From: Methylopila jiangsuensis
Lineage (GTDB): Bacteria > Pseudomonadota > Alphaproteobacteria > Rhizobiales > Methylopilaceae
DNA length: 64,000 bases
Reading direction: 5' to 3'
Assembly: GCF_027922305.1 (NCBI RefSeq)
Contig: NZ_BSFK01000004.1
Location: forward strand, 1-64,000
The translations under genes were made by a program, and so were the position numbers. Shown in pieces: positions 1 through 64,000 of the stretch. How positions within the stretch are numbered: position 1 is the first letter of the stretch; each line of letters begins with the position of its first letter. The notes beneath the pieces were generated by a model, which worked only from the letters and a program-made list of their open reading frames with translations, ran no database searches and was not told where the DNA came from.

Positions 1-840
1 TTCACGGGGAAGAACGGCACGTTCCATTCGACGCAGGCGCTGGCCTACGGCACCAAGGTCGTGGGCGGGGTTGCGCCGGGCAAGGGCGGGCAGACGCATC
101 TGGACCTGCCGGTGTTCGACACGGTGGCCGAGGCGCGTGAGGCGACGGGCGCGGACGCGTCGGTGGTCTACGTGCCGCCGGCGGGGGCTGCGGACGCGAT
201 CCTCGAGGCGATCGCGGCGGAGATCCCGCTTGTGGTGTGCATCACCGAGGGCGTGCCGGTGCTGGACATGGTGCGGGTGAAGCGGGCGCTTGAGGGGTCG
301 AAGACCCGTCTGATCGGGCCGAACTGCCCGGGCGTGGTGACGGCGGGGGAATCGAAGATCGGCATCATGCCGGGCAACATCTTCACCCGCGGGACGGTGG
401 GCGTGGTGTCGCGGTCGGGAACGCTGACCTATGAGGCGGTGTTCCAGACGACGCAGGAGGGCCTCGGCCAGACCACGGCGGTGGGGATCGGCGGCGACCC
501 GGTGAAGGGCACGGAGTTCATCGACGTGCTTGAGATGTTCCTGGCCGACGACCGCACGGAGCAGATCGTGATGATCGGCGAGATCGGCGGCTCGGCGGAG
601 GAGGACGCGGCGCAGTTCCTGAAGGACGAGGCGAAGCGGGGCCGGAAGAAGCCGACGGTGGGCTTCATCGCTGGCCGCACGGCGCCCCCCGGCCGCCGCA
701 TGGGCCACGCGGGCGCGATCATCTCCGGCGGCAAGGGCGGAGCCGAAGACAAGATCGCCGCCATGGAGGACGCCGGCGTCCGCGTCTCACCCTCCCCCGC
801 ACGACTCGGAAAAACCCTCGTCGAACTCATCAGGGGCTGA
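1..840 (+). CDS. sucD: Succinate-CoA ligase alpha subunit (5' end outside window)
   Basis: This is the alpha subunit of succinyl-CoA synthetase, which converts succinyl-CoA to succinate with substrate-level phosphorylation in the TCA cycle and pairs with SucB/SucC-type beta chains. The reading frame is open from base 1, beginning with [14 protein letters not shown], so the N-terminal CoA-binding start lies outside the window. The rest is typical of the family: the IGPNCPG block, the PGNIF segment, SRSGTLTYE, the [10 protein letters not shown] phosphate loop, and the region GHAGAII holding the histidine that is phosphorylated during catalysis. It ends just before a strong hairpin and the 2-oxoglutarate dehydrogenase genes, the usual order in Hyphomicrobiales. 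An internal GTG at 61 can be read as a start, but homology continues upstream of it, so it is not the real start. Confidence 0.97.
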
Positions 841-852
841 AAGTTCAGCCGT

Positions 853-898
853 GGCGCCGATTTCGCCTTGATTGCAGGCGAAATCGGCGCCCCTTAAA
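853..898 (+). terminator. Perfect 15-bp hairpin between sucD and odhA
   Basis: The arms at 853-867 and 877-891 are perfectly complementary over 15 bp around a 9-base loop, and the stem is followed by CCTTAAA. The U-run is weak, so this is either a partial terminator, an attenuator or a processing site that sets the ratio of sucD to odhA transcripts. It sits 13 bases after the sucD stop and 100 bases before the odhA start. Confidence 0.6.
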
Positions 899-991
899 CG
901 GAAGTCGCGTTCCGGTCGTTCACATCCGAACCGCCGCTCCCATATGGCTTCATGGGATGCGGGCTCCGAAAACAACGCAAGGTCTAGATCA

Positions 992-3949
<2,958 letters not shown>

Positions 3950-4020
3950 CCCGCCGGCGACCCGAGACACAAGACGACTGAACGGGCGGGCGGGGATGGC
4001 CCGCCGCATGGGAGATCTAA

Positions 4021-5298
4021 ATGGCGACCGAGATACGCGTGCCGACGCTGGGCGAATCCGTCACGGAGGCGACGATCGGCCGGTGGTTCAAGAAGCCGGG
4101 CGAGGCGGTGGCCGCCGACGAGCCCATCGTGGAGCTGGAAACCGACAAGGTGACGCTGGAGGTCCCGGCGCCGGCGGCCGGCGTGCTGGGCGCGATCGAG
4201 GCGAACGACGGCGAAACGGTCGGGGTCGGCGCGCTGCTGGGCTCGATCGAGGCCGGCGACGGCGCGGCGCCCGCGCCGAAGGCGGAGGCCAAGGTCGGGA
4301 AAGAGGACGCCAAGGCGGCCCCGATCAAGGACGACGCCAACGAGACCAGGCCCCGCGAGGCCCCGAAGGACGCGCCCACGGAGGCTGCGAAGCCGAACGG
4401 CGGCGCGGCGGCGGACTCCGGCCCCGCGGTGCGCCGGCTCGCGGCCGAGAGCGGCGTCGATCCCGCGGGCGTCTCGGGCTCCGGCAAGGACGGCCGGGTG
4501 ACCAAGGGCGACATGCTGGCGGCGATCGAGACCGGGGCGAAGCCCGCCGCGCCCCAGGCGCCGGTTCAGGCGCGCGTGCCCTCCGCCCCGGACGACGCTG
4601 CGCGCGAAGAGCGCGTGAAGATGACCAAGCTGCGCCAGACGATCGCCCGCCGCCTGAAGGACGCGCAGAACACCGCCGCCATGCTGACGACCTTCAACGA
4701 GGTCGACATGACGGAGGTCATGGCGCTGCGCGCGAAGTACAAGGACGTGTTCGAGAAGAAGCACGGCGTGAAGCTCGGCTTCATGGGCTTCTTCGTGAAG
4801 GCGGTGATCCAGGCGCTGAAGGACATCCCGGCGGTGAACGCCGAGATCGACGGTCAGGAGCTGGTCTACAAGAACTACTACCACATCGGCATCGCCGTCG
4901 GCACTGACAAGGGCCTCGTGGTGCCGGTGGTGCGGGATGCGGACGAGAAGGGCCTCGCCGGCGTCGAGAAGACCATCGCGGATTTCGGCAAGCGCGCCCG
5001 TGACGGCAAGCTCGGCATCGAGGAGATGCAGGGCGGCACCTTCACCATCACCAACGGCGGCATCTACGGCTCGCTGATGTCGACCCCGATCCTGAACGCG
5101 CCGCAGTCGGGCATTCTCGGCATGCACAAGATCCAGGAGCGGCCGATGGTCGTCGGGGGCAAGATCGAGATCCGCCCGATGATGTATCTGGCGCTCAGCT
5201 ATGACCACCGCGTGGTCGACGGCAAGGAGGCGGTCACCTTCCTCGTGCGGGTGAAGGAGAGCCTCGAAGACCCGTCGCGCCTCGTGATGGATCTGTGA
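4021..5298 (+). CDS. odhB: Dihydrolipoyllysine succinyltransferase E2
   Basis: This is the E2 core of the 2-oxoglutarate dehydrogenase complex; it transfers the succinyl group from lipoamide to CoA. The 425-residue protein has one N-terminal lipoyl domain (residues 1-77) with the modified lysine at K43 in [10 protein letters not shown] charged Ala/Pro-rich linker follows, then the peripheral subunit-binding domain near 134-170 ([19 protein letters not shown]) and the catalytic domain from about 195. The catalytic histidine lies in YDHRVVDG near residue 397. GGAG about 5 bases upstream of the ATG serves as ribosome site. Its stop overlaps the GTG start of the next small gene, indicating translational coupling. 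The alternative symbol is sucB. Confidence 0.97.
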
Positions 5299-5558
5299 GC
5301 GGGGCGGACGCCGCCTCGGCCGAGGTCGGGCGCCTGAAGGCGGCGCTCGACCGGCAACTCGTCATGACGCTCGCGGGCGTGGCGGCGGTCGGCCTGATCC
5401 TCGCCTTCAGCTCCCGGGAGCAGGGCGGCCTGTGGCCGAGCCTGCTCAATCTGCTGCCATGGATCGCGGGTCTCGCGATCCTGGCCTGCGCGGCGAACCG
5501 GGCGACGCTTGCGCTGAAGACCAGAACCCTCCGCCGACAGGCGGACGCCCGGCGCTGA
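5295..5558 (+). CDS. Small two-helix membrane protein, coupled to odhB
   Basis: This is an 87-residue protein of unknown function that I cannot assign to a named family. Its GTG start overlaps the odhB stop in a GTGA arrangement, so it is probably translated by coupling. The sequence shows a soluble N-terminus, two hydrophobic segments (about residues 22-40 and 48-66) and a strongly basic C-terminal tail ([11 protein letters not shown]). Small membrane proteins are often found between odhB and lpdA in Hyphomicrobiales, but no role is established that I know of. Confidence 0.75.
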
Positions 5559-5559
5559 G

Positions 5560-5811
5560 ATGCCGACGGTCGCTCTGCTGGATGGCGTGAAGATCAAATT
5601 CTATCATGACGATCACGCGCCGCCGCATTTTCACGCCAGCTACGGGGAATTCGAAGCGCAGATCGAGATCGCCACGCTCGACGTCATTGCCGGGAGCCTT
5701 CCGAGAACCCAGCTTCGACTTGTGAAAGAATGGGCCCGGTCCCGCATTCCGGCGCTCAGCGCGGCTTGGAGCGCTTGCATGTCCGATCGGTCGACAGGGA
5801 GGATAGAGTGA
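5560..5811 (+). CDS. DUF4160 family protein
   Basis: This is an 83-residue protein with the DUF4160 signature: an N-terminal segment ending in IKFYHDDHAPPHFHASYGE (two histidine-rich turns), then QIEIATLDVIAGSLP and a C-terminal amphipathic helix (RLVKEWARSRIPAL). DUF4160 genes are usually paired with DUF2442 genes, as here. The pairing, the small sizes and the overlapping frames resemble a toxin-antitoxin module, but that is an inference and no activity is established by the sequence. The start is one base after the stop of the preceding membrane-protein gene; the stop overlaps the next start. Confidence 0.85.
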   Translation: MPTVALLDGVKIKFYHDDHAPPHFHASYGEFEAQIEIATLDVIAGSLPRTQLRLVKEWARSRIPALSAAWSACMSDRSTGRIE

Positions 5812-6107
5812 GCGTTCCGCCTCGCATCGTTTCCGCCGAACCCGTCATTCACGGCGTTCTGAAGATCGTATGGAACGACGGCTATGAGGGGGTCGTGGAT
5901 CTTCGGCCCGTCATCTCGCGGGGCCGGATCTTCACCTATCTCCAGGATCGGGAGAATTTCCGGAAACTCAGCGTCGAGGACTTCGGTCACTCGGTCGGCT
6001 GGACGGACGCTGACGGCGCCGAGATCGATTTTGGCTCCGACACGCTGCGCATGAAGGCGGAGAGTCAGGCCGAGCTCAATCAGCTGGTCTCAAATCTGCG
6101 CGTCTGA
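5808..6107 (+). CDS. DUF2442 family protein
   Basis: This is a 99-residue protein with the DUF2442 pattern: an N-terminal beta hairpin (LKIVWNDGYEGVVDLRP), a central IFTYLQDRENFRKLSVEDFGHSV block where these proteins usually follow a metal- or ligand-free alpha/beta fold, and WTDADGAEIDFGSDTLR near the C-terminus. The GTG start at 5808 overlaps the TGA of the DUF4160 gene by four bases, so the two are translationally coupled. Neither gene belongs to 2-oxoglutarate metabolism, yet both are embedded between odhB and lpdA on the same strand. Confidence 0.85.
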   Translation: MSVPPRIVSAEPVIHGVLKIVWNDGYEGVVDLRPVISRGRIFTYLQDRENFRKLSVEDFGHSVGWTDADGAEIDFGSDTLRMKAESQAELNQLVSNLRV

Positions 6108-6127
6108 ACCCATAAGGATTTCGTTTG

Positions 6128-7531
6128 ATGGCCTCCTACGACCTGATCGTCATCGGAACCGGCCCCGGCGGCTATGTCTGCGCCATCCGCGCGGCCCAGC
6201 TCGGGCTCAAGGTCGCGGTGGTGGAGAAGCGCGCCACCCACGGCGGCACCTGCCTCAACGTGGGCTGCATCCCGTCCAAGGCGCTGCTGCACGTCTCCGA
6301 ACTGTTCGAGGAGGCGGGCCACAAGTTCGCCGGCATGGGCATCGAGGTGGGCGCGCCGAAGCTCGACCTCGCCAAGATGATGGCGTTCAAGGACGAGGGC
6401 GTCAGCGGCAACACCAAGGGCGTCGAGTTCCTGCTCAAGAAGAACAAGATCGACGCCTTCCACGGGACGGGGAAGATCCTCGGGCCCGGCAAGGTGGAGG
6501 TCACGCCTGAGAGCGGCGAGCCGAAGACGCTGGAGACGAAGAGCGTCGTCATCGCCACCGGCTCGGACGTGGCGAAGCTGAAGGGCCTCGACATCGACGA
6601 GACGACGATCGTCTCCTCCACCGGCGCGCTGACGCTGTCCAAGGTTCCGGGCAAGCTGCTGGTGGTGGGCGCGGGCGTGATCGGGCTGGAGCTCGGCTCG
6701 GTGTGGCGGCGCCTCGGCGCGGAGGTGACCGTGGTCGAGTTCCTCGACCGCATCCTGCCCGGCATGGACACGGACGTCGCCAAGCAGTTCCAGCGGCTGC
6801 TGGAGAAGCAGGGCGTGGCGTTCAAGCTCGGCGCCAAGGTCACAGGCGCGGAGAAGGCGGGCGAGGGCCTCAAGGTCACGGTGGAGCCCGCCAAGGGCGG
6901 CGAGGCCGAGACGCTGGACGCCGACGTGGTGCTGGTCGCCATCGGCCGCACGCCCTACACCGCCGGCCTCGGGCTGGAGGAGGCCGGCGTGGCGCTGGAC
7001 GAGCGCGGCCGGGTCAAGACCGACGGCCACTTCAAGACCAGCGTGGATGGCGTCTACGCCATCGGCGACGTCATCGTCGGGCCGATGCTGGCGCACAAGG
7101 CCGAGGACGAGGGCGTGGCCATCGCCGAAATCCTCGCCGGCAAGTCCGGCCATGTGAACTACGACGTCATCCCGAGCGTGGTCTACACCTATCCGGAGGT
7201 GGCCTCCGTGGGGAAGACCGAGGACGAGCTGAAGGCCGCCAAGACGGAGTACAAGGCGGGCAAGTTCCCCTTCACCGCCAACGGCCGCGCCAAGGCCAAC
7301 GGGACCACGGAAGGCTTCGTGAAGGTGCTGGCGGACGCCAAGACCGACAAGGTGCTGGGCGTCCACATCGTCGGCCCCCGCGCGGGCGACCTGATCGCGG
7401 AGGCCGCCATCGCCATGGAGTTCGGCGCCTCGTCCGAGGACATCGCCCGCACCTGCCACGCCCATCCGACGCTGGCCGAGGCGGTGAAGGAGGCGGCCCT
7501 CGCCGTGGAGGGCCGCGCCATCCACATGTGA
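6128..7531 (+). CDS. lpdA: Dihydrolipoyl dehydrogenase E3
   Basis: This is the FAD-containing E3 component that reoxidises dihydrolipoamide and passes electrons to NAD+. The 467-residue length is normal. Visible motifs are the FAD-binding GTGPGGY (residues 10-16), the redox-active disulfide C42/C47 in [13 protein letters not shown], the NAD-binding [12 protein letters not shown], the second FAD motif [20 protein letters not shown], and the C-terminal HAHPTLAEA holding the His/Glu pair contributed to the partner subunit. A TTG at 6125 is in frame, but the ATG at 6128 has AAGGA about 10 bases upstream and gives the standard [10 protein letters not shown] start. It completes the complex encoded by odhA and odhB, from which it is separated by three small genes. 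Confidence 0.97.
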
Positions 7532-7602
7532 TGGCGGCCACGCCGGTCGGAAACGGATTTGTGCATTAAATTTATAGAATGTAGTTGAAATTGGTTGGCG
7601 GC

Positions 7603-7643
7603 TGACGTTCCATGCGCGTGATCCTCACACGCCTGGAACGTCA
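7603..7643 (+). promoter_or_regulatory. Inverted repeat covering the start of the SsuA-type gene
   Basis: Two 19-base arms (7603-7621 and 7625-7643) are complementary at 17 positions around a 3-base loop. The right arm ends on the A of the start codon. In RNA this hairpin would bury the ribosome site; in DNA it could be the operator of a dimeric repressor. The stretch just upstream (7558-7592) is unusually AT-rich for this genome and probably holds the promoter. Confidence 0.55.
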
Positions 7644-8623
7644 TGACCCACCTTGCCTCCGTCCTCCGGCCGTTCAGCCGCCGCGCCGCTCTCGCGGTCC
7701 TTTCCCTCGGGCTTTCAGGCCTGACGCTGGCGGGAGCGCAGGCCGCCGAGACGCTCCGCGTCGGCTACCAGCGCTCCTCCACGCTGATCACGCTGCTCAA
7801 GTCCAGCGGGGAGCTCGAGGCGGCGCTGGCGAAGCGGAACGTGACCGTGTCCTGGCACGAGTTCACCAGCGGCCTGCCGCTGCTGGAGGCGCTGAACACG
7901 GGCAATGTGGACGTCAGCGCCGACGTGGCGGACACGGTGCCGGTGTTCGCGCAGGCCGCGGGCGCCAAGCTGACCTATGTGGCGGAGGAGGCGGCGTCGC
8001 CGGCGGCCCAGGCGATCCTCGTGCCCGCCGCCTCGCCGATCACGTCGGTCGCGGAGCTCAAGGGCCGCCGGATCGCCGTCACCAAGGGCGCTGGCAGTCA
8101 CTACCTGCTGCTCGCCGCGCTGGCGAAGGCGGGCCTGTCGATCAAGGACGTCAATCCCGCCTATCTGCCGCCCGCGGACGGCCGCGCGGCGCTGGTCGGC
8201 GGCAATGTGGACGCGCTGGTGGTGTGGGATCCGTTTCTCGCAAGCACGCAGGCCCAGTCCGGCGCCCGGGTGCTCCAGAACGGCGACGGCCTGTCCAGCT
8301 ACAAGCGCTATTACCTGACCACCGACGCCTTCGCGAAGGACCACGCGCCGGTTCTCGAGACGATCGTGGCCCAGCTCAAGGCCAAGGGCGCCTGGGTCAA
8401 GGCGCATCCGCAGGAGGCCGCCGCGCAGCTCGCCGCCATCTGGAAGATCGACGCCGCCATCATCGAGCAGGGCAACGCGCGCCGCTCCTATCAGGTCGCG
8501 ACGGTGACGCGGGACGGCCTCGCGGAGCAGCAGAAGATCGCGGACGCCTTCTTCGCCGAGGGGCTGTTCCCGAAGCCGATCGTCACCGCCGACACGCCGG
8601 TCTGGCAGCCAGCGAGCCAGTGA
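7643..8623 (+). CDS. SsuA-type aliphatic sulfonate substrate-binding protein
   Basis: This 326-residue periplasmic binding protein belongs to the SsuA/TauA/nitrate group. A signal peptide is clear: basic SRR, a hydrophobic core and an AGAQAA cleavage region near residue 34. The mature protein begins TLRVGYQRSSTL, which is characteristic of SsuA, followed by ITSVAELKGRRIAVTKGAGSHYLL and the VDALVVWDPFLA motif of the second lobe. These proteins deliver alkanesulfonates or similar anions to an SsuBC transporter. No permease, ATPase or monooxygenase gene is adjacent: lpdA lies upstream and a convergent DMT exporter follows after 12 bases. It must therefore work with a transporter encoded elsewhere, or be a solitary copy. 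Confidence 0.85.
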   Translation: MTHLASVLRPFSRRAALAVLSLGLSGLTLAGAQAAETLRVGYQRSSTLITLLKSSGELEAALAKRNVTVSWHEFTSGLPLLEALNTGNVDVSADVADTVPVFAQAAGAKLTYVAEEAASPAAQAILVPAASPITSVAELKGRRIAVTKGAGSHYLLLAALAKAGLSIKDVNPAYLPPADGRAALVGGNVDALVVWDPFLASTQAQSGARVLQNGDGLSSYKRYYLTTDAFAKDHAPVLETIVAQLKAKGAWVKAHPQEAAAQLAAIWKIDAAIIEQGNARRSYQVATVTRDGLAEQQKIADAFFAEGLFPKPIVTADTPVWQPASQ

Positions 8624-8635
8624 GCGGGCGCGCCC

Positions 8636-9607
8636 TCAGCGGCGCCGGTCGCTCAGGGTGAACCAGCCGACGCCGGCCAGCACCAGCGCCGCGCCGGCGA
8701 GGTCCATCGGGGTGGCGCGCTCGCCGAGAAACAGCACGGCGAGCGCGAGCGTCGCGATCGGGCTCACCGTGCCGATGGCGGCGTTGGCCTGCGCGGAGAT
8801 GCGGTGCAGCGCGGCCGACAGCAGAAAGCTCGGCAGCACGGTGGCGAACAGGGCGAGCGCCGCCGCCAGCGCCCAGGCGCGCGGGCTCAGGCCTCCGAGC
8901 GCCGACAGATCGCGCACGATCAGGAACTGGACCAGCGCGCCGGCCGCCGCCGCCAGCATGGCGAGGCAGGTGAACAGCTTCGGCCCGAGCCGGGCGATCA
9001 GCCCCTTGGCGAACAGCTGGTAGAGCGCGAAGGCGAGCGCGGAGGCCAGCACCAGCAGGGCGCCGGCGCGGGTGGCCTCGAGGCCCTCCGCCTCCATGTC
9101 CTTCAGGAACACCAGCGCGAGCCCGGCGTAGGACAGGCCGAAGGCCGCGAGCGCGCCCGGCCGAAACGGCTGGCGGAAGAACGCCGCCCCCAGCAGCACC
9201 GTGAACAGCGGATAGGTGAACAGGATCAGCCGCTCGAACGGGGCCGAGATGTAGGCGAGGCCGAGGAAGTCGGTGTAGCTCGCGAACCAGTAGCCCAGCA
9301 GGCCCACGGCGAGCGCCGCGGCGGCGGTGCGGGCGTCGAGCGCGGCCGGGCGGCCGGAGCGCGCCAGCGCCAGCGCGCCGATCGCCACATAGACCGGGAG
9401 CGCCAGACCCATGCGCAGCGCGAGCAGGGTCTCGGTGTCCACGTTCTCGGCGTAGGCGAGCTTGATCAGGATGCCCTTGGCCGAGAACAGGATCGCGCCC
9501 GCGGCGGCGAGCGCGTAACCGTCCCACGGGATGCGGGGCTTCAGCGAACGGGCGTCGGTGACGATCTCGGGGTCGGCGGGGGTGGCGGTCGGCGTCGAGG
9601 GGGGCAT
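8636..9607 (-). CDS. EamA/DMT-family transporter
   Basis: This is a 323-residue inner-membrane protein with two EamA halves and about ten hydrophobic segments. The first half begins [22 protein letters not shown], and the second half has [15 protein letters not shown] and ends with the repeat-typical [21 protein letters not shown]. Members export amino acids, nucleobases or other small metabolites; the substrate cannot be read from sequence. It is monocistronic and convergent with the SsuA-type gene. The N-terminal 25 residues are polar and probably cytoplasmic. Confidence 0.88.
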
Positions 9608-9710
9608 GGCGGATCCTTCGCCGGTCCGCCTAGCATGCGCCGTCTCGTCCGCCCACGCCTGCGCGCGGGCGCCTGCGCCGCGCCCGGAGCGGAGGTTGTC
9701 GTCCGCTCAT

Positions 9711-9745
9711 GCGAAAAAGGCCCGGAGGGGGAGGCTCCGGGCCTT
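9711..9745 (-). terminator. Intrinsic terminator of the small secreted protein gene
   Basis: On the minus strand an 11-bp perfect stem (arms 9735-9745 and 9717-9727, 7-base loop) is followed by a U-run given by A9713-A9718. It lies 30 bases beyond the stop of the 44-residue gene, which supports that gene being real. Confidence 0.85.
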
Positions 9746-9775
9746 CCTGGATGGGGACGCGGGCGCGCCCGGCGC

Positions 9776-9910
9776 TTACGTGCCGGTGACGGCGTCGGTC
9801 TGGGTCGAGGCGGTGGTGTTCTTGCGGGCGCAGGGCTCGGCCGAGGCCGGGGCCGCGAAAGTCGCGGCGAGGCCCAGCGCGAGCAGGGCGGCGGTCAGCG
9901 TCTTCATCAT
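9776..9910 (-). CDS. Small secreted protein, 44 residues
   Basis: This short gene encodes a signal peptide plus a mature peptide of about 20 residues. The N-terminus [18 protein letters not shown] is a typical Sec signal, cleaved after PASA, leaving [20 protein letters not shown] with a single cysteine. GGAG stands 5 bases upstream of the first of two ATGs, and an intrinsic terminator follows on the same strand, so the unit is well bounded. I do not recognise the family. Similar alphaproteobacterial peptides of this shape are usually annotated as hypothetical. Confidence 0.7.
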
Positions 9911-10108
9911 CGCACTCCGGGGTTCGCGGGCGCGGGAGGATCGCGCGCCATAGGCACTACGGTACCCCTGTTGCGCCGCACGCCAAGGGGAGGCGCGGCC
10001 GGCGCCGTTCACGCTTTCGCGCGCGGCCTTCAGGTGTGGAGCGCGGGCGGCCGATGCCGTAAGCCTTTGGGGGAGCTGTCCGCTGATCCTTCGGAAACGA
10101 GGCGCCCC

Positions 10109-10891
10109 ATGACCGAACCCGCTTACGACACGCTTCTGGTGGAGACCCGCGGCGCGGTCGGCCTGATCACGCTCAACCGGCCCAAGGCGCTGAACGCGCT
10201 CAACGCGCAGGTGATCGGAGAGCTGGCTCGCGCGTTCGAGGCCATGGAGGCGGACGAGGCGGTCGGCGCGGTGGTGGTGACGGGCTCGGAAAAGGCCTTC
10301 GCCGCCGGCGCGGACATCAAGGAGATGGCCGCCAAGACCTATGCGGAGGCGTTCCTCGAAGACTTCACGCCCGTCTGGCGGCGGCTCGTCGCCTGCCGCA
10401 AGCCGTCGATCGCGGCGGTGTCGGGCTACGCGCTCGGCGGCGGCTGCGAGCTCGCCATGATGTGCGACATGATCTTCGCCGCCGACAGCGCGAAGTTCGG
10501 CCAGCCGGAGATCACGCTCGGCATCATTCCGGGCTTCGGCGGCACCCAGCGGCTGGCGAAGGCGGTCGGCAAGGCCAAGGCCATGGACCTGATCCTCACC
10601 GGCCGGATGATGGACGCGGCCGAGGCCGAGCGCTGCGGCCTCGTCGCCCGCGTGGTCCCGGCCGAGCGGCTGCTGGACGAGGCGCTGGAGGCGGCGGCCA
10701 AGATCGCGGGCTTCTCGCGGCTCGCGACGCTGGCCGCCAAGGAGGCGGTGGACGTGGCCTCCGAAGCCTCGCTCGCCGAGGGCGTGCGCTTCGAGCGCCG
10801 GCTGTTCCAGGGCCTGTTCGCGACCGAAGACCAGAAGGAGGGCATGGCCGCCTTCGTGGAGAAGCGCAAGCCGGCGTTCCGCAACCGCTGA
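10109..10891 (+). CDS. Enoyl-CoA hydratase
   Basis: This 260-residue crotonase-fold enzyme hydrates trans-2-enoyl-CoA to 3-hydroxyacyl-CoA in fatty-acid or related acyl-CoA breakdown. The oxyanion-hole region [11 protein letters not shown] and both catalytic glutamates are present: the first in [11 protein letters not shown] and the second in [13 protein letters not shown]. This matches the short-chain mitochondrial-type hydratase rather than an isomerase. The frame is open far upstream, but the ATG at 10109 ([15 protein letters not shown]) gives the family N-terminus. It is convergent with gltX, with only 4 bases between the stops. No other beta-oxidation genes are near. Confidence 0.92.
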
Positions 10892-10895
10892 CGGT

Positions 10896-12245
10896 TCAGC
10901 CGCCGATGGCGCGCGTCAGACGGTCGGCGGCCCGCGCGCGGCCGATGAACGGCAGCAGCCGGGCGAGCTCCGGGCCGTGGGCCGCGCCGGTGAGCGCGAG
11001 CCGCAGCGGCTGGAACAGCGCCCGGCCCTTCGCCCCGGTCGCGGTGGAGACCGCGCCGGTCCAGGCCTTCCATGTGGTCTCGTCCCACGGCTCCGGCGGC
11101 AGCAACTCCAGCGCCTTCTGAAGCGTCGCGGCGTGCTCGGCTTCTGCGGGCGGGGCTGGGAAACCGTCGTCGGCAGCGATCGCCCACCAGGTCGCGGCGT
11201 CGCCGAGCGTGGCCAGATTGCCCCGCACCGTGTTCCAGAACGCCGCGCCGCCGCCCACGCCCGCCGCCTCAAGCCGCGCCGCGACCGTCTCGAACGGCAG
11301 CGCGTGCAGCGTCTTCTCCGACAGGGCGCGCAACTCCCCCATGTCCACCTGCGCCGGCGCGCGCGACAGGCGCTTGAGGTCCAGCAGGCCGGCGAGGTCG
11401 TCGAGGCTCGCCACCGGCCGAACCGCCTCCGCCGAGCCGATCAGCGTGGCGTAGGCTGCGACCGCCAGCGCCTCCACGCCCTCGTCGCGCAGCGTGGCGA
11501 GCGCCAGCGCGCCGGTGCGCTTGGACAGGCCGTCGCCCTCCGCGGAGGTCAGCAGGTTGTGATGGGCGAAGGCGGGCGGCGCTGCGCCCAAGGCTGCGAA
11601 CAGGTCGAGCTGCACGGCGGTGTTGGCCACATGGTCCTCGCCCCGCACCACCGCGGTCACGCCCATGTCGGCGTCGTCCACCACGCTGGTGAAGACATAG
11701 AGGAACGAGCCGTCGTCGCGGCGCACCACCGGGTCGGACAGGCTGCCGAGGTCGATCTCCTGGGCGCCGCGCACGTCGTCCTCCCACGCCACGCGCCCGC
11801 CCGTCAGCCGGAAGCGCCAGTGGGGCCGGCGCCCTTCGGCCTCCAGCGCCGCGCGGCGCTCGGGCGTCAGCCTGAGCGCGGCCCGGTCGTAGAGCGGCGG
11901 GCGGCCGGAGGCGCGGGCGAGCTTGCGGGCGCGGTCGAGTTCGGCTTCCGATTCATAGGCCGGATAGAGCCGCCCTGCGGCCTTCAGGCGCTCGAACGCG
12001 GCCTCATAGAGCGCCGTCCGCTCCGACTGCCGCGCCTCGCCGTCCGGCGTCAGGCCGAGCCAGGCGAGGTCGGCGCGGATCGCGTCCACATACTCCTCGC
12101 GCACCCGCTCCCGGTCGGTGTCGTCCAGCCGCAGCAGGAAGCGTCCGCCGTCGCGGCGCGCCAGCAGCGCGTTCAGCAGCAGCGTGCGGGCGTTGCCGAG
12201 ATGGAGCCGGCCGGTGGGCGAGGGCGCGAAGCGAAGCACGGACAT
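10896..12245 (-). CDS. gltX: Glutamyl-tRNA synthetase
   Basis: This class I aminoacyl-tRNA synthetase of 449 residues charges tRNA-Glu. The HIGH motif appears as HLGN ([17 protein letters not shown]) and the KMSKS motif as DGLSKR, both common variants. [12 protein letters not shown] and the C-terminal anticodon-binding helical region are present, so it is full length and not the short GluQ-RS type. Alphaproteobacteria often carry two gltX genes; whether this copy charges tRNA-Glu, tRNA-Gln or both cannot be decided here. The ATG at 12243-12245 is used; longer in-frame extension upstream is noise. Confidence 0.93.
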
Positions 12246-12262
12246 CAGGTCGTCGGTCCCCG

Positions 12263-12817
12263 TCAGCGGCCGCAGTCCCGCACCCACATGCCGCCGGTGG
12301 GGGCGATCTCCGGGTCGGGATTGGCGCTCCAGTAGGCGAAGGCGCGCTGCAGCTCGGGCAGGAACACGGCGGCCGGCGCGGCGTCGTCCAGCGTCTCCGG
12401 CTCCGCCCGGCGGAAGCGCTCGTCGAAGAAGTGGATCGGCGAGGCGGGCGCGTCGCCGTCCTCCGGATCGCGGCCGGACGGGGTGGCGAAACGGCCGGAG
12501 GGCGTCGCCGGCGCGGTTCCTCCGCCTTCCGCCATCTCGGCGTAGCTGTCGGCGGCGCCGGAGGAGGGCGTGAGCTTGAAGCGGTAGGACACGCGGGGGC
12601 CGAGCGTCAGCGCGAAGCCGAACCGTGAGCCGGAGCCGGCGTCGCGCGACGCCACGAAGCGCAGCGTGCTCGCCGCACCGCCTTCCGCCGGGCGGTAGAC
12701 CGCGGTCCCGAGCGCGCAAGCCCCCGCGCGCGCCTGCGCGCTCGCCACGGCCGGGCTGAGCGCCACGCCGAGGCCGGAGGCGAGCGCCGCAAGGCCGCAG
12801 GCGCCGAGCGGTCTCAC
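12263..12817 (-). CDS. Secreted protein of unknown function, coupled to nadE
   Basis: This is a 184-residue protein starting at a GTG that overlaps the nadE stop (GTGA). The N-terminus ([19 protein letters not shown]... ending VASAQA) is a Sec signal peptide. The mature part is rich in beta-type segments ([32 protein letters not shown]), followed by a Pro/Gly/Asp-rich stretch and a C-terminal helix ([15 protein letters not shown]). I do not recognise the family. It is 17 bases upstream of gltX, so nadE, this gene and gltX probably form one operon. Confidence 0.75.
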
Positions 12818-14502
12818 GCGCGGGTTCCCGGATCGCGGAAGCGGTTGATGATGGGGTAGCGCCGGTCGCGGCCGAAGTTGCGCGCGGTCACCTTCACGCC
12901 CGGCGCGGACTGGCGGCGCTTGTATTCGGCCAGATACAGCAGCCGCTCCACCTTGGAGACGACCTCCGGATCGAAGCCGGCGGCGATCAGGTCGCCGACG
13001 CCGGTCTCGTCCTCCACCAGCCCCTGCAGGATGGCGTCCAGCGTCTCGTAGGGCGGCAGGCTGTCCTCGTCCTTCTGGTTCTCGCGCAGCTCCGCGCTCG
13101 GCGGCTTGTCGATGACGCTGCCGGGCATCACCGGGCCGTCGGGTCCGAGCGCGTCCGCCGGGCGCCAGCGGTTGCGCAGGCGGCAGAGGCGGAACACCTG
13201 CGTCTTGTAGAGGTCCTTGATCGGGTTGAAGCCGCCGTTCATGTCGCCATAGAGCGTGGCGTAGCCCACCGACATCTCGGACTTGTTGCCGGTGGTCACC
13301 ACCATCGGCCCGAACTTGTTGGAAAGCGCCATCAGCAGCAGCCCTCGGGCGCGGCTCTGCAGATTCTCCTCGGTCACGTCGCGGGGCAGGGTCCCGAACA
13401 GCGGCGCCAGCGCCGCCTCGATCCCCTCGACCGCGGGCGCGATCGGCAGCGTGTCGTAAGGGACGCCCAGCGCCTCGGCGCAGGCGGCGGCGTCGCTCAG
13501 ACTCTCCTCCGACGTGAAGCGGTAGGGCAGCATCACGCAGCGCACCTTGTCGGCGCCCAGCGCATCCACCGCCATGGCGGCGCAGAGCGCCGAGTCCACG
13601 CCGCCGGAGAGACCGAGCACCACGCCGGGAAAGCCGCTCTTCGCCACATAGTCGCGCAGGCCCAGCACGCAGGCGCGGTAGTCCGCCTGGTCGTCGTCCT
13701 CGTCGAGCGGGGCGACCGGGCCGCCGGCGCAGCGCCATGCGCCGTTCTCCCGCCGCCAGTCCGTCACCGCCAGGTCCTCCGCGAAGGCCGGCGACTGGAA
13801 GGCGAGGCTGCGGTCCGCGTTCAGCCCGAAGGAGGCGCCGTCGAACACCAGCTCGTCCTGGCCGCCGACCTGGTTGAGGTAGATCAGCGGCAGCCCGCTC
13901 TCCACCACCCGGGCGGTCGCCACGTTCAGCCGCACGTCCGCCTTGCCGCGCCAGTAGGGCGAGCCGTTGGGCGAGATCAGCAGCTCGCCGCCGGTCTCGG
14001 CCAGGCAGTCCACCACCTCCTCGGTCCAGATGTCCTCGCAGATGGGAACGCCGACCCGCACGCCGCGCACCGGGATCGGGCCGGGCAGGGGGCCGGGCGC
14101 GAACACGCGCTTCTCGTCGAACACGCCGTAATTGGGCAGGTCCACCTTGTGCCGCACCGCGCGCAGCGCGCCGCCGGCGAGATGGGCGACCGAATTGTAG
14201 AGCCTGCCGTCCTCGACGAAGGGCAGGCCGATCAGCACGTCCGGGCCGCCGTCGGCGGTGTCGGCGGCGAGCGCGTCCAGCGCCCGCCGGCACGCCGCCT
14301 GGAAGGCGGGCTTGAGCACCAGATCCTCGGGCGGATACCCGGCGAGGAACAGCTCCGGGAACACGATCACGTCCGCGGCCTGCGCCGCGGCCTCGTCCCG
14401 GAAGCGGCGGGCGCGCGCCAGATTGCCCGCGACGTCGCCCACCGTCGGGTTCGCCTGGGCGAGCGCGATGCGGAGCGTGTCGGGCGTGCGGGTCTCGGAC
14501 AT
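12814..14502 (-). CDS. nadE: Glutamine-dependent NAD+ synthetase
   Basis: This enzyme carries out the last step of NAD synthesis, converting deamido-NAD to NAD with glutamine as nitrogen donor. The 562-residue protein has an N-terminal nitrilase-type glutaminase domain: Glu in [16 protein letters not shown], Lys in [16 protein letters not shown] and Cys in [11 protein letters not shown]. The C-terminal synthetase has the PP-loop [19 protein letters not shown] and [13 protein letters not shown]. The ATG at 14500-14502 gives [16 protein letters not shown]; the frame extends upstream only through low-complexity Arg/Ala codons. It lies 56 bases downstream of the Usg gene on the same strand. Confidence 0.96.
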
Positions 14503-14558
14503 GAGAGCCCGTCTAGCGCGGCGCGGCGCCCGCCGCAATCAGGCGGCGCCGGCCGTCC

Positions 14559-14897
14559 TCAGTTCAGGCGCAGGACCGCCCGCACCGGCTGGAAATCCGC
14601 CGGTCCGATCAGCCGCTTGTGCCCGACCCGCACCGAGTGGAGGATGCCCTCGATCTCCCGGCGCCACCAGTCCAGGAAGCCGCGCAGCACCGGATAGTCC
14701 GGCGCGCGGTCGTACTCCTGCCAGACATAGGCCTGCAGCAGCGCCGGATGGTCGGGCATGCGGTAGAGGATTTCCGCCGTGGTCAGGCCGAAGCCGTCGA
14801 TCTGCTTGCGGAAGTCGTCGGTCGGTCGGGTCAGTTCCTGGCGTTCGGCCGAGGCGTCGGCCGGCGCAGGTTTGGGAGAGACGTCGCATCCGCTCAT
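14559..14897 (-). CDS. Usg family protein
   Basis: This 112-residue protein matches the Usg family found in alphaproteobacteria. The core contains LTTAEILYRMPDHPALLQ, YVWQEYDRAPDYPVLRGFL and EGILHSVRVGHKRLI, all characteristic. Its biochemical role is not established. The N-terminal 25 residues are polar and low in order. It precedes nadE on the same strand. A 7-bp inverted repeat (14946-14952 with 14959-14965) lies 50 bases upstream of the start. Confidence 0.8.
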   Translation of the reverse strand: MSGCDVSPKPAPADASAERQELTRPTDDFRKQIDGFGLTTAEILYRMPDHPALLQAYVWQEYDRAPDYPVLRGFLDWWRREIEGILHSVRVGHKRLIGPADFQPVRAVLRLN

Positions 14898-15150
14898 GTC
14901 GCGCTCCTCTGCAGTGATGGAGGCGCGGTCGCCGTCGCGCCCCCGGACGTCCAGTGTGGGACGTCTGACAGTTCAATGACAATCTTCGATCGTTAACAAA
15001 ACGTTGCGATCAAGGTGTTGGCAGCCGATGGACTTGAGTGCTGCCCCCGACGACTTCATGTCTGCTTGCCCGTTATCGCCCGGGATGACCGCCGCCGTCG
15101 CCGCGCTATGATGGCGGTCCGCGCCGCCCCACGCGCAACGGAGCCCGCCC

Positions 15151-16635
15151 ATGCTCATCTCCCGCCGCAGCCTGATCGCCGGCGCGCTGGCCGCGCCGTT
15201 TCTGGCGCGGCCTCAGGCGGTCCTCGCCGCGTTCCGGCCGTCGGAGTTCGGCGCCGCGATGGACGGCGCGGCCGACGACGCCCCGGCGCTTGGCCGGCTG
15301 GTCGCCGCCGCCGCCAAGGCGGGCCGGCGCGCCGAGATTCCGGCGGGGGACTACGTCATCGGCTCCAACGCCTTTTCGGCCTCCGGGCTCGGGAGGGTGG
15401 AGATCGCCTGCGAGGACGGCGTCCGTTTCGTCAACGCCGGGCGGCTGTTCGACGACGCCGGCGGCGGGCAGGCCAAACGCGTGCCGTGGAGCATCGGCTT
15501 CGACGGCTGCGACGAGGTGCGCTGGAGCGGCGGCCGCATCGTGACCACGGGTGGGAGACTGCGGGGACGGGGCGTCGGCGTGTTCACCCTCGAAAACCAT
15601 GGCGAGCGGCGGCCGGTGCTGAACGTGGAGCGCTGCGGCGTCTTCAGCGCCGAGAGGCTGACGCTCGAGGGCGATCCCGGCCCCGCTCTCAACATGGAAG
15701 CCCAGCCCTGGGCCGCCGCGATCGACGCGCCGCAGCGCCTGCGGCTCATTCTGGGCAACGCCTTCTTCCGCGCCCGTGACTGCCGCAGCGTGCGGCTCGC
15801 CGATTGCGCGCTGGCGCCCAACGCCTGCGCCCGGGAGCAGTGGACCATGGTGGACTGCGGCCGGGTGGAGATACGAGGCCTGACCAGCCGCTCGACGGAA
15901 TCCAATTTCGCGAGCCTCGCCAAGATCATCCGCTGCGGCGAGGTGGACGTGTCGGAAATCGACGTGGCGGACCCCGGTTCCGGCTCGCTGGTGGACGTGA
16001 TCGCCGACCGCTTCCGCTACCACGCCGTGCGCATCGACTACCCCAACGGCAAGCTGCTGGACGTCAGCCGGGAATGGGGCGATCTGAACGCGCCGATCGG
16101 CGAGGGGGTGATCGCAAACTGCCGCACCAACGGCTGGGGCGTGGTCAGCGTGCGCGGCCGCAGCGACGAGCGACAGGTGGCGGGCGCGCCCATCGGATCG
16201 ATCCGCATCGTCGACACCGAGTTCTCGCTGGCGGGCGACCGCAGCGGCGACAAGCGGCCGCCCGCGGCCTTCCGCCTGGGCGGAGTGGACGCGCTGACGG
16301 TGGAGAACTGCCGGTTTACGAACGTGGCGTTCGATGGCGCGCCGTCCGCCCGGCCGTCCCGGCTGGCGCTGACCGGCTGCCGCTTCGAGTGGACGTCGGC
16401 CGCGACCACCCCGTCGCGGGCGATCCGCACCGGCGTGCCGACCGTTTATGACGGCGTGAGCTTCGCGGGCGTGGGCGAGGGGCGCGGGCAGAACCTGTTC
16501 TTCACCACCATGAAGGACACGCCCGGTCGCCACGCCTTCACGCGCTGCGCCTTCCGCGACCTCGTGCTGCGCACCCGCGGCGACGTGGCGTTCGAGGACT
16601 GCACGTTCGAGAACGTCGAGCGCCGGCCGATCTGA
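15151..16635 (+). CDS. Tat-exported parallel beta-helix protein
   Basis: This is a 494-residue protein with a twin-arginine signal (ISRRSLIAGALAAPFLARP, cleaved near residue 27). Its start, FRPSEFGAAMDGAADDAPAL, is the typical N-terminal cap of pectate-lyase/glycoside-hydrolase-28-like right-handed beta helices. The body consists of irregular 20-30-residue turns of the type VENCRFTNVAFDG, LTGCRFEWTS, FTRCAFRDLVLR and FEDCTFENVER. No catalytic lyase triad can be assigned with confidence, so it may be a polysaccharide-binding or polysaccharide-modifying protein. It stands alone, with the nearest polysaccharide genes more than 20 kb away. The export route implies cofactor or rapid folding in the cytoplasm. 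Confidence 0.75.
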   Translation: MLISRRSLIAGALAAPFLARPQAVLAAFRPSEFGAAMDGAADDAPALGRLVAAAAKAGRRAEIPAGDYVIGSNAFSASGLGRVEIACEDGVRFVNAGRLFDDAGGGQAKRVPWSIGFDGCDEVRWSGGRIVTTGGRLRGRGVGVFTLENHGERRPVLNVERCGVFSAERLTLEGDPGPALNMEAQPWAAAIDAPQRLRLILGNAFFRARDCRSVRLADCALAPNACAREQWTMVDCGRVEIRGLTSRSTESNFASLAKIIRCGEVDVSEIDVADPGSGSLVDVIADRFRYHAVRIDYPNGKLLDVSREWGDLNAPIGEGVIANCRTNGWGVVSVRGRSDERQVAGAPIGSIRIVDTEFSLAGDRSGDKRPPAAFRLGGVDALTVENCRFTNVAFDGAPSARPSRLALTGCRFEWTSAATTPSRAIRTGVPTVYDGVSFAGVGEGRGQNLFFTTMKDTPGRHAFTRCAFRDLVLRTRGDVAFEDCTFENVERRPI

Positions 16636-16644
16636 GCGCCGCGG

Positions 16645-18834
16645 TCAGGCCGCCGAGTGACGGGCGTCAGGCTTTCCGCGCAGGGCGTCGATGTCTTCGG
16701 CCGCGAGCGGGCGCGCCATGAGATAGCCCTGCACCTCTTCGCAGTGGTCGAGACGCAGCAGATCGAGCTGCTCCGCGGTCTCGACGCCTTCGGCGGTGAC
16801 GGAGAGGCCCAGGGCCTTGCCGAGCCCGAGGATGGCCTGGACGATGGCGCGGGAGTCGCCGGTGGTCTGCAGGTCGGCGATGAAGCTCTGGTCGATCTTG
16901 ATGGCGTCGAAGGGGAAGCTCTTCAGGTAGCCAAGCGACGAGTAGCCGGTGCCGAAATCGTCCATGGACAGCATCACGCCGAGCGTCTTCAGATCGGCGA
17001 GGATGCGTCCGGCGCGGTCCACGTCCTCCAGCAGCACGCCCTCGGTGAGCTCCAGCTCCAGCCGGTGCGCCGGCAGCCCGGTTTCGGCCAGCGTGTCGGC
17101 CACGATCTTCACGAAGTCGGCGCTGCGGAACTGAGCCGGCGAAACATTGACCGAAACGCTGAGGTCCGGCCATGTGACGGCCTTCTCGCAGGCCATGCGC
17201 AGCACGCGCGCGCCGAGCGGCGCGATCAGGCCGGTCTCCTCCGCCAGCGGGATGAACTCGCCGGGATTGACCAGCCCGCGCGTGGGGTGACGCCAGCGCA
17301 CCAGCGCCTCGACGCCCCGCAGTCGCATGGAGTTGGCGTCGTAGCGCGGCTGGAACAGCAGGAAGAACTCGTCGCGATCCAGGCCCCGGCGCATGTCCGC
17401 GTCCAGCGCGCGGCGCGTGAGGATGCGCTCGTCCATGTCGTGGGAGAAGAACTTGAAGGTCCCGCGGCCCGCGGCCTTGGCCTGGTAGAGCGCGATGTCG
17501 GACAGGCGCAGCAGCTCCTCAGGCGTGGCCGCGTCCTCGGGAGACAGGGCGATGCCGATCGACAGGCCCACGTAGAGGATCGTGTCCTCGATCTCGATGG
17601 GCGCCGTCACCGCGTCCTGCAGCCTCCGGCACAGCGCCTCCACGTCGTCGGCGTCGATGCGCGGCACGACCACGGCGAACTCGTCGCCGCCGATGCGCGC
17701 GACCAGGTCGCCTTCGCGCAACGCGCGCGTCAGCCGCTCGGCGGTCTCCCTCAGCACCCGGTCTCCGACCGGATGGCCGAGCGCGTCGTTGACGGGCTTG
17801 AACCGGTCGAGGTCGAGATAGAGCACCGCGAGAGGGCGGCCGCCGGCAAGGTCGCTGGTCAGGCGGCGGGTCAGCATGGCCCGGTTCGGCAGGCCGGTGA
17901 CGGCGTCGTGGAACGCCTTGCGCTCCGCGTCCTGATAGGCCTCCACCAGCATGTCGGCGCTGGTCTGGGCCTCCACCGCAGCGCGGGCGGCGTAGCGCAG
18001 GGTGACCAGAATCAGCAGGATCAGCGCCAGCGCCGCGATGATGAGCCAGGGCGTCAGCTCCCGCATCATGCGCGCGCCGGGCTGGTCCGGCGTCCAGCGC
18101 AGGGTGATCACGGAGCCGGGCGCTTCGCCCGCCACGAGCGACGGTTTGGCCGCCGCGTCGGCCGCGTCCCAGGCGACGCGCAGCTGGGTCACGAACAGGC
18201 TTTCGCCGAGGGCCTCCAGCGTCGCGGGGGTCAGGCGTTCGCCGAAGATGAGCACGGTGGACGGGCCGGGCGCCGGCTGAACGAAGCGGTCGCCGCCGGT
18301 GGAGATCGCGGCGGCGGTGGCCATCACGGGGTTGCGACCGTCGGTGAGCACGGCGCGCTCGACCGTGGTGGTGTTCGGCGGCGCGGCGCGCGCCCGTTCG
18401 ATCAACTGCTTCAGGCCGGGACCGAACGCCTGTTCGGCCGGCATATCCGACGCCGCGCCGTCCACCATGCCGTGAACCACGCGGCCGTCGGGCGCGACGG
18501 CGAAGACGAGGCCGAAATCGAAGCGCGAGAACAGCGTCGCGCCGAGATTGCCCTCGTCGTAGGCCCAGACCCGGTTCGGACGCAGGTGCAGGTTTTCGTA
18601 GGCGTCGCCCCAGCCGGCGTAGTCTGCGAGCAGTCGCTCCTGCGCGTCCCAGCGCCCGTTCCACGCCGCGCGCGCCAGCACAAGCGAGCGCGCCTCCGCG
18701 TCCTGGTCCGCGCGATGCGCGATGCCGTCCAGTGTCGCATAGGACAGGACGAAGGCCGCGATCAGCGTCCCTATGAGCGGGGCCACGGCCTTCCGCCCGA
18801 ACATTTTAAGGAACTGCGCGGTCGCGTTCGTCAT
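16645..18834 (-). CDS. CHASE4-GGDEF-EAL c-di-GMP regulator
   Basis: This is a 729-residue membrane protein for cyclic-di-GMP turnover. It has an N-terminal transmembrane helix (about 15-35), a periplasmic CHASE4-type sensor (WNGRWDAQERLLADYAGWGD), and a second helix (about 262-282). A diguanylate cyclase domain follows with an intact GGDEF active site near residue 383, then an EAL phosphodiesterase domain (GVEALVRW near 508, DDFGTGYSSLGYL near 626, IKIDQSFI). Both catalytic motifs are complete, so it may be bifunctional with the sensor deciding the direction. The RxxD inhibitory-site motif upstream of GGDEF was not identified with confidence. It is preceded on the same strand by a small membrane protein gene. 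Confidence 0.93.
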   Translation of the reverse strand: MTNATAQFLKMFGRKAVAPLIGTLIAAFVLSYATLDGIAHRADQDAEARSLVLARAAWNGRWDAQERLLADYAGWGDAYENLHLRPNRVWAYDEGNLGATLFSRFDFGLVFAVAPDGRVVHGMVDGAASDMPAEQAFGPGLKQLIERARAAPPNTTTVERAVLTDGRNPVMATAAAISTGGDRFVQPAPGPSTVLIFGERLTPATLEALGESLFVTQLRVAWDAADAAAKPSLVAGEAPGSVITLRWTPDQPGARMMRELTPWLIIAALALILLILVTLRYAARAAVEAQTSADMLVEAYQDAERKAFHDAVTGLPNRAMLTRRLTSDLAGGRPLAVLYLDLDRFKPVNDALGHPVGDRVLRETAERLTRALREGDLVARIGGDEFAVVVPRIDADDVEALCRRLQDAVTAPIEIEDTILYVGLSIGIALSPEDAATPEELLRLSDIALYQAKAAGRGTFKFFSHDMDERILTRRALDADMRRGLDRDEFFLLFQPRYDANSMRLRGVEALVRWRHPTRGLVNPGEFIPLAEETGLIAPLGARVLRMACEKAVTWPDLSVSVNVSPAQFRSADFVKIVADTLAETGLPAHRLELELTEGVLLEDVDRAGRILADLKTLGVMLSMDDFGTGYSSLGYLKSFPFDAIKIDQSFIADLQTTGDSRAIVQAILGLGKALGLSVTAEGVETAEQLDLLRLDHCEEVQGYLMARPLAAEDIDALRGKPDARHSAA

Positions 18835-18952
18835 GAGCCTTTCCGGTCGTCCACGTCGCGAGCAAACAGGGGTGGAGTAAACGGCGGATTGGACTTGAAA
18901 GATCTTGCCCTGATTTCGCGGGCGAGGGTGAACGTCGCCTCAACGTACGATG

Positions 18953-19342
18953 TTAGCGTCGATCTCTGGTGAGCGCCCGGGCGCAGAGCACGTCCAGAAG
19001 CGTCACGCCCGCGACCGCCGCGAAAGCGGCGAAGGCGACCCGGCGCCGCGGGTTGGAGCGGCTGAGCGCCGGCGCAAGCGCCGCCAGATCCATGGCGTCG
19101 CCCGCGACCCGCGCCCAGATCATCAAGGGCCGTGCGCGCCGCCAGCCGAACAGGCCGGCGCGGGTTCCGACCTCCCGGACGCCGAGGCCCTTCAGGAACT
19201 GGTGGTTGCGTTCGAGCCCGACGCTGCGGGCCAGAGCGCCCGGCGCCGCCAGCTCCACCGCGGCGAGCGCAAGCGTCGCCCAGCCGAGCGCGGTGGTGAT
19301 GGTTTCCGCCTCGCGGCGGCTCGGGAGGGACGGCAGGGCCAT
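18953..19342 (-). CDS. Small membrane protein, resembles cyclase/dehydrase TM region
   Basis: This 129-residue protein has about three hydrophobic segments. The pattern TALGWATLALAAVELAAPGALARSVGL, GLGVREVGTRAGLF and RVAGDAMDLAALAPAL resembles the membrane domain seen in proteins annotated as cyclase/dehydrase-like or DUF4267-like. I do not know its function. It lies 118 bases upstream of the c-di-GMP regulator on the same strand and could be co-transcribed with it. Confidence 0.65.
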   Translation of the reverse strand: MALPSLPSRREAETITTALGWATLALAAVELAAPGALARSVGLERNHQFLKGLGVREVGTRAGLFGWRRARPLMIWARVAGDAMDLAALAPALSRSNPRRRVAFAAFAAVAGVTLLDVLCARALTRDRR

Positions 19343-19549
19343 GAGCGGGTGTCTCCGGTCGGCGCAGGAAGGAACGGGTCAGCGAAGACATGGCGCGCTG
19401 GAGCCCGGCGCACAGCGTCGCCGAATGTCGTGTCCCGCGGCAGGAACGGATTCCGCAGGTTCGCGTTTACACAGCGCGACGGCGCGTAAAACGCGGGGCG
19501 GCCGTCCTGATGTTTCGACCCGCCTCCGCTTCAAGAAGGATGACCTGCG

Positions 19550-19711
19550 ATGTCTCCCCTGATCGGCATTCTGATCACCGTTCTGGTGATCTTCCTTGTG
19601 CTCTATCTCGTCGGCATGCTGCCCGTGGACGGCCGGGCCAAGCAGATCATTCGTATCATCGTGATCATCATCGGCATCATCTCGCTGCTGAAGTATCTGG
19701 CGGTGTTCTGA
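19550..19711 (+). CDS. Thivi_2564-type small membrane protein, 53 residues
   Basis: This two-helix membrane protein reads MSPLIGILITVLVIFLVLYL at the N-terminus, then GMLPVDGRAKQIIR, then a second hydrophobic segment ending LLKYLAVF. The short loop with P(M/V)DG(R/K).K.I between two helices is the pattern of the Thivi_2564 family of small membrane proteins, whose function is unknown. AGAAGGA 9 bases before the ATG is a good ribosome site, and a GC-rich terminator follows 34 bases after the stop. It is flanked by a divergent membrane protein gene and a DUF488 gene. Confidence 0.75.
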   Translation: MSPLIGILITVLVIFLVLYLVGMLPVDGRAKQIIRIIVIIIGIISLLKYLAVF

Positions 19712-19745
19712 TCCGACGGTTTTCTGAAACGCATTCCGGATGAGC

Positions 19746-19780
19746 GGGGGCGGCGTCGCGTGACGCCGCCCCCGTCGTTT
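19746..19780 (+). terminator. Terminator after the 53-residue membrane protein gene
   Basis: A perfect 12-bp GC-rich stem (19746-19757 with 19762-19773, 4-base loop) is followed by GTCGTTTG. The U-run is short, but the stem is strong and positioned directly after the small gene. Confidence 0.65.
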
Positions 19781-19869
19781 GCGCCTTGGGCCCTTGCGGG
19801 CTGGCGCAGGGCGCCGCACCAGTGGCGGGGAGCGCTTAATCGCGGGCGCGGAGACCTCAAGGGCGCGGC

Positions 19870-20340
19870 ATGACCGACCTGTTCACCATCGGATATGAGG
19901 GCGCGACGCCCCGGACGCTGGCCGACGCGCTGGAGGCGGCGGGGGTCGAGGTGCTGGTGGACGTGCGCGCGGTGGCCAACTCCCGCCGGCCGGGCTTCTC
20001 CAAGCGGGCGCTCGCCGCCGGTCTCGACGAGCGCGGCCTCGCCTATCTGCACCTGCGGGCGCTCGGCACCCCGGCGGACGGGCGCGCCGCCGCCCGCGCC
20101 GGCCGCCACGACGAGATGCGCGCCATCTTCGAGGCTCATCTGCGCACCGAGAAAGCGCAGGAGGAACTCGCCGGGCTGCGGGAGATCGTCCGCACCGGCC
20201 GGAAGCTGTGCCTGCTCTGCTTCGAGCGCGAGCCCGAACACTGCCACCGCCAGATGATCGCCGAACGGGTCGAGGCCGCGGAGGACGGCGTCGCCATCCG
20301 CCACCTGCACGCGCTGCCGGCCGCCTTCGTAAGCGCCTGA
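19870..20340 (+). CDS. DUF488 family protein
   Basis: This 156-residue protein starts LFTIGYEGATPRTLADALEAAGVEVLVDVRAVANSRRPGFSK and ends with LCLLCFEREPEHCHRQMIAE, the two conserved blocks of DUF488. The Cys/His cluster in CFEREPEHCHR may bind a metal or act catalytically; the role of the family is not settled. It stands alone between a terminator and a convergent hydrolase gene. Confidence 0.9.
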   Translation: MTDLFTIGYEGATPRTLADALEAAGVEVLVDVRAVANSRRPGFSKRALAAGLDERGLAYLHLRALGTPADGRAAARAGRHDEMRAIFEAHLRTEKAQEELAGLREIVRTGRKLCLLCFEREPEHCHRQMIAERVEAAEDGVAIRHLHALPAAFVSA

Positions 20341-20357
20341 GCCCTCTTAGGCCCGGA

Positions 20358-21356
20358 TCACGCCAGCTCGCGCCGGCCGGGGACGAAGGCGTCGAACGCC
20401 GCCCAGAACAGGTCGCGCAGCTCGTCCCGCTCCATCAGGATCTCGTGGCGGGCGCCGGCGAGGCGGAGCTTGCCGCCGCAGCGTATGCGGTCGGCGAAAC
20501 GCTCGCTCGCCAGCGGATCGACGATGCGGTCGCGGCCCGCGGAGATCGCCAGCGTCGGCGTGCGCAGCCGCTCGGGAACGCCCGCAAGCGCCGTCGCCGT
20601 CATGGCGCGGAACGCGGCGTGGACCCAGCCGATGGTGGGCGAGCCCAGAGCCAGCGCGGGCTCCTTCGTGATCAGCGCCACCGAGCGGGCGTAACGCGCG
20701 GCGTCGGAGGTGAGGCGGTTGCCCTCGAACGGCTTCAGCGCCATCACGCGGTCGGCCCCGCTCGGGATGTAGGAGCCGGAGAAGCCGATGCGCCCGAGCC
20801 CGGTGGCGAGGCCGCGGGCGAAGAACTCGGCGCGCGCCAGCGGCAGGCCGATCATCGGCCCCGCCAGCACCATGCGCTCGAACCATTGCGGCTGGCGCAG
20901 CGCCAGCGCCACCAGCACCGGCGCCGACATGGAATGGCCGAGCGCGTAATAGGGCGGCGGGCAGTGCGGCAGCACGATCTCGCGCATGAAGGCTTCGGCG
21001 TCGAGCCGGTAGTCGCCGAAGTCCGCCACATGGCCCTTGAACGGGTTGGACAGCAGGCGCTGGCTGCCGCCCTGGCCGCGGAAATCGAAGGTGGCGACCG
21101 CGAAGCCCCGCGCCATCAGGTCGGCGACCGTCTCGCCGTACTTCTCGATGAACTCCGCCCGGCCCTGGAACAGGCAGACCGTGCCCTTCAGCGCGCCGGC
21201 CGGCTTCCAGAACGCGGCGCGCAGGGCCACGCCGTCGGCGGCGCGGAACAGCCGCGGGGCGCCGGCGTCCGGGAACGGCGCGTCGGGGACGAGCACGAAA
21301 TCCTCGCGGGCGGCGCGCGGCGCAGGCCCGGAGCGGCGAAGACGGAGCGGCGGCAT
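20358..21356 (-). CDS. Alpha/beta hydrolase, lysophospholipase (PldB) type
   Basis: This 332-residue serine hydrolase is of the monoacylglycerol lipase/lysophospholipase L2 group. The nucleophile elbow is GHSMSAPV. DFRGQGGSQR, where family members read D(W/H)RGQG, precedes it. SAGRDRIVDP holds the acidic residue, and the C-terminal GARHEILMERDELR holds the catalytic histidine followed by the family-typical HEI.MERDE.R. There is no signal peptide, so it is probably cytoplasmic or peripheral. It is convergent with the DUF488 gene, with 17 bases between stops. Confidence 0.88.
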   Translation of the reverse strand: MPPLRLRRSGPAPRAAREDFVLVPDAPFPDAGAPRLFRAADGVALRAAFWKPAGALKGTVCLFQGRAEFIEKYGETVADLMARGFAVATFDFRGQGGSQRLLSNPFKGHVADFGDYRLDAEAFMREIVLPHCPPPYYALGHSMSAPVLVALALRQPQWFERMVLAGPMIGLPLARAEFFARGLATGLGRIGFSGSYIPSGADRVMALKPFEGNRLTSDAARYARSVALITKEPALALGSPTIGWVHAAFRAMTATALAGVPERLRTPTLAISAGRDRIVDPLASERFADRIRCGGKLRLAGARHEILMERDELRDLFWAAFDAFVPGRRELA

Positions 21357-21508
21357 GGCGATGGCTTGGCGTCTCCTTGAGCCGGATCGCTCGGACAGGC
21401 TCTAGCAGAGCCCGCGATGAAGAGCCACGCCGCGCCCCTTGAAGGGCCGAAACCGGCTTCCTACGTCAGGGTCGTCGCAGGCCAAACGGCTGCGGCGACT
21501 TGCGAAAA

Positions 21509-21570
21509 CGGCCCGGCCAGGACGGCGGGCCGCATTCGATCCATATCGCTTTTCTCAAGGATGTGACCCG
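21509..21570 (+). promoter_or_regulatory. ROSE-like RNA thermometer leader of the Hsp20 gene
   Basis: The final hairpin pairs 21542-21551 with 21557-21565 around a 5-base loop. The UCGCU stretch faces the AAGGA ribosome site with a single bulged G (21548). This is the U(U/C)GCU-opposite-Shine-Dalgarno arrangement known from ROSE elements of rhizobial small heat-shock genes, where the unpaired G lets the stem melt at heat-shock temperature. A second stem (21509-21515 with 21526-21532) precedes it, as in multi-hairpin ROSE leaders. Confidence 0.8.
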
Positions 21571-22053
21571 ATGCGCCAGTTCGATCTTTCGCCCCTCTAC
21601 CGCTCCACCGTCGGCTTCGACCGGCTGTTCTCCCTGCTCGACGGCGTCGCCGGCGGCTCCGAGTCCGCGCCCGGCTATCCGCCCTACAACATCGAGCGCA
21701 CCAGCGAGAACGCCTACCGGGTGACGGTGGCCGTCGCCGGCTTCGCGGAGTCCGACCTCTCCATCGAGGTCAAGGAGAACGCGCTCACGGTGCGCGGCGA
21801 GAAGACACAGGATGAGCGCCGCGGCGAGCTTCTGCATCAGGGCATCGCCGCCCGCGCCTTCGAGCGCCGCTTCCAGCTCGCCGACCATGTGCAGGTGACC
21901 GGCGCGAGCCTCGAGAACGGCCTGCTCCATATCGACCTCGTGCGCGAGGTGCCGGAAGCCAAGAAGCCGCGCGTCATCGCCATCGGTTCGGGCGCGAAGC
22001 CCGCCGCGATCGACGCAAGGGCCCATGAGCCGGAGCCGGCGGAAGCCGCCTGA
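21571..22053 (+). CDS. Hsp20 family small heat-shock protein
   Basis: This 160-residue chaperone of the alpha-crystallin type (IbpA-like, class A of Hyphomicrobiales) binds unfolding proteins in the cytoplasm. The N-terminus FDLSPLYRSTVGFDRLFSLLD and YPPYNIERTSENAYRVTVAVAG mark the family. The alpha-crystallin core runs from about residue 35 to 135 with GIAARAFERRFQLADHVQV, and the C-terminal I-x-I anchor appears as RVIAIG. The ATG at 21571 is chosen because the ribosome site AAGGA, itself folded in the upstream hairpin, precedes it by 9 bases. Heat control by RNA melting is likely. A strong terminator follows. Confidence 0.95.
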   Translation: MRQFDLSPLYRSTVGFDRLFSLLDGVAGGSESAPGYPPYNIERTSENAYRVTVAVAGFAESDLSIEVKENALTVRGEKTQDERRGELLHQGIAARAFERRFQLADHVQVTGASLENGLLHIDLVREVPEAKKPRVIAIGSGAKPAAIDARAHEPEPAEAA

Positions 22054-22083
22054 CCGGCGGATTCCGCGACGCTCTCTCTGCGC

Positions 22084-22117
22084 GGGCGCCCCGGGTCTCC
22101 GGGGCGCCCTTGTTTTT
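22084..22117 (+). terminator. Terminator of the Hsp20 gene
   Basis: A perfect 11-bp stem (22084-22094 with 22099-22109, 4-base loop) is followed by TTGTTTTT. It lies 31 bases after the Hsp20 stop codon. Confidence 0.92.
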
Positions 22118-22488
22118 GGCGTTCGCTCCCGTTCCACGCCGCTTCTCGCGCCATTCGCTTGGGCAACAAACCGCTCCATCGCGAACGAGAGCAATTCCAG
22201 ATGTTGCGGCAAACGGGCCTCTGCGCTGCATAAAACGGCTTTGGAGCCGTTCTAGACGCTTGTGCCGGGGCTCCAAGTCTGACATGGTGCGGGCGCAATA
22301 GGACAGCATGCCTGTCCATTTGCATGACGGCGGCGTTCCTTATTCACTCAAGAACGGTTCCAAGCCGCGCATCCCGGAAGGGACGGCGGATCGGAGCCGG
22401 TCGCGCAGTCTGCGGAACACGTCGTCGCCCATCACGGAACGCATCGCCGCGCTCGGCCTCGCCGACCGGCGCCATCATGGGGTTCGCC
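22118..22488. other. 371-base gap before gltB
   Basis: I see no gene here. A 7-bp stem with a 4-base loop (22234-22240 with 22245-22251) and a short repeat around 22301-22316 are the only structures seen. The gltB promoter should lie here, but no convincing consensus boxes were found. The gltB frame is open back to 22324 without family homology. Confidence 0.5.
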
Positions 22489-27216
<4,728 letters not shown>

Positions 27217-27241
27217 TCCGCGCCGCGTCACGCGACATCGT

Positions 27242-27275
27242 GGCCCCGGACGACCGCAAGGCTCGCTCCGGGGCC
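27242..27275 (+). other. Hairpin in the gltB-gltD gap
   Basis: A 9-bp perfect stem (27242-27250 with 27267-27275) with a 16-base loop and no U-run lies in the 182-base gap. It may be an RNA processing or stability element setting relative levels of the two subunits. Confidence 0.4.
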
Positions 27276-27398
27276 GTCATCAGGATTAAGCTCCGTTCAA
27301 GGCATGGTTCCGGCGGCCCCGCGCGAGGCGGCGCACGGTCCGGAACGCCGCGGCGGGCGCGCTAGCGACAAGGGCCTCCTGCGGGAGGAGACCAGACG

Positions 27399-28823
27399 AT
27401 GGGCAAGGTCACAGGTTTTCTTGAGATCGACCGGCAGGAGCCGCGCTATCAGCCGGCGTCGGACCGCATCCGCCATTACCGCGAGTTCACGCTGCCGCTG
27501 ACCGACGGCGAGGTGGAGAAGCAGGCCGCGCGCTGCATGGATTGCGGCATCCCGTTCTGCCACGGCCCGCAGGGCTGCCCGGTGAACAACCAGATCCCGG
27601 ACTGGAACGACCTCGTCTACCACGACGACTGGGAGGAGGCGGCGCGCAACCTGCACTCCACCAACAACTTCCCCGAGTTCACCGGTCGCATCTGCCCCGC
27701 CCCCTGCGAAGAGGCGTGCACGCTGAACCTCGAGGACATCCCGGTCGCCATCAAGACCGTGGAGCAGGCGATCGCGGACAAGGCCTGGGCCAGCGGCTGG
27801 ATCAGGCCCGAGCCGGCGGACGTGAAGACCGGCAAGTCGGTCGCGGTCGTGGGCTCGGGTCCCGCCGGGCTCGCCGCCGCTCAGCAGCTCGCCCGCGCCG
27901 GCCACGACGTCCATGTCTATGAGCGCGAGCCCAAGGCCGGCGGCCTGCTGCGCTACGGCATCCCGGACTTCAAGATGGAGAAGAGCCACATCGACCGCCG
28001 GGTGGCGCAGATGGAGGCCGAGGGCGTCACGTTCCACTACGGCGTGAACGTGGGCCGCGACCTGCCGGTCTCCGAGCTGAACCAGAAGCACGACGCGGTG
28101 CTGTTCGCCGGCGGCGCCGAGAAGCCGCGCGACCCGCAGCTTCCCGGTCAGGAGCTGAAGGGCGTGCACAACGCCATGCCCTATCTGGTGCAGCAGAACC
28201 GCCGCAACGGCTTCGAGAACCACATCCCGGAAGAGACCGTCGAGGCCTCCGCCAGGCATGTGGTGGTCATCGGCGGCGGCGACACCGCGTCCGACTGCGT
28301 GGGCACCGCCTTCCGCCAGGGCGCCATCGCGGTGACGCAGCTCGACATCCGGCCCGTGCCGCCGAAGGTCGAGGACAAGCTGCTGACCTGGCCTTACTGG
28401 CCGACCAAGTTCCGCACCTCCTCCTCCCAAGCGGAGGGCGCGGAGCGCGAGTTCGCCGCGGTCACGCTCGGCATCGAGGGCAAGAACGGCAGGGTGACCG
28501 GCGTCCGCTGCGCCCGCGCCGACGCCAAGCGCCAGCCGATCCCCGGCACCGAGTTCGTGATCAAGGCGGATCTGGTGTTCATCGCGCTCGGCTTCGTCAG
28601 CCCGGTGCATGAGGGGCTGGTGGAGCAGTCGGGCGTGGCGCTGGACAAGCGCGGCAACGTACTGGCCGACGAGCAGAGCTACGTCACCTCCAACCCGAAG
28701 GTGTTCGCGGCCGGCGACATGCGCCGCGGCCAGTCGCTGGTGGTGTGGGCCATCCGCGAGGGCCGTCAGGCCGCCCACGCCATCGACGCCTATCTGATGG
28801 GCTCCAGCGCGCTGCCGCGCTGA
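27399..28823 (+). CDS. gltD: Glutamate synthase (NADPH) small subunit
   Basis: This is the beta subunit of GOGAT. It takes electrons from NADPH through FAD and passes them to the large subunit. The 474-residue protein has the N-terminal 4Fe-4S cysteines ([16 protein letters not shown] and CPAPCEEAC), the FAD motif [19 protein letters not shown] and the NADPH motif [14 protein letters not shown]. The C-terminal [19 protein letters not shown] binds FAD. The start [15 protein letters not shown] is the family standard, with GGGAGGAG upstream. It is the second gene of gltBD. Confidence 0.97.
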
Positions 28824-28873
28824 GGCCCGCGGGCCCGATCCGCCGCTCGGCCTTCGGGCCGCGCCTGAACACG

Positions 28874-28905
28874 ATGGCCCGGTCCCGATGGAGCGGGCCA
28901 TTTTC
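28874..28905 (+). terminator. Probable terminator of gltBD
   Basis: An 8-bp stem (28874-28881 with 28894-28901) with a 12-base loop is followed by a short TTT run. It lies 50 bases after the gltD stop. Confidence 0.6.
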
Positions 28906-29008
28906 GTGCGCGGCGTCGCGCCGTCGCCCGAGACGGCCCGCGTCGACGGTTCGCGGGAGATCGCGCAGGCAGAGGGCGGGGGGGATGCAGGTTCAGCCCG
29001 GGGCCAAA

Positions 29009-29047
29009 CAAAAAAGGCGTCCGACCCCGGGGGAAAGGTCGGACGCC
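29009..29047 (-). terminator. Intrinsic terminator, minus strand, downstream of lolA
   Basis: An 11-bp perfect stem (29037-29047 with 29016-29026) with a 10-base loop is followed on the minus strand by six U residues (A29010-A29015). It lies 175 bases beyond the lolA stop, an unusually long 3' region. Confidence 0.88.
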
Positions 29048-29222
29048 CGCGCTTGACGCGCTTTGTGCCGGCGCGTGATGGCCGGCGCCACGAAGCCTCT
29101 TACGCACCCCGCGACGGGGGAAACGCGGAGAGCGTCGGTTCAGCCTCGCTCGACCAGCGAGATGGTCATGGCCCCGCCTTTCGTCAAGGACACGACGGCG
29201 TGACCCTGAGAAAAATTCGGCC

Positions 29223-29930
29223 TCACCGGGGGCCGCCGCGCACCACGCCCTGCCGGTTGATGCGGAACACCCGCGGGTCTGGCTTGCGGGCGGTGTCGAT
29301 GCTGTCGAGGGCCACGGTGGTCTCGCCGCCGCGGGCGTCGGTGACGGTCCAGGACTGCAGCTTGTAGTCGGCTCCGCCGAACATGAGCTGGAGCTGGGAC
29401 TTGCCGCCGATGGCGCGCTTCTCCTCCAGGATCACGGACACGATCTCCGGGTCCTGAAACACCCCGATCACGTTGGCGTCCTGCAGAAGGTCGATGCGCT
29501 TCTGCAGCAGGAAGCGCAGCGGCGTCTGGCTGAGCGGATAGAGGTCCTGGGTGTTGAGCTTGCGGTTGCGCACCGCGACCGAGTCGCCGTCCGAGATGAT
29601 TTCGAGCTGGCTCGGGGCCGCGTACTGGAACCGTATCTTGCCCGGCTTGTCGAGATAGAGCGTCCCATTGGTGCGCCGCCCGTCCGGGCCGACCTGGGTG
29701 AAGTTCGCCACCATGGTCTGGATCGAGTTCACATAGTCGCTGATGCGGCCGAGCGTGGCGCGCTGGGCGGCGTTGAGCTTCGCCACCGGCACGCCGCGGT
29801 TGGCGGCCGCGGGCTGGATCAGGCTCGCGGGCGGCGGCGGCACGTCCGTCATGTTGGTCTGCTGCGCCAGCGCGGGGGAGGCGGCGGCGAGGCCGAACAG
29901 GACAGCGGCGGACAGGCGGAGACGGGACAT
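29223..29930 (-). CDS. LolA-family outer-membrane lipoprotein carrier protein
   Basis: This 235-residue periplasmic protein has a clear signal peptide (MSRLRLSAAVLFGLAAASPALAQ). The mature domain follows the LolA pattern: SIQTMVANFTQVGPDGRRTNGTLYLDKPGKIRFQYAAPS, DGDSVAVRNRKLNTQDLYPLSQTPL and LMFGGADYKLQSWTVTDARG. LolA proteins shuttle lipoproteins from the LolCDE complex to the outer membrane; in alphaproteobacteria this protein is the general carrier. The frame is open upstream of the chosen ATG, but homology begins there. It is downstream of a UbiH-type gene on the same strand, 127 bases away. Confidence 0.9.
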   Translation of the reverse strand: MSRLRLSAAVLFGLAAASPALAQQTNMTDVPPPPASLIQPAAANRGVPVAKLNAAQRATLGRISDYVNSIQTMVANFTQVGPDGRRTNGTLYLDKPGKIRFQYAAPSQLEIISDGDSVAVRNRKLNTQDLYPLSQTPLRFLLQKRIDLLQDANVIGVFQDPEIVSVILEEKRAIGGKSQLQLMFGGADYKLQSWTVTDARGGETTVALDSIDTARKPDPRVFRINRQGVVRGGPR

Positions 29931-30057
29931 CGTGACGGCGGCCTCGTGAGACAGGGACGCGCATGAAGGCGCGGCGCAGGAAGCTAGCGCCGCGGGCGCT
30001 GAGGTCGAGCCGGGACGTGAACGGAGCTTCGTGGCGATTTCAGGTTCGGCCGAGCGG

Positions 30058-31257
30058 TCACAGTCCGGAGGCGGCCGCCACGATGCGGCGCTTGAGGGCG
30101 GGCGCGCGGTCCACAAGCCCCATGCCCACGTCACGCAGCGGCCGGGCGAGGTTGGTCGCGAACAGGCGGTAGAGCCCGTCCATGGCGGTGGCGAAGCCCG
30201 CCACCTCGAAGCGGCGGGCGCTCTCATAGGCGCCGAGCGTCGCGGGGGCGCCCAGATCCTCGCCCGCGCGGGCGGCGGCGCTCAGGACGCGGGTCAGCGC
30301 CGCCACGTCGCGCAGGCCGAGATTGAGGCCCTGGCCCGCCAGCGGATGCACCACATGGGCGGCGTCGCCGATCAGCGCCACCCGCCGCCCCACGAAGCTG
30401 CGGGCCAGCAGGAAGCGCAGCGGAAACGCCCCGCGGGGGCCGGCGAGGGCGAGCCGGCCGAAGTCCGGTCCGGCCCGCTTCGCGGCCTCGGCCAGAAAGG
30501 CGTCGTCGTCGAGCGCGGCCATGTCCGCGGCCGTGGCGCGGCGCTCGCTCCACACCAGCGACGAGCGGTTTCCGGCGAGCGGCAGCATGGCGAAGGGGCC
30601 GCCCGGCAGGAAGTGCTGCACCGCCACGTCGCCATGGGGCGCCTCATGGGCGAGCGTCGCCACCAGCGCGGTCTGGTCGTAGGGGAAGGCGCTGACCGCG
30701 ATCTTCTCCCGGGCGCGCACGCCGGAGCGGGCGCCGTCGGCCGCGACCAGCAGGCGCGCGCGGGTTTCGTCCCCGCCGTCGAGGCGGAGCGTGACGACGC
30801 CCGTGGAGGCGGCGTGGGACCGGATGGCGCGGGAGACGAAGGTCACGCCCAACGCTTCGGCCCGGGCGGCGAGCGCGGCGCGCAGGTCCGTGTCGAAGAC
30901 CATGTGGGCGAAAGGCTCGTCCGCCGGCAGGTCCCGCCCGAGCTCCAGAAAGGTCGGGCGCAGGGCGTCGTCGAGCCGGCTGTCGGTGATCCTGAGGCCG
31001 GCCACCGGATGGGCGTCCGCCGGCCAGGCGCCGGCGCGCTCCAGCAGGCGGCGGCCGTCCGCGGCGATCATGGTGGCGCGGCCGTCGTCGCGCGCCGCGC
31101 CAAGCGTCGGATCGAACGCCGCGACCCGGACGCCCGCGCCCAGCTCCGTCTTCAGCGCCACGGCGAGGGCGAGTCCCGCCGCGCCGGCGCCGGCGATGGC
31201 GATGTCATGGACGGGAGCGGCGGCGGAGCGGGCGGGCGCGGTCATGGGTCCTGTCAT
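30058..31257 (-). CDS. UbiH/COQ6-family FAD-dependent hydroxylase
   Basis: This flavoprotein monooxygenase, about 399 residues, is of the family that hydroxylates the ubiquinone ring. It has the FAD motif AGAGAAGLALAVAL, the DG motif region VAADGARSGVR, and the UbiH signature GDAAHVVHPLAGQGLNLGLRD. The exact ring position (UbiH, UbiF, UbiI or the broad-range UbiL/M types) cannot be told from sequence alone. Two ATGs are possible, at 31257 and 31245; neither has a strong ribosome site. The open frame continues far upstream, antisense to tesB, and is not coding there. It is divergent from tesB. Confidence 0.9.
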   Translation of the reverse strand: MTGPMTAPARSAAAPVHDIAIAGAGAAGLALAVALKTELGAGVRVAAFDPTLGAARDDGRATMIAADGRRLLERAGAWPADAHPVAGLRITDSRLDDALRPTFLELGRDLPADEPFAHMVFDTDLRAALAARAEALGVTFVSRAIRSHAASTGVVTLRLDGGDETRARLLVAADGARSGVRAREKIAVSAFPYDQTALVATLAHEAPHGDVAVQHFLPGGPFAMLPLAGNRSSLVWSERRATAADMAALDDDAFLAEAAKRAGPDFGRLALAGPRGAFPLRFLLARSFVGRRVALIGDAAHVVHPLAGQGLNLGLRDVAALTRVLSAAARAGEDLGAPATLGAYESARRFEVAGFATAMDGLYRLFATNLARPLRDVGMGLVDRAPALKRRIVAAASGL

Positions 31258-31359
31258 AGCATGGCGGCCGCGCTTCGGGACGACGGTTCGACGCGGGTTC
31301 GGGTTGACGCGCGCCCGGCGCCGGCCATCACTCCAGACCTGAACCGTGAAGGAGCCGCC

Positions 31360-32220
31360 ATGTCCGCCGTCGCCGATCTGCTCAGGATCCTCGATCTGGA
31401 GCCGCTGGAGCGCAACCTGTTCCGGGGCCTGAGCCCCCAGACCAACTGGCAGCGCGTGTTCGGCGGCCAGGTGGTGGGGCAGGCGCTGGTGGCCGCGACC
31501 CGCACCGTGGACGGCCGCCCGCCCCATTCGCTCCACGGCTATTTCATGCTCCCCGGCGATCCCAAGGCCCCGATCATTTACGAGGTCGACCGCATCCACG
31601 ACGGCCGAAGCTTCGTCACGCGGCGGGTGAACGCGATCCAGCACGGGCAGGCGATCTTCTCCATGGCCGCCTCCTACCACCGGGACGAGGAGGGCTATTC
31701 CCACCAGATGGACATGCCCGACACGCCGAAGCCGGATCAGCTTCCCAGCGAACAGGCGCTGAAGGAGCAGCTGATGCCCACCATGCCGGAGGCGATCCGG
31801 TTGTATTTCGAGCGCGAACGCCCGATCGAGCTGCGCCACGCCGACCCCATGCGCTTCCTCGACGGCAAGCCCCGGCCGCCGTTCCAGAGCGTCTGGATCC
31901 GCGCCACCGCGCCCCTGCCGGACGATCCCGCCATCCACCAGTGCGTGCTGGCCTACGCCTCCGACATGACGCTGCTGGACACGGCGCTGGTCGCCCACGG
32001 CGACACGGTGTTCTCCGGCGACATCATGGCCGCGAGCCTCGACCACGCGCTGTGGTTCCACCGGCCGTTCCGGGCCGACGAATGGCTGCTCTACACCCAG
32101 GACAGCCCCTTCGCCGGCGGCGCCCGCGGTCTGACCCGAGGACGCATCTACACGGAAGGCGGCGAACTGGTGGCCTCCGTGGCGCAGGAGGGGCTGATCC
32201 GGCGACGCCGGCGCGGCTGA
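31360..32220 (+). CDS. tesB: Acyl-CoA thioesterase II
   Basis: This 286-residue double-hotdog enzyme hydrolyses medium- and long-chain acyl-CoA to free acid and CoA. Family blocks are FRGLSPQTNWQRVFGGQVVGQAL, HSLHGYFMLPGDP, and the second hotdog with ASLDHALWFHRP. The catalytic residues expected for TesB are visible: Asp in YASDMTLLDTAL and Gln in VASVAQEGLIR. AAGGAG five bases before the ATG at 31360 is a strong ribosome site and settles the start against a much longer open frame. It is divergent from the UbiH-type gene. Confidence 0.94.
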   Translation: MSAVADLLRILDLEPLERNLFRGLSPQTNWQRVFGGQVVGQALVAATRTVDGRPPHSLHGYFMLPGDPKAPIIYEVDRIHDGRSFVTRRVNAIQHGQAIFSMAASYHRDEEGYSHQMDMPDTPKPDQLPSEQALKEQLMPTMPEAIRLYFERERPIELRHADPMRFLDGKPRPPFQSVWIRATAPLPDDPAIHQCVLAYASDMTLLDTALVAHGDTVFSGDIMAASLDHALWFHRPFRADEWLLYTQDSPFAGGARGLTRGRIYTEGGELVASVAQEGLIRRRRRG

Positions 32221-32239
32221 TTCCCCGAGCGGCAGCGTC

Positions 32240-32887
<648 letters not shown>

Positions 32888-32942
32888 GCGCCTCAACCGC
32901 GCCCTCCTCAACATATTTCGACGACTTCGGGAGTCTAGCTCG

Positions 32943-34283
32943 ATGAAACTCGGTTCCGTGCTCCGCTGGGGAGCCCCGGCGCTGGCCGCCGGATTGATGA
33001 TGTCCGCCGCGGCTTTCGCGCAGGACGCCGCCGCGCCGGCCGCCGCCGCGCCCACGGTCGACAAAGGCGACGTCGCCTGGATGATCGTGTCGTGCGTCCT
33101 CGTCCTGTTCATGACCATCCCCGGCCTCGCGCTGTTCTACGGCGGCCTCGTCCGCGCCAAGAACATGCTGTCGGTGCTCATGCAGGTCTCGGCCATCGCC
33201 TGCCTGATGATGGTGGTCTGGATCGTTTACGGCTACAGCCTCGCCTTCAGCGGCGGCAACGCCTTCATCGGCGACTTCGGCAAGATCTTCCTCTCCGGCG
33301 TGACGTCCGAGTCGCTGGCCGACACGTTCACCGACGGCGTGAAGATCCCCGAATACATCTTCATCGCCTTCCAGATGACCTTCGCGGCCATCACCCCGGC
33401 CCTGATCATCGGCGCCTTCGCCGAGCGCATCAAGTTCTCGGCGGTGCTGCTGTTCTCGGTGCTCTGGGTCACCTTCTGCTACTACCCGATCGCGCACATG
33501 GTGTGGGCGTCGAACGGCATGATCTTCAACTGGGGCGCGCTGGACTTCGCCGGCGGCACGGTGGTGCACATCAACTCGGGCGTCGCGGCGCTCGTGGGCG
33601 CGCTCGTCATCGGCAAGCGCGTGGGCTACGGCAAGGACATCATCGCTCCGCACTCGCTGCCGCTGACCCTGATCGGCGCCGGCATGCTGTGGGTCGGCTG
33701 GTTCGGCTTCAACGCCGGCTCCAACCTCGAGTCGAACGCGGGCACCACGCTCGCGGTGCTGAACACCTTCGTCGCCACCGCCGGCGCGGGCCTCGCCTGG
33801 ATGTTCGTGGAATGGGCCGCCAAGGGTAAGCCCAGCATGCTGGGCCTCGCCTCCGGCATCGTGGCCGGCCTCGTGGCCATCACCCCGGCCGCCGGCGTCT
33901 CCGGCCCGATGGGCGCTCTGGTCCTCGGCGCGGTCGCCGCGGTGGTCTGCTTCATCTTCTGCACCACGGTGAAGAACGCACTCGGCTATGACGACAGCCT
34001 GGACGTGTTCGGCATCCACGGCGTGGGCGGCATCGTCGGCGCCATCGGCACCGGCATCGTCGTCAGCCCGGCGCTGGGCGGTGTCGGCGTCGACGGCTAC
34101 GCCATGGCGAGCCAGGTCGTGACCCAGATCAAGGCCGTCGCCGTCACCATCGTGTGGACCGGCGTGGGCAGCTTCATTCTCTACAAGATCGTGGACGTGC
34201 TGGTCGGCCTCCGCGTCTCGGTGGAGGAGGAGCGCGAGGGCCTCGACCTCATCTCCCACGGCGAGCGCGCCTACCACAGCTGA
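32943..34283 (+). CDS. amtB: Ammonium transporter
   Basis: This 446-residue Amt/Rh channel imports ammonium across the inner membrane. An N-terminal signal peptide (LAAGLMMSAAAFAQ) is followed by an Ala/Pro linker and eleven transmembrane helices. Recognisable blocks are FYGGLVRAKNMLSVLMQ, AFAERIKFSAVLLFS, DFAGGTVVHINSGVAALVGA with the first pore histidine, and DVFGIHGVGGIVGAIGTGI with the second. The C-terminal cytoplasmic tail VSVEEEREGLDLISHGERAY is the segment contacted by GlnK. It lies 55 bases after glnK and is followed by a terminator. Confidence 0.97.
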   Translation: MKLGSVLRWGAPALAAGLMMSAAAFAQDAAAPAAAAPTVDKGDVAWMIVSCVLVLFMTIPGLALFYGGLVRAKNMLSVLMQVSAIACLMMVVWIVYGYSLAFSGGNAFIGDFGKIFLSGVTSESLADTFTDGVKIPEYIFIAFQMTFAAITPALIIGAFAERIKFSAVLLFSVLWVTFCYYPIAHMVWASNGMIFNWGALDFAGGTVVHINSGVAALVGALVIGKRVGYGKDIIAPHSLPLTLIGAGMLWVGWFGFNAGSNLESNAGTTLAVLNTFVATAGAGLAWMFVEWAAKGKPSMLGLASGIVAGLVAITPAAGVSGPMGALVLGAVAAVVCFIFCTTVKNALGYDDSLDVFGIHGVGGIVGAIGTGIVVSPALGGVGVDGYAMASQVVTQIKAVAVTIVWTGVGSFILYKIVDVLVGLRVSVEEEREGLDLISHGERAYHS

Positions 34284-34309
34284 GCGGATCCGCTCCTTCA
34301 CGCGACGCG

Positions 34310-34340
34310 AAAGGCCCCGGTTTCCGGGGCCTTTCTTTTT
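34310..34340 (+). terminator. Terminator of glnK-amtB
   Basis: An 11-bp perfect stem (34310-34320 with 34324-34334), a 3-base loop and a following CTTTTT run lie 26 bases after the amtB stop. The remaining 240 bases up to ftsK hold no gene that I can see. Confidence 0.93.
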
Positions 34341-34581
34341 GCGGGCCGGCCGCCCCTTGGCGCTCTTGGGGAATTCCACGCCTGCGGCCGCTCCGGCGGC
34401 GAGAAGTAAGCGCCTCTTAACCCTCCCGCTTTACCTTTCGGGGAAGAACCGGCCGAAGTGTCGATCAAGCGTTCATGAGGTTGGCGTCGTTGATGCGGGT
34501 GTGGTGTGAGGACAGGGCCGCGGCGAAACGCGGCCGTCGCTGCGGCGGCGCGCGGACCCCCGCGCGGATGGGAGCGTGACC

Positions 34582-37212
34582 ATGCGCACGCTGAGGACCA
34601 CGCGCTCCCGCGGTTTCCAGCCCGTCGCGATGCTGCCGGACTCGCTGCGCGAGGCGTTGGCGCGCCGCGCCGTCGAGCTCGGCGGGCTGACGCTGGTCGG
34701 CCTTGGCGCGCTCGCCGCCGTGGCGCTCGCCACCTGGTCGGTGCAGGATCCGAGCCTCAGCCACGCCACCGACGCGCCGATCCACAACATGGTCGGCCCC
34801 GCCGGCGCGGTGGTGGCCGACCTGCTCACCCAGCTGTTCGGGCTCGCCGCCGCCTTCTTCGTGCTGCCGGTGGCGATCTGGGGCTGGCGTCTGCTCACCC
34901 ACCGCGCCATCGAGCGCGAGAAGCTCAAGCTCGCGGCCTGGCCGATCTCCGCGGCGCTGCTGGCGGGGTTCGTCGGCTTCTTTCCGGCCTCGCCCGGCTG
35001 GCCGCTGCCCACCGGGCTCGGCGGCGTGCTGGGCGACCTGTTCACCATGGCCGCGGACGCAATCGGCTTCACCTCCGGCGTCGCGCGCATCGGCGCCGCC
35101 GCCATGCTGGGGCTGGCGGGCCTTGGCGCCTTCGCGGTCGCGATCGGCCTCATCGGCCCGGACGACGCGGCGGAGGACCTGGCGCCCGCGCCGCGCCGGG
35201 ACGGGCGGACCGAGCCGGTCCTGACCCATGCCCCCCGCCGTCCCGCGCCGCAGGTCGCCCCGCAGGCGCAGGACGACTACGACGACGGGGAGGACGACGA
35301 CCGCCGTCTGGTCTCGCTCGGCCTGCTGGTGCATTGGGGCCTGTCCGCCAGGGCGGCGCTCGGCCGGGCCGTGTCGCGCCGCGGGCCCGCCTCGAGCGAC
35401 GACGAGCGCGCGCTGTCGCGCATTCTGGAACGCGCCGCCGCCGCCGAGGACCGCGACGCCGAAGGCCCCGTGGCGCTGCGCCGGGAGCCCGGCTTCGACC
35501 GCCGCGACGCGCCGGACGAGCGCGGCCGGCGCGAGCCGGTGCTGGCGCCGTCGGTTCTCGGCGGCGCGCCGCAGCAGCTCGCGGGCGCCGAGCGTCCGGC
35601 CGGCCGGGTGGCGCCGGTTCCCGCCGCGCCCCGTCCGGGCCGCCGCATGGCGCGCGAGGCCCAGCCCGACCTGCTCGACCGCGACGGCTACGAGCTGCCG
35701 CCGCTGACGCTGCTCGCCGAGCCGAAGAAGAGCGTCGCCCCGCAGGCGAGCGCGGAGTCGCTGGAGCAGAACGCCCGCATGCTGGAGGAGGTGCTGCAGG
35801 ACTACGGCGTCCGCGGCGCCATCATCAACGTGAAGCCCGGTCCCGTGGTCACGCTCTACGAGCTGGAGCCCGCGCCCGGCATCAAGTCGAGCCGCGTGAT
35901 CGGCCTCGCCGACGACATCGCCCGCTCCATGAGCGCGGTGGCGGCGCGCGTGGCGGTGATCCCGGGCCGCAACGTCATCGGCATCGAGCTGCCCAACGCA
36001 AGGCGCGAGACCGTCTACCTGCGCGAGCTGCTGGCCTCGGCCGACTTCGAGAAGGCCAAGATGCGGCTGCCCTTGTGCCTCGGCAAGACCATCGGCGGCG
36101 AGCCGGTGATCGCGGAGCTCGCCCGCATGCCGCACCTGCTGATCGCCGGCACCACCGGCTCGGGCAAGTCGGTCGCCATCAACACCATGATCATGTCGCT
36201 GCTCTACCGGCTGAAGCCGGAGGAGTGCCGGCTGATCATGATCGACCCCAAGATGCTCGAACTCTCCATCTACGAGGGCATCCCCCATCTGCTGACGCCG
36301 GTGGTCACCGACCCGAAGAAGGCGGTGACGGCGCTGAAATGGGCGGTGCGCGAGATGGAGGACCGCTACCGCAAGATGTCCAAGCTCGGCGTGCGCAACA
36401 TCGACGGCTTCAACGCCCGGGCCGAGCAGGCGCTCGCCAAGGGCGAGGCCATCACCCGCACGGTGCAGACCGGCTTCGACAAGGACACCGGCGAGGCGGT
36501 CTACGAGCAGGAGGTGATGGAGATCGGCAAGCTGCCCTACATCGTCGTCATCGTGGACGAGATGGCCGATCTCATGCTGGTGGCGGGCAAGGAGATCGAG
36601 GGCGCGATCCAGCGTCTCGCCCAGATGGCGCGCGCCGCCGGCATCCACATCGTGATGGCGACCCAGCGGCCCTCGGTGGACGTGATCACCGGCACCATCA
36701 AGGCCAACTTCCCGACCCGCATCTCGTTCCAGGTGACGTCCAAGATCGACAGCCGCACCATCCTCGGCGAGATGGGCGCCGAGCAGCTTCTCGGTCAGGG
36801 CGACATGCTGCACATGGCCGGCGGCGGCCGCATCAGCCGCGTCCACGGGCCATACTGCTCGGATCAGGAGGTGGAGGACATCGTGGCGCATCTGAAGCGT
36901 CAGGGCCGTCCCGACTATCTCGACGCGGTGCTGGCGGACGAGGACGGCGAGACGGGCGAGGACGGCGCCGTGCTCGACAAGGGGTCCTTCGGCGACGAGG
37001 GCGGCGACGTTTACGATCAGGCGGTGCAGGTGGTGCTGCGCGACAAGAAGTGCTCCACCTCCTACATCCAGCGCCGGCTGCAGATCGGCTACAACCGCGC
37101 CGCCTCGCTGGTGGAGCGCATGGAGAAGGAAGGCGTGGTCGGCCCCGCCAACCACGCCGGCAAGCGCGAGATCCTGCTCGCGACCGAAGACCGCGACGAC
37201 GACGCGGCGTAA
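34582..37212 (+). CDS. ftsK: DNA translocase FtsK
   Basis: This septal DNA pump clears chromosome ends and activates XerCD at dif. The 876-residue protein has an N-terminal membrane domain with about four helices (residues 30-200) and an acidic, Pro/Arg-rich linker (about 205-390). The RecA-like motor has Walker [13 protein letters not shown] near residue 525 and Walker [13 protein letters not shown] near 655. The C-terminal gamma winged helix ([20 protein letters not shown]) reads KOPS sequences. The ATG at 34582 is preferred over the GTG at 34576 because GGAG at 34571 then has proper spacing. The linker is short, as usual outside enterobacteria. Confidence 0.95.
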
Positions 37213-37288
37213 GGTCCCGCGACGCCGCTTGCGCAACCGATCACGTTCAGGCTATGGCGGCCCGGATGCAACTTCCGGGAGCATGTCG

Positions 37289-38209
37289 ATGGCTGACGCG
37301 GTGATCCGCAAGCCCGGCTTCGGGGCCGCCGCGCTGACCTTTCTGCTGTCGCTCCTGCTGCCGCCGGCCGGCTACCTCTACATTGGTCACGCCCGTCGCG
37401 GCCTCGCGCAACTGGCCGTCCTGCTCGGGCTGATTGCGCTTCCCGCGTTCGGGCCGGCGGCGCTGTTCCAGAGCGCGGCCGGGCTCGCGGCTTACGTGGC
37501 GCTCGGCGTCATCGCGCTTCTGGCTTTCTTGGCGGACTCCGTCCGTCTCCTGCTCATGGGACGGGCTCGGCGCGGCCTGCCGTATCAGCGCTGGTGGGTC
37601 TACGCGGCGGTCGTGGCGGGATGGTTTGGATACGGCTTTGCGGACGACGCGCTGAAACAGGCCGATCTGAAGACCGTCCGCAGCTACCGGGCCCCAAGCT
37701 CATCCTCGCTGCCGACCCTGCGGACCGGCGAGGCCTTCATCGCGACGCGCCTGAGCGATCCGCTGCGGCGCGGCGATCTCGTGCTTTACCGCGTGGCGAA
37801 CGACGCCCGCGTTGGCCGGGTGATGGCGCTGGGCGGCGACCGCATCGCGATGCGGAACGGCGCGGTGGTCCTCAACGGCGTCGAACTGAAGCGGGAGGCC
37901 GCGCCGCCGTTCGTCTCGCCGGCGGGCGAGGGGATGCCGGCCCGCGAGCTGCCGGCGTTCCGCGAGACCAACGCCGAGGGCCGTTCCTACCTGACGCTCG
38001 ATCTGAACGAGAACGGTTTCCTCGACAACGCCGATGAAGTCGAGGTTCCGGCCGGCCACGTGTTCCTGATGGGCGACAACCGGGACAACTCCTTGGACAG
38101 CCGGGCGCCGGGCGCGGTCGGCTTTGTGCCGGAGGCCAACGTCCCCCGGCGCGTCGGCCTGATCTACTGGAGCCGCGACTCCGACCGGATCGGGACGGTG
38201 GTCGAGTAA
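37289..38209 (+). CDS. Signal peptidase I homologue lacking the catalytic lysine
   Basis: This 306-residue S26-family protein has an extra N-terminal membrane region of about three helices (residues 12-118) before the peptidase domain. The nucleophile box reads PSSSSLPTLRTGE, giving Ser139. The box expected to carry the general-base lysine (K145 in E. coli LepB, in YIKRAVGLPGD) reads RVGRVMALGGD, with glycine at 176. No nearby lysine substitutes. The last box GDNRDNSLDSR is intact. It may be a divergent or inactive signal peptidase, or use another base. The ATG at 37289 has GGGAG about 7 bases upstream. It is convergent with the epimerase gene. Confidence 0.8.
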   Translation: MADAVIRKPGFGAAALTFLLSLLLPPAGYLYIGHARRGLAQLAVLLGLIALPAFGPAALFQSAAGLAAYVALGVIALLAFLADSVRLLLMGRARRGLPYQRWWVYAAVVAGWFGYGFADDALKQADLKTVRSYRAPSSSSLPTLRTGEAFIATRLSDPLRRGDLVLYRVANDARVGRVMALGGDRIAMRNGAVVLNGVELKREAAPPFVSPAGEGMPARELPAFRETNAEGRSYLTLDLNENGFLDNADEVEVPAGHVFLMGDNRDNSLDSRAPGAVGFVPEANVPRRVGLIYWSRDSDRIGTVVE

Positions 38210-38215
38210 GACGCG

Positions 38216-39193
38216 CTACCGGCTGCGCGTCAGACCCTCGTCCAGCCGGATTCCGGCGCGGGCGCCCAGCAGGCGCTCGGCGGCTTCCGTGTCGAAGATC
38301 GCCTTCCGCGCGAACAGCGCGCGTTCGCCGGCTGAGGGCGCCAAGGCCTCGCCTTCGAGACCGGGCAGCCCGAGCCGGCGCCAGAGTTTGGCGGGCGTGG
38401 CGAGCCTCGCGTTCCACGTGAGAGCGGCGGGCGAGAGGCGGCGGGGCGGAGCGTCGCCGAAGGCCCCCGCGAGCGCGCCGAAATAGGCGTTCCAGCTCGG
38501 GGTGTCCGGGCCGACCAGATGAAGCGCCGCCGCGGGGGGCAACTCCAGCCGCTCAGGCCCAGCGAGCCGCCGGGCGGCGGCGGCGGTCAAGGCCGCCACG
38601 TCCTCCACATGGATCAGCGGCGCGATTCCGTCGCCGGCCGCGCCCATGTCGCCCACCGCCCCGGTCGCGAGGCGCCGGCGCAGCTTGTCGATCCAGAACC
38701 GGCTGCCCGGCCCGTAGACAACGCCGGGGCGCAGCAGCAGCGCCCGGCGCGCGGGGTTCTGCGCCGCCCAGTCGCGCGCGGCCCTTTCGCAGGCGACCTT
38801 GGCCTCGCCGTAAGGCCCGAGCGGGCCGAGGCCCTCGTCCTCCTCCCGGATCGGGCCGTCGCGCTCGCCATAAACCGCGATCGAGGACATCAGGATCAGG
38901 CTCGGGACGCCGTTCGCCGCCATGGCCTCCAGCAGCCGCCGGGTCTGGGGCGCCATGTCCGCGTCGGCGCCATAGGCGGCGTGGATCACCACGTCCACGC
39001 CGCTCGTCGCCGCCGCGATCTGCTCCGGCCGGTCGAGGTCGCAGGGCGTGGGCGTGATCGCGGGGGCGAGATCATGCGCAAGCGGCGCCCGGCGCAGGCC
39101 CGCGCGCACCGCGAAGCCCTCGTCCGCCAGCCGGGCCGCGACGCGGGCGCCGATGAAGCCGCCGGCGCCGGTGACGAGCGCGAGGGGCGTCAT
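38216..39193 (-). CDS. NAD-dependent epimerase/dehydratase
   Basis: This 325-residue extended short-chain dehydrogenase of the nucleotide-sugar epimerase type has the Rossmann motif TGAGGFIGARV, the DVVIHAAYG block, and the catalytic Ser-Tyr-Lys with YGEAK. LLRPGVVYGPGSRFW matches sugar-nucleotide-binding members. The substrate is not evident. The ATG overlaps the flippase stop by four bases (ATGA), so it is coupled to the polysaccharide export genes and probably supplies an activated sugar. Confidence 0.85.
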   Translation of the reverse strand: MTPLALVTGAGGFIGARVAARLADEGFAVRAGLRRAPLAHDLAPAITPTPCDLDRPEQIAAATSGVDVVIHAAYGADADMAPQTRRLLEAMAANGVPSLILMSSIAVYGERDGPIREEDEGLGPLGPYGEAKVACERAARDWAAQNPARRALLLRPGVVYGPGSRFWIDKLRRRLATGAVGDMGAAGDGIAPLIHVEDVAALTAAAARRLAGPERLELPPAAALHLVGPDTPSWNAYFGALAGAFGDAPPRRLSPAALTWNARLATPAKLWRRLGLPGLEGEALAPSAGERALFARKAIFDTEAAERLLGARAGIRLDEGLTRSR

Positions 39194-40644
39194 GAGGTGG
39201 TCTCCGCCGGGCGGCCGCGTCGGGGCCGCAGCTCCAGCGCCATGGCGCGCAGGGTGTGACGGGCGAAGACGGCGAGCAGCGCCACATAGAGCGCGGCGCC
39301 TGCCGCCGCGGCGCCGAGCACGGCCGCGAGATCCCCGTAAGGCCGCAGCGCGGCGACCAGCGCGGCCGCGGCGAGCCCCATGGCCGCCGACAGCGCCCAG
39401 GCGGGCGCGAGCGCCACCACGCGCCGCCTGGGGGGCCAGCCGAGCACGGCGGCCGGCAGCAGCAGCGCCATGGCGGCCTGCGCCCCGTCGCCGATCAGGC
39501 GCGCGAAGCCGACGGCCGGCGGCCCGAGCGGGATGGCGAGCACCAGCACCGCAAGGGTGGCGGCGAAGCCGAGCAGGCTGGAGGCGAGCCCGAACTCCGG
39601 CCGCCCCGCCGCCGACAGCGCGGTGAACACCAGCCGCGCGGGCACGGCGAGCGCCCCGCCGAGCGCGAGGCAGACGGCGATCTCGCCGGCCGACTCCCAG
39701 CCCGGCCCCGCCACCAGCGGCAGCAGCGCCGGCGTCACCGCCGCAAGCCCCACGAACACCGGCGCGATCAGATAGGCGGTCCGCCCCGCCACCAGCCCCG
39801 GCGTGGCGCCGGGCCGGGCGAAGAACGAGAACGACAGGTTGTGGGCGGTGGCCACGATCGCGCCGCGGATCGGCTCGATCAGCCGCATGGCCATGTTGAC
39901 GTAGCCGAGCGTGGTGACGCCGTAGGCCGCGCCCACCACGGTGTTGAAGGCGAGGTAGGTCAGGTTGTCCGCGAGCCGTTCCAGAAACGAGAAGCCGGCG
40001 AAGCGGCTGAGCTCCTTCAGCCGCGCGGTGGACCAGCGCGGCCGGATGAGCGCGCCGAGCCGCGCCTGCAGCAGGACGGCGCGGGCGATCATCACGAACA
40101 GCCGCACCCCGATCAGCGCCCAGACGCCCGCGCCGGCGACGGCGAGGGCGAGGCTCAACGAGACGCCGATCACATGGCCCATGAGGCTGGCGTAGGCCAC
40201 GTCGTTGAAGCGGCGGCGGCGGCGGGCGAGCGCGGTGGCGATGTCGGTGTGGCCGCTGAAGAACATGGCGAGTGACGCCACCGGCAGCAGCAGCCCGAGC
40301 TCCGGCGCGTCGTAGAAGGCGCCGAGCGCCATGCCGCCGGGAATGGTGAGCAGCAGCAGCGCAAGCCCCGCGAGCCACGAGGCGGCGAGCGCCGCCTCCA
40401 GATGCGAGCGCCGCAGCCGCTTGCGCTGGGCCAGCGCTTCCTCGAACGGCGCGCCCACGAACACGGAGAGCACGGCGACCACGGTCAGCGCCAGCGCCGT
40501 GACGCCGAAGTCGCGCGGCTCCAGCAGGCGCGACAGCACGGCGGTGCTGAGGGTGAGCAGAAGGATGCGGCCGATGGCGTCCGCGCCGGCCCAGCCGATC
40601 CAGCCGATCACCTTCGTCCCGCGTGGGCGCGCGCTTTCGGGCAT
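39190..40644 (-). CDS. Wzx-type polysaccharide flippase
   Basis: This is a 484-residue integral membrane protein with about twelve to fourteen hydrophobic segments. Features of the polysaccharide-transporter (MOP) family include SRLLEPRDFGVTALALTVV at the N-terminus, ELSRFAGFSFLERLADNLTYL in the middle and a repeated half. It would flip lipid-linked oligosaccharide to the periplasm. It starts 23 bases after the Wzz-type gene and overlaps the epimerase start, so the three form one operon. Confidence 0.87.
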   Translation of the reverse strand: MPESARPRGTKVIGWIGWAGADAIGRILLLTLSTAVLSRLLEPRDFGVTALALTVVAVLSVFVGAPFEEALAQRKRLRRSHLEAALAASWLAGLALLLLTIPGGMALGAFYDAPELGLLLPVASLAMFFSGHTDIATALARRRRRFNDVAYASLMGHVIGVSLSLALAVAGAGVWALIGVRLFVMIARAVLLQARLGALIRPRWSTARLKELSRFAGFSFLERLADNLTYLAFNTVVGAAYGVTTLGYVNMAMRLIEPIRGAIVATAHNLSFSFFARPGATPGLVAGRTAYLIAPVFVGLAAVTPALLPLVAGPGWESAGEIAVCLALGGALAVPARLVFTALSAAGRPEFGLASSLLGFAATLAVLVLAIPLGPPAVGFARLIGDGAQAAMALLLPAAVLGWPPRRRVVALAPAWALSAAMGLAAAALVAALRPYGDLAAVLGAAAAGAALYVALLAVFARHTLRAMALELRPRRGRPAETTS

Positions 40645-40667
40645 GGGAGACTTACGCCGCCCCGCGG

Positions 40668-42368
40668 TCAGCGGATCAGGCGCCGGTCATCCGCAGGCCG
40701 GGGGCCCGCCGCGGCCGCGGCCCGGCGCAGGGCCTCCGACAGGCGCGACGAGGCGTCCTCGGCGGCGACGGGCGCGACCGGCGAGGCCGGCGTCGGGGAG
40801 GGGGCGGGCGCGACCTCCGGCCGGACCGTGACGTCCGGCTGGGCCGCGAGGTCCGGCTTCGGCGCGAGGTCCGCCGCCGGCCGGCGGCGGCCGATGGGGC
40901 CGGTGGACCTGTAGATGGCGCCGCGGCGCTGGGCGCGGCCGAACGACGCCATGGCCCAGAGCGCGACGGCGCCCAGCGCCAGCATCACGCCGAGCGTCGC
41001 GCCGACGATCGCCCAGGCGGCGCTCGCGACCAGACCGGAGCCTGCGCTCGCCGGCACGGCGGTGGAGGCGATCCGCAGGTTGACGGCGGAGATGCGGCCG
41101 AACTCATCCGCCTCGCGGGAGCGGTTCTCGAACGAGGTCAGGAGCCCGCGATTGGCGGCGGCCTCCTGCTCCAGCGCGTTCAGTTCGATCTGGTTCTGGC
41201 GGGCGCGGCCGACCTCCGCCGTCAGGTCGGAGACGCGGCGGTTCAGCTCCTGCTGCTCGTTCTCCGCGCGGCCGAGATCGACGCGGGCGGCGTCGCGGAT
41301 GCGGTTCAGCTCGAAGCGGATGCCCTGCTCGATCTCGGTGACGCGCGAGCGCGCGTTGGTGAGCGCGGGATGGCGCGGGCCGAGGTTGAGGCTGGCCTCG
41401 GCCAGATTCTCCCGCGCCGCGCTCAGCCGCTCGATCAGATAGGACACGGTGCGCATGTCCTCGGTGGCGGTCAGCGCGCCGAGCGAGCCCAGATTGCGCT
41501 GCGCCTCGTCGAACTGGCGCACGCGGGCGGCGGCCTTGGCGGCGCGCCCCTGCGCCGCTGTGGCCTCGGTGACGGCCTCCTCCAGCCTCTGCTCCACCAC
41601 CAGCCGGTCGCCGGCCTTGACGAGGCCGTGCTCGCGGCGGAAGCGCTCGGCCTTGGCCTCGGACTCCGCCAGACGGTTGCGCAGCGTCTCCAGCCGTCCG
41701 GTGAGCTCCTGCGTCAGCTTGCGGCCGGATTCGGCGCGGGTGTCGGCGTCCTCGGCGATGAAGGCGCGCACCACCCCGTTGGCGATTCGCGCCGCGAGGT
41801 CCGACGTGGCGGCGGTGGCGGCCACGTCGACCAGATAGCTCCGCTCGCCGCGCTTGATGACGAGCGCGCGCCGGAGCGCGTTGACCATGCCGGGGTCGGC
41901 CCGCTCCTCGGCCCCGAGGCTGCCCCGCAGATCGTCCTCGCCGGTTTTTTCCGCGGCGGCCGCCGCGTCGCGCAGGCTTTTGCGGAAGGCGGGGTCGTCG
42001 GCCAGATTCTCGGTCCGGATCGCCCGGGCCAGCACGCGCTCGGAGGTGATGAGCTGCATCTGGCTTTCGACGAAATTGATGGCGGCGTTGGCGTCGAGCT
42101 GGCTGTTGACCATCTCGTTCGGGAACACCTGCAGCGCGCGCGGATCGATCAGCAGCTGGGCGGTCGCCACATGCTTCGACGGCAGAGTTGCCTTGACCGC
42201 GAGGCCGAGCACGGCGCCGACCACGGCGAGCGCCAGCACCAGCCACACGGCCCGCCGCAGGTGCGAGAGGAACGCGTCGAACGCCTGCGGCCAGGTCTGC
42301 GCCGAAGTCTGCGCCGAATCTCGCGTGAACGTCTGCGGCTCCGGGGCGGCGGCTGGCTGCTGGGTCAT
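40668..42368 (-). CDS. Wzz/GumC-type polysaccharide chain-length protein
   Basis: This 566-residue inner-membrane protein has two helices (about 38-60 and 455-478) bracketing a long periplasmic coiled coil rich in Arg, Glu and Ala. The N-terminal Wzz signature includes SKHVATAQLLIDPRALQVFPNE, and the second helix is preceded by the Pro-containing TAVPAS. Unlike ExoP-type proteins it has no C-terminal tyrosine kinase; after the second helix there is a basic then Pro/Ala/Glu-rich tail of about 90 residues. It controls polymer length or export together with the flippase gene. No polymerase or glycosyltransferase is adjacent. Confidence 0.88.
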   Translation of the reverse strand: MTQQPAAAPEPQTFTRDSAQTSAQTWPQAFDAFLSHLRRAVWLVLALAVVGAVLGLAVKATLPSKHVATAQLLIDPRALQVFPNEMVNSQLDANAAINFVESQMQLITSERVLARAIRTENLADDPAFRKSLRDAAAAAEKTGEDDLRGSLGAEERADPGMVNALRRALVIKRGERSYLVDVAATAATSDLAARIANGVVRAFIAEDADTRAESGRKLTQELTGRLETLRNRLAESEAKAERFRREHGLVKAGDRLVVEQRLEEAVTEATAAQGRAAKAAARVRQFDEAQRNLGSLGALTATEDMRTVSYLIERLSAARENLAEASLNLGPRHPALTNARSRVTEIEQGIRFELNRIRDAARVDLGRAENEQQELNRRVSDLTAEVGRARQNQIELNALEQEAAANRGLLTSFENRSREADEFGRISAVNLRIASTAVPASAGSGLVASAAWAIVGATLGVMLALGAVALWAMASFGRAQRRGAIYRSTGPIGRRRPAADLAPKPDLAAQPDVTVRPEVAPAPSPTPASPVAPVAAEDASSRLSEALRRAAAAAGPRPADDRRLIR

Positions 42369-42750
42369 CGTCCTGCCGTTCTCCGCCTCGTTCGCGACCT
42401 TCGACGGATCACGCCCGCCACTCGGAACAAACTCCTGCTACGACAAGCTTAACATGCCGTTCCCCGAGCGGGAGTCCCAAGAGTCGCGGCGCTTGCGGGG
42501 AGGCGGCCGAAGCCGCCTCCCCGCTTCGCTCCGGCCGGGAATGGCGTGGCCGGACCGACGTCGGCGAGGCGCGGAGGGCGCCCCGAAGATCGACGCTGCG
42601 ACCTCAGAATGGCGAGGAAATCCGGAAAAAGCGAGTAAAATTGGATTTAAATCGCGTGGAACCCCTGTCTGAACTGAAAACAGGGTTAACAGCCTAAGAG
42701 ATGTGCTCGGAAGTCCAAGTATTGATGTCCATTATGAGACGGATCATGCC
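42369..42750. other. 382-base gap between glk and the Wzz-type gene
   Basis: No gene is seen. A perfect 11-bp stem with a CGAA tetraloop (42497-42507 with 42512-42522) is the main structure and has no U-run. A weak 6-bp inverted repeat (42663-42668 with 42680-42685) and a palindrome GCCTCAGCGTGAGGC at 42748-42762 overlap the glk stop. The promoter of the polysaccharide operon should lie in this gap but was not located. Confidence 0.5.
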
Positions 42751-43713
42751 TCAGCGTGAGGCGCCGTCCCGTTCTGGGGCAGGTCCCGCAAGCGCGGCGC
42801 AGCCGATCAGGCCCGCCACGTCCGACGTCACGATCACGGTGGCGGTGCGGCGCATCAGATCGTCATGGGGGCGCTTGGCCTCGAAGGCGGCGCGGAACGC
42901 CGCCGGGTCGATCAGCGCGCTGAGGCGCGGAACCACGCCGCCGCAGAGGTAGACGCCGCCCTGGGCGCCCAGCGTCAGCGCCATGTCGCCGGCGAAGCGC
43001 GCCAGCAACCGGAGATAGAGCGCGACCGAGGCGAGGGCGTGGACGTCGCCGGCCTCCGCCCGCGTGCGCACCTCGGCCGTGTCGATCGCCGCGTCCCCCC
43101 GGCCTGCGACCGCGCCGGCCGCCGCGTGCAGCCGGGCGAGGCCGGGCCCGGACAGAGCCCATTCCGCCGACACCCGCCCGAAGTCGCGCCGGAGCGCCTG
43201 CAGGATCGCAAACTCCTCAGAGTCGATCGCGGCGAGTTCGATGTGGCCGCCCTCGCTCGGCGCCGGAATCCAGCCGCCGCCCGCCGGCCGCAACCCGGCG
43301 ACGCCGAGCCCGGTGCCGGGGCCGAGCGCCGCCTTGGGCGCATGGATCGGGGTCGCCTCGCCGATGGGGGTCAGTTCGTCGGCGCTGTAATGGGGCAGGG
43401 CGGCGGCCTGGGCCACGAAGTCGTTCACCAGCGCCACGCGCGTCAGGCCGAAGCGGCGCTCCAGCGCGTGGCCGTCGATCAGCCAGTCCCGGTTGGTGAG
43501 GCGCATGGCGTCGCCGAACACCGGCCCGGCGACCGCGAGCACGGCGCGGTCCGGCCGCTCGGGCGCGGCGTCCAGATAGGCGGCGACCTCGTCCTCGAAC
43601 GTGGCGAAGCCGTCGTTGGCGAGCGTTCGCACGGCGCGGGGACGCACGGCGTCCCCGTCCACCAGACCGAAGCGGCCGTTCGTGCCGCCGATGTCGCCGA
43701 CGAGGAGGGTCAA
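42751..43713 (-). CDS. glk: Glucokinase
   Basis: This 320-residue ROK-unrelated bacterial glucokinase (Pfam Glucokinase, E. coli Glk type) phosphorylates glucose with ATP. The phosphate-1 motif is VGDIGGTNGRFGL. ALVNDFVAQAAALP carries the catalytic Asp, LGPGTGLGVAGL and PSEGGHIEL follow, and the C-terminal GGVYLCGGVVPR is typical. It lies 68 bases downstream of an ABM-domain gene on the same strand. Confidence 0.95.
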   Translation of the reverse strand: MTLLVGDIGGTNGRFGLVDGDAVRPRAVRTLANDGFATFEDEVAAYLDAAPERPDRAVLAVAGPVFGDAMRLTNRDWLIDGHALERRFGLTRVALVNDFVAQAAALPHYSADELTPIGEATPIHAPKAALGPGTGLGVAGLRPAGGGWIPAPSEGGHIELAAIDSEEFAILQALRRDFGRVSAEWALSGPGLARLHAAAGAVAGRGDAAIDTAEVRTRAEAGDVHALASVALYLRLLARFAGDMALTLGAQGGVYLCGGVVPRLSALIDPAAFRAAFEAKRPHDDLMRRTATVIVTSDVAGLIGCAALAGPAPERDGASR

Positions 43714-43781
43714 GGCTGAAGACTCACGGGATCAGGCGGGGCGGGAGACGCGGGTCACAGGGCGGCATTCGACGGCGCCGG

Positions 43782-44063
43782 TCAACCGAGATCGAACAGC
43801 CGCACACGTCGCACCTTGACGAACGGCCGGACAGCCTCCTCAAAGGCGAGGCGCGCGGGCGCGTCGTCGGCCTCCGCCGCGGCGTCGCTGGCGTAGAGCG
43901 TCGAGGTGAGGAAGAAGCCCGGCGCCTCGGGGTCCTCGGCGATGGCGACGCCCCGGCATTCGGGATCGCTGCGCTCCATCTCCCGCGCGCTCGCGAACGC
44001 CGCCGCCCGGAAGGCGGCGATGTTCTGGGGCTCGACCTCGAAGACGGTGGCGACAAGCTTCAT
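43782..44063 (-). CDS. ABM-domain (putative quinol monooxygenase-like) protein
   Basis: This 93-residue single-domain protein has the dimeric ferredoxin-like fold of the antibiotic-biosynthesis monooxygenase group: MKLVATVFEVEPQNIAAFRAAAFASA, then REMERSDPECRGVAIAEDPEAPGFFLTSTLYAS and a C-terminal strand. Family members include quinol oxygenases and stress proteins; function here is unknown. It is divergent from the RluA gene, with 59 bases between starts. Confidence 0.75.
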   Translation of the reverse strand: MKLVATVFEVEPQNIAAFRAAAFASAREMERSDPECRGVAIAEDPEAPGFFLTSTLYASDAAAEADDAPARLAFEEAVRPFVKVRRVRLFDLG

Positions 44064-44122
44064 GAGCGCGACATAGTGCGGGCGCGACGCCCGCCAACAC
44101 ACAAAAGGGTCCTTGAGCCGAG

Positions 44123-44848
44123 ATGACCGCGCCCGCCTTCGCGCCCGACGACCTGACCGCCCGCGTGCTGCACCGGGACGGCCTGATGCTGGTGGTGGAC
44201 AAGCCCGCCGGCGTGCCGGTCCACGCCGGTCCCAAGGGCGGGCTCAATCTGGAGAGCATGTTCCACGCGCTGCGCTTCGGCCTGCCGCGCGATCCGGCGC
44301 TGGCGCACCGGCTCGACAAGGACACCAGCGGCTGCCTGGTGCTGGGGCGACACCGCAAGGCGCTCGCCCGGCTCGGCAAGCTTTTCGCCAACGGGCGGGT
44401 GGGCAAGACCTACTGGGCGGTGACGCGGGGCGCGCCCGACGCGGACCAGGGCCGCATCGACGCCCCCCTCGCCAAGCGCAGCCCCGATCGGGGCTGGTGG
44501 ATGGCGGTCGATCCCGCGGGCGCGCCCTCCGCCACCGAATGGCGGGTGCTGGCGCGGGGCGCGGGCCTCGCCTTCGTGGAGTTCACGCCGCTGACCGGCC
44601 GCACGCACCAGATCCGCGTCCACGCCGCCCATCTCGGCATGCCGCTGCTGGGCGATCCCATCTACGGCGCGGAGCCGGCGGGCGGGGCGCGGCTGCATCT
44701 TCACGCCCGGTCCATCCGCGTGCCGATGCGGGAGAACCAGCCGCCGGTGCAGGTGACCGCGCCGCCGCCGCCGCACATGGCCGAGACCTTCGCGGCGATG
44801 GGCTGGCGCGTGGACGAGGATGAAGCCGCCCTATATGCCCCCGCCTGA
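44123..44848 (+). CDS. RluA-family pseudouridine synthase
   Basis: This 241-residue enzyme isomerises uridine to pseudouridine in rRNA or tRNA. The catalytic aspartate is in AHRLDKDTSGCLVLG. Other family blocks are LMLVVDKPAGVPVHAGPKGG, GKTYWAVTRG and LTGRTHQIRVHAAHLGMPLLGDPIYG. There is no S4 domain at the N-terminus, so it resembles RluA/TruC-type short members. Target site is not determinable from sequence. The next gene may begin inside its last codons. Confidence 0.92.
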   Translation: MTAPAFAPDDLTARVLHRDGLMLVVDKPAGVPVHAGPKGGLNLESMFHALRFGLPRDPALAHRLDKDTSGCLVLGRHRKALARLGKLFANGRVGKTYWAVTRGAPDADQGRIDAPLAKRSPDRGWWMAVDPAGAPSATEWRVLARGAGLAFVEFTPLTGRTHQIRVHAAHLGMPLLGDPIYGAEPAGGARLHLHARSIRVPMRENQPPVQVTAPPPPHMAETFAAMGWRVDEDEAALYAPA

Positions 44849-44888
44849 CGGCGCGCCCGCGCCGGAACAGCCTCACGGACGGACGCCC

Positions 44889-45869
44889 ATGGCCCGCTGC
44901 CTCGTGCTGCTCAACCCCCGCGCCGGAACCCTGAAGGACCTCGCCGCCGCAAGCGGCGGGGAGCCTGCGGAGAAGGTGCGGCAGGCCTTCGCCGCGGCCG
45001 GCAAGGACGTGGACGTGCGCATGGCGCCGCCGCGCGATCTCCGCTCGGTGCTGGACGAACTCGCCCGGAGCGACGACCATGACGAGATCATCGTCGGCGG
45101 CGGCGACGGCTCGCTGTCCCGCTCGCTCGACAAGCTGCTCGCTTCCGGCAAGACCTTCGGCGTGCTGCCCTTCGGCACCATGAACCTGCTGGCGCGGGAC
45201 CTCGGCGTGCCGCAGGAGATCGACGAGGCGATCGCGGCGCTCGCCCGCTCGGAGCCGGCGGAGGTGGACCTCGGCTCCATCAACGGCCGGCCGTTCCACT
45301 CCATCTCCGGCCTCGGCTTCTTCGCCCAGATGGCGCGGGCGCGGGAGGCGGCGCGGGGGCTGAAGGGGCTTGGCCGCTACGCCGGCTTCACGGTGGCGGC
45401 GCTCCGGGCGTTCTTCCGCTCCGGCCGCTCCCGCTACCAGCTCGAGATCGACGGCGCGCCGCTGGTGGTGGAGGCCACGGCGGTGCTCGTGACCAACAAC
45501 CCCTTCGGCGACGGCGCCTGGCGGCGGCCGCGGCTCGACACGGGCGAGCTTGAGGTGATCGTCGCCCATTCGGGCTCGATGCGCGAGCGCCTCAGGCTCG
45601 GCGTGGACGTGGTGGCGGGCGGCTGGCGCGCCAATCCGCTGATCGAGGTGTTCCGGGCGCGCCGCGTGGAGGTGCGCAAGTCCCGCCGGCCGCGGGTGTG
45701 GGTGGCGACCGACGGCGAACTCAGCCGCGAGCCGACGCCGATCGTCTACGAGATTCGTCCGAAGGCCGCGCGCATGCTGCGTCCGCGGATGTCCGCCGAT
45801 GCGCTGTCCGCCGCCCCGGCCGCGCTTGCGCCGGGCGCGGAGACGCGCGTTCCCGAACGGGAGGGCTGA
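44889..45869 (+). CDS. Diacylglycerol/lipid kinase-family protein
   Basis: This protein has the DAGK catalytic fold: the start MARCLVLLNPRAGTLKDLAA, the nucleotide motif EIIVGGGDGSLSRSLD, LPFGTMNLLARDLGVP, and the beta-rich C-terminal half with VATDGELSREPTPIVYEI. It probably phosphorylates diacylglycerol or a related lipid. The ATG at 44889 gives the family N-terminus (326 residues). The frame also has an ATG at 44820 that would overlap the RluA gene by 29 bases and add 23 low-complexity residues. The last 35 residues are Ala/Pro-rich. Confidence 0.88.
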   Translation: MARCLVLLNPRAGTLKDLAAASGGEPAEKVRQAFAAAGKDVDVRMAPPRDLRSVLDELARSDDHDEIIVGGGDGSLSRSLDKLLASGKTFGVLPFGTMNLLARDLGVPQEIDEAIAALARSEPAEVDLGSINGRPFHSISGLGFFAQMARAREAARGLKGLGRYAGFTVAALRAFFRSGRSRYQLEIDGAPLVVEATAVLVTNNPFGDGAWRRPRLDTGELEVIVAHSGSMRERLRLGVDVVAGGWRANPLIEVFRARRVEVRKSRRPRVWVATDGELSREPTPIVYEIRPKAARMLRPRMSADALSAAPAALAPGAETRVPEREG

Positions 45870-45882
45870 CCGGCGGCGGCGC

Positions 45883-46602
45883 TCAGGCCGCCACCAGCGC
45901 GCCTGCGCTCGCCGGCAGGGCGCGGGGCGTGGTCACCGCGCCGGAATGCAGGAGGCGCAGCACGGAGCGCACGCCGGCGTCGTGGGTCTCTGCGACCTGG
46001 CGGATCTCCTCGGCGTCGTCGAGGGTGGGCGCGAAGCCGAACACGAAGGCGCGCACCCGGATGGTCATCATGGCGTTGTGGAAGGCGTGCATGAGCGTGC
46101 GTTCGCCCTCCAGGAGCGGACGCTCCGCCAGCGACGGCACGCCTTCCTCCGCCCGCCACTGGTCGAGCAGCGCCATCCACACCGGCCAGCTGCGGGCGAG
46201 GTTGCGCGCCACGGGCTCGGCGTAGGAATCAAGCCCGGCGCGGAACAGCAGCCGGGTGGTGGTGGCGGTCATGCGGCCGATCATTCCGGCGTAGACGTCG
46301 GCGACCCTGTCGACCATGGGCTGGCCGGCGGAGGCGGCGAAGGCCTCGAGCGCGCCTTCGCTCCAGTGGGTCCGGAACGCTTCGGCGAACACGGCCTCGA
46401 TCAGGTCGGTCTTGCTGTCGAAATAGCGGTAGAGCAACGCCTGGGTGACGCCGATCGAGGCGGCGAGGTCCCGCGTCGGGCCGCTGAAACCGTTGTCCGC
46501 GAAGAAGGAGCAGGCCGCGGTCACGATCTGGGCGCGGCGTGCGTCGCCGGCGAGGCGCGGGGCGCGCTTGCGGGCGACCGAGGCGAGATGTGTGACGGTC
46601 AT
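45883..46602 (-). CDS. TetR-family transcriptional regulator
   Basis: This 239-residue repressor-type protein has an N-terminal TetR helix-turn-helix: IVTAACSFFADNGFSGPTRDLAASIGVTQALLYRYFDSKTDLIEAVF. The C-terminal ligand domain is all-helical and not assignable. The ATG at 46600-46602 is used; a longer open frame upstream has no homology. It is divergent from sdhC with a gap of about 400 bases and convergent with the lipid kinase gene. Its target is unknown. Confidence 0.9.
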   Translation of the reverse strand: MTVTHLASVARKRAPRLAGDARRAQIVTAACSFFADNGFSGPTRDLAASIGVTQALLYRYFDSKTDLIEAVFAEAFRTHWSEGALEAFAASAGQPMVDRVADVYAGMIGRMTATTTRLLFRAGLDSYAEPVARNLARSWPVWMALLDQWRAEEGVPSLAERPLLEGERTLMHAFHNAMMTIRVRAFVFGFAPTLDDAEEIRQVAETHDAGVRSVLRLLHSGAVTTPRALPASAGALVAA

Positions 46603-47000
46603 GAACCGATCGCTTTCACGTGTCACGCGGAGGAGCCGCGCAATGAGCCTGCGATAACAATGCGCTTTTATTCCCGCCGCGGGACAGACCGGGAAAATCC
46701 GTAGCGACGATATGACGCATGAGGCGGGTGATCGCGGCGCCCGGATAACGGTCGCGTGGGGTGCGATGACGTGCGGTTCACGTCTTGGCGAGCAGGGAAG
46801 CCGCTGCGTATTGAGCGAAAGCAGGATTTGCGCCATGCTCGCCCGCGACGCCCTGCCGCAGGCGCGGGTCCGTTCCGCTCGAAATGAGGAGCGGGGGCGC
46901 TATGACGAAAGTCAGGACGGCGACGCCCGGTGCGACGTTGCGCTGCAGCGCAGCGTCCGCTAACCCAGCGTGGCGACATTCGAAGAGGTCCAGAAAACCG
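46603..47000. other. 398-base gap between the TetR gene and sdhC
   Basis: No gene is called here. The sdhC frame is open to 46884, and an ATG at 46902 with GAGGA upstream could give a 33-residue longer SdhC, but those residues have no family counterpart. No clear promoter or operator was identified. Confidence 0.45.
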
Positions 47001-47411
47001 ATGGCGCCACCGAACGCGGGTCCCGCCAGGCCGCTCTCTCCGCATCTGCAGATCTACAGGCCGATGCTGTCGATGATGATGTCGATCGTGCATCGCATCA
47101 CCGGCGGCGCGCTTTATTTCGGCACGGTCCTGCTCGTGATCTGGCTGATCGCCGCCGCGTCGGGGCCGTCCGCCTTCGCAACCGCACAAGCGGTCTACGG
47201 CTCGATCCTCGGCCAGCTCGTGCTGTTCGGCTACACGTGGGCGCTGATCCACCACGCGCTCGGCGGCGTGCGCCACTTCATCTGGGATCTGGGCTACGGC
47301 TTCGACCATGACAGCCGTGAGAAGCTGATCAAGGCCGGGCTGGTCGGCTCGATCGCGCTCACCGTGCTGGTCTGGCTCGTGGCCTACGCCACGCTCGGCG
47401 CCGGCGGCTGA
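47001..47411 (+). CDS. sdhC: Succinate dehydrogenase cytochrome b556 subunit
   Basis: This is a membrane anchor of respiratory complex II, 136 residues, with three transmembrane helices. The signature [31 protein letters not shown] carries the quinone-site Ser and Arg, and [19 protein letters not shown] carries the haem b histidine. The ATG at 47001 gives the usual N-terminus shortly before [10 protein letters not shown]. It is the first gene of sdhCDA. Confidence 0.95.
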
Positions 47412-47422
47412 GGGAGACGGCG

Positions 47423-47797
47423 ATGCGAACTCCCCTCGGACAGGTGCGCGGCCTCGGCGCCGCCCGCTCCGGCACCGGCCATTTCTGGCTGCAGCGCATG
47501 ACGGCGGTGGCCAACCTCGTGCTGTCGATCTTCTTCGTCGGCCTGCTGATCTCGCTCGCCGGCGAGAGCCACGCCTCCGTCACCGCGACGCTCGCCCATC
47601 CGCTGGTGACGATCGTGATGCTGCTGTTCGTGCTGTCGGCGACCGTCCACATGCGTCTCGGCATGCAGGTCATCATCGAGGACTACGTCCACCACGAAGC
47701 GCTCAAGATCGCCGCGCTGATGCTGAACACCTTCTTCACGATCGTGATCGGCCTGTCGGCGACGTTCGCGCTTCTCAAGATCAGTTTCGGAGTCTGA
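47423..47797 (+). CDS. sdhD: Succinate dehydrogenase membrane anchor subunit
   Basis: This is the second membrane anchor of complex II, 124 residues with three helices. The start [30 protein letters not shown] is typical for alphaproteobacteria, and the haem ligand region reads [23 protein letters not shown] six bases before the ATG is a good ribosome site. It starts 11 bases after sdhC and ends 5 bases before sdhA. Confidence 0.95.
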
Positions 47798-47802
47798 ACG
47801 CC

Positions 47803-49638
47803 ATGGCCGAGGGCGCCAAGTCCAACGGAGCCGCGCCGGGCGTGAACGGTCGCGCCTATCCCTTCACCGACCACACCTTCGACGTTGTGGTGGTGGGTGC
47901 GGGCGGCGCGGGGCTGCGCGCCGTGGTCGGCTGCTCCGAGGCTGGCCTCAAGACCGCCTGCATCACCAAGGTGTTTCCCACCCGCAGCCACACCGTGGCG
48001 GCGCAGGGCGGCATTTCGGCGTCGCTCGGCAACATGGGCGAGGACGACTGGCGCTTCCACATGTACGACACCGTCAAGGGCTCCGACTGGCTCGGCGACC
48101 AGGACGCGATCGAGTATCTGGTGCGCAACGCCCCGGCCGCCGTCTACGAGCTGGAGCACTGGGGCGTGCCGTTCTCCCGCACGGAGGAGGGCAAGATCTA
48201 CCAGCGGCCCTTCGGCGGCATGACCACCCACTACGGCAAGGGCACCGCCCAGCGCACCTGCGCCGCCGCCGACCGCACCGGCCACGCCATCCTGCACACG
48301 CTCTATGGCGCGGCGCTGAAGGCCAAGGCCGAGTTCTTCATCGAGTACTTCGCCATCGACCTGATGATGGACGAGGAGGGGGCCTGCGTCGGCGTCGTGG
48401 CGCTGAAGATGGACGACGGCACCCTGCACCGTTTCCGCGCCCACAAGACCATCCTCGCCACCGGCGGCTATGGCCGCGCCTATTTCTCCGCGACCAGCGC
48501 CCACACCTGCACCGGCGACGGCAACGCCATGGTGCTCCGCGCCGGCCTGCCGCTGCAGGACATGGAGTTCGTGCAGTTCCACCCCACCGGCATCTACGGC
48601 GCCGGCTGCCTGATCACGGAGGGCGCCCGCGGCGAAGGCGGCTACCTCACCAATTCCGAGGGCGAGCGCTTCATGGAGCGCTACGCGCCTTCCGCCAAGG
48701 ACCTCGCCTCCCGCGACGTGGTGTCCCGCTCCATGACGGTGGAGATCCGCGAGGGGCGGGGCGTGGGCCGCAACAAGGACCACATCTTCCTGCACCTCGA
48801 CCATCTGGACCCGAAGATCCTGCACGAGCGCCTGCCGGGCATCTCGGAAAGCGCCAAGGTGTTCGCGGGCGTGGACGTGACCCGGGAGCCGATCCCGGTG
48901 CTGCCGACCGTGCACTACAACATGGGCGGCATCCCCACGAACTTCCACGGCGAGGTGCTGACCAAGAAGGACGGCGATCCGGACACGGTGGTGCGCGGGC
49001 TGATGGCGCTGGGCGAGGCGGCCTGCGTGTCGGTCCACGGCGCCAACCGGCTCGGCTCGAACTCTCTGATCGATCTGGTGGTGTTCGGCCGCGCCGCGGC
49101 GGTGCGCTGCGCCGAGACCATGGAGCCGAACGCGCCCCATCGGGAGCTGCCCAAGGGCGCGTCCGATCTGGCGGTCGCCCGGCTCGACCGGGCCCGCAAC
49201 GCCTCCGGCGGCACGCCCACCGCCGAGCTGCGGCTCTCGATGCAGAAGGTGATGCAGTCCAACTGCGCCGTGTTCCGCACCGGCGAGGTGCTGGAGGAGG
49301 GCAAGGGCCTGATCCATCAGGTCTGGGCCGGCGCCGACGACGTGCGCGTCACCGACCGGTCGCTGGTGTGGAACTCCGACCTGATCGAGACGCTGGAGTT
49401 TGAGAACCTGATCGCCCAGGCGGTGGTCACCATGGACAGCGCCGTCAACCGGCAGGAGAGCCGCGGCGCCCACGCCCGCGAGGACTTCCCCGACCGCGAC
49501 GACAAGACGTGGATGAAGCACACCCTGTCCTGGGCGGATGCGGAGGCGCGCACGGTCGCGATCGATTACCGGCCGGTGCACACCTACACGCTGACCAATG
49601 ACATCCAGTACATCGAGCCCAAGGCGCGCGTGTACTGA
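47803..49638 (+). CDS. sdhA: Succinate dehydrogenase flavoprotein subunit
   Basis: This 611-residue catalytic subunit oxidises succinate to fumarate. The FAD motif is [15 protein letters not shown]. The histidine that binds FAD covalently lies in [18 protein letters not shown]. The substrate loop and active-site [21 protein letters not shown] and the catalytic arginine region follow, and the C-terminal half contains [13 protein letters not shown]. It ends at 49638, after which the expected sdhB is not found next: two unrelated genes intervene. Confidence 0.97.
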
Positions 49639-49657
49639 ACGCGGGCGCCGGCGGGCT

Positions 49658-50716
49658 TCAGTCCGCCTGCGCCAGCCGGGCCCGAAACGCCCCGTTCGCG
49701 AACAGGGCGTCGAGCAGCGGTTCGGACCAGCAGGCGGTGAGAGGACGAAACCACTCTTGAACATCCCGCGCCACATCGACCCCGTGGAGTTCGCCCGGAG
49801 CGACGCGCCTGAGCCGGCGCGCCGCCTCCTGGCGCGCGAGATAGGCGGCGTGGCGGGGCTCCGGAGCGGCGCGCCCGGGCCCGAGCGCGTAGACCGGGCG
49901 TCCCGCGGCGATGGCGTCGGCGATCATGGAGCGGCTGTCCGCGGTGCAAAACGCCACGCCCGCCCGCCCGAGCCAGTCGCCGACCACCGGACGCGGCGCC
50001 TCCGCGTGCCACACGGCCTCCGCCAGCGTCGGGGAGCCTGCGAGCGCGGCCTTCAGCCGCGCCTCGCCGCGTGCGCCGGTGCGCCGCGAGGTGCTGAGCA
50101 GCAGGCGGGCGCCGGACCGCGCCGCGAGCCGGTCGAGGCCGTGGGCGATGCGGCCCCAGTCGTCGTCCGTATAGCCGTAACCTTCCGTGTCGCCGCCGAT
50201 CAGCGCGCACCACAGCCCTTCGTCGACCGCCGCGCCCATGCCGGCGCGCAGGACCGGCGTCGGGGCGATGGGCAGGCGCACATGCGGCGCGCCGTCCGGC
50301 GCCGCCTCGTCCTCGGACAGGATCAGCAGGTCGAACATGCGCGCCGGCAGATGGATCGGCGCGCCGATGTGGATCGCGAAGGCGCCCTGACGGCGCAGCA
50401 GCGCGCCGGCGAATTCGGAGCGGCCGAGCGCGGTGACGGCCACGTCCGGGCTCATGTCCTCCGTGGTTCCGGCGAACAGCGCGCGGGCGAGCGCGTCGGC
50501 GCCGAGGGCGCCGGGATCGAGCCGGCCGCGACGCAGCGCCTGGGCGGCGAGCGGCCGGGCGAGGCTGCGGCGCAGCCGGAGCGGCGCGGTCTCGACGGTC
50601 GCGGGCGTCCGCGCGGAGATGGCCGTGGCCACGCCGAAGCACTGGTTGGTGACGCCCGGGAGCCGCGCATCGATCGCCCATATGCGCAGCGCGCGGCTCT
50701 CGTCATGCGCGCTCAT
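49658..50716 (-). CDS. ELM1/GtrOC1-family putative glycosyltransferase
   Basis: This 352-residue protein is of the family known as mitochondrial-fission ELM1-like (formerly DUF1022), which has a GT-B fold. Characteristic blocks are [13 protein letters not shown] near the N-terminus, [27 protein letters not shown] and the nucleotide-sugar-like [24 protein letters not shown]. Bacterial members are thought to act in cell-surface glycan synthesis. It is on the opposite strand inside the succinate dehydrogenase locus, divergent from the next gene by 26 bases. Confidence 0.78.
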
Positions 50717-50742
50717 GAGATCGCTCCTGCGGAGGGCGCGCG

Positions 50743-51957
50743 ATGAGCGGAGCGCTCTCCCTTCCTCGCCCGCGGGGCGCGGTGGCGATCGTGTTCGCCA
50801 ATCTGAAGGGCAATCTGGGGGATTTCGCGATCCTTCATGCCATGCTGGCGGAGGCGGGGCGGGCGTTTCCGGGGCGGGCGCTCCATGTCTACTCGCATCC
50901 GCTGCACGGTGTCGACGACGCCCGCATGACGGCGTTCCGCGCGCAAGCGCCGGCGTTCGACTATCGCGGCCCGACGCACAGCGCGCCGCTTGGCCGCTTC
51001 CGCACGCTGGCGCTGAAACTCCGGCTCACGCCCGTCAGTCTCGGAGGGGCGATCCGCAAACGCGCCGCGTCCTGGACCGGCCGCTTCGCCGGTTTCGGAT
51101 CATACGAGGCCGTGCTGTTCGCCGGCGGCGAGCAGTGGGGCGGCCGGGATCTCGGCGGCGCGATGTTCGCGACGCTGGGCGCGGTCCGCCGGCAGGGGGC
51201 CGTGGCGGCCGCGTTTCCATTCTCGGTCAAGCCCAGCCTGCTGCGGCTGCATTCGCCGTCCGGGCTGAAGCGCCTGTTCGCCGCGTTGTCGCGCCCGCTC
51301 GTCACCCGCGACGAGGCCTCGGCCGATCTGCTGCGCGGCGCGGGCGTGCCGGCGGAGAAGGGCGCCGACAGCGTCTTCGGGCTGTCGGCGGAGGCCGCGG
51401 CCATACCCCTCGCGCGCGACCGCGATCCGGAGCGCGTCCTCATCGCCGCGACCGGCGACGCGGACCACGTTCTCGGGGCGGCCGAGCGGCTCATGTCGGA
51501 CGGTCTGCGCGTGGAGGCGCTGACCACCTGCGCCGAGGAGGACGCCGCCACGCTCGCGGCCCTCAGCGACCGGCTGGGCGTCGTCGGCCGCGCGCCGCTG
51601 ACCTGGCAGGAGACGGTGGCGGAGTTCAAGGCCAGCCGGCTGGTGGTCACCAACCGGCTGCACGGCGTGATCCTCGGCGTGCTGGCGGAGGCGACGCTGC
51701 TGCCGGTCGCCAACCGCACCAAGGTGCGCTCCTTCGTGGAGGACGCGGCGCTCGAGCGCCATGCGGACGATCTCGCCGCGATCGACGGCGCGCTGGCGCA
51801 GGCGGCGCTCGCCGGCCGCGACGACATTCTGGCGCGCATGCGCGCCCATCACGACCGCAGCCTCGGCCTGCGGCGCAGCCCGCTCGCGCCCGCCCCGGCG
51901 CGCGCGGTTCCCGAACCTGTTTCGTCCGGCGGAGAACAGCCACAATGGTCGAGCTGA
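50743..51957 (+). CDS. Polysaccharide pyruvyl transferase-family protein
   Basis: This 404-residue protein has the PS_pyruv_trans pattern: [21 protein letters not shown] at the N-terminus, [11 protein letters not shown] in the middle, and the signature [22 protein letters not shown] near residue 300. Such enzymes transfer pyruvate from PEP to sugar residues of surface polymers, or are structural relatives. Its last 13 bases overlap the start of sdhB in another frame, so the two are tightly linked. This suggests sdhB expression depends on translation or transcription through this gene. Confidence 0.83.
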
Positions 51958-52730
51958 GCCTTCCCAAGAATTCGCGCGTCACGGAAGGGCGCACCTGGCC
52001 GAAGCCGGCGGGGGCGAAGACGCTCACCGAGTTCCGGGTCTACCGCTGGAACGGCGACGACGGGCTGAACCCGCACATCGACACCTATTACGTCGACCGC
52101 GACGACTGCGGGCCGATGGTCCTGGACGGGCTGATCTACATCAAGTCCAAGATCGACTCGACGCTGACCTTCCGCCGCTCCTGCCGCGAAGGCATCTGCG
52201 GCTCCTGCGCCATGAACATCGACGGCACCAACACGCTCGCCTGCACCAGAGGCATGGACGAGTGCGCCTCCGGCGGCACGGTGAAGATCTACCCGCTGCC
52301 GCACATGCCGGTGGTGAAGGATCTGGTGCCGGACCTCACCCGCTTCTACGCCCAGCACGCCTCGGTGGAGCCGTGGCTCAAGACCGACACCCGCGCGCCG
52401 GGCACGGAATGGCGCCAGAGCCGCGAGGACCGCGAGAAGCTGGACGGGCTCTACGAGTGCATCCTCTGCGCCTGCTGCTCCACCTCCTGCCCGAGCTACT
52501 GGTGGAACGGCGACCGCTATCTCGGCCCCGCCGCGCTGCTGCAGGCCTACCGCTGGCTGATCGACAGCCGCGACGAGCGCACGGGCGAGCGGCTGGACGG
52601 GCTGGAGGACCCGTTCAAGCTCTACCGCTGCCACACCATCATGAACTGCGCCAAGGCCTGCCCCAAGGGCCTCAATCCGGCCAAGGCCATCGCCGCCATC
52701 AAGGGCATGATGGTCGAACGGCAGTTCTGA
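51945..52730 (+). CDS. sdhB: Succinate dehydrogenase iron-sulfur subunit
   Basis: This 261-residue electron-transfer subunit of complex II carries three clusters: 2Fe-2S ([18 protein letters not shown]...C), 4Fe-4S ([12 protein letters not shown]) and 3Fe-4S ([17 protein letters not shown]). The start [21 protein letters not shown] is typical for alphaproteobacteria, preceded by GGAG at 51931-51934. The gene begins within the 3' end of the pyruvyl-transferase-like gene instead of following sdhA. Confidence 0.97.
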
Positions 52731-52834
52731 CAGCCCGGCGTCTGCCGCATTTTTGTGCGTGCCCGCCGGTCGACGGCGGGTCGCGGCCGGCCCACGTGAT
52801 GCTCCTGCGGGACGTCACGTCAAGGGAGGCCGAT

Positions 52835-53008
52835 ATGAACGACACCATCGAACAGACGCGCGCCTGGAGCGTCGAGAACGTTCAGGACTTGCAGAATCTC
52901 GCCCGCGAGAAGGTGCCGGCGAGCGTGATCGCGCTGCGCCTGCGCCGCTCGCAGCAGGACGTGCGCGCCAAGGCGACCGAACTCGGGCTGTCTCTGCCGG
53001 CGGAATAG
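52835..53008 (+). CDS. Small helix-turn-helix-like protein, 57 residues
   Basis: This 57-residue protein has an N-terminal acidic helix and a possible helix-turn-helix: VQDLQNLAREKVPASVIALRLRRSQQDVRAKATELGL. The spacing and the RSxxxVRxKAxxLGLSL ending resemble small Myb/SANT-like DNA-binding peptides common in Hyphomicrobiales. A strong ribosome site AAGGGAGG lies 5 bases upstream. It follows sdhB by 104 bases and is probably independently expressed. No target is suggested. Confidence 0.7.
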   Translation: MNDTIEQTRAWSVENVQDLQNLAREKVPASVIALRLRRSQQDVRAKATELGLSLPAE

Positions 53009-53131
53009 GCGGCAAGGCCGACGGCGATCGCGCTTGCGCGCCGCAGGGCGCCGCTGCGCGGTCTGCTGGTCCGATTGGCGCAGGACGGTTCGCTCGGATG
53101 GCGGGAAGCCTCGGCCGGGCGACCCGCCATG

Positions 53132-53175
53132 AAAAAGGCCGCGCCTCTCCCGGGGAACGAGAAGAGACGCGGCCT
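53132..53175 (-). terminator. Terminator of the porin gene
   Basis: On the minus strand an 8-bp outer stem (53168-53175 with 53136-53143) continues into a 4-bp inner stem after a two-base bulge, and is followed by UUUUU (A53132-A53136). It lies 26 bases beyond the porin stop. Confidence 0.88.
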
Positions 53176-53201
53176 GCAACCCGGCGGGGGGCGCCGGGGT
53201 G

Positions 53202-54008
53202 TTACTTCAGCTTGCTGAGCGAGGTGTCGAACGACAGGCTGGCCAGGAAGCGCGCGCCGCAGGAGCTGCGCTGTCCGATGAACTGAGCGCATTCGCTCCT
53301 GGACAGGCCGCTGTCGGTGTAGCGCAGGTCGAGCGTCATCGCCTTGTAGGTGAGGCCGCCGCCCACGTTCCAGAACGTGTACTCGGGCGCGAAGTTGTCC
53401 GAGATCCACTGCTTGCCGATTTCGCCCGACACATAGGCGCCGAGGACCGGGAACTGCGGCAGCGAGGCCAGGGCGTATTTGCCGAACAGCGAGGCGTGGG
53501 TGCCGTCGACATCCTTCACGCCGATGAACTTGCCGGTCCAGAACAGGTTGGCGCCGATGGTGAACTCGTCGGTGAGGGCGTATTTGGCGATGCCGTACAC
53601 CTTGTAGAAGTCGAGCTCGCGGACGCCGCTGTCTTCGCCGGAGTAATCGATCCAGACATAGCCCACGTCCAGCGACAGCCGGTCGAAGGTGTGGCGGACG
53701 CCGCCGTAGATGTCGATTTCGGCGCTCGGATTGGTGCCGTCGAAGTCGACGTTCGACGCCCAGACGCCCGCATAGACCCAGTCGAACGCCGAAAGCTCGG
53801 CGTAGCCCTGGATCGCCGGGTCGCCCTTGGTCTGGCTGACGCTGCGCAGGTTGTATTCGCTCGCGAGCTTGACGCCGAAGGCGATGTCGATCGGCAGGAT
53901 CGGCTCGGCGGTCATGGGCGTGGCGAGGTCGGCCGCTGCGGCGGGCGCTGCGGCGAAGCCGGCGGCCGCAATCATCAGCGCGCCGCATGCGTGTTTCAGG
54001 TAGGACAT
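53202..54008 (-). CDS. TorF-type outer-membrane porin
   Basis: This 268-residue protein has a Sec signal (CGALMIAAAGFAAAPAAAADLA). The mature part has the pattern of the Gcw_chp/TorF family: FGVKLASEYNLRSVSQTKGDPAIQGYAEL, VYAGVWASNVDFDGTNPSAEIDIYGGVRHTFDRLSLDVGYVWIDY, and amphipathic beta strands to a C-terminal SLSFDTSL. It would form a beta barrel, possibly for small polar solutes. It is the last gene of the minus-strand amide block and may provide outer-membrane entry, an inference from position only. The ATG at 54006-54008 is used; its promoter region is CTAG-rich. An intrinsic terminator follows. Confidence 0.85.
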   Translation of the reverse strand: MSYLKHACGALMIAAAGFAAAPAAAADLATPMTAEPILPIDIAFGVKLASEYNLRSVSQTKGDPAIQGYAELSAFDWVYAGVWASNVDFDGTNPSAEIDIYGGVRHTFDRLSLDVGYVWIDYSGEDSGVRELDFYKVYGIAKYALTDEFTIGANLFWTGKFIGVKDVDGTHASLFGKYALASLPQFPVLGAYVSGEIGKQWISDNFAPEYTFWNVGGGLTYKAMTLDLRYTDSGLSRSECAQFIGQRSSCGARFLASLSFDTSLSKLK

Positions 54009-54031
54009 TTCGATCAACCCCGTCAAAACAA

Positions 54032-54072
54032 CTAGACGACTGATACTTTCTGACTCTAGCAATATCATCTAG
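54032..54072 (-). promoter_or_regulatory. CTAG-rich cluster upstream of the porin gene
   Basis: Three CTAG tetramers (54032, 54056, 54069) lie in 41 bases in an AT-rich stretch 24-64 bases before the porin start. The minus-strand octamer AGCTAGAT (54067-54074) also occurs in the urtE-dmfA1 gap. A shared regulator-binding site is possible but unproven. Confidence 0.4.
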
Positions 54073-54217
54073 CTTAATTTTTGTCGTTTAGATCGAAGCA
54101 GAGCGCCTGTGACATTTATGCTGCAACGCAATAATCTTGGATAGAAGTTCGACGACGGCGCCCTTATGAGGCGCAGCCCACAGCATGTGGGGGCCGTGAG
54201 CCGCCGAACATCTCCGG

Positions 54218-54526
54218 TTACGGCGCGCCGACGGGCGCTTCGTCTGGGTTGCGCCGGAAGAGGTACAGCATCGGACCTTTGACCGAGGTCTCGGCCAGCG
54301 GGATCTTCAGCTGCTCGGTCATGTAGCGCAGCACGATGGCGGCGGCGGCGGGCGAGAGCAGCGGCTTCCACAGCCAGATGTCCCGCTCCCGGTCGACGCC
54401 GTTCTCCTCGAACAGCGCCGTCTCGGCGTTCACGCCGGAGCCGATGCGCCAGCCGGAGGGCTCGGTCCCGAACTCCTTGATGTAGCTCAGGAACTCAAAC
54501 TTCACCTGTTGCGGGCTGAACACCAT
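54218..54526 (-). CDS. Unknown 102-residue protein of the amide block
   Basis: I do not recognise the family. The protein starts MVFSPQQVKFEFLSYIKEFG, has an aromatic DIWLWKPLLSPAAAAIVLRYMTEQL segment and ends in Asp/Pro-rich residues. There is no signal peptide or membrane helix, so it is a small cytoplasmic alpha/beta protein. A GTG at 54535 overlapping the Sel1 stop is an alternative start; the ATG at 54526 has GGTGAG upstream. Coupling to the Sel1 gene suggests that the two act together. Confidence 0.75.
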   Translation of the reverse strand: MVFSPQQVKFEFLSYIKEFGTEPSGWRIGSGVNAETALFEENGVDRERDIWLWKPLLSPAAAAIVLRYMTEQLKIPLAETSVKGPMLYLFRRNPDEAPVGAP

Positions 54527-54531
54527 GGCGC

Positions 54532-55230
54532 TCACCCCGGCACGGGGGTGAGACGGGCGTGGATCGACACGTCCGGGGTCGCCGCGCGCCAGCGCGCCAC
54601 GCCCGCGGCGCCCGCGCGCTTCTCGTCCGCGGACATCTGGCCCACCACGCCCTCCAGCGCGCTCAGGGCCGTGCCCACGCCGTGCTGGGCCGCGAGCGAC
54701 AGCCACACGTAAGCCTCCACGCGGTCCTTCTCGACGCCGACGCCGTTGGCGTAGAGGAAGCCGAGCCGGGCCTGGGACGGGTAGTGGCCGCCCTCGGCAG
54801 CCTTGCGGTACCAGCCGGCGGCGGCGGTCGCGGAGTTGTCCTGCGCCGTGGGCTTGGACAGCAGTGTGGCCAGATTGTACTGGGCGTAGAGGTCGCCCTG
54901 CTCGGCCGCGCGGGTGAGCCAGACCACCGCCTGCCGCTCGTCGCGCTCCACGCCCTGGCCCATGGCGAGCATCGCGCCCACGTTGGTCTGGGCCAGCGCG
55001 TTCCCGGCCTCGGCCGCCGCGAGATAGAGCGCGAAGGCCATCTGGGGCGAGGCCGCGCAGCCTTCGCCGTGGGCGTACATCACGCCGAGCCAGGTCTTGG
55101 CCTCGGCGTGGCCGGCGTTTGCGAGGCTCTGAAACAGCTCGAACGCGAGCTCGAAGTCCTCGCGGTTGTAGGCGGCGATGGCCTGTTCGAGCGGCGAGCC
55201 GCGCTCGGCGTCAACCTTGGCGGAGAGCAT
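54532..55230 (-). CDS. Sel1-repeat protein
   Basis: This 232-residue protein is built of about four to five Sel1-like helical repeats, recognised by the A..G...A...LG..Y..G.GV pattern: AGHAEAKTWLGVMYAHGEGC, AGNALAQTNVGAMLAMGQGV, QGDLYAQYNLATLLS and GGHYPSQARLGFLYANGVGV. There is no signal peptide, so it is probably a cytoplasmic scaffold. It starts 4 bases after the Rieske-like gene and overlaps the next start, so the three are co-translated. Its partner may be one of the neighbouring metalloproteins, by inference. Confidence 0.88.
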   Translation of the reverse strand: MLSAKVDAERGSPLEQAIAAYNREDFELAFELFQSLANAGHAEAKTWLGVMYAHGEGCAASPQMAFALYLAAAEAGNALAQTNVGAMLAMGQGVERDERQAVVWLTRAAEQGDLYAQYNLATLLSKPTAQDNSATAAAGWYRKAAEGGHYPSQARLGFLYANGVGVEKDRVEAYVWLSLAAQHGVGTALSALEGVVGQMSADEKRAGAAGVARWRAATPDVSIHARLTPVPG

Positions 55231-55234
55231 GGGG

Positions 55235-56329
55235 TCAGCCTTTCGGGTTCTGGTAGAGGGGTTGCTCGACCGGGCCGAGCGGCGCCCGGGCGACGCGCGC
55301 GGCCAGAACGGCCTGCAGCCACGCGGCGACGTCGGAGGTCTGGCGCGGCAGCGGCTGGCCGATGGTCTCGGGGCGGTGGGTGGTGCCGAAGCGGGACAGC
55401 GCGAGATGCTCGGCTTCGGCCTCCGCGGCGCGGGCTTCGATCTCGGCGCGCCAGCGCTCCAGCGTCGCGGCGGGCTCGGCGCCGTAGACCGACACGCGGC
55501 AGAGCGTCCGGCCGATCGCGGTCGGCTGCAGGATGACGACGGCGGTGTCCCGCTCGTCCGACAGCAGCACGAGATTGGGGAACAGAACGGCGGCGCGCAG
55601 GGGGCGTCCGTCGCGGGTCTCGGCGTCGGAGACGGTCCAGCCGCCCTCCGGGTCGGAGGCGGCGAGGCGGCCAGCGGCGAGCGCCGCGGCGGTCAGCTTC
55701 CAGTTCGCCTTGAATTCGAGCCAGATCTCGTCGGAGCGGTTGGGCTTGTGGTTGCCGAAGGCGCCGCTCTCGCGGTTCAGCCGCTGCAGGCCCGCCTCGG
55801 TCCAGTTGGGGGCGATGTCGAGATTGACGAAGATCAGCGGGCCCCAGCTTCGGGCCTGGGCGGTGAGCAGGCGCTCGGGCCTGAGGCCGAGGTACTGGTG
55901 CATCTCCGGCGTGCCGTCGCCGAGCTCGCTCGCGGGGATCGCGGCCCGGTCGCGGCTGTAGCCGCAGGAGGTGAAGGAGCACTTGGTCTTGGCGCCGGTC
56001 TGGCACTGCAGCGGCACCGCGCGGCAGCCGCCGTGCTGGGCCTTGTTGAAGCGCGCCGCCAGCCCGGTCGCGGTCCGCTGCACATGGACGCCGTGGGTGC
56101 CGACGGTGAAGGGCAGCAGGTCGCCCACGTTCGGGATCGCCTCATGGGCGCCGACGCAGACCCAGTCCCGGGTCCACACCGCCTCGTCCTCGAGCCGGGT
56201 GAAGGCCAGCGAGCGGACGGCGGCGGGCGGCAGCGTCCGGGCGTCGCCGGTGGTGGCCTCCATGTAGAAGGCGGGGGCGGCGAGATCCTGCCCCTCGTCG
56301 AAGTAACCGAGGTCCGGGCGGTGCTCCAT
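55235..56329 (-). CDS. Degenerate Rieske ring-hydroxylating oxygenase homologue
   Basis: This 364-residue protein has the scaffold of a Rieske oxygenase alpha subunit (FTRLEDEAVWTRDWVCVGA, IPNVGD, then SWGPLIFVNLD near 161 and NWK at 209-211). The metal ligands are altered. The usual CxH becomes A97-Q-H99, and the usual CxxH becomes C117-S-F-T120. Instead four cysteines (102, 109, 117, 122) make C-x6-C-x7-C-x4-C. The NWK segment is followed by Ala/Gly/Arg residues with none of the histidines that bind the mononuclear iron. It cannot be a standard oxygenase; a cluster-only electron carrier, a sensor or an assembly factor are possible. It lies 74 bases downstream of the large hydrolase subunit. 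Confidence 0.8.
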   Translation of the reverse strand: MEHRPDLGYFDEGQDLAAPAFYMEATTGDARTLPPAAVRSLAFTRLEDEAVWTRDWVCVGAHEAIPNVGDLLPFTVGTHGVHVQRTATGLAARFNKAQHGGCRAVPLQCQTGAKTKCSFTSCGYSRDRAAIPASELGDGTPEMHQYLGLRPERLLTAQARSWGPLIFVNLDIAPNWTEAGLQRLNRESGAFGNHKPNRSDEIWLEFKANWKLTAAALAAGRLAASDPEGGWTVSDAETRDGRPLRAAVLFPNLVLLSDERDTAVVILQPTAIGRTLCRVSVYGAEPAATLERWRAEIEARAAEAEAEHLALSRFGTTHRPETIGQPLPRQTSDVAAWLQAVLAARVARAPLGPVEQPLYQNPKG

Positions 56330-56361
56330 GGGGCTGCGCCTCATCGAATGCGGGGAAGGGG

Positions 56362-56396
56362 CCCTCCGCCCGCGGCGCGAAACCGCGGGCGGAGGG
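56362..56396 (-). other. 14-bp hairpin between dmfA2-like and Rieske-like genes
   Basis: A perfect GC-rich 14-bp stem (56362-56375 with 56383-56396) with a 7-base loop fills the 74-base intergenic gap. There is no U-run on either strand. It probably stabilises the 3' end of the hydrolase mRNA or reduces downstream expression. Confidence 0.6.
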
Positions 56397-56403
56397 GAGG
56401 GGC

Positions 56404-58803
56404 TCAGGAGGCCGTGGAGGCCAGCGCCGGGGACTCGTAGTCCGCGCGGCCGCGATGCTTGATCGCGTCGGCCGGGGGCTGCGGCAGCGGGCCGTCCTGC
56501 ATGAAGTGGTTCAGGACGTTGCCCACCAGCTTCGAGATGTTGTTGTCGCCGTTGTTCCAGGGCAGCGAGCCGCAGAACGCGATCGACGAGAACGAGAAGC
56601 AGGCGCCGCCGTTCGGGGTCTCGTGGAAGGCCACGTCGCCGCGGACGCGGGGATGCACCGTGCCGTCGAGGCCCTGCTGGTTGAAGCCGAAGTCCTCCAT
56701 GACGAGCAGGTAGGCTTCGGTGTGCCGGCCGGCCGAGGTGGCCACCGCCAGGGTGTGCGGGGGCGAGCCGAGCGTGACGTCGACGATGTCGAGCTCCAGA
56801 CCGGCGCAGCCGCCGCCCACGAGGCCGAAGTTGCCGAGCGGCTCGTCGTAGGAGATGCCCTCGAAGGCGAAGGCCACGCGGGGATCGTTGCTGTCCGGGG
56901 TGCGCGAGTAGTAGGTCGAGATGTCGAAGCCTTCGTTCGTCATGCCGACGCCGGCGACCGAGTAGAGCGACCGGCCGCGGAAGCGCCACATGCCGCCGAG
57001 CTCGCCCGTGCCCTGGTGGTAGTACTCGCCGGGCTCCGCGCGCCAGGTGCGGATGCCGCTCTCGCAGCGCCGCATCTCGGTGATGACGCCGCGGCCGATG
57101 TCGTCATAGGCCGGGTGGTACGAGTGCACCCAGTACCAGGCGTCGGCGCCCATATACATCAGGCGGCCGCCGCGCTGGGTGTAGTTGTGCAGCGCGTCGA
57201 GCTGCGTGCCCGAGTTGTGCTCCGGATGCGAGCCGGTGATGACGACGTTGTAGTTCTCGAGCCGGGCGAGGCCGTCATAGGTGACGTCCTCGTCGGTGAT
57301 GACGTCGTACTCGTAGCCCATCTGCTCCAGCCAGTAGATCAGATGGAGGTCGGCCGGGTACTGCCACGGGGCCTGGGCCAGGAAGTGGTCGTACTTCGGA
57401 CGGATCGACAGGATCGGCCGCAGGCGCGACGACATGCAGATGCCCGAACCGTCGGTGTGCGTGTCGTAGATCGAGCCGCCGTATTCGCGGTGCTCGGCCA
57501 GGAACATGTTCTGGTGCTGCATGATCGGCACGCGGTACACGAACAGCTCCGCGCCGCCGGCGTTGCAGGCCACGTGCTCGTTGGCGTAGGCCATGTAGGA
57601 GATGGTCGGGACCATCACCGCGATCTTGGACTGCTCCTTGCCGATCTTCGGCACGACCCAGAACGGTAGGTAGTCCTCGTCGCCGTCCGTGGTCGTGACC
57701 TTGAGCGCGTAGAAGCGGCTCTTGATGTCTTCCGGCACGGTCCAGACGACGTCTTCCGACCAGCGGGCGTTGTCCACGTCGTCGTCGTGGAAGTGGATGC
57801 CGCCGTACTCCTTCTTGGCGTATTTCCAGTCGAAGTTCTGGCCGGACCAGTTGTAGCCGGTGAGCGCGCGGGTCGGGCAGTTCACCAGCTGCGCGTCGAA
57901 GCGGTAGGGGCCGTTGTCCTTGGCCTTGAGGGTGCTGATGCCGTCCCAGAAGTCCCAGGCGGCGACGATCAGGCCGGACAGCTCGCCGGTGGGGCCGGAG
58001 TTGCGGCGCTCGGTCAGGCCGGGCTGCGCGCCGAGCTTCATCTGCTCGATCTCGAAGCGGCTCAGCGCCTTCTTCAGGATGCGCGGGCTGTCGATCTTGC
58101 CGTTGTACTTGCCGGTGAACCAGACGCCGACCGGGAGCGAGGAGGCGCCGAGCGGATCGTCGCTGATCTTCTCCACGTAGGCCGCCAGCGCGACCGGCGC
58201 TTCGGTGTGCTCGATCGTGGTCTTGATCCTGGTCTTGACCGGCTCGATCACCGGATCGAGGGCGTAGACCACCTGCGGCTCATGATAGAGCGTGACGTCG
58301 CCGGTGGCGGCGTCGAAGGTGGCGGCGACGAAGTGCCAGGCGTGGTCGCGGATCGGGGCGCCGGTGGTGATCTTGTGGCCGTTGATCCGGAGCTCGAGGC
58401 AGCCCTCCTCGTTGATGAACAGGCCGTAGCCCTTGCCGTCCATCCACTTGGTCACGAGGCCCTGGGCGCCGTGCTTCCAGTACCGCGGATGCGTCTTCGG
58501 CGTCGTCGGCCAGATGTAGCACTGCAGCGTGAAGCTTTCGACGTGGAACTGCGGCGCGTCCTCCACATAGCCGTAGGAGCCGCCGTGGATGATCTGCTTG
58601 CGGCCCTTGTAGGTCCCGTTGGCGGCCGCCTCGACGGGCTTCTCGATGAAGCCGGGGCCGCGCGGGTTGGTGTCGCCGTGGATCATCTGGACGATCTCGG
58701 CCTTGAACTCGGCCGGGCCGTCGCAATTGACGTAGAACTTGATTTCGTCGCCGGGGTGGACGCTGAATTTGTCAGCGTATCCAGTCAACCGCATGGCGCA
58801 CAT
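56404..58803 (-). CDS. N,N-dimethylformamidase-type hydrolase, large subunit
   Basis: This 799-residue protein is of the DMFase beta-subunit family, which uses a mononuclear iron to hydrolyse N,N-dimethylformamide to dimethylamine and formate. The N-terminus LTGYADKFSVHPGDEIKFYV, the jelly-roll/lectin-like segment to about 260 and the catalytic half from about 380 follow the family throughout. The known enzyme binds iron with two tyrosines and a glutamate; the matching positions here appear to be Y406 (MAYANEH), Y446 (GGSIYDTH) and E528 (GSHPEHN). This assignment rests on recalled literature and by-eye alignment. The ATG at 58803 has GGAG 8 bases upstream. Other amides are possible substrates. 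Confidence 0.88.
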   Translation of the reverse strand: MCAMRLTGYADKFSVHPGDEIKFYVNCDGPAEFKAEIVQMIHGDTNPRGPGFIEKPVEAAANGTYKGRKQIIHGGSYGYVEDAPQFHVESFTLQCYIWPTTPKTHPRYWKHGAQGLVTKWMDGKGYGLFINEEGCLELRINGHKITTGAPIRDHAWHFVAATFDAATGDVTLYHEPQVVYALDPVIEPVKTRIKTTIEHTEAPVALAAYVEKISDDPLGASSLPVGVWFTGKYNGKIDSPRILKKALSRFEIEQMKLGAQPGLTERRNSGPTGELSGLIVAAWDFWDGISTLKAKDNGPYRFDAQLVNCPTRALTGYNWSGQNFDWKYAKKEYGGIHFHDDDVDNARWSEDVVWTVPEDIKSRFYALKVTTTDGDEDYLPFWVVPKIGKEQSKIAVMVPTISYMAYANEHVACNAGGAELFVYRVPIMQHQNMFLAEHREYGGSIYDTHTDGSGICMSSRLRPILSIRPKYDHFLAQAPWQYPADLHLIYWLEQMGYEYDVITDEDVTYDGLARLENYNVVITGSHPEHNSGTQLDALHNYTQRGGRLMYMGADAWYWVHSYHPAYDDIGRGVITEMRRCESGIRTWRAEPGEYYHQGTGELGGMWRFRGRSLYSVAGVGMTNEGFDISTYYSRTPDSNDPRVAFAFEGISYDEPLGNFGLVGGGCAGLELDIVDVTLGSPPHTLAVATSAGRHTEAYLLVMEDFGFNQQGLDGTVHPRVRGDVAFHETPNGGACFSFSSIAFCGSLPWNNGDNNISKLVGNVLNHFMQDGPLPQPPADAIKHRGRADYESPALASTAS

Positions 58804-58931
58804 CGGATTTCTCCAGTTATTCGCTTGCGCGAGGCAAAGGCCGGGCGTTTGCGCCGACGGGATCGCCAGCGCATCAAGGCTTGGGGGGGACTGAGGACCG
58901 AGCGGCCCTCAGTCCCGATCGAAGGGGTGGT

Positions 58932-59372
58932 TCAGGTGACGGGCCAGTTGTCGTCCCGATGCTTCCACCCTTCGGTGAAGTGCTCGGGCATGCCGGCCGT
59001 TTCGGGCAGCTCGTCCAGACGCATCAGGAAGATGTCGTGCTGGATCTCCTGCTCGCAGGTGTAGACCTTGTCGTTGACGAACTCCGGCGGCACGCCGCGG
59101 ACGCCCGACAGGCGGCCGATCCGCCACTCGGCGTCGATCTTGGTGCAGATGACCACCAGCTTGCCCTTGGGGGACTCGCCGCGCATGCGCAGCAGCACGC
59201 GGCGCAGATCGGGGTTCTCATGCACGCCGCCGGTGACGACGGTGGTGTCGCCGGGCGTTTCGCACTTCAGCACCGAGAAGCCCGCGACCCCTTTCATGGA
59301 GTCGACGCACTCCCGGTGCTCCTTGATCATGGCCTCGCGTTCGGGCGTGCCCTTCTTGGGGATTGGAATCAT
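58932..59372 (-). CDS. N,N-dimethylformamidase-type hydrolase, small subunit
   Basis: This 146-residue protein precedes the large-subunit gene by 128 bases. Known DMFases pair a large chain with a small one of about 130 residues. The C-terminal half here (IDAEWRIGRLSGV, VPPEFVNDKVYTCEQEIQHDIFLMRLDEL) follows the small-chain pattern, while the N-terminal half (FSVLKCETPGDTTVVTGG) looks diverged. The ATG at 59370-59372 (MIPIPKKGTPEREAM) is chosen because AGAGAGG lies 6 bases upstream; the frame remains open to 59447 without homology. An intrinsic hairpin lies in its leader. Confidence 0.8.
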   Translation of the reverse strand: MIPIPKKGTPEREAMIKEHRECVDSMKGVAGFSVLKCETPGDTTVVTGGVHENPDLRRVLLRMRGESPKGKLVVICTKIDAEWRIGRLSGVRGVPPEFVNDKVYTCEQEIQHDIFLMRLDELPETAGMPEHFTEGWKHRDDNWPVT

Positions 59373-59445
59373 CGCAGACCTCTCTGAAGCATCGCGGCCT
59401 TCTCGAAGGCGCGGAGAGTGTTCGATCGCAAGATGAGCGACCGTC

Positions 59446-59480
59446 AAAAAGGAGAAGAGGCGATTCCTCTTCTTTGTTTT
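59446..59480 (-). terminator. Bidirectional intrinsic terminator upstream of the small-subunit gene
   Basis: An 8-bp stem (59453-59460 with 59466-59473) with a 5-base loop has a U-run on both sides: UUUUU on the minus strand (A59446-A59450) and TTGTTTTT on the plus strand. It ends the urt operon, but it also lies between a sigma-70-like promoter and the dmf genes, so it may be an attenuator. Confidence 0.78.
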
Positions 59481-59490
59481 TGCGAGTTCT

Positions 59491-59520
59491 AATCTATTCC
59501 CAATCCGGACGTTGCGTCAA
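59491..59520 (-). promoter_or_regulatory. Sigma-70-like promoter upstream of the dmf-type genes
   Basis: On the minus strand TTGACG (59515-59520) is separated by 17 bases from ATAGAT (59492-59497), or by 18 bases from TAGATT (59491-59496). The predicted transcript would start near 59484 and immediately form the terminator hairpin. Confidence 0.55.
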
Positions 59521-59526
59521 TGGCGA

Positions 59527-59559
59527 CTAGATATTTTTCTAGATGAAAAATCTAGCTAG
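59527..59559 (-). promoter_or_regulatory. CTAG cluster overlapping the urtE end
   Basis: Four CTAG tetramers (59527, 59539, 59552, 59556) occur in 33 bases, together with a 7-bp inverted repeat ATTTTTC/GAAAAAT (59533-59539 with 59545-59551). The element lies just upstream of the -35 box and shares AGCTAGAT (minus strand) with the porin upstream region. Confidence 0.4.
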
Positions 59560-60264
59560 TTAGATCGTCATGTGGCGCTCGACCAGCTCGTCGGTCATCT
59601 CCCCGATGGGGCCCCGGGCGACGACCCGGCCGTTGTCCACCATCAGGAAGGCGTCGCCGAGCTTGCGGGCCACCTTGATGTGCTGCTCGGTCAGGATCAG
59701 GCTGATGCCCAGCTCCTTGTTGAGCATCTTCAGGATCTCGCCGATCTCGTGGACGATGTTGGGCTGGATGCCCTCGGTCGGCTCGTCCAGCAGCAGGATC
59801 TTCGGCCCGACCGCGAGCGCGCGGGCGATGGCGAGCTGCTGCTTCTGGCCGCCCGAGAGCAGGCCGGCGCGGCGCTCCAGGTTGTCCTTCAGATAGGGGA
59901 AGATCCTGAGGCAGATCTCGGGGATCTCGGGCGCCTTGTCGGCGCGGGCGAAGGTGCCGAGCAGGATGTTCTCGCGCACGGTGAAGTCCGAGAGGATGCC
60001 GCGCCCCTGCGGCACGTAGCCGATGCCGTAGGGCGCGCGCTGGTGCGGCGGCTTGGCGCCGATGTCGGCGCCGTTGATGCGGATCGCGCCGGTGGAGCGG
60101 TCGGTCAGCCCCATGATGGTGCGCATCAGCGTGGTCTTGCCCACGCCGTTGCGGCCCAGCACGCACAGGCACTGGCCTTCCTCCAGATCGAAGGACACGT
60201 CCTTGAGGATTCGCGTCGCGCCGTAATAGGACGTGACGTTGTCGAAGTTGAGCAGCGCGCTCAT
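59560..60264 (-). CDS. urtE: ABC transporter ATPase, UrtE type
   Basis: This is one of two ATPases of a branched-chain-amino-acid/urea/amide class importer, 234 residues. Walker A is LGRNGVGKTTLMR, the signature motif is LSGGQKQQLAIARAL, Walker B is ILLLDEPTEGIQPNIVHE, and the switch histidine is in LTEQHIKVARKL. The TEGIQPNIV wording and SYYGATRILKDVSF are typical of UrtE. Its ATG overlaps the urtD stop (ATGA). Confidence 0.9.
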   Translation of the reverse strand: MSALLNFDNVTSYYGATRILKDVSFDLEEGQCLCVLGRNGVGKTTLMRTIMGLTDRSTGAIRINGADIGAKPPHQRAPYGIGYVPQGRGILSDFTVRENILLGTFARADKAPEIPEICLRIFPYLKDNLERRAGLLSGGQKQQLAIARALAVGPKILLLDEPTEGIQPNIVHEIGEILKMLNKELGISLILTEQHIKVARKLGDAFLMVDNGRVVARGPIGEMTDELVERHMTI

Positions 60265-61007
60265 GCCGCCTCCTTCTCGCCGAGATAAACGTCGCGCACG
60301 CGGGGATTGGCCTCGATCTCCTGGAGCGAGCCCTGGGCCAGCATCGAACCCATGTGCATGACCGTGACCACGTCCGCGATCTCGCGCACGAAGCCCATGT
60401 CGTGCTCGACCACGATCAGGGTCGCGGTCTTCTGCAGGTCCTTGAAGATGCGGGCGGTTTTTTCGATCTCGCCCTCGGTCATGCCGGCGATGGGCTCGTC
60501 CATCAGCAGGAGGCGCGGCTCCTGCATCAGCACCATGCCGATCTCCAGCCACTGGGTCTCGCCATGGGACAGGATGCCGGCCTGCTCGCCGAGCCGGGTC
60601 GTGAGGCCCGCGAGCGTCGCGATCTCGTCCAGCTTCTCCTTCAGCCCCGCCTTGTGGAACTTGAACAGGTTCCAGAACGGGTTGGTCTGGCGGCTGTAGG
60701 CCACTTCGAGGTTCTGGCGCACGGTGAGGTTCTTCAGAACCGCCGGCACCTGGAACTTCCGCCCGATGCCGGCGCGGGCGATGACGTGCTCGTGTTTGGC
60801 GGTGATGTCCTCGCCCGCGAACAGGATCGCGCCCGAGGTCGGCTTGATGCGGCCGGTGACGAGATCCATCGTTGTGGTCTTGCCGGCCCCGTTGGGACCG
60901 ACGAGGCAGCACAGCGTCCCCTCGGTGACCTCCATGCTGAAGTCGTTGATCACCTTGGTGGCGTCGAAGCTCTTGGACAGGTTCTTGATTTCGAGAAGTC
61001 CGGGCAT
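60261..61007 (-). CDS. urtD: ABC transporter ATPase, UrtD type
   Basis: This second ATPase, 248 residues, is of LivG/UrtD type. Walker A is VGPNGAGKTTTMDLVTGRI. The UrtD-like segment GRKFQVPAVLKNLTVRQNLEVAY is present, followed by ILSHGETQWLEIGMVLMQEPRLLLMDEPIAGMTEGE, in which the ABC signature reads LSHGETQ as in urea/amide transporters. The histidine switch is VVEHDMGFVREIAD. It overlaps urtE and follows urtC by 10 bases. Confidence 0.92.
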   Translation of the reverse strand: MPGLLEIKNLSKSFDATKVINDFSMEVTEGTLCCLVGPNGAGKTTTMDLVTGRIKPTSGAILFAGEDITAKHEHVIARAGIGRKFQVPAVLKNLTVRQNLEVAYSRQTNPFWNLFKFHKAGLKEKLDEIATLAGLTTRLGEQAGILSHGETQWLEIGMVLMQEPRLLLMDEPIAGMTEGEIEKTARIFKDLQKTATLIVVEHDMGFVREIADVVTVMHMGSMLAQGSLQEIEANPRVRDVYLGEKEAA

Positions 61008-61017
61008 CTCGGCTCCC

Positions 61018-62121
61018 TCACTCGGCCGGCAGGGGCTTGGCGTCGCCGTTGGTTTCGGCGGCGGGGGTCTTCGGCTTGGTCGCGAGCAGGCCGAGCGCGG
61101 ATTCGAGCAGGCTCGCGAGGCCGTTCGGCAGGAAGCGGACCACGACGATGAAGAAGCCGCCGAGGATCAGGAGCCAGGTGGCGAGGAAGGCGTCGCCGAG
61201 ATAGCTCTGCGCGCCCTGGATCAGGAACGCGCCGCACATGGCGCCGAGCAGCGACAGCCGGCCGCCGATCGCGGCCCAGATCACCATCGACAGGCTGAAG
61301 CCCACGTCGAGCTGCGCCGGCGAGACGTACTGCACCAGCATCACCAGGCAGCAGCCGGCGAAGGCCGCGATCGCGCCGGAGATGGTGTAGATCGCGGTCT
61401 CGTAGCCGGCGACGCTGTAGCCAAGGAAGCGCACGCGCTCGGCGTCGTCGCGGATCGCCTGGGTCACCAGTCCGAACGAGCTCTGGGTGATGAGCTTCGC
61501 CACCACCGTCGCGGTGACGAGGATCGCGAGCACGATCCAGTAGGCGGTCGAGCTGTAGGGGTCGATCTCGAAGCCGCCGAGCTGCAGCGGGGAGGGCGGC
61601 GTGATGCCGTTGACGCCGCCGGTGTAGGGCTGGCGGTCGAGAATGATGGTGTAGAAGGCCGACAGCATCGCGAGCGTCATGATCGCGAAGAACGGGCCGG
61701 ACACGCGCGCCCGGAACATGACGCCGCCGAAGATGGCGCAGAACAGCGTCGGGACCGCGATCGACAGGATCAGGCCGGCGGCGGTGTTCGAGAACGGCTC
61801 CCAGAACCAGGGCAGCTGGTCGAGGCTGTTGTTCAGCATGAACGGCGGGATCGGGTTCGATTCCGTCTGGCTCTGCATCTGCATGGTCATGGCCATGCCG
61901 TAGGCGCCGAGGCCGAAGGCGATGCCCTGGCCGAGGTTGAGGATGCCGCCGAAGCCCCAGCACAGGCTGATGGACAGCGCCAGCATGCCGTAGACGCCGT
62001 AGGTGGCGAGCTGGTTGAGCAGGAAGTCGTCGCTCACGAAGCTCGGGATCACCGCCAGTCCGAGGAAGAACGCCGTGTAGACGAGCCACTGGGCGGTCTT
62101 GTTGTGGTAGAGGTTGCCCAT
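61018..62121 (-). CDS. urtC: ABC transporter permease, UrtC type
   Basis: This inner-membrane permease has about nine to ten helices (367 residues from the ATG at 62121; a GTG at 62130 is an alternative). Family blocks include TYGVYGMLALSISLCWGFGGILNLGQGIAFGLGAYGMAM, typical of UrtC, and the EAA-like loop IRDDAERVRFLGYSVAGYET that contacts the ATPases. The basic C-terminal tail is cytoplasmic. It lies between urtB and urtD. Confidence 0.92.
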   Translation of the reverse strand: MGNLYHNKTAQWLVYTAFFLGLAVIPSFVSDDFLLNQLATYGVYGMLALSISLCWGFGGILNLGQGIAFGLGAYGMAMTMQMQSQTESNPIPPFMLNNSLDQLPWFWEPFSNTAAGLILSIAVPTLFCAIFGGVMFRARVSGPFFAIMTLAMLSAFYTIILDRQPYTGGVNGITPPSPLQLGGFEIDPYSSTAYWIVLAILVTATVVAKLITQSSFGLVTQAIRDDAERVRFLGYSVAGYETAIYTISGAIAAFAGCCLVMLVQYVSPAQLDVGFSLSMVIWAAIGGRLSLLGAMCGAFLIQGAQSYLGDAFLATWLLILGGFFIVVVRFLPNGLASLLESALGLLATKPKTPAAETNGDAKPLPAE

Positions 62122-62167
62122 GGTTCTCACTCACCCATGCGGTTGCTGTTGAGGACGAGGGCGCGCG

Positions 62168-63043
62168 TCACCGGCGCGCTCCCGCCTGGGCGAACAGGCC
62201 CTGCGGCCGGAAGCGCAGGAACACCACGATCAGCACGAAGATGACGAAGCGCGCGAAGGTGTCGTTGGTGAAGAAGGCGAAGATGGACTGAAGTTCGCCC
62301 GTCACCCCGCTCGCGACCACCGTGCCGGCGAGCGAGCCGCCGCCCGTGACCACCATCAGGAAGGCCTGCACCACGTAGCTCGCGCCCATGGTCGGCAGGA
62401 CGATCGCCAGCACGCCGAACAGGGAGCCCGCGACGCCGGCGAGGCCTGCGCCCAGCGCGAAGGTCATCATGTAGACGCGGCTCGAATTGATGCCGAAGGA
62501 GGCCGCCATCTCCTTGTTCTGCATCACCGCGCGCACCTGGACGCCGAAGCGGGTCTTGTAGAACAGCAGCCAGACGCCGAGCACGCACAGCGCCGTCACC
62601 AGCAGGATGACCACGCGGAAGCTGGAGATGGAGGCGAAGCCGAGCGAGATGTTGCTGGAGAAGATTTCGGGCGCCGCGAGATATTTCGGGTCGCTGCCGA
62701 AGATCAGCCGCACGCCCTGCATCAGCACCAGCGAGACGCCGTAGGTGGCGAGCAGCGTGTCCAGCGGCCGGTTGTAGAGGTAGCGGATCAGCCCCCGTTC
62801 GAGCGCGAGGCCCACCGCGCCCACGATGACGAAGGACGCCGGGATGCACAGCAGGTAGGGCAGTCCTAGGTAATACTGCAGCATGTAGGAGGAGTAGGCG
62901 CCGAGCATGATGAACTCGCCGTGCGCCATGTTGATGACCCCGGCCGCGCCGTAGATGATCGTGAGCCCGAGCGCGGCGATCAGCCAGATGCTGGCGATGC
63001 TGAGCCCGAGGATGAGCGCGTTGAGGAGCGAGCCAAGGTCCAT
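62168..63043 (-). CDS. urtB: ABC transporter permease, UrtB type
   Basis: This 291-residue permease, partner of UrtC, has about eight helices. The start SLLNALILGLSIASIWLIAALGLTIIYGAAGVINMAHGEFIMLGAY and the RAVMQNKEMAASFGINSSRVYMMTFALG loop are typical of the urea/amide branch of LivH-type permeases. UrtB proteins with a long periplasmic N-terminal extension are known; this copy lacks it. It follows urtA with 114 bases between, containing a terminator-like hairpin. Confidence 0.92.
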   Translation of the reverse strand: MDLGSLLNALILGLSIASIWLIAALGLTIIYGAAGVINMAHGEFIMLGAYSSYMLQYYLGLPYLLCIPASFVIVGAVGLALERGLIRYLYNRPLDTLLATYGVSLVLMQGVRLIFGSDPKYLAAPEIFSSNISLGFASISSFRVVILLVTALCVLGVWLLFYKTRFGVQVRAVMQNKEMAASFGINSSRVYMMTFALGAGLAGVAGSLFGVLAIVLPTMGASYVVQAFLMVVTGGGSLAGTVVASGVTGELQSIFAFFTNDTFARFVIFVLIVVFLRFRPQGLFAQAGARR

Positions 63044-63098
63044 CGTGCCGATCCGTGGTTTCTAGAAGCAGGACGTCGGGCGCGACGGCGCCCGTTGG

Positions 63099-63148
63099 AA
63101 AAAGCGGGATGGCGGGCCCGTCGGACGTCTGTCCGCCGGGCCCGCCAT
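63099..63148 (-). terminator. Hairpin with U-run between urtA and urtB
   Basis: On the minus strand a 12-bp perfect stem (63137-63148 with 63109-63120) encloses a 5-bp inner stem after one mismatch. CCCGC and UUUUU (A63099-A63103) follow. It should cut most transcription after urtA, giving an excess of binding protein over permease. Confidence 0.8.
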
Positions 63149-63157
63149 CGTCAGGCG

Positions 63158-64000
63158 TCAGATGACGTTGGTGCGGACCTTGCCGTCCGGGGCCTTCAGG
63201 CCGTCCTTGGTGCAGACGCCGGCGTCCGGGTAGATCGAGTACGGGTCCGGAGCCACGTGCTTCTCGGCGGCCTTGACGATCTTGAACGTGCCGTCCGCCT
63301 GGCACTGGCCGATCTTCGGCTTGAGCCAGGTGTTGAAGTTGTTCTCGTCGATCCAGACCAGGCCTTCCGGCGAGACCGCGTCCTCGACCCGGACGCCGCC
63401 CGAATGGTCGCGGATGGCGCGGGGGGTGACGTTCTCGAAGCCGACGGCGGCGGCGGCCTTTTCAAAGCCGGCCTTGAACACGTAGGCGGTGAGGTACGTC
63501 TCCTCCATGTTGTAGTGGGTCACGCCGTTCTTGCCGTACTTCGACTTCAGGAAGTTCTCGACGAACTTCTGGTTGGTCGGGTTGTCGAGCGACTGGAAGT
63601 ACGGCGCGGACAGGAAGTGGCCGGCGCCGAACTCGGCGCCCATGGCGCGGGTCTCGATCTCGCCGGTGGTCAGCGAGGCGATCGGCATGGTGTCGACCTT
63701 GAAGCCTTCCTGCTTGAACTGCTTGTGGAAGGCGATGTCGGAGGCGCCGACCACGGTCGAGAAGATGAAGTCCGGCTTGGCGTCGCGGATCTTGTTGAGC
63801 ACGGGGCCGAACTCGGACGAGCCGAGCGGAATGTACTCCTCGCCGAGCAGCTCTCCGCCGGCCTTCTCAAGCCAGATCTTGGCGTTCTTGTTGGACTCTT
63901 TCGGCCACACGTAGTTGGAGCCGACGAAGAAGACCTTCTTGCCGAACTTTTCGACCATGAAGGGGATGAGGTCCTGGGAGTGCTGGTTGGCCAGCGGGCC
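63158..64000 (-). CDS. urtA: Urt/Fmd-type substrate-binding protein (5' end outside window)
   Basis: This is the C-terminal 280 residues of a periplasmic binding protein of the urea/short-chain-amide family (UrtA, FmdD, AmiC relatives). The frame is open to the window edge, where it reads GPLANQHSQDLIPF. Visible family blocks are KVFFVGSNYVWPKESNKNAK, DFIFSTVVGASDIAFHKQF, and the late segment VWIDENNFNTWLKPKIGQC. Urea and amides such as acetamide and formamide are known ligands of relatives. The adjoining DMFase-type genes favour an amide. The signal peptide and N-terminal lobe lie beyond the window. Confidence 0.92.
   Translation of the reverse strand, partial: GPLANQHSQDLIPFMVEKFGKKVFFVGSNYVWPKESNKNAKIWLEKAGGELLGEEYIPLGSSEFGPVLNKIRDAKPDFIFSTVVGASDIAFHKQFKQEGFKVDTMPIASLTTGEIETRAMGAEFGAGHFLSAPYFQSLDNPTNQKFVENFLKSKYGKNGVTHYNMEETYLTAYVFKAGFEKAAAAVGFENVTPRAIRDHSGGVRVEDAVSPEGLVWIDENNFNTWLKPKIGQCQADGTFKIVKAAEKHVAPDPYSIYPDAGVCTKDGLKAPDGKVRTNVI

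Follow-up and report, generated by a model that had tools for sequence, protein, structure and literature searches.

Introduction

The best-described relative of the hydrolase considered here is the N,N-dimethylformamidase of Paracoccus (DMFase; DmfA1/DmfA2, structure 6lvb), with which it shares a two-subunit layout, a DMFA2_C domain, Tyr-Tyr-Glu iron ligands and a catalytic His. The kinetics of the Paracoccus enzyme produced in E. coli are reported to be like those of the native enzyme (PMC7686228), and Table 1 of the same paper gives the highest catalytic efficiency on N-methylformamide. The N-acetyl-(R)-beta-phenylalanine acylase (8huy, 8i5a) belongs to the same large-subunit family (E ~3e-113), and it lies further from the large subunit studied here, FmdL, than DMFase does.

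Rieske non-haem iron oxygenases, such as CntA and biphenyl dioxygenase, resemble a second product of the locus in overall fold and in the alignment of the N-terminal Rieske domain. That a Rieske-like protein without the ligands can act in assembly has a precedent in the PSII assembly factor TEF5/PSB33, which helps to build another complex (PMC12164590). This factor differs in being a green-lineage membrane protein, described in that source as lacking metal-binding residues, and it serves as an analogy only. The UrtABCDE urea transporter and AmiC are comparable to the remaining genes in gene order and fold.

Here, we analysed a block of genes in the window, the whole 64,000-nucleotide stretch of Methylopila jiangsuensis DNA under study. 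The literature that we searched contained no experiment on any of the partner proteins and no paper on the module; PMC4543880 mentions a member, carried on plasmid pAMI5 of Paracoccus aminophilus.

Results

All named genes of the block lie on the minus strand, at the positions originally predicted. The transporter part comprises a urtA-type substrate-binding protein (63158..64000, extending beyond the window edge to contig C4:64462), the urtB-type (62168..63043) and urtC-type (61018..62130) permeases, and the urtD-type (60261..61007) and urtE-type (59560..60264) ATPases; counted from these coordinates, the urtE start codon overlaps the urtD stop. UrtB, UrtC, UrtD and UrtE exceed their NCBIfam cut-offs (TIGR03409, 311.5 versus 250.3 bits; TIGR03408, 321.5 versus 296.2; TIGR03411, 315.2 versus 304.1; TIGR03410, 294.6 versus 285.8), whereas the UrtA-type product scores 339.7 bits against the 492.75 of TIGR03407. 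By these cut-offs, four of the five genes originally noted as urtA-E are confirmed, and the UrtA-type product falls short.

The hydrolase genes follow, with fmdS (58932..59372; 146 aa from ATG) encoding the small subunit and fmdL (56404..58803; 799 aa) the large one. FmdL contains the DMFA2_C domain (PF20254, 284.9 bits versus a cut-off of 27), and its residues 5-783 align to DMFase 6lvb with an E-value of 1.3e-149. FmdS was assigned by its position and a weak match to the small subunit 6lvb_B (E 0.34), so that of the two DMFase-type subunits originally proposed the large one is firmly identified and the small one only weakly. Within the module FmdS has a mean pairwise identity of 0.74 across 77 loci and the window.

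Within the DMFase family, FmdL falls into a branch with sharp limits. Full-length members of the branch are 68-92% identical to the window protein, whereas full-length non-members reach at most 48%. A non-branch FmdL fragment covering half the gene (G087) has 54% identity. The iron ligands Tyr399, Tyr440 and Glu521 and the catalytic His519 of DMFase correspond to Y406, Y446, E528 and H526 of FmdL and are present in all 102 aligned branch sequences, a set that includes genomes fetched twice and leaves out three short sequences (L092, L103, L157). These residues are likewise invariant in 40 non-branch sequences. The branch is set apart by residues close to this site. At the position of DMFase Asn547 (FmdL D554), Asp is found in 102/102 branch sequences, in contrast to the 40 others, of which 37 have Asn and 3 have Asp; the residue after the Glu ligand (H529) is Tyr in 40/40 others, and at least 97% of the branch sequences have His there. 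Branch-specific residues of the FmdL catalytic domain include H529, D554, H560 and C580. Compared with DMFase, the branch thus has Asp for Asn547, His after the Glu521 position and a linked set of three partner genes, and the pAMI5 pair is 34% and 40% identical to the DMFase of pAMI2 (PMC4543880).

The first partner gene (55235..56329) encodes a 364-aa protein that was originally described as a degenerate Rieske oxygenase homologue, and the description was borne out. As a single sequence its sole Pfam match falls below the cut-off (19.6 versus 24.9), and its alignment profile matches Rieske oxygenases of known structure with a best E-value of 4.4e-14. The AlphaFold model (pLDDT 89.4) is predicted to contain both the Rieske and the catalytic domain fold and is closest to CntA (Foldseek E 1.5e-15, TM 0.60). 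In the profile alignment the CxH...CxxH ligands read Ala97-x-His99...Cys117-x-x-Thr120: two of the four are lost, Cys to Ala and His to Thr, and His99 and Cys117 are retained. A different set is conserved in their stead, with Cys102, Cys109, Cys117, Cys122, His79, His82 and His99 kept in all 22 sequences found without a motif pattern (21 reached through FmdL and the pAMI5 protein through a protein search). A search for a 2-His-1-carboxylate iron site among 38 invariant columns (55 sequences: the window and 54 of the 80 loci described below) found His79, His82 and His99 as the only His, all outside the catalytic domain. The protein thus differs from Rieske oxygenases in two replaced ligands, in four Cys arranged differently and in a catalytic domain without an invariant His. 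Metal binding by this residue set would be plausible; the clustering of the Cys in space is uncertain, because their loops are the less certain part of the model (residues 91-130, pLDDT 69-80).

The second partner gene (54532..55230; 232 aa) encodes a Sel1-repeat protein, as originally proposed (PF08238, 107.6 bits versus a cut-off of 30.7), in which no export signal was seen by eye. The third (54218..54526) encodes a 102-aa protein with a predicted small alpha/beta fold (pLDDT 90.6) that belongs to no Pfam family, matches no PDB fold at an E-value of 0.001 or better and has no evident metal motif. The gaps among the three partner genes are 4 and 5 nt, so the tight spacing originally noted is confirmed and the overlaps are not; overlaps occur in some relatives, whose starts were chosen by script. 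Downstream lies a TorF-family porin gene (53202..54068; TIGR02001, 104.4 versus 47.15 bits), whose predicted identity is correct and which is a neighbour rather than a constant part of the block, being present in 9 of 80 loci, a count that flanks of 10 kb or less and short contigs restrict. A promoter-like site (59520-59491) and a hairpin (59473-59453) lie between urtE and fmdS on the minus strand, and a 16-pair hairpin lies 3' of torF (53175-53136, minus strand); sites of these kinds occur overall in numbers near the shuffled expectation.

The three partners form a unit with this hydrolase branch. When FmdL alone was used as the query, the Rieske-like gene adjoined 21/21 branch loci and 0/53 other DMFase-type loci, the latter being those fetched, with 1,500-base flanks and with two genes counted twice as two pieces each. 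One of these 53 has an ordinary oxygenase match nearby (23% identity, 42 bits). In the reverse direction, a motif-pattern scan with the Rieske-like protein found 88 loci, of which 80 were kept; the patterns lie inside the Rieske motif and inflate conservation there. FmdL is directly upstream in all 80, the Sel1 gene is present in 80 and the 102-aa gene in 79, and the full set of three is found in 79, the 80th ending at a contig end. The order of the Sel1 and 102-aa genes is one way in 59 loci and the other in 20, and urtE is directly upstream of fmdS in 62. The original suggestion that the three genes form a unit with the hydrolase is upheld by this gene order, and homologues of the three genes are not found mostly away from DMFase-type genes.

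Genome-wide scans agree with this linkage. Among 385 genomes of the class, branch FmdL and the Rieske-like protein occur in the same five, and the 102-aa family reaches at least 124 bits in these five only; in 63 other genomes with an FmdL match (E 0.001, some weak), no Rieske-like match exceeds 60 bits, with at most two candidates scored per genome for FmdL and at most five for the Rieske-like protein. FmdL relatives occur in 83 plasmid records. A single one of them belongs to the branch (68.5% identity; the other 82 lie below 60%), and its record also has the sole strong Rieske-like match (157 bits, against at most 61 in the others). The Sel1 gene is absent from a 24.7-kb stretch of pAMI5. 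The three partners diverge 2.9-3.7 times faster than FmdL, yet they track it (r 0.76-0.83), and helpers therefore fit them better than catalytic subunits do. The module occurs under alpha-, beta- and gammaproteobacterial names, and many of the genera are, judged by name, presumably methylotrophs.

Weak relatives of the 102-aa protein (34-43 bits) occur in five class genomes without an FmdL match, and the surroundings of four of them show no DMFase gene. Confinement of the whole family to the module was therefore rejected, although its close members do stay there. One weak relative has a sub-threshold GIY-YIG match (E 0.029).

With regard to the transported compound, the positions W120, Q144 and N246 of the urea site are Y, C and D in 56 of 57 UrtA-type matches that lie upstream of the module and on the same strand. 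The contig carries a second urt operon, whose UrtA passes the cut-off (539.7 bits). This second UrtA has Phe at the Q144 position and perhaps does not simply bind urea. The missed cut-off, the altered contact residues and the second operon with its passing UrtA led us to set urea aside as an unlikely substrate; of the uptake originally predicted, the urea part is thus unlikely and short amides are possible.

DMF, the other substrate originally proposed, is made doubtful by the replacement of Asn547 and by published work. P. aminophilus lost DMF use together with pAMI2, the plasmid of its true DMFase (PMC4543880). Because pAMI5 is described as essential in this host (PMC4543880), the pAMI2-free strain presumably kept it, so a strain bearing a branch member could not use DMF. 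This is a result from one host, in which the pAMI5 genes may not be expressed, and we conclude that the branch hydrolase probably does not act on DMF.

A short or N-methylated amide is a possible substrate. Sarcosine oxidase alpha and beta family genes adjoin the module in 5/80 loci (Rhodopseudomonas, Bradyrhizobium and Bauldia titles), three of which also have PurU by clustering, and the scanned representatives pass the soxA, soxB and PurU cut-offs; these neighbours hint at N-methyl groups in the product. Guanidine is a further possible compound, considered because UrtA and FmdL both gain an Asp. An Rfam scan at gathering scores covered 14 loci out of the 80 and gave no riboswitch there; in the window and its contig neighbours it gave two tRNAs and likewise no riboswitch.

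Discussion

Starting from what the sequences themselves hold, namely branch membership, iron ligands, linkage, loss of Rieske ligands and a new Cys/His set, we infer a substrate class and an assembly role. We propose that the block is an operon for the scavenging of small amides, in which the branch FmdSL is served by dedicated partners that assemble or activate the hydrolase, and we give this reading a probability of roughly 45%. The Urt-like ABC transporter, with its altered binding site, would import some small compound resembling an amide. This would be something other than urea and, probably, other than DMF, and one candidate is N-methylformamide or another mono-N-methylated amide. FmdS/FmdL would hydrolyse the compound at the Tyr-Tyr-Glu ferric site. 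The four Cys of the Rieske-like protein, together with His99, may bind iron or an Fe-S cluster, and the protein may hand over or oxidise the FmdL iron, while the Sel1 protein could act as scaffold and the 102-aa protein as adaptor. Assembly or activation is our best guess because a Cys-rich site accompanies an altered hydrolase site.

A more specific version, which we hold more tentatively, is that a former Rieske oxygenase has become a maturation factor. It would have traded its Rieske ligands for a newly arisen site of Cys and His that binds iron or an Fe-S cluster and, together with the Sel1 and 102-aa proteins, it would install or activate a modified Tyr-Tyr-Glu centre with an extra His and Asp, the substrate being an unrecognised amide- or amidine-like nutrient. 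Several points argue against the assembly reading: the likeness of recombinant to native Paracoccus DMFase reported in PMC7686228, which indicates that the iron site of this family does not in general need such helpers, the pAMI5 member without a Sel1 gene, the uncertain Cys loops and the weak likeness of FmdS to DMFase.

Tight linkage alone fits a third subunit equally well, and the Rieske-like protein could be a working component whose all-Cys or Cys/His cluster exchanges electrons with the FmdL iron in a redox-gated or oxidative amide cleavage. The conserved Cys/His set in a Rieske-oxygenase fold and the branch-specific residues of the FmdL catalytic domain speak for such a role, but the catalytic half has no conserved His and the protein diverges fast. 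In addition, representatives of 29 of the 33 unlabelled gene groups recurring in at least three of the 80 loci included no stand-alone ferredoxin or oxygenase reductase, a weak point since ORF calling missed genes; the sole ferredoxin-type domain was within the sarcosine oxidase alpha group (5 loci). We regard electron transfer as unlikely. It is also doubtful that the partners, working without metal as chaperones or scaffolds, help the large FmdSL complex to fold or assemble, with the Cys forming structural disulfides or a Zn site. Sel1 proteins frequently serve as scaffolds, the 102-aa protein shows no metal motif and conserved Cys do not as such imply iron; however, His99 and Cys117 occupy former Rieske ligand positions with the other Cys near in sequence; moreover, no export signal was seen by eye, and cytosolic proteins seldom have disulfides.

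Regulators are common near the module (a response regulator in 19 and an AmiC-like protein in 10 of the 80 loci, counts restricted in the same way as that of torF), which would suit partners that act as sensors of amide, iron or oxygen and control either the operon or the enzyme. The same neighbourhood, however, already has candidate sensors, and scans of the three window partners and of relatives of the Rieske-like and 102-aa proteins revealed neither a DNA-binding nor a kinase domain, making sensing improbable. A DMF-using DMFase with incidental neighbours seems very improbable: family membership, conserved iron ligands, a methylamine dehydrogenase light chain encoded in the genome and the adjoining sarcosine-oxidase-family genes are in its favour, but the growth result in P. 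aminophilus, the Asp at the Asn547 position throughout the branch and a linkage that is not incidental weigh against it.

Returning to the assembly reading, our data suggest that an unusual iron enzyme has a set of helpers that had escaped recognition. Should the partners indeed mature its iron site, the Rieske fold would have been reused for a new role, and this would be, to our knowledge, the first maturation set known for 2-Tyr-1-carboxylate hydrolases. The literature searched names no small-amide nutrient for these genes, and the module suggests that there is one. The one-to-one linkage makes the partner hypothesis directly testable with few constructs. The annotated pAMI5 record labels the genes DMFase-family, 'biphenyl 2,3-dioxygenase' and hypothetical, which raises the possibility that incorrect functions are being passed on.

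Gene organization

The window spans C4:1-64000 of a 3.7-Mb genome (18 contigs, completeness 100), and the block lies on its minus strand. It begins with urtA (from 63158 and continuing beyond the window end), which is followed by urtB, urtC, urtD and urtE in that order, then by fmdS (58932-59372) and fmdL (56404-58803), encoding the small and large subunits of a DMFase-type hydrolase. Three partner genes come next, separated by 4 and 5 nt: a Rieske-like gene (55235-56329), sel1 (54532-55230) and a gene for a 102-residue protein (54218-54526); torF (53202-54068) is last. A hairpin with a promoter-like site between urtE and fmdS (59453-59520, minus strand) and a terminator-like hairpin of 16 pairs 3' of torF (53136-53175, minus strand) are consensus matches only. 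Beyond the block, at 47803-52730, two unrelated-looking ORFs, one per strand, split SdhA-like and SdhB-like ORFs, which we take to be SdhA and SdhB.

A separate branch of the DMFase family

FmdL aligns with the Paracoccus DMFase structure 6lvb at E 1.3e-149. In that enzyme, Tyr399, Tyr440 and Glu521 are the ligands and His519 is essential (PMC7686228), and Asn547 is likewise termed essential in the same report (PMC7686228). Reading of the FmdL-6lvb alignment assigns the first four to Y406, Y446, E528 and H526 of FmdL, which are invariant in 142/142 rows. At the Asn547 position, all 102 branch rows have Asp and 37 of the 40 other rows have Asn; directly after the Glu ligand, at least 97% of branch rows have His and 40/40 others have Tyr.

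Searches with FmdL alone covered 385 genomes of the class, 61 of relatives and 347 of the order. Branch FmdL proteins, 74-92% identical to that of the window, occurred in 5, 10 and 16 genomes, respectively (the window's own genome being included in each; 21 distinct branch genomes), while other full-length family members in these sets reached at most 48% identity and one non-branch half-gene fragment 54%. In a midpoint-rooted tree with 40 sequences from the branch and 40 from outside it, the branch clusters on a long stem with support of 0.978. The FmdL hydrolase forms its own branch of the DMFase family.

The partner genes accompany this branch

The Rieske-like gene adjoins fmdL in 21/21 branch loci and is absent from all 53 other DMFase-type loci fetched, which fits the original inference that the extra genes form a unit with the hydrolase. 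With the Rieske-like protein as query, strong matches fell in the same 10/61 and 5/385 genomes as branch FmdL; the next-best scores, 48 bits (61 genomes) and 60 bits (385 genomes), presumably represent ordinary oxygenases. The 102-residue profile scored at least 124 bits in the same 5/385 genomes, and 34-43 bits in 5 further genomes, all without an FmdL match. Weak relatives of the 102-residue protein near the middle of four fetched loci (L216, L217, L218 and L220) lie in neighbourhoods other than that of the module, and one gave a GIY-YIG match below threshold. FmdL relatives were present in 83 of 72,556 plasmid records, among which Paracoccus aminophilus pAMI5 held the sole branch member (68.5%) and the only strong Rieske-like match.

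Named genomes were also scanned, using the Rieske-like alignment and patterns placed in the Rieske motif, which inflates conservation there; 88 relatives turned up and 80 were kept. By title they are mainly alphaproteobacteria, with gammaproteobacteria (Pseudomonas, Stutzerimonas, Salinisphaera), betaproteobacteria (Methyloversatilis, Burkholderia) and a single contig labelled Acidobacteria. FmdL lies immediately upstream of the Rieske-like gene in 80/80 loci, and sel1 and the 102-residue gene lie downstream in 79/80, the remaining contig stopping after sel1. The order in these 79 is sel1-102 in 59 and 102-sel1 in 20, with -17 to +47 nt from the Rieske-like gene to whichever partner follows. 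urtE is immediately upstream of fmdS in 62/80; anywhere on the 80 loci, urtE occurs in at least 69, ureC (urease) in at least 21, torF in at least 9 and amiE in at least 5. Taken together, gene content and order indicate that the partners accompany this FmdL branch.

Possible role of the partners

Rieske oxygenases are recovered by a profile built from 55 Rieske-like sequences, the best at E 4.4e-14, and CntA is the nearest structure to the protein's predicted model (pLDDT 89.4). Unlike Rieske oxygenases, the protein has Ala97 for the first Cys ligand and Thr120 for the second His ligand, although His99 and Cys117 are kept. Cys102, 109, 117 and 122 and His79, 82 and 99 are present in 22/22 Rieske-like sequences collected without the motif. 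The pAMI5 protein (L222 11890-12870), annotated as biphenyl 2,3-dioxygenase despite loss of two ligands, has Val at 97, Leu at 120 and all four Cys. Conservation, as mean top-residue frequency, peaks at 0.84 in residues 91-130 and is lowest, at 0.35-0.50, beyond residue 175; no invariant His was found in the catalytic half of the alignment. Thus, both known Rieske-oxygenase centres are lost or altered and a new Cys/His set is kept. This set may bind metal; its loops reach pLDDT 69-80 in the model.

Partner divergence tracks that of FmdL (r 0.76-0.83), at 2.9-3.7 times its rate, compared with 1.3 times for FmdS; this pattern suits helpers of a slow core enzyme. Since recombinant DMFase needs no such partners for activity (PMC7686228), helpers would serve the modified site of this branch. 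We propose, with a probability a little under one half, that the partners assemble or activate the iron hydrolase. In photosystem II, a Rieske-like protein without ligands acts in assembly (PMC12164590), which serves as an analogy only.

The match to Rieske oxygenases also raises the possibility that the Rieske-like partner is a third catalytic component, which we consider unlikely; the 29 scanned of 33 recurring unlabelled neighbour groups contained neither a ferredoxin nor an oxygenase reductase standing alone, which argues weakly against an oxygenase. A metal-free scaffold formed by the partners is similarly unlikely. A role of the partners in sensing is improbable.

Substrate

On pAMI5 of P. 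aminophilus JCM 7686, a flank encoding an UrtA-like protein, a kinase and a regulator is followed by fmdS, fmdL, the Rieske-like gene, the 102-residue gene and an AmiS/UreI-family gene; sel1 was not found in the stretch examined. The pAMI5 hydrolase pair shares 34% and 40% identity with the DMFase encoded on pAMI2 (PMC4543880). According to that study, no link between the pAMI5 genes and DMF use was found (PMC4543880), and a P. aminophilus strain that had lost pAMI2 was unable to use DMF (PMC4543880), which speaks against DMF. In Prochlorococcus UrtA, changes at Trp120, Ser122, Gln144, Tyr190 or Asn246 strongly reduce or abolish urea binding (PMC10392092); of 57 UrtA-type matches found upstream, on the strand of the module, 56 have Tyr, Cys and Asp at positions 120, 144 and 246, respectively. 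DMF and urea are therefore both unlikely substrates.

The window's neighbourhood is amide-rich, with an aliphatic amidase above its cut-off, an AmiC/UrtA-like protein and a urease accessory protein. Sarcosine-oxidase-family genes adjoin the module in 5/80 loci and PurU in 3, which hints at N-methyl products; sarcosine-oxidase-related genes serve methylamine use through N-methylglutamate. These flanks are those of loci L118 and L121-L124; PurU was assigned in three of them by clustering, and several have a glutamine-amidotransferase-like gene nearby. The genome encodes a methylamine dehydrogenase light chain (G000:C5:188334-188891; 394.9 bits, cut-off 196.85), so the host can probably use methylamine. 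Given these flanks, this dehydrogenase and the highest catalytic efficiency of DMFase with N-methylformamide (PMC7686228), a mono-N-methylated amide is a fair candidate, as a lead only.

Neighbouring amide genes

Divergent from urtA, C4:64976-68499 (L008) encodes a response regulator, a hybrid kinase and an UrtA/AmiC-like binding protein. The pAMI5 counterpart of the latter has no visible signal peptide, so the protein may be a cytosolic amide sensor. C4:68686-80274 (L008) is a large small-amide island holding a MoxR-like ATPase and a VWA-type protein, a urease operon, an aliphatic amidase and AmiR/AmiC-like genes (several recognized by eye). Further along, C4:85794-93697 (L202) carries a second urtABCDE operon, with UrtA and UrtB above urea cut-offs, after which come an FmdA-family acetamidase/formamidase gene (PF03069, 603 bits) and, by eye, a second TorF-like porin, a unit that parallels the block in the window. 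One relative has a distantly related DMFase-type pair (L045 949-3504; about 36% identity) immediately upstream of the module's urtA.
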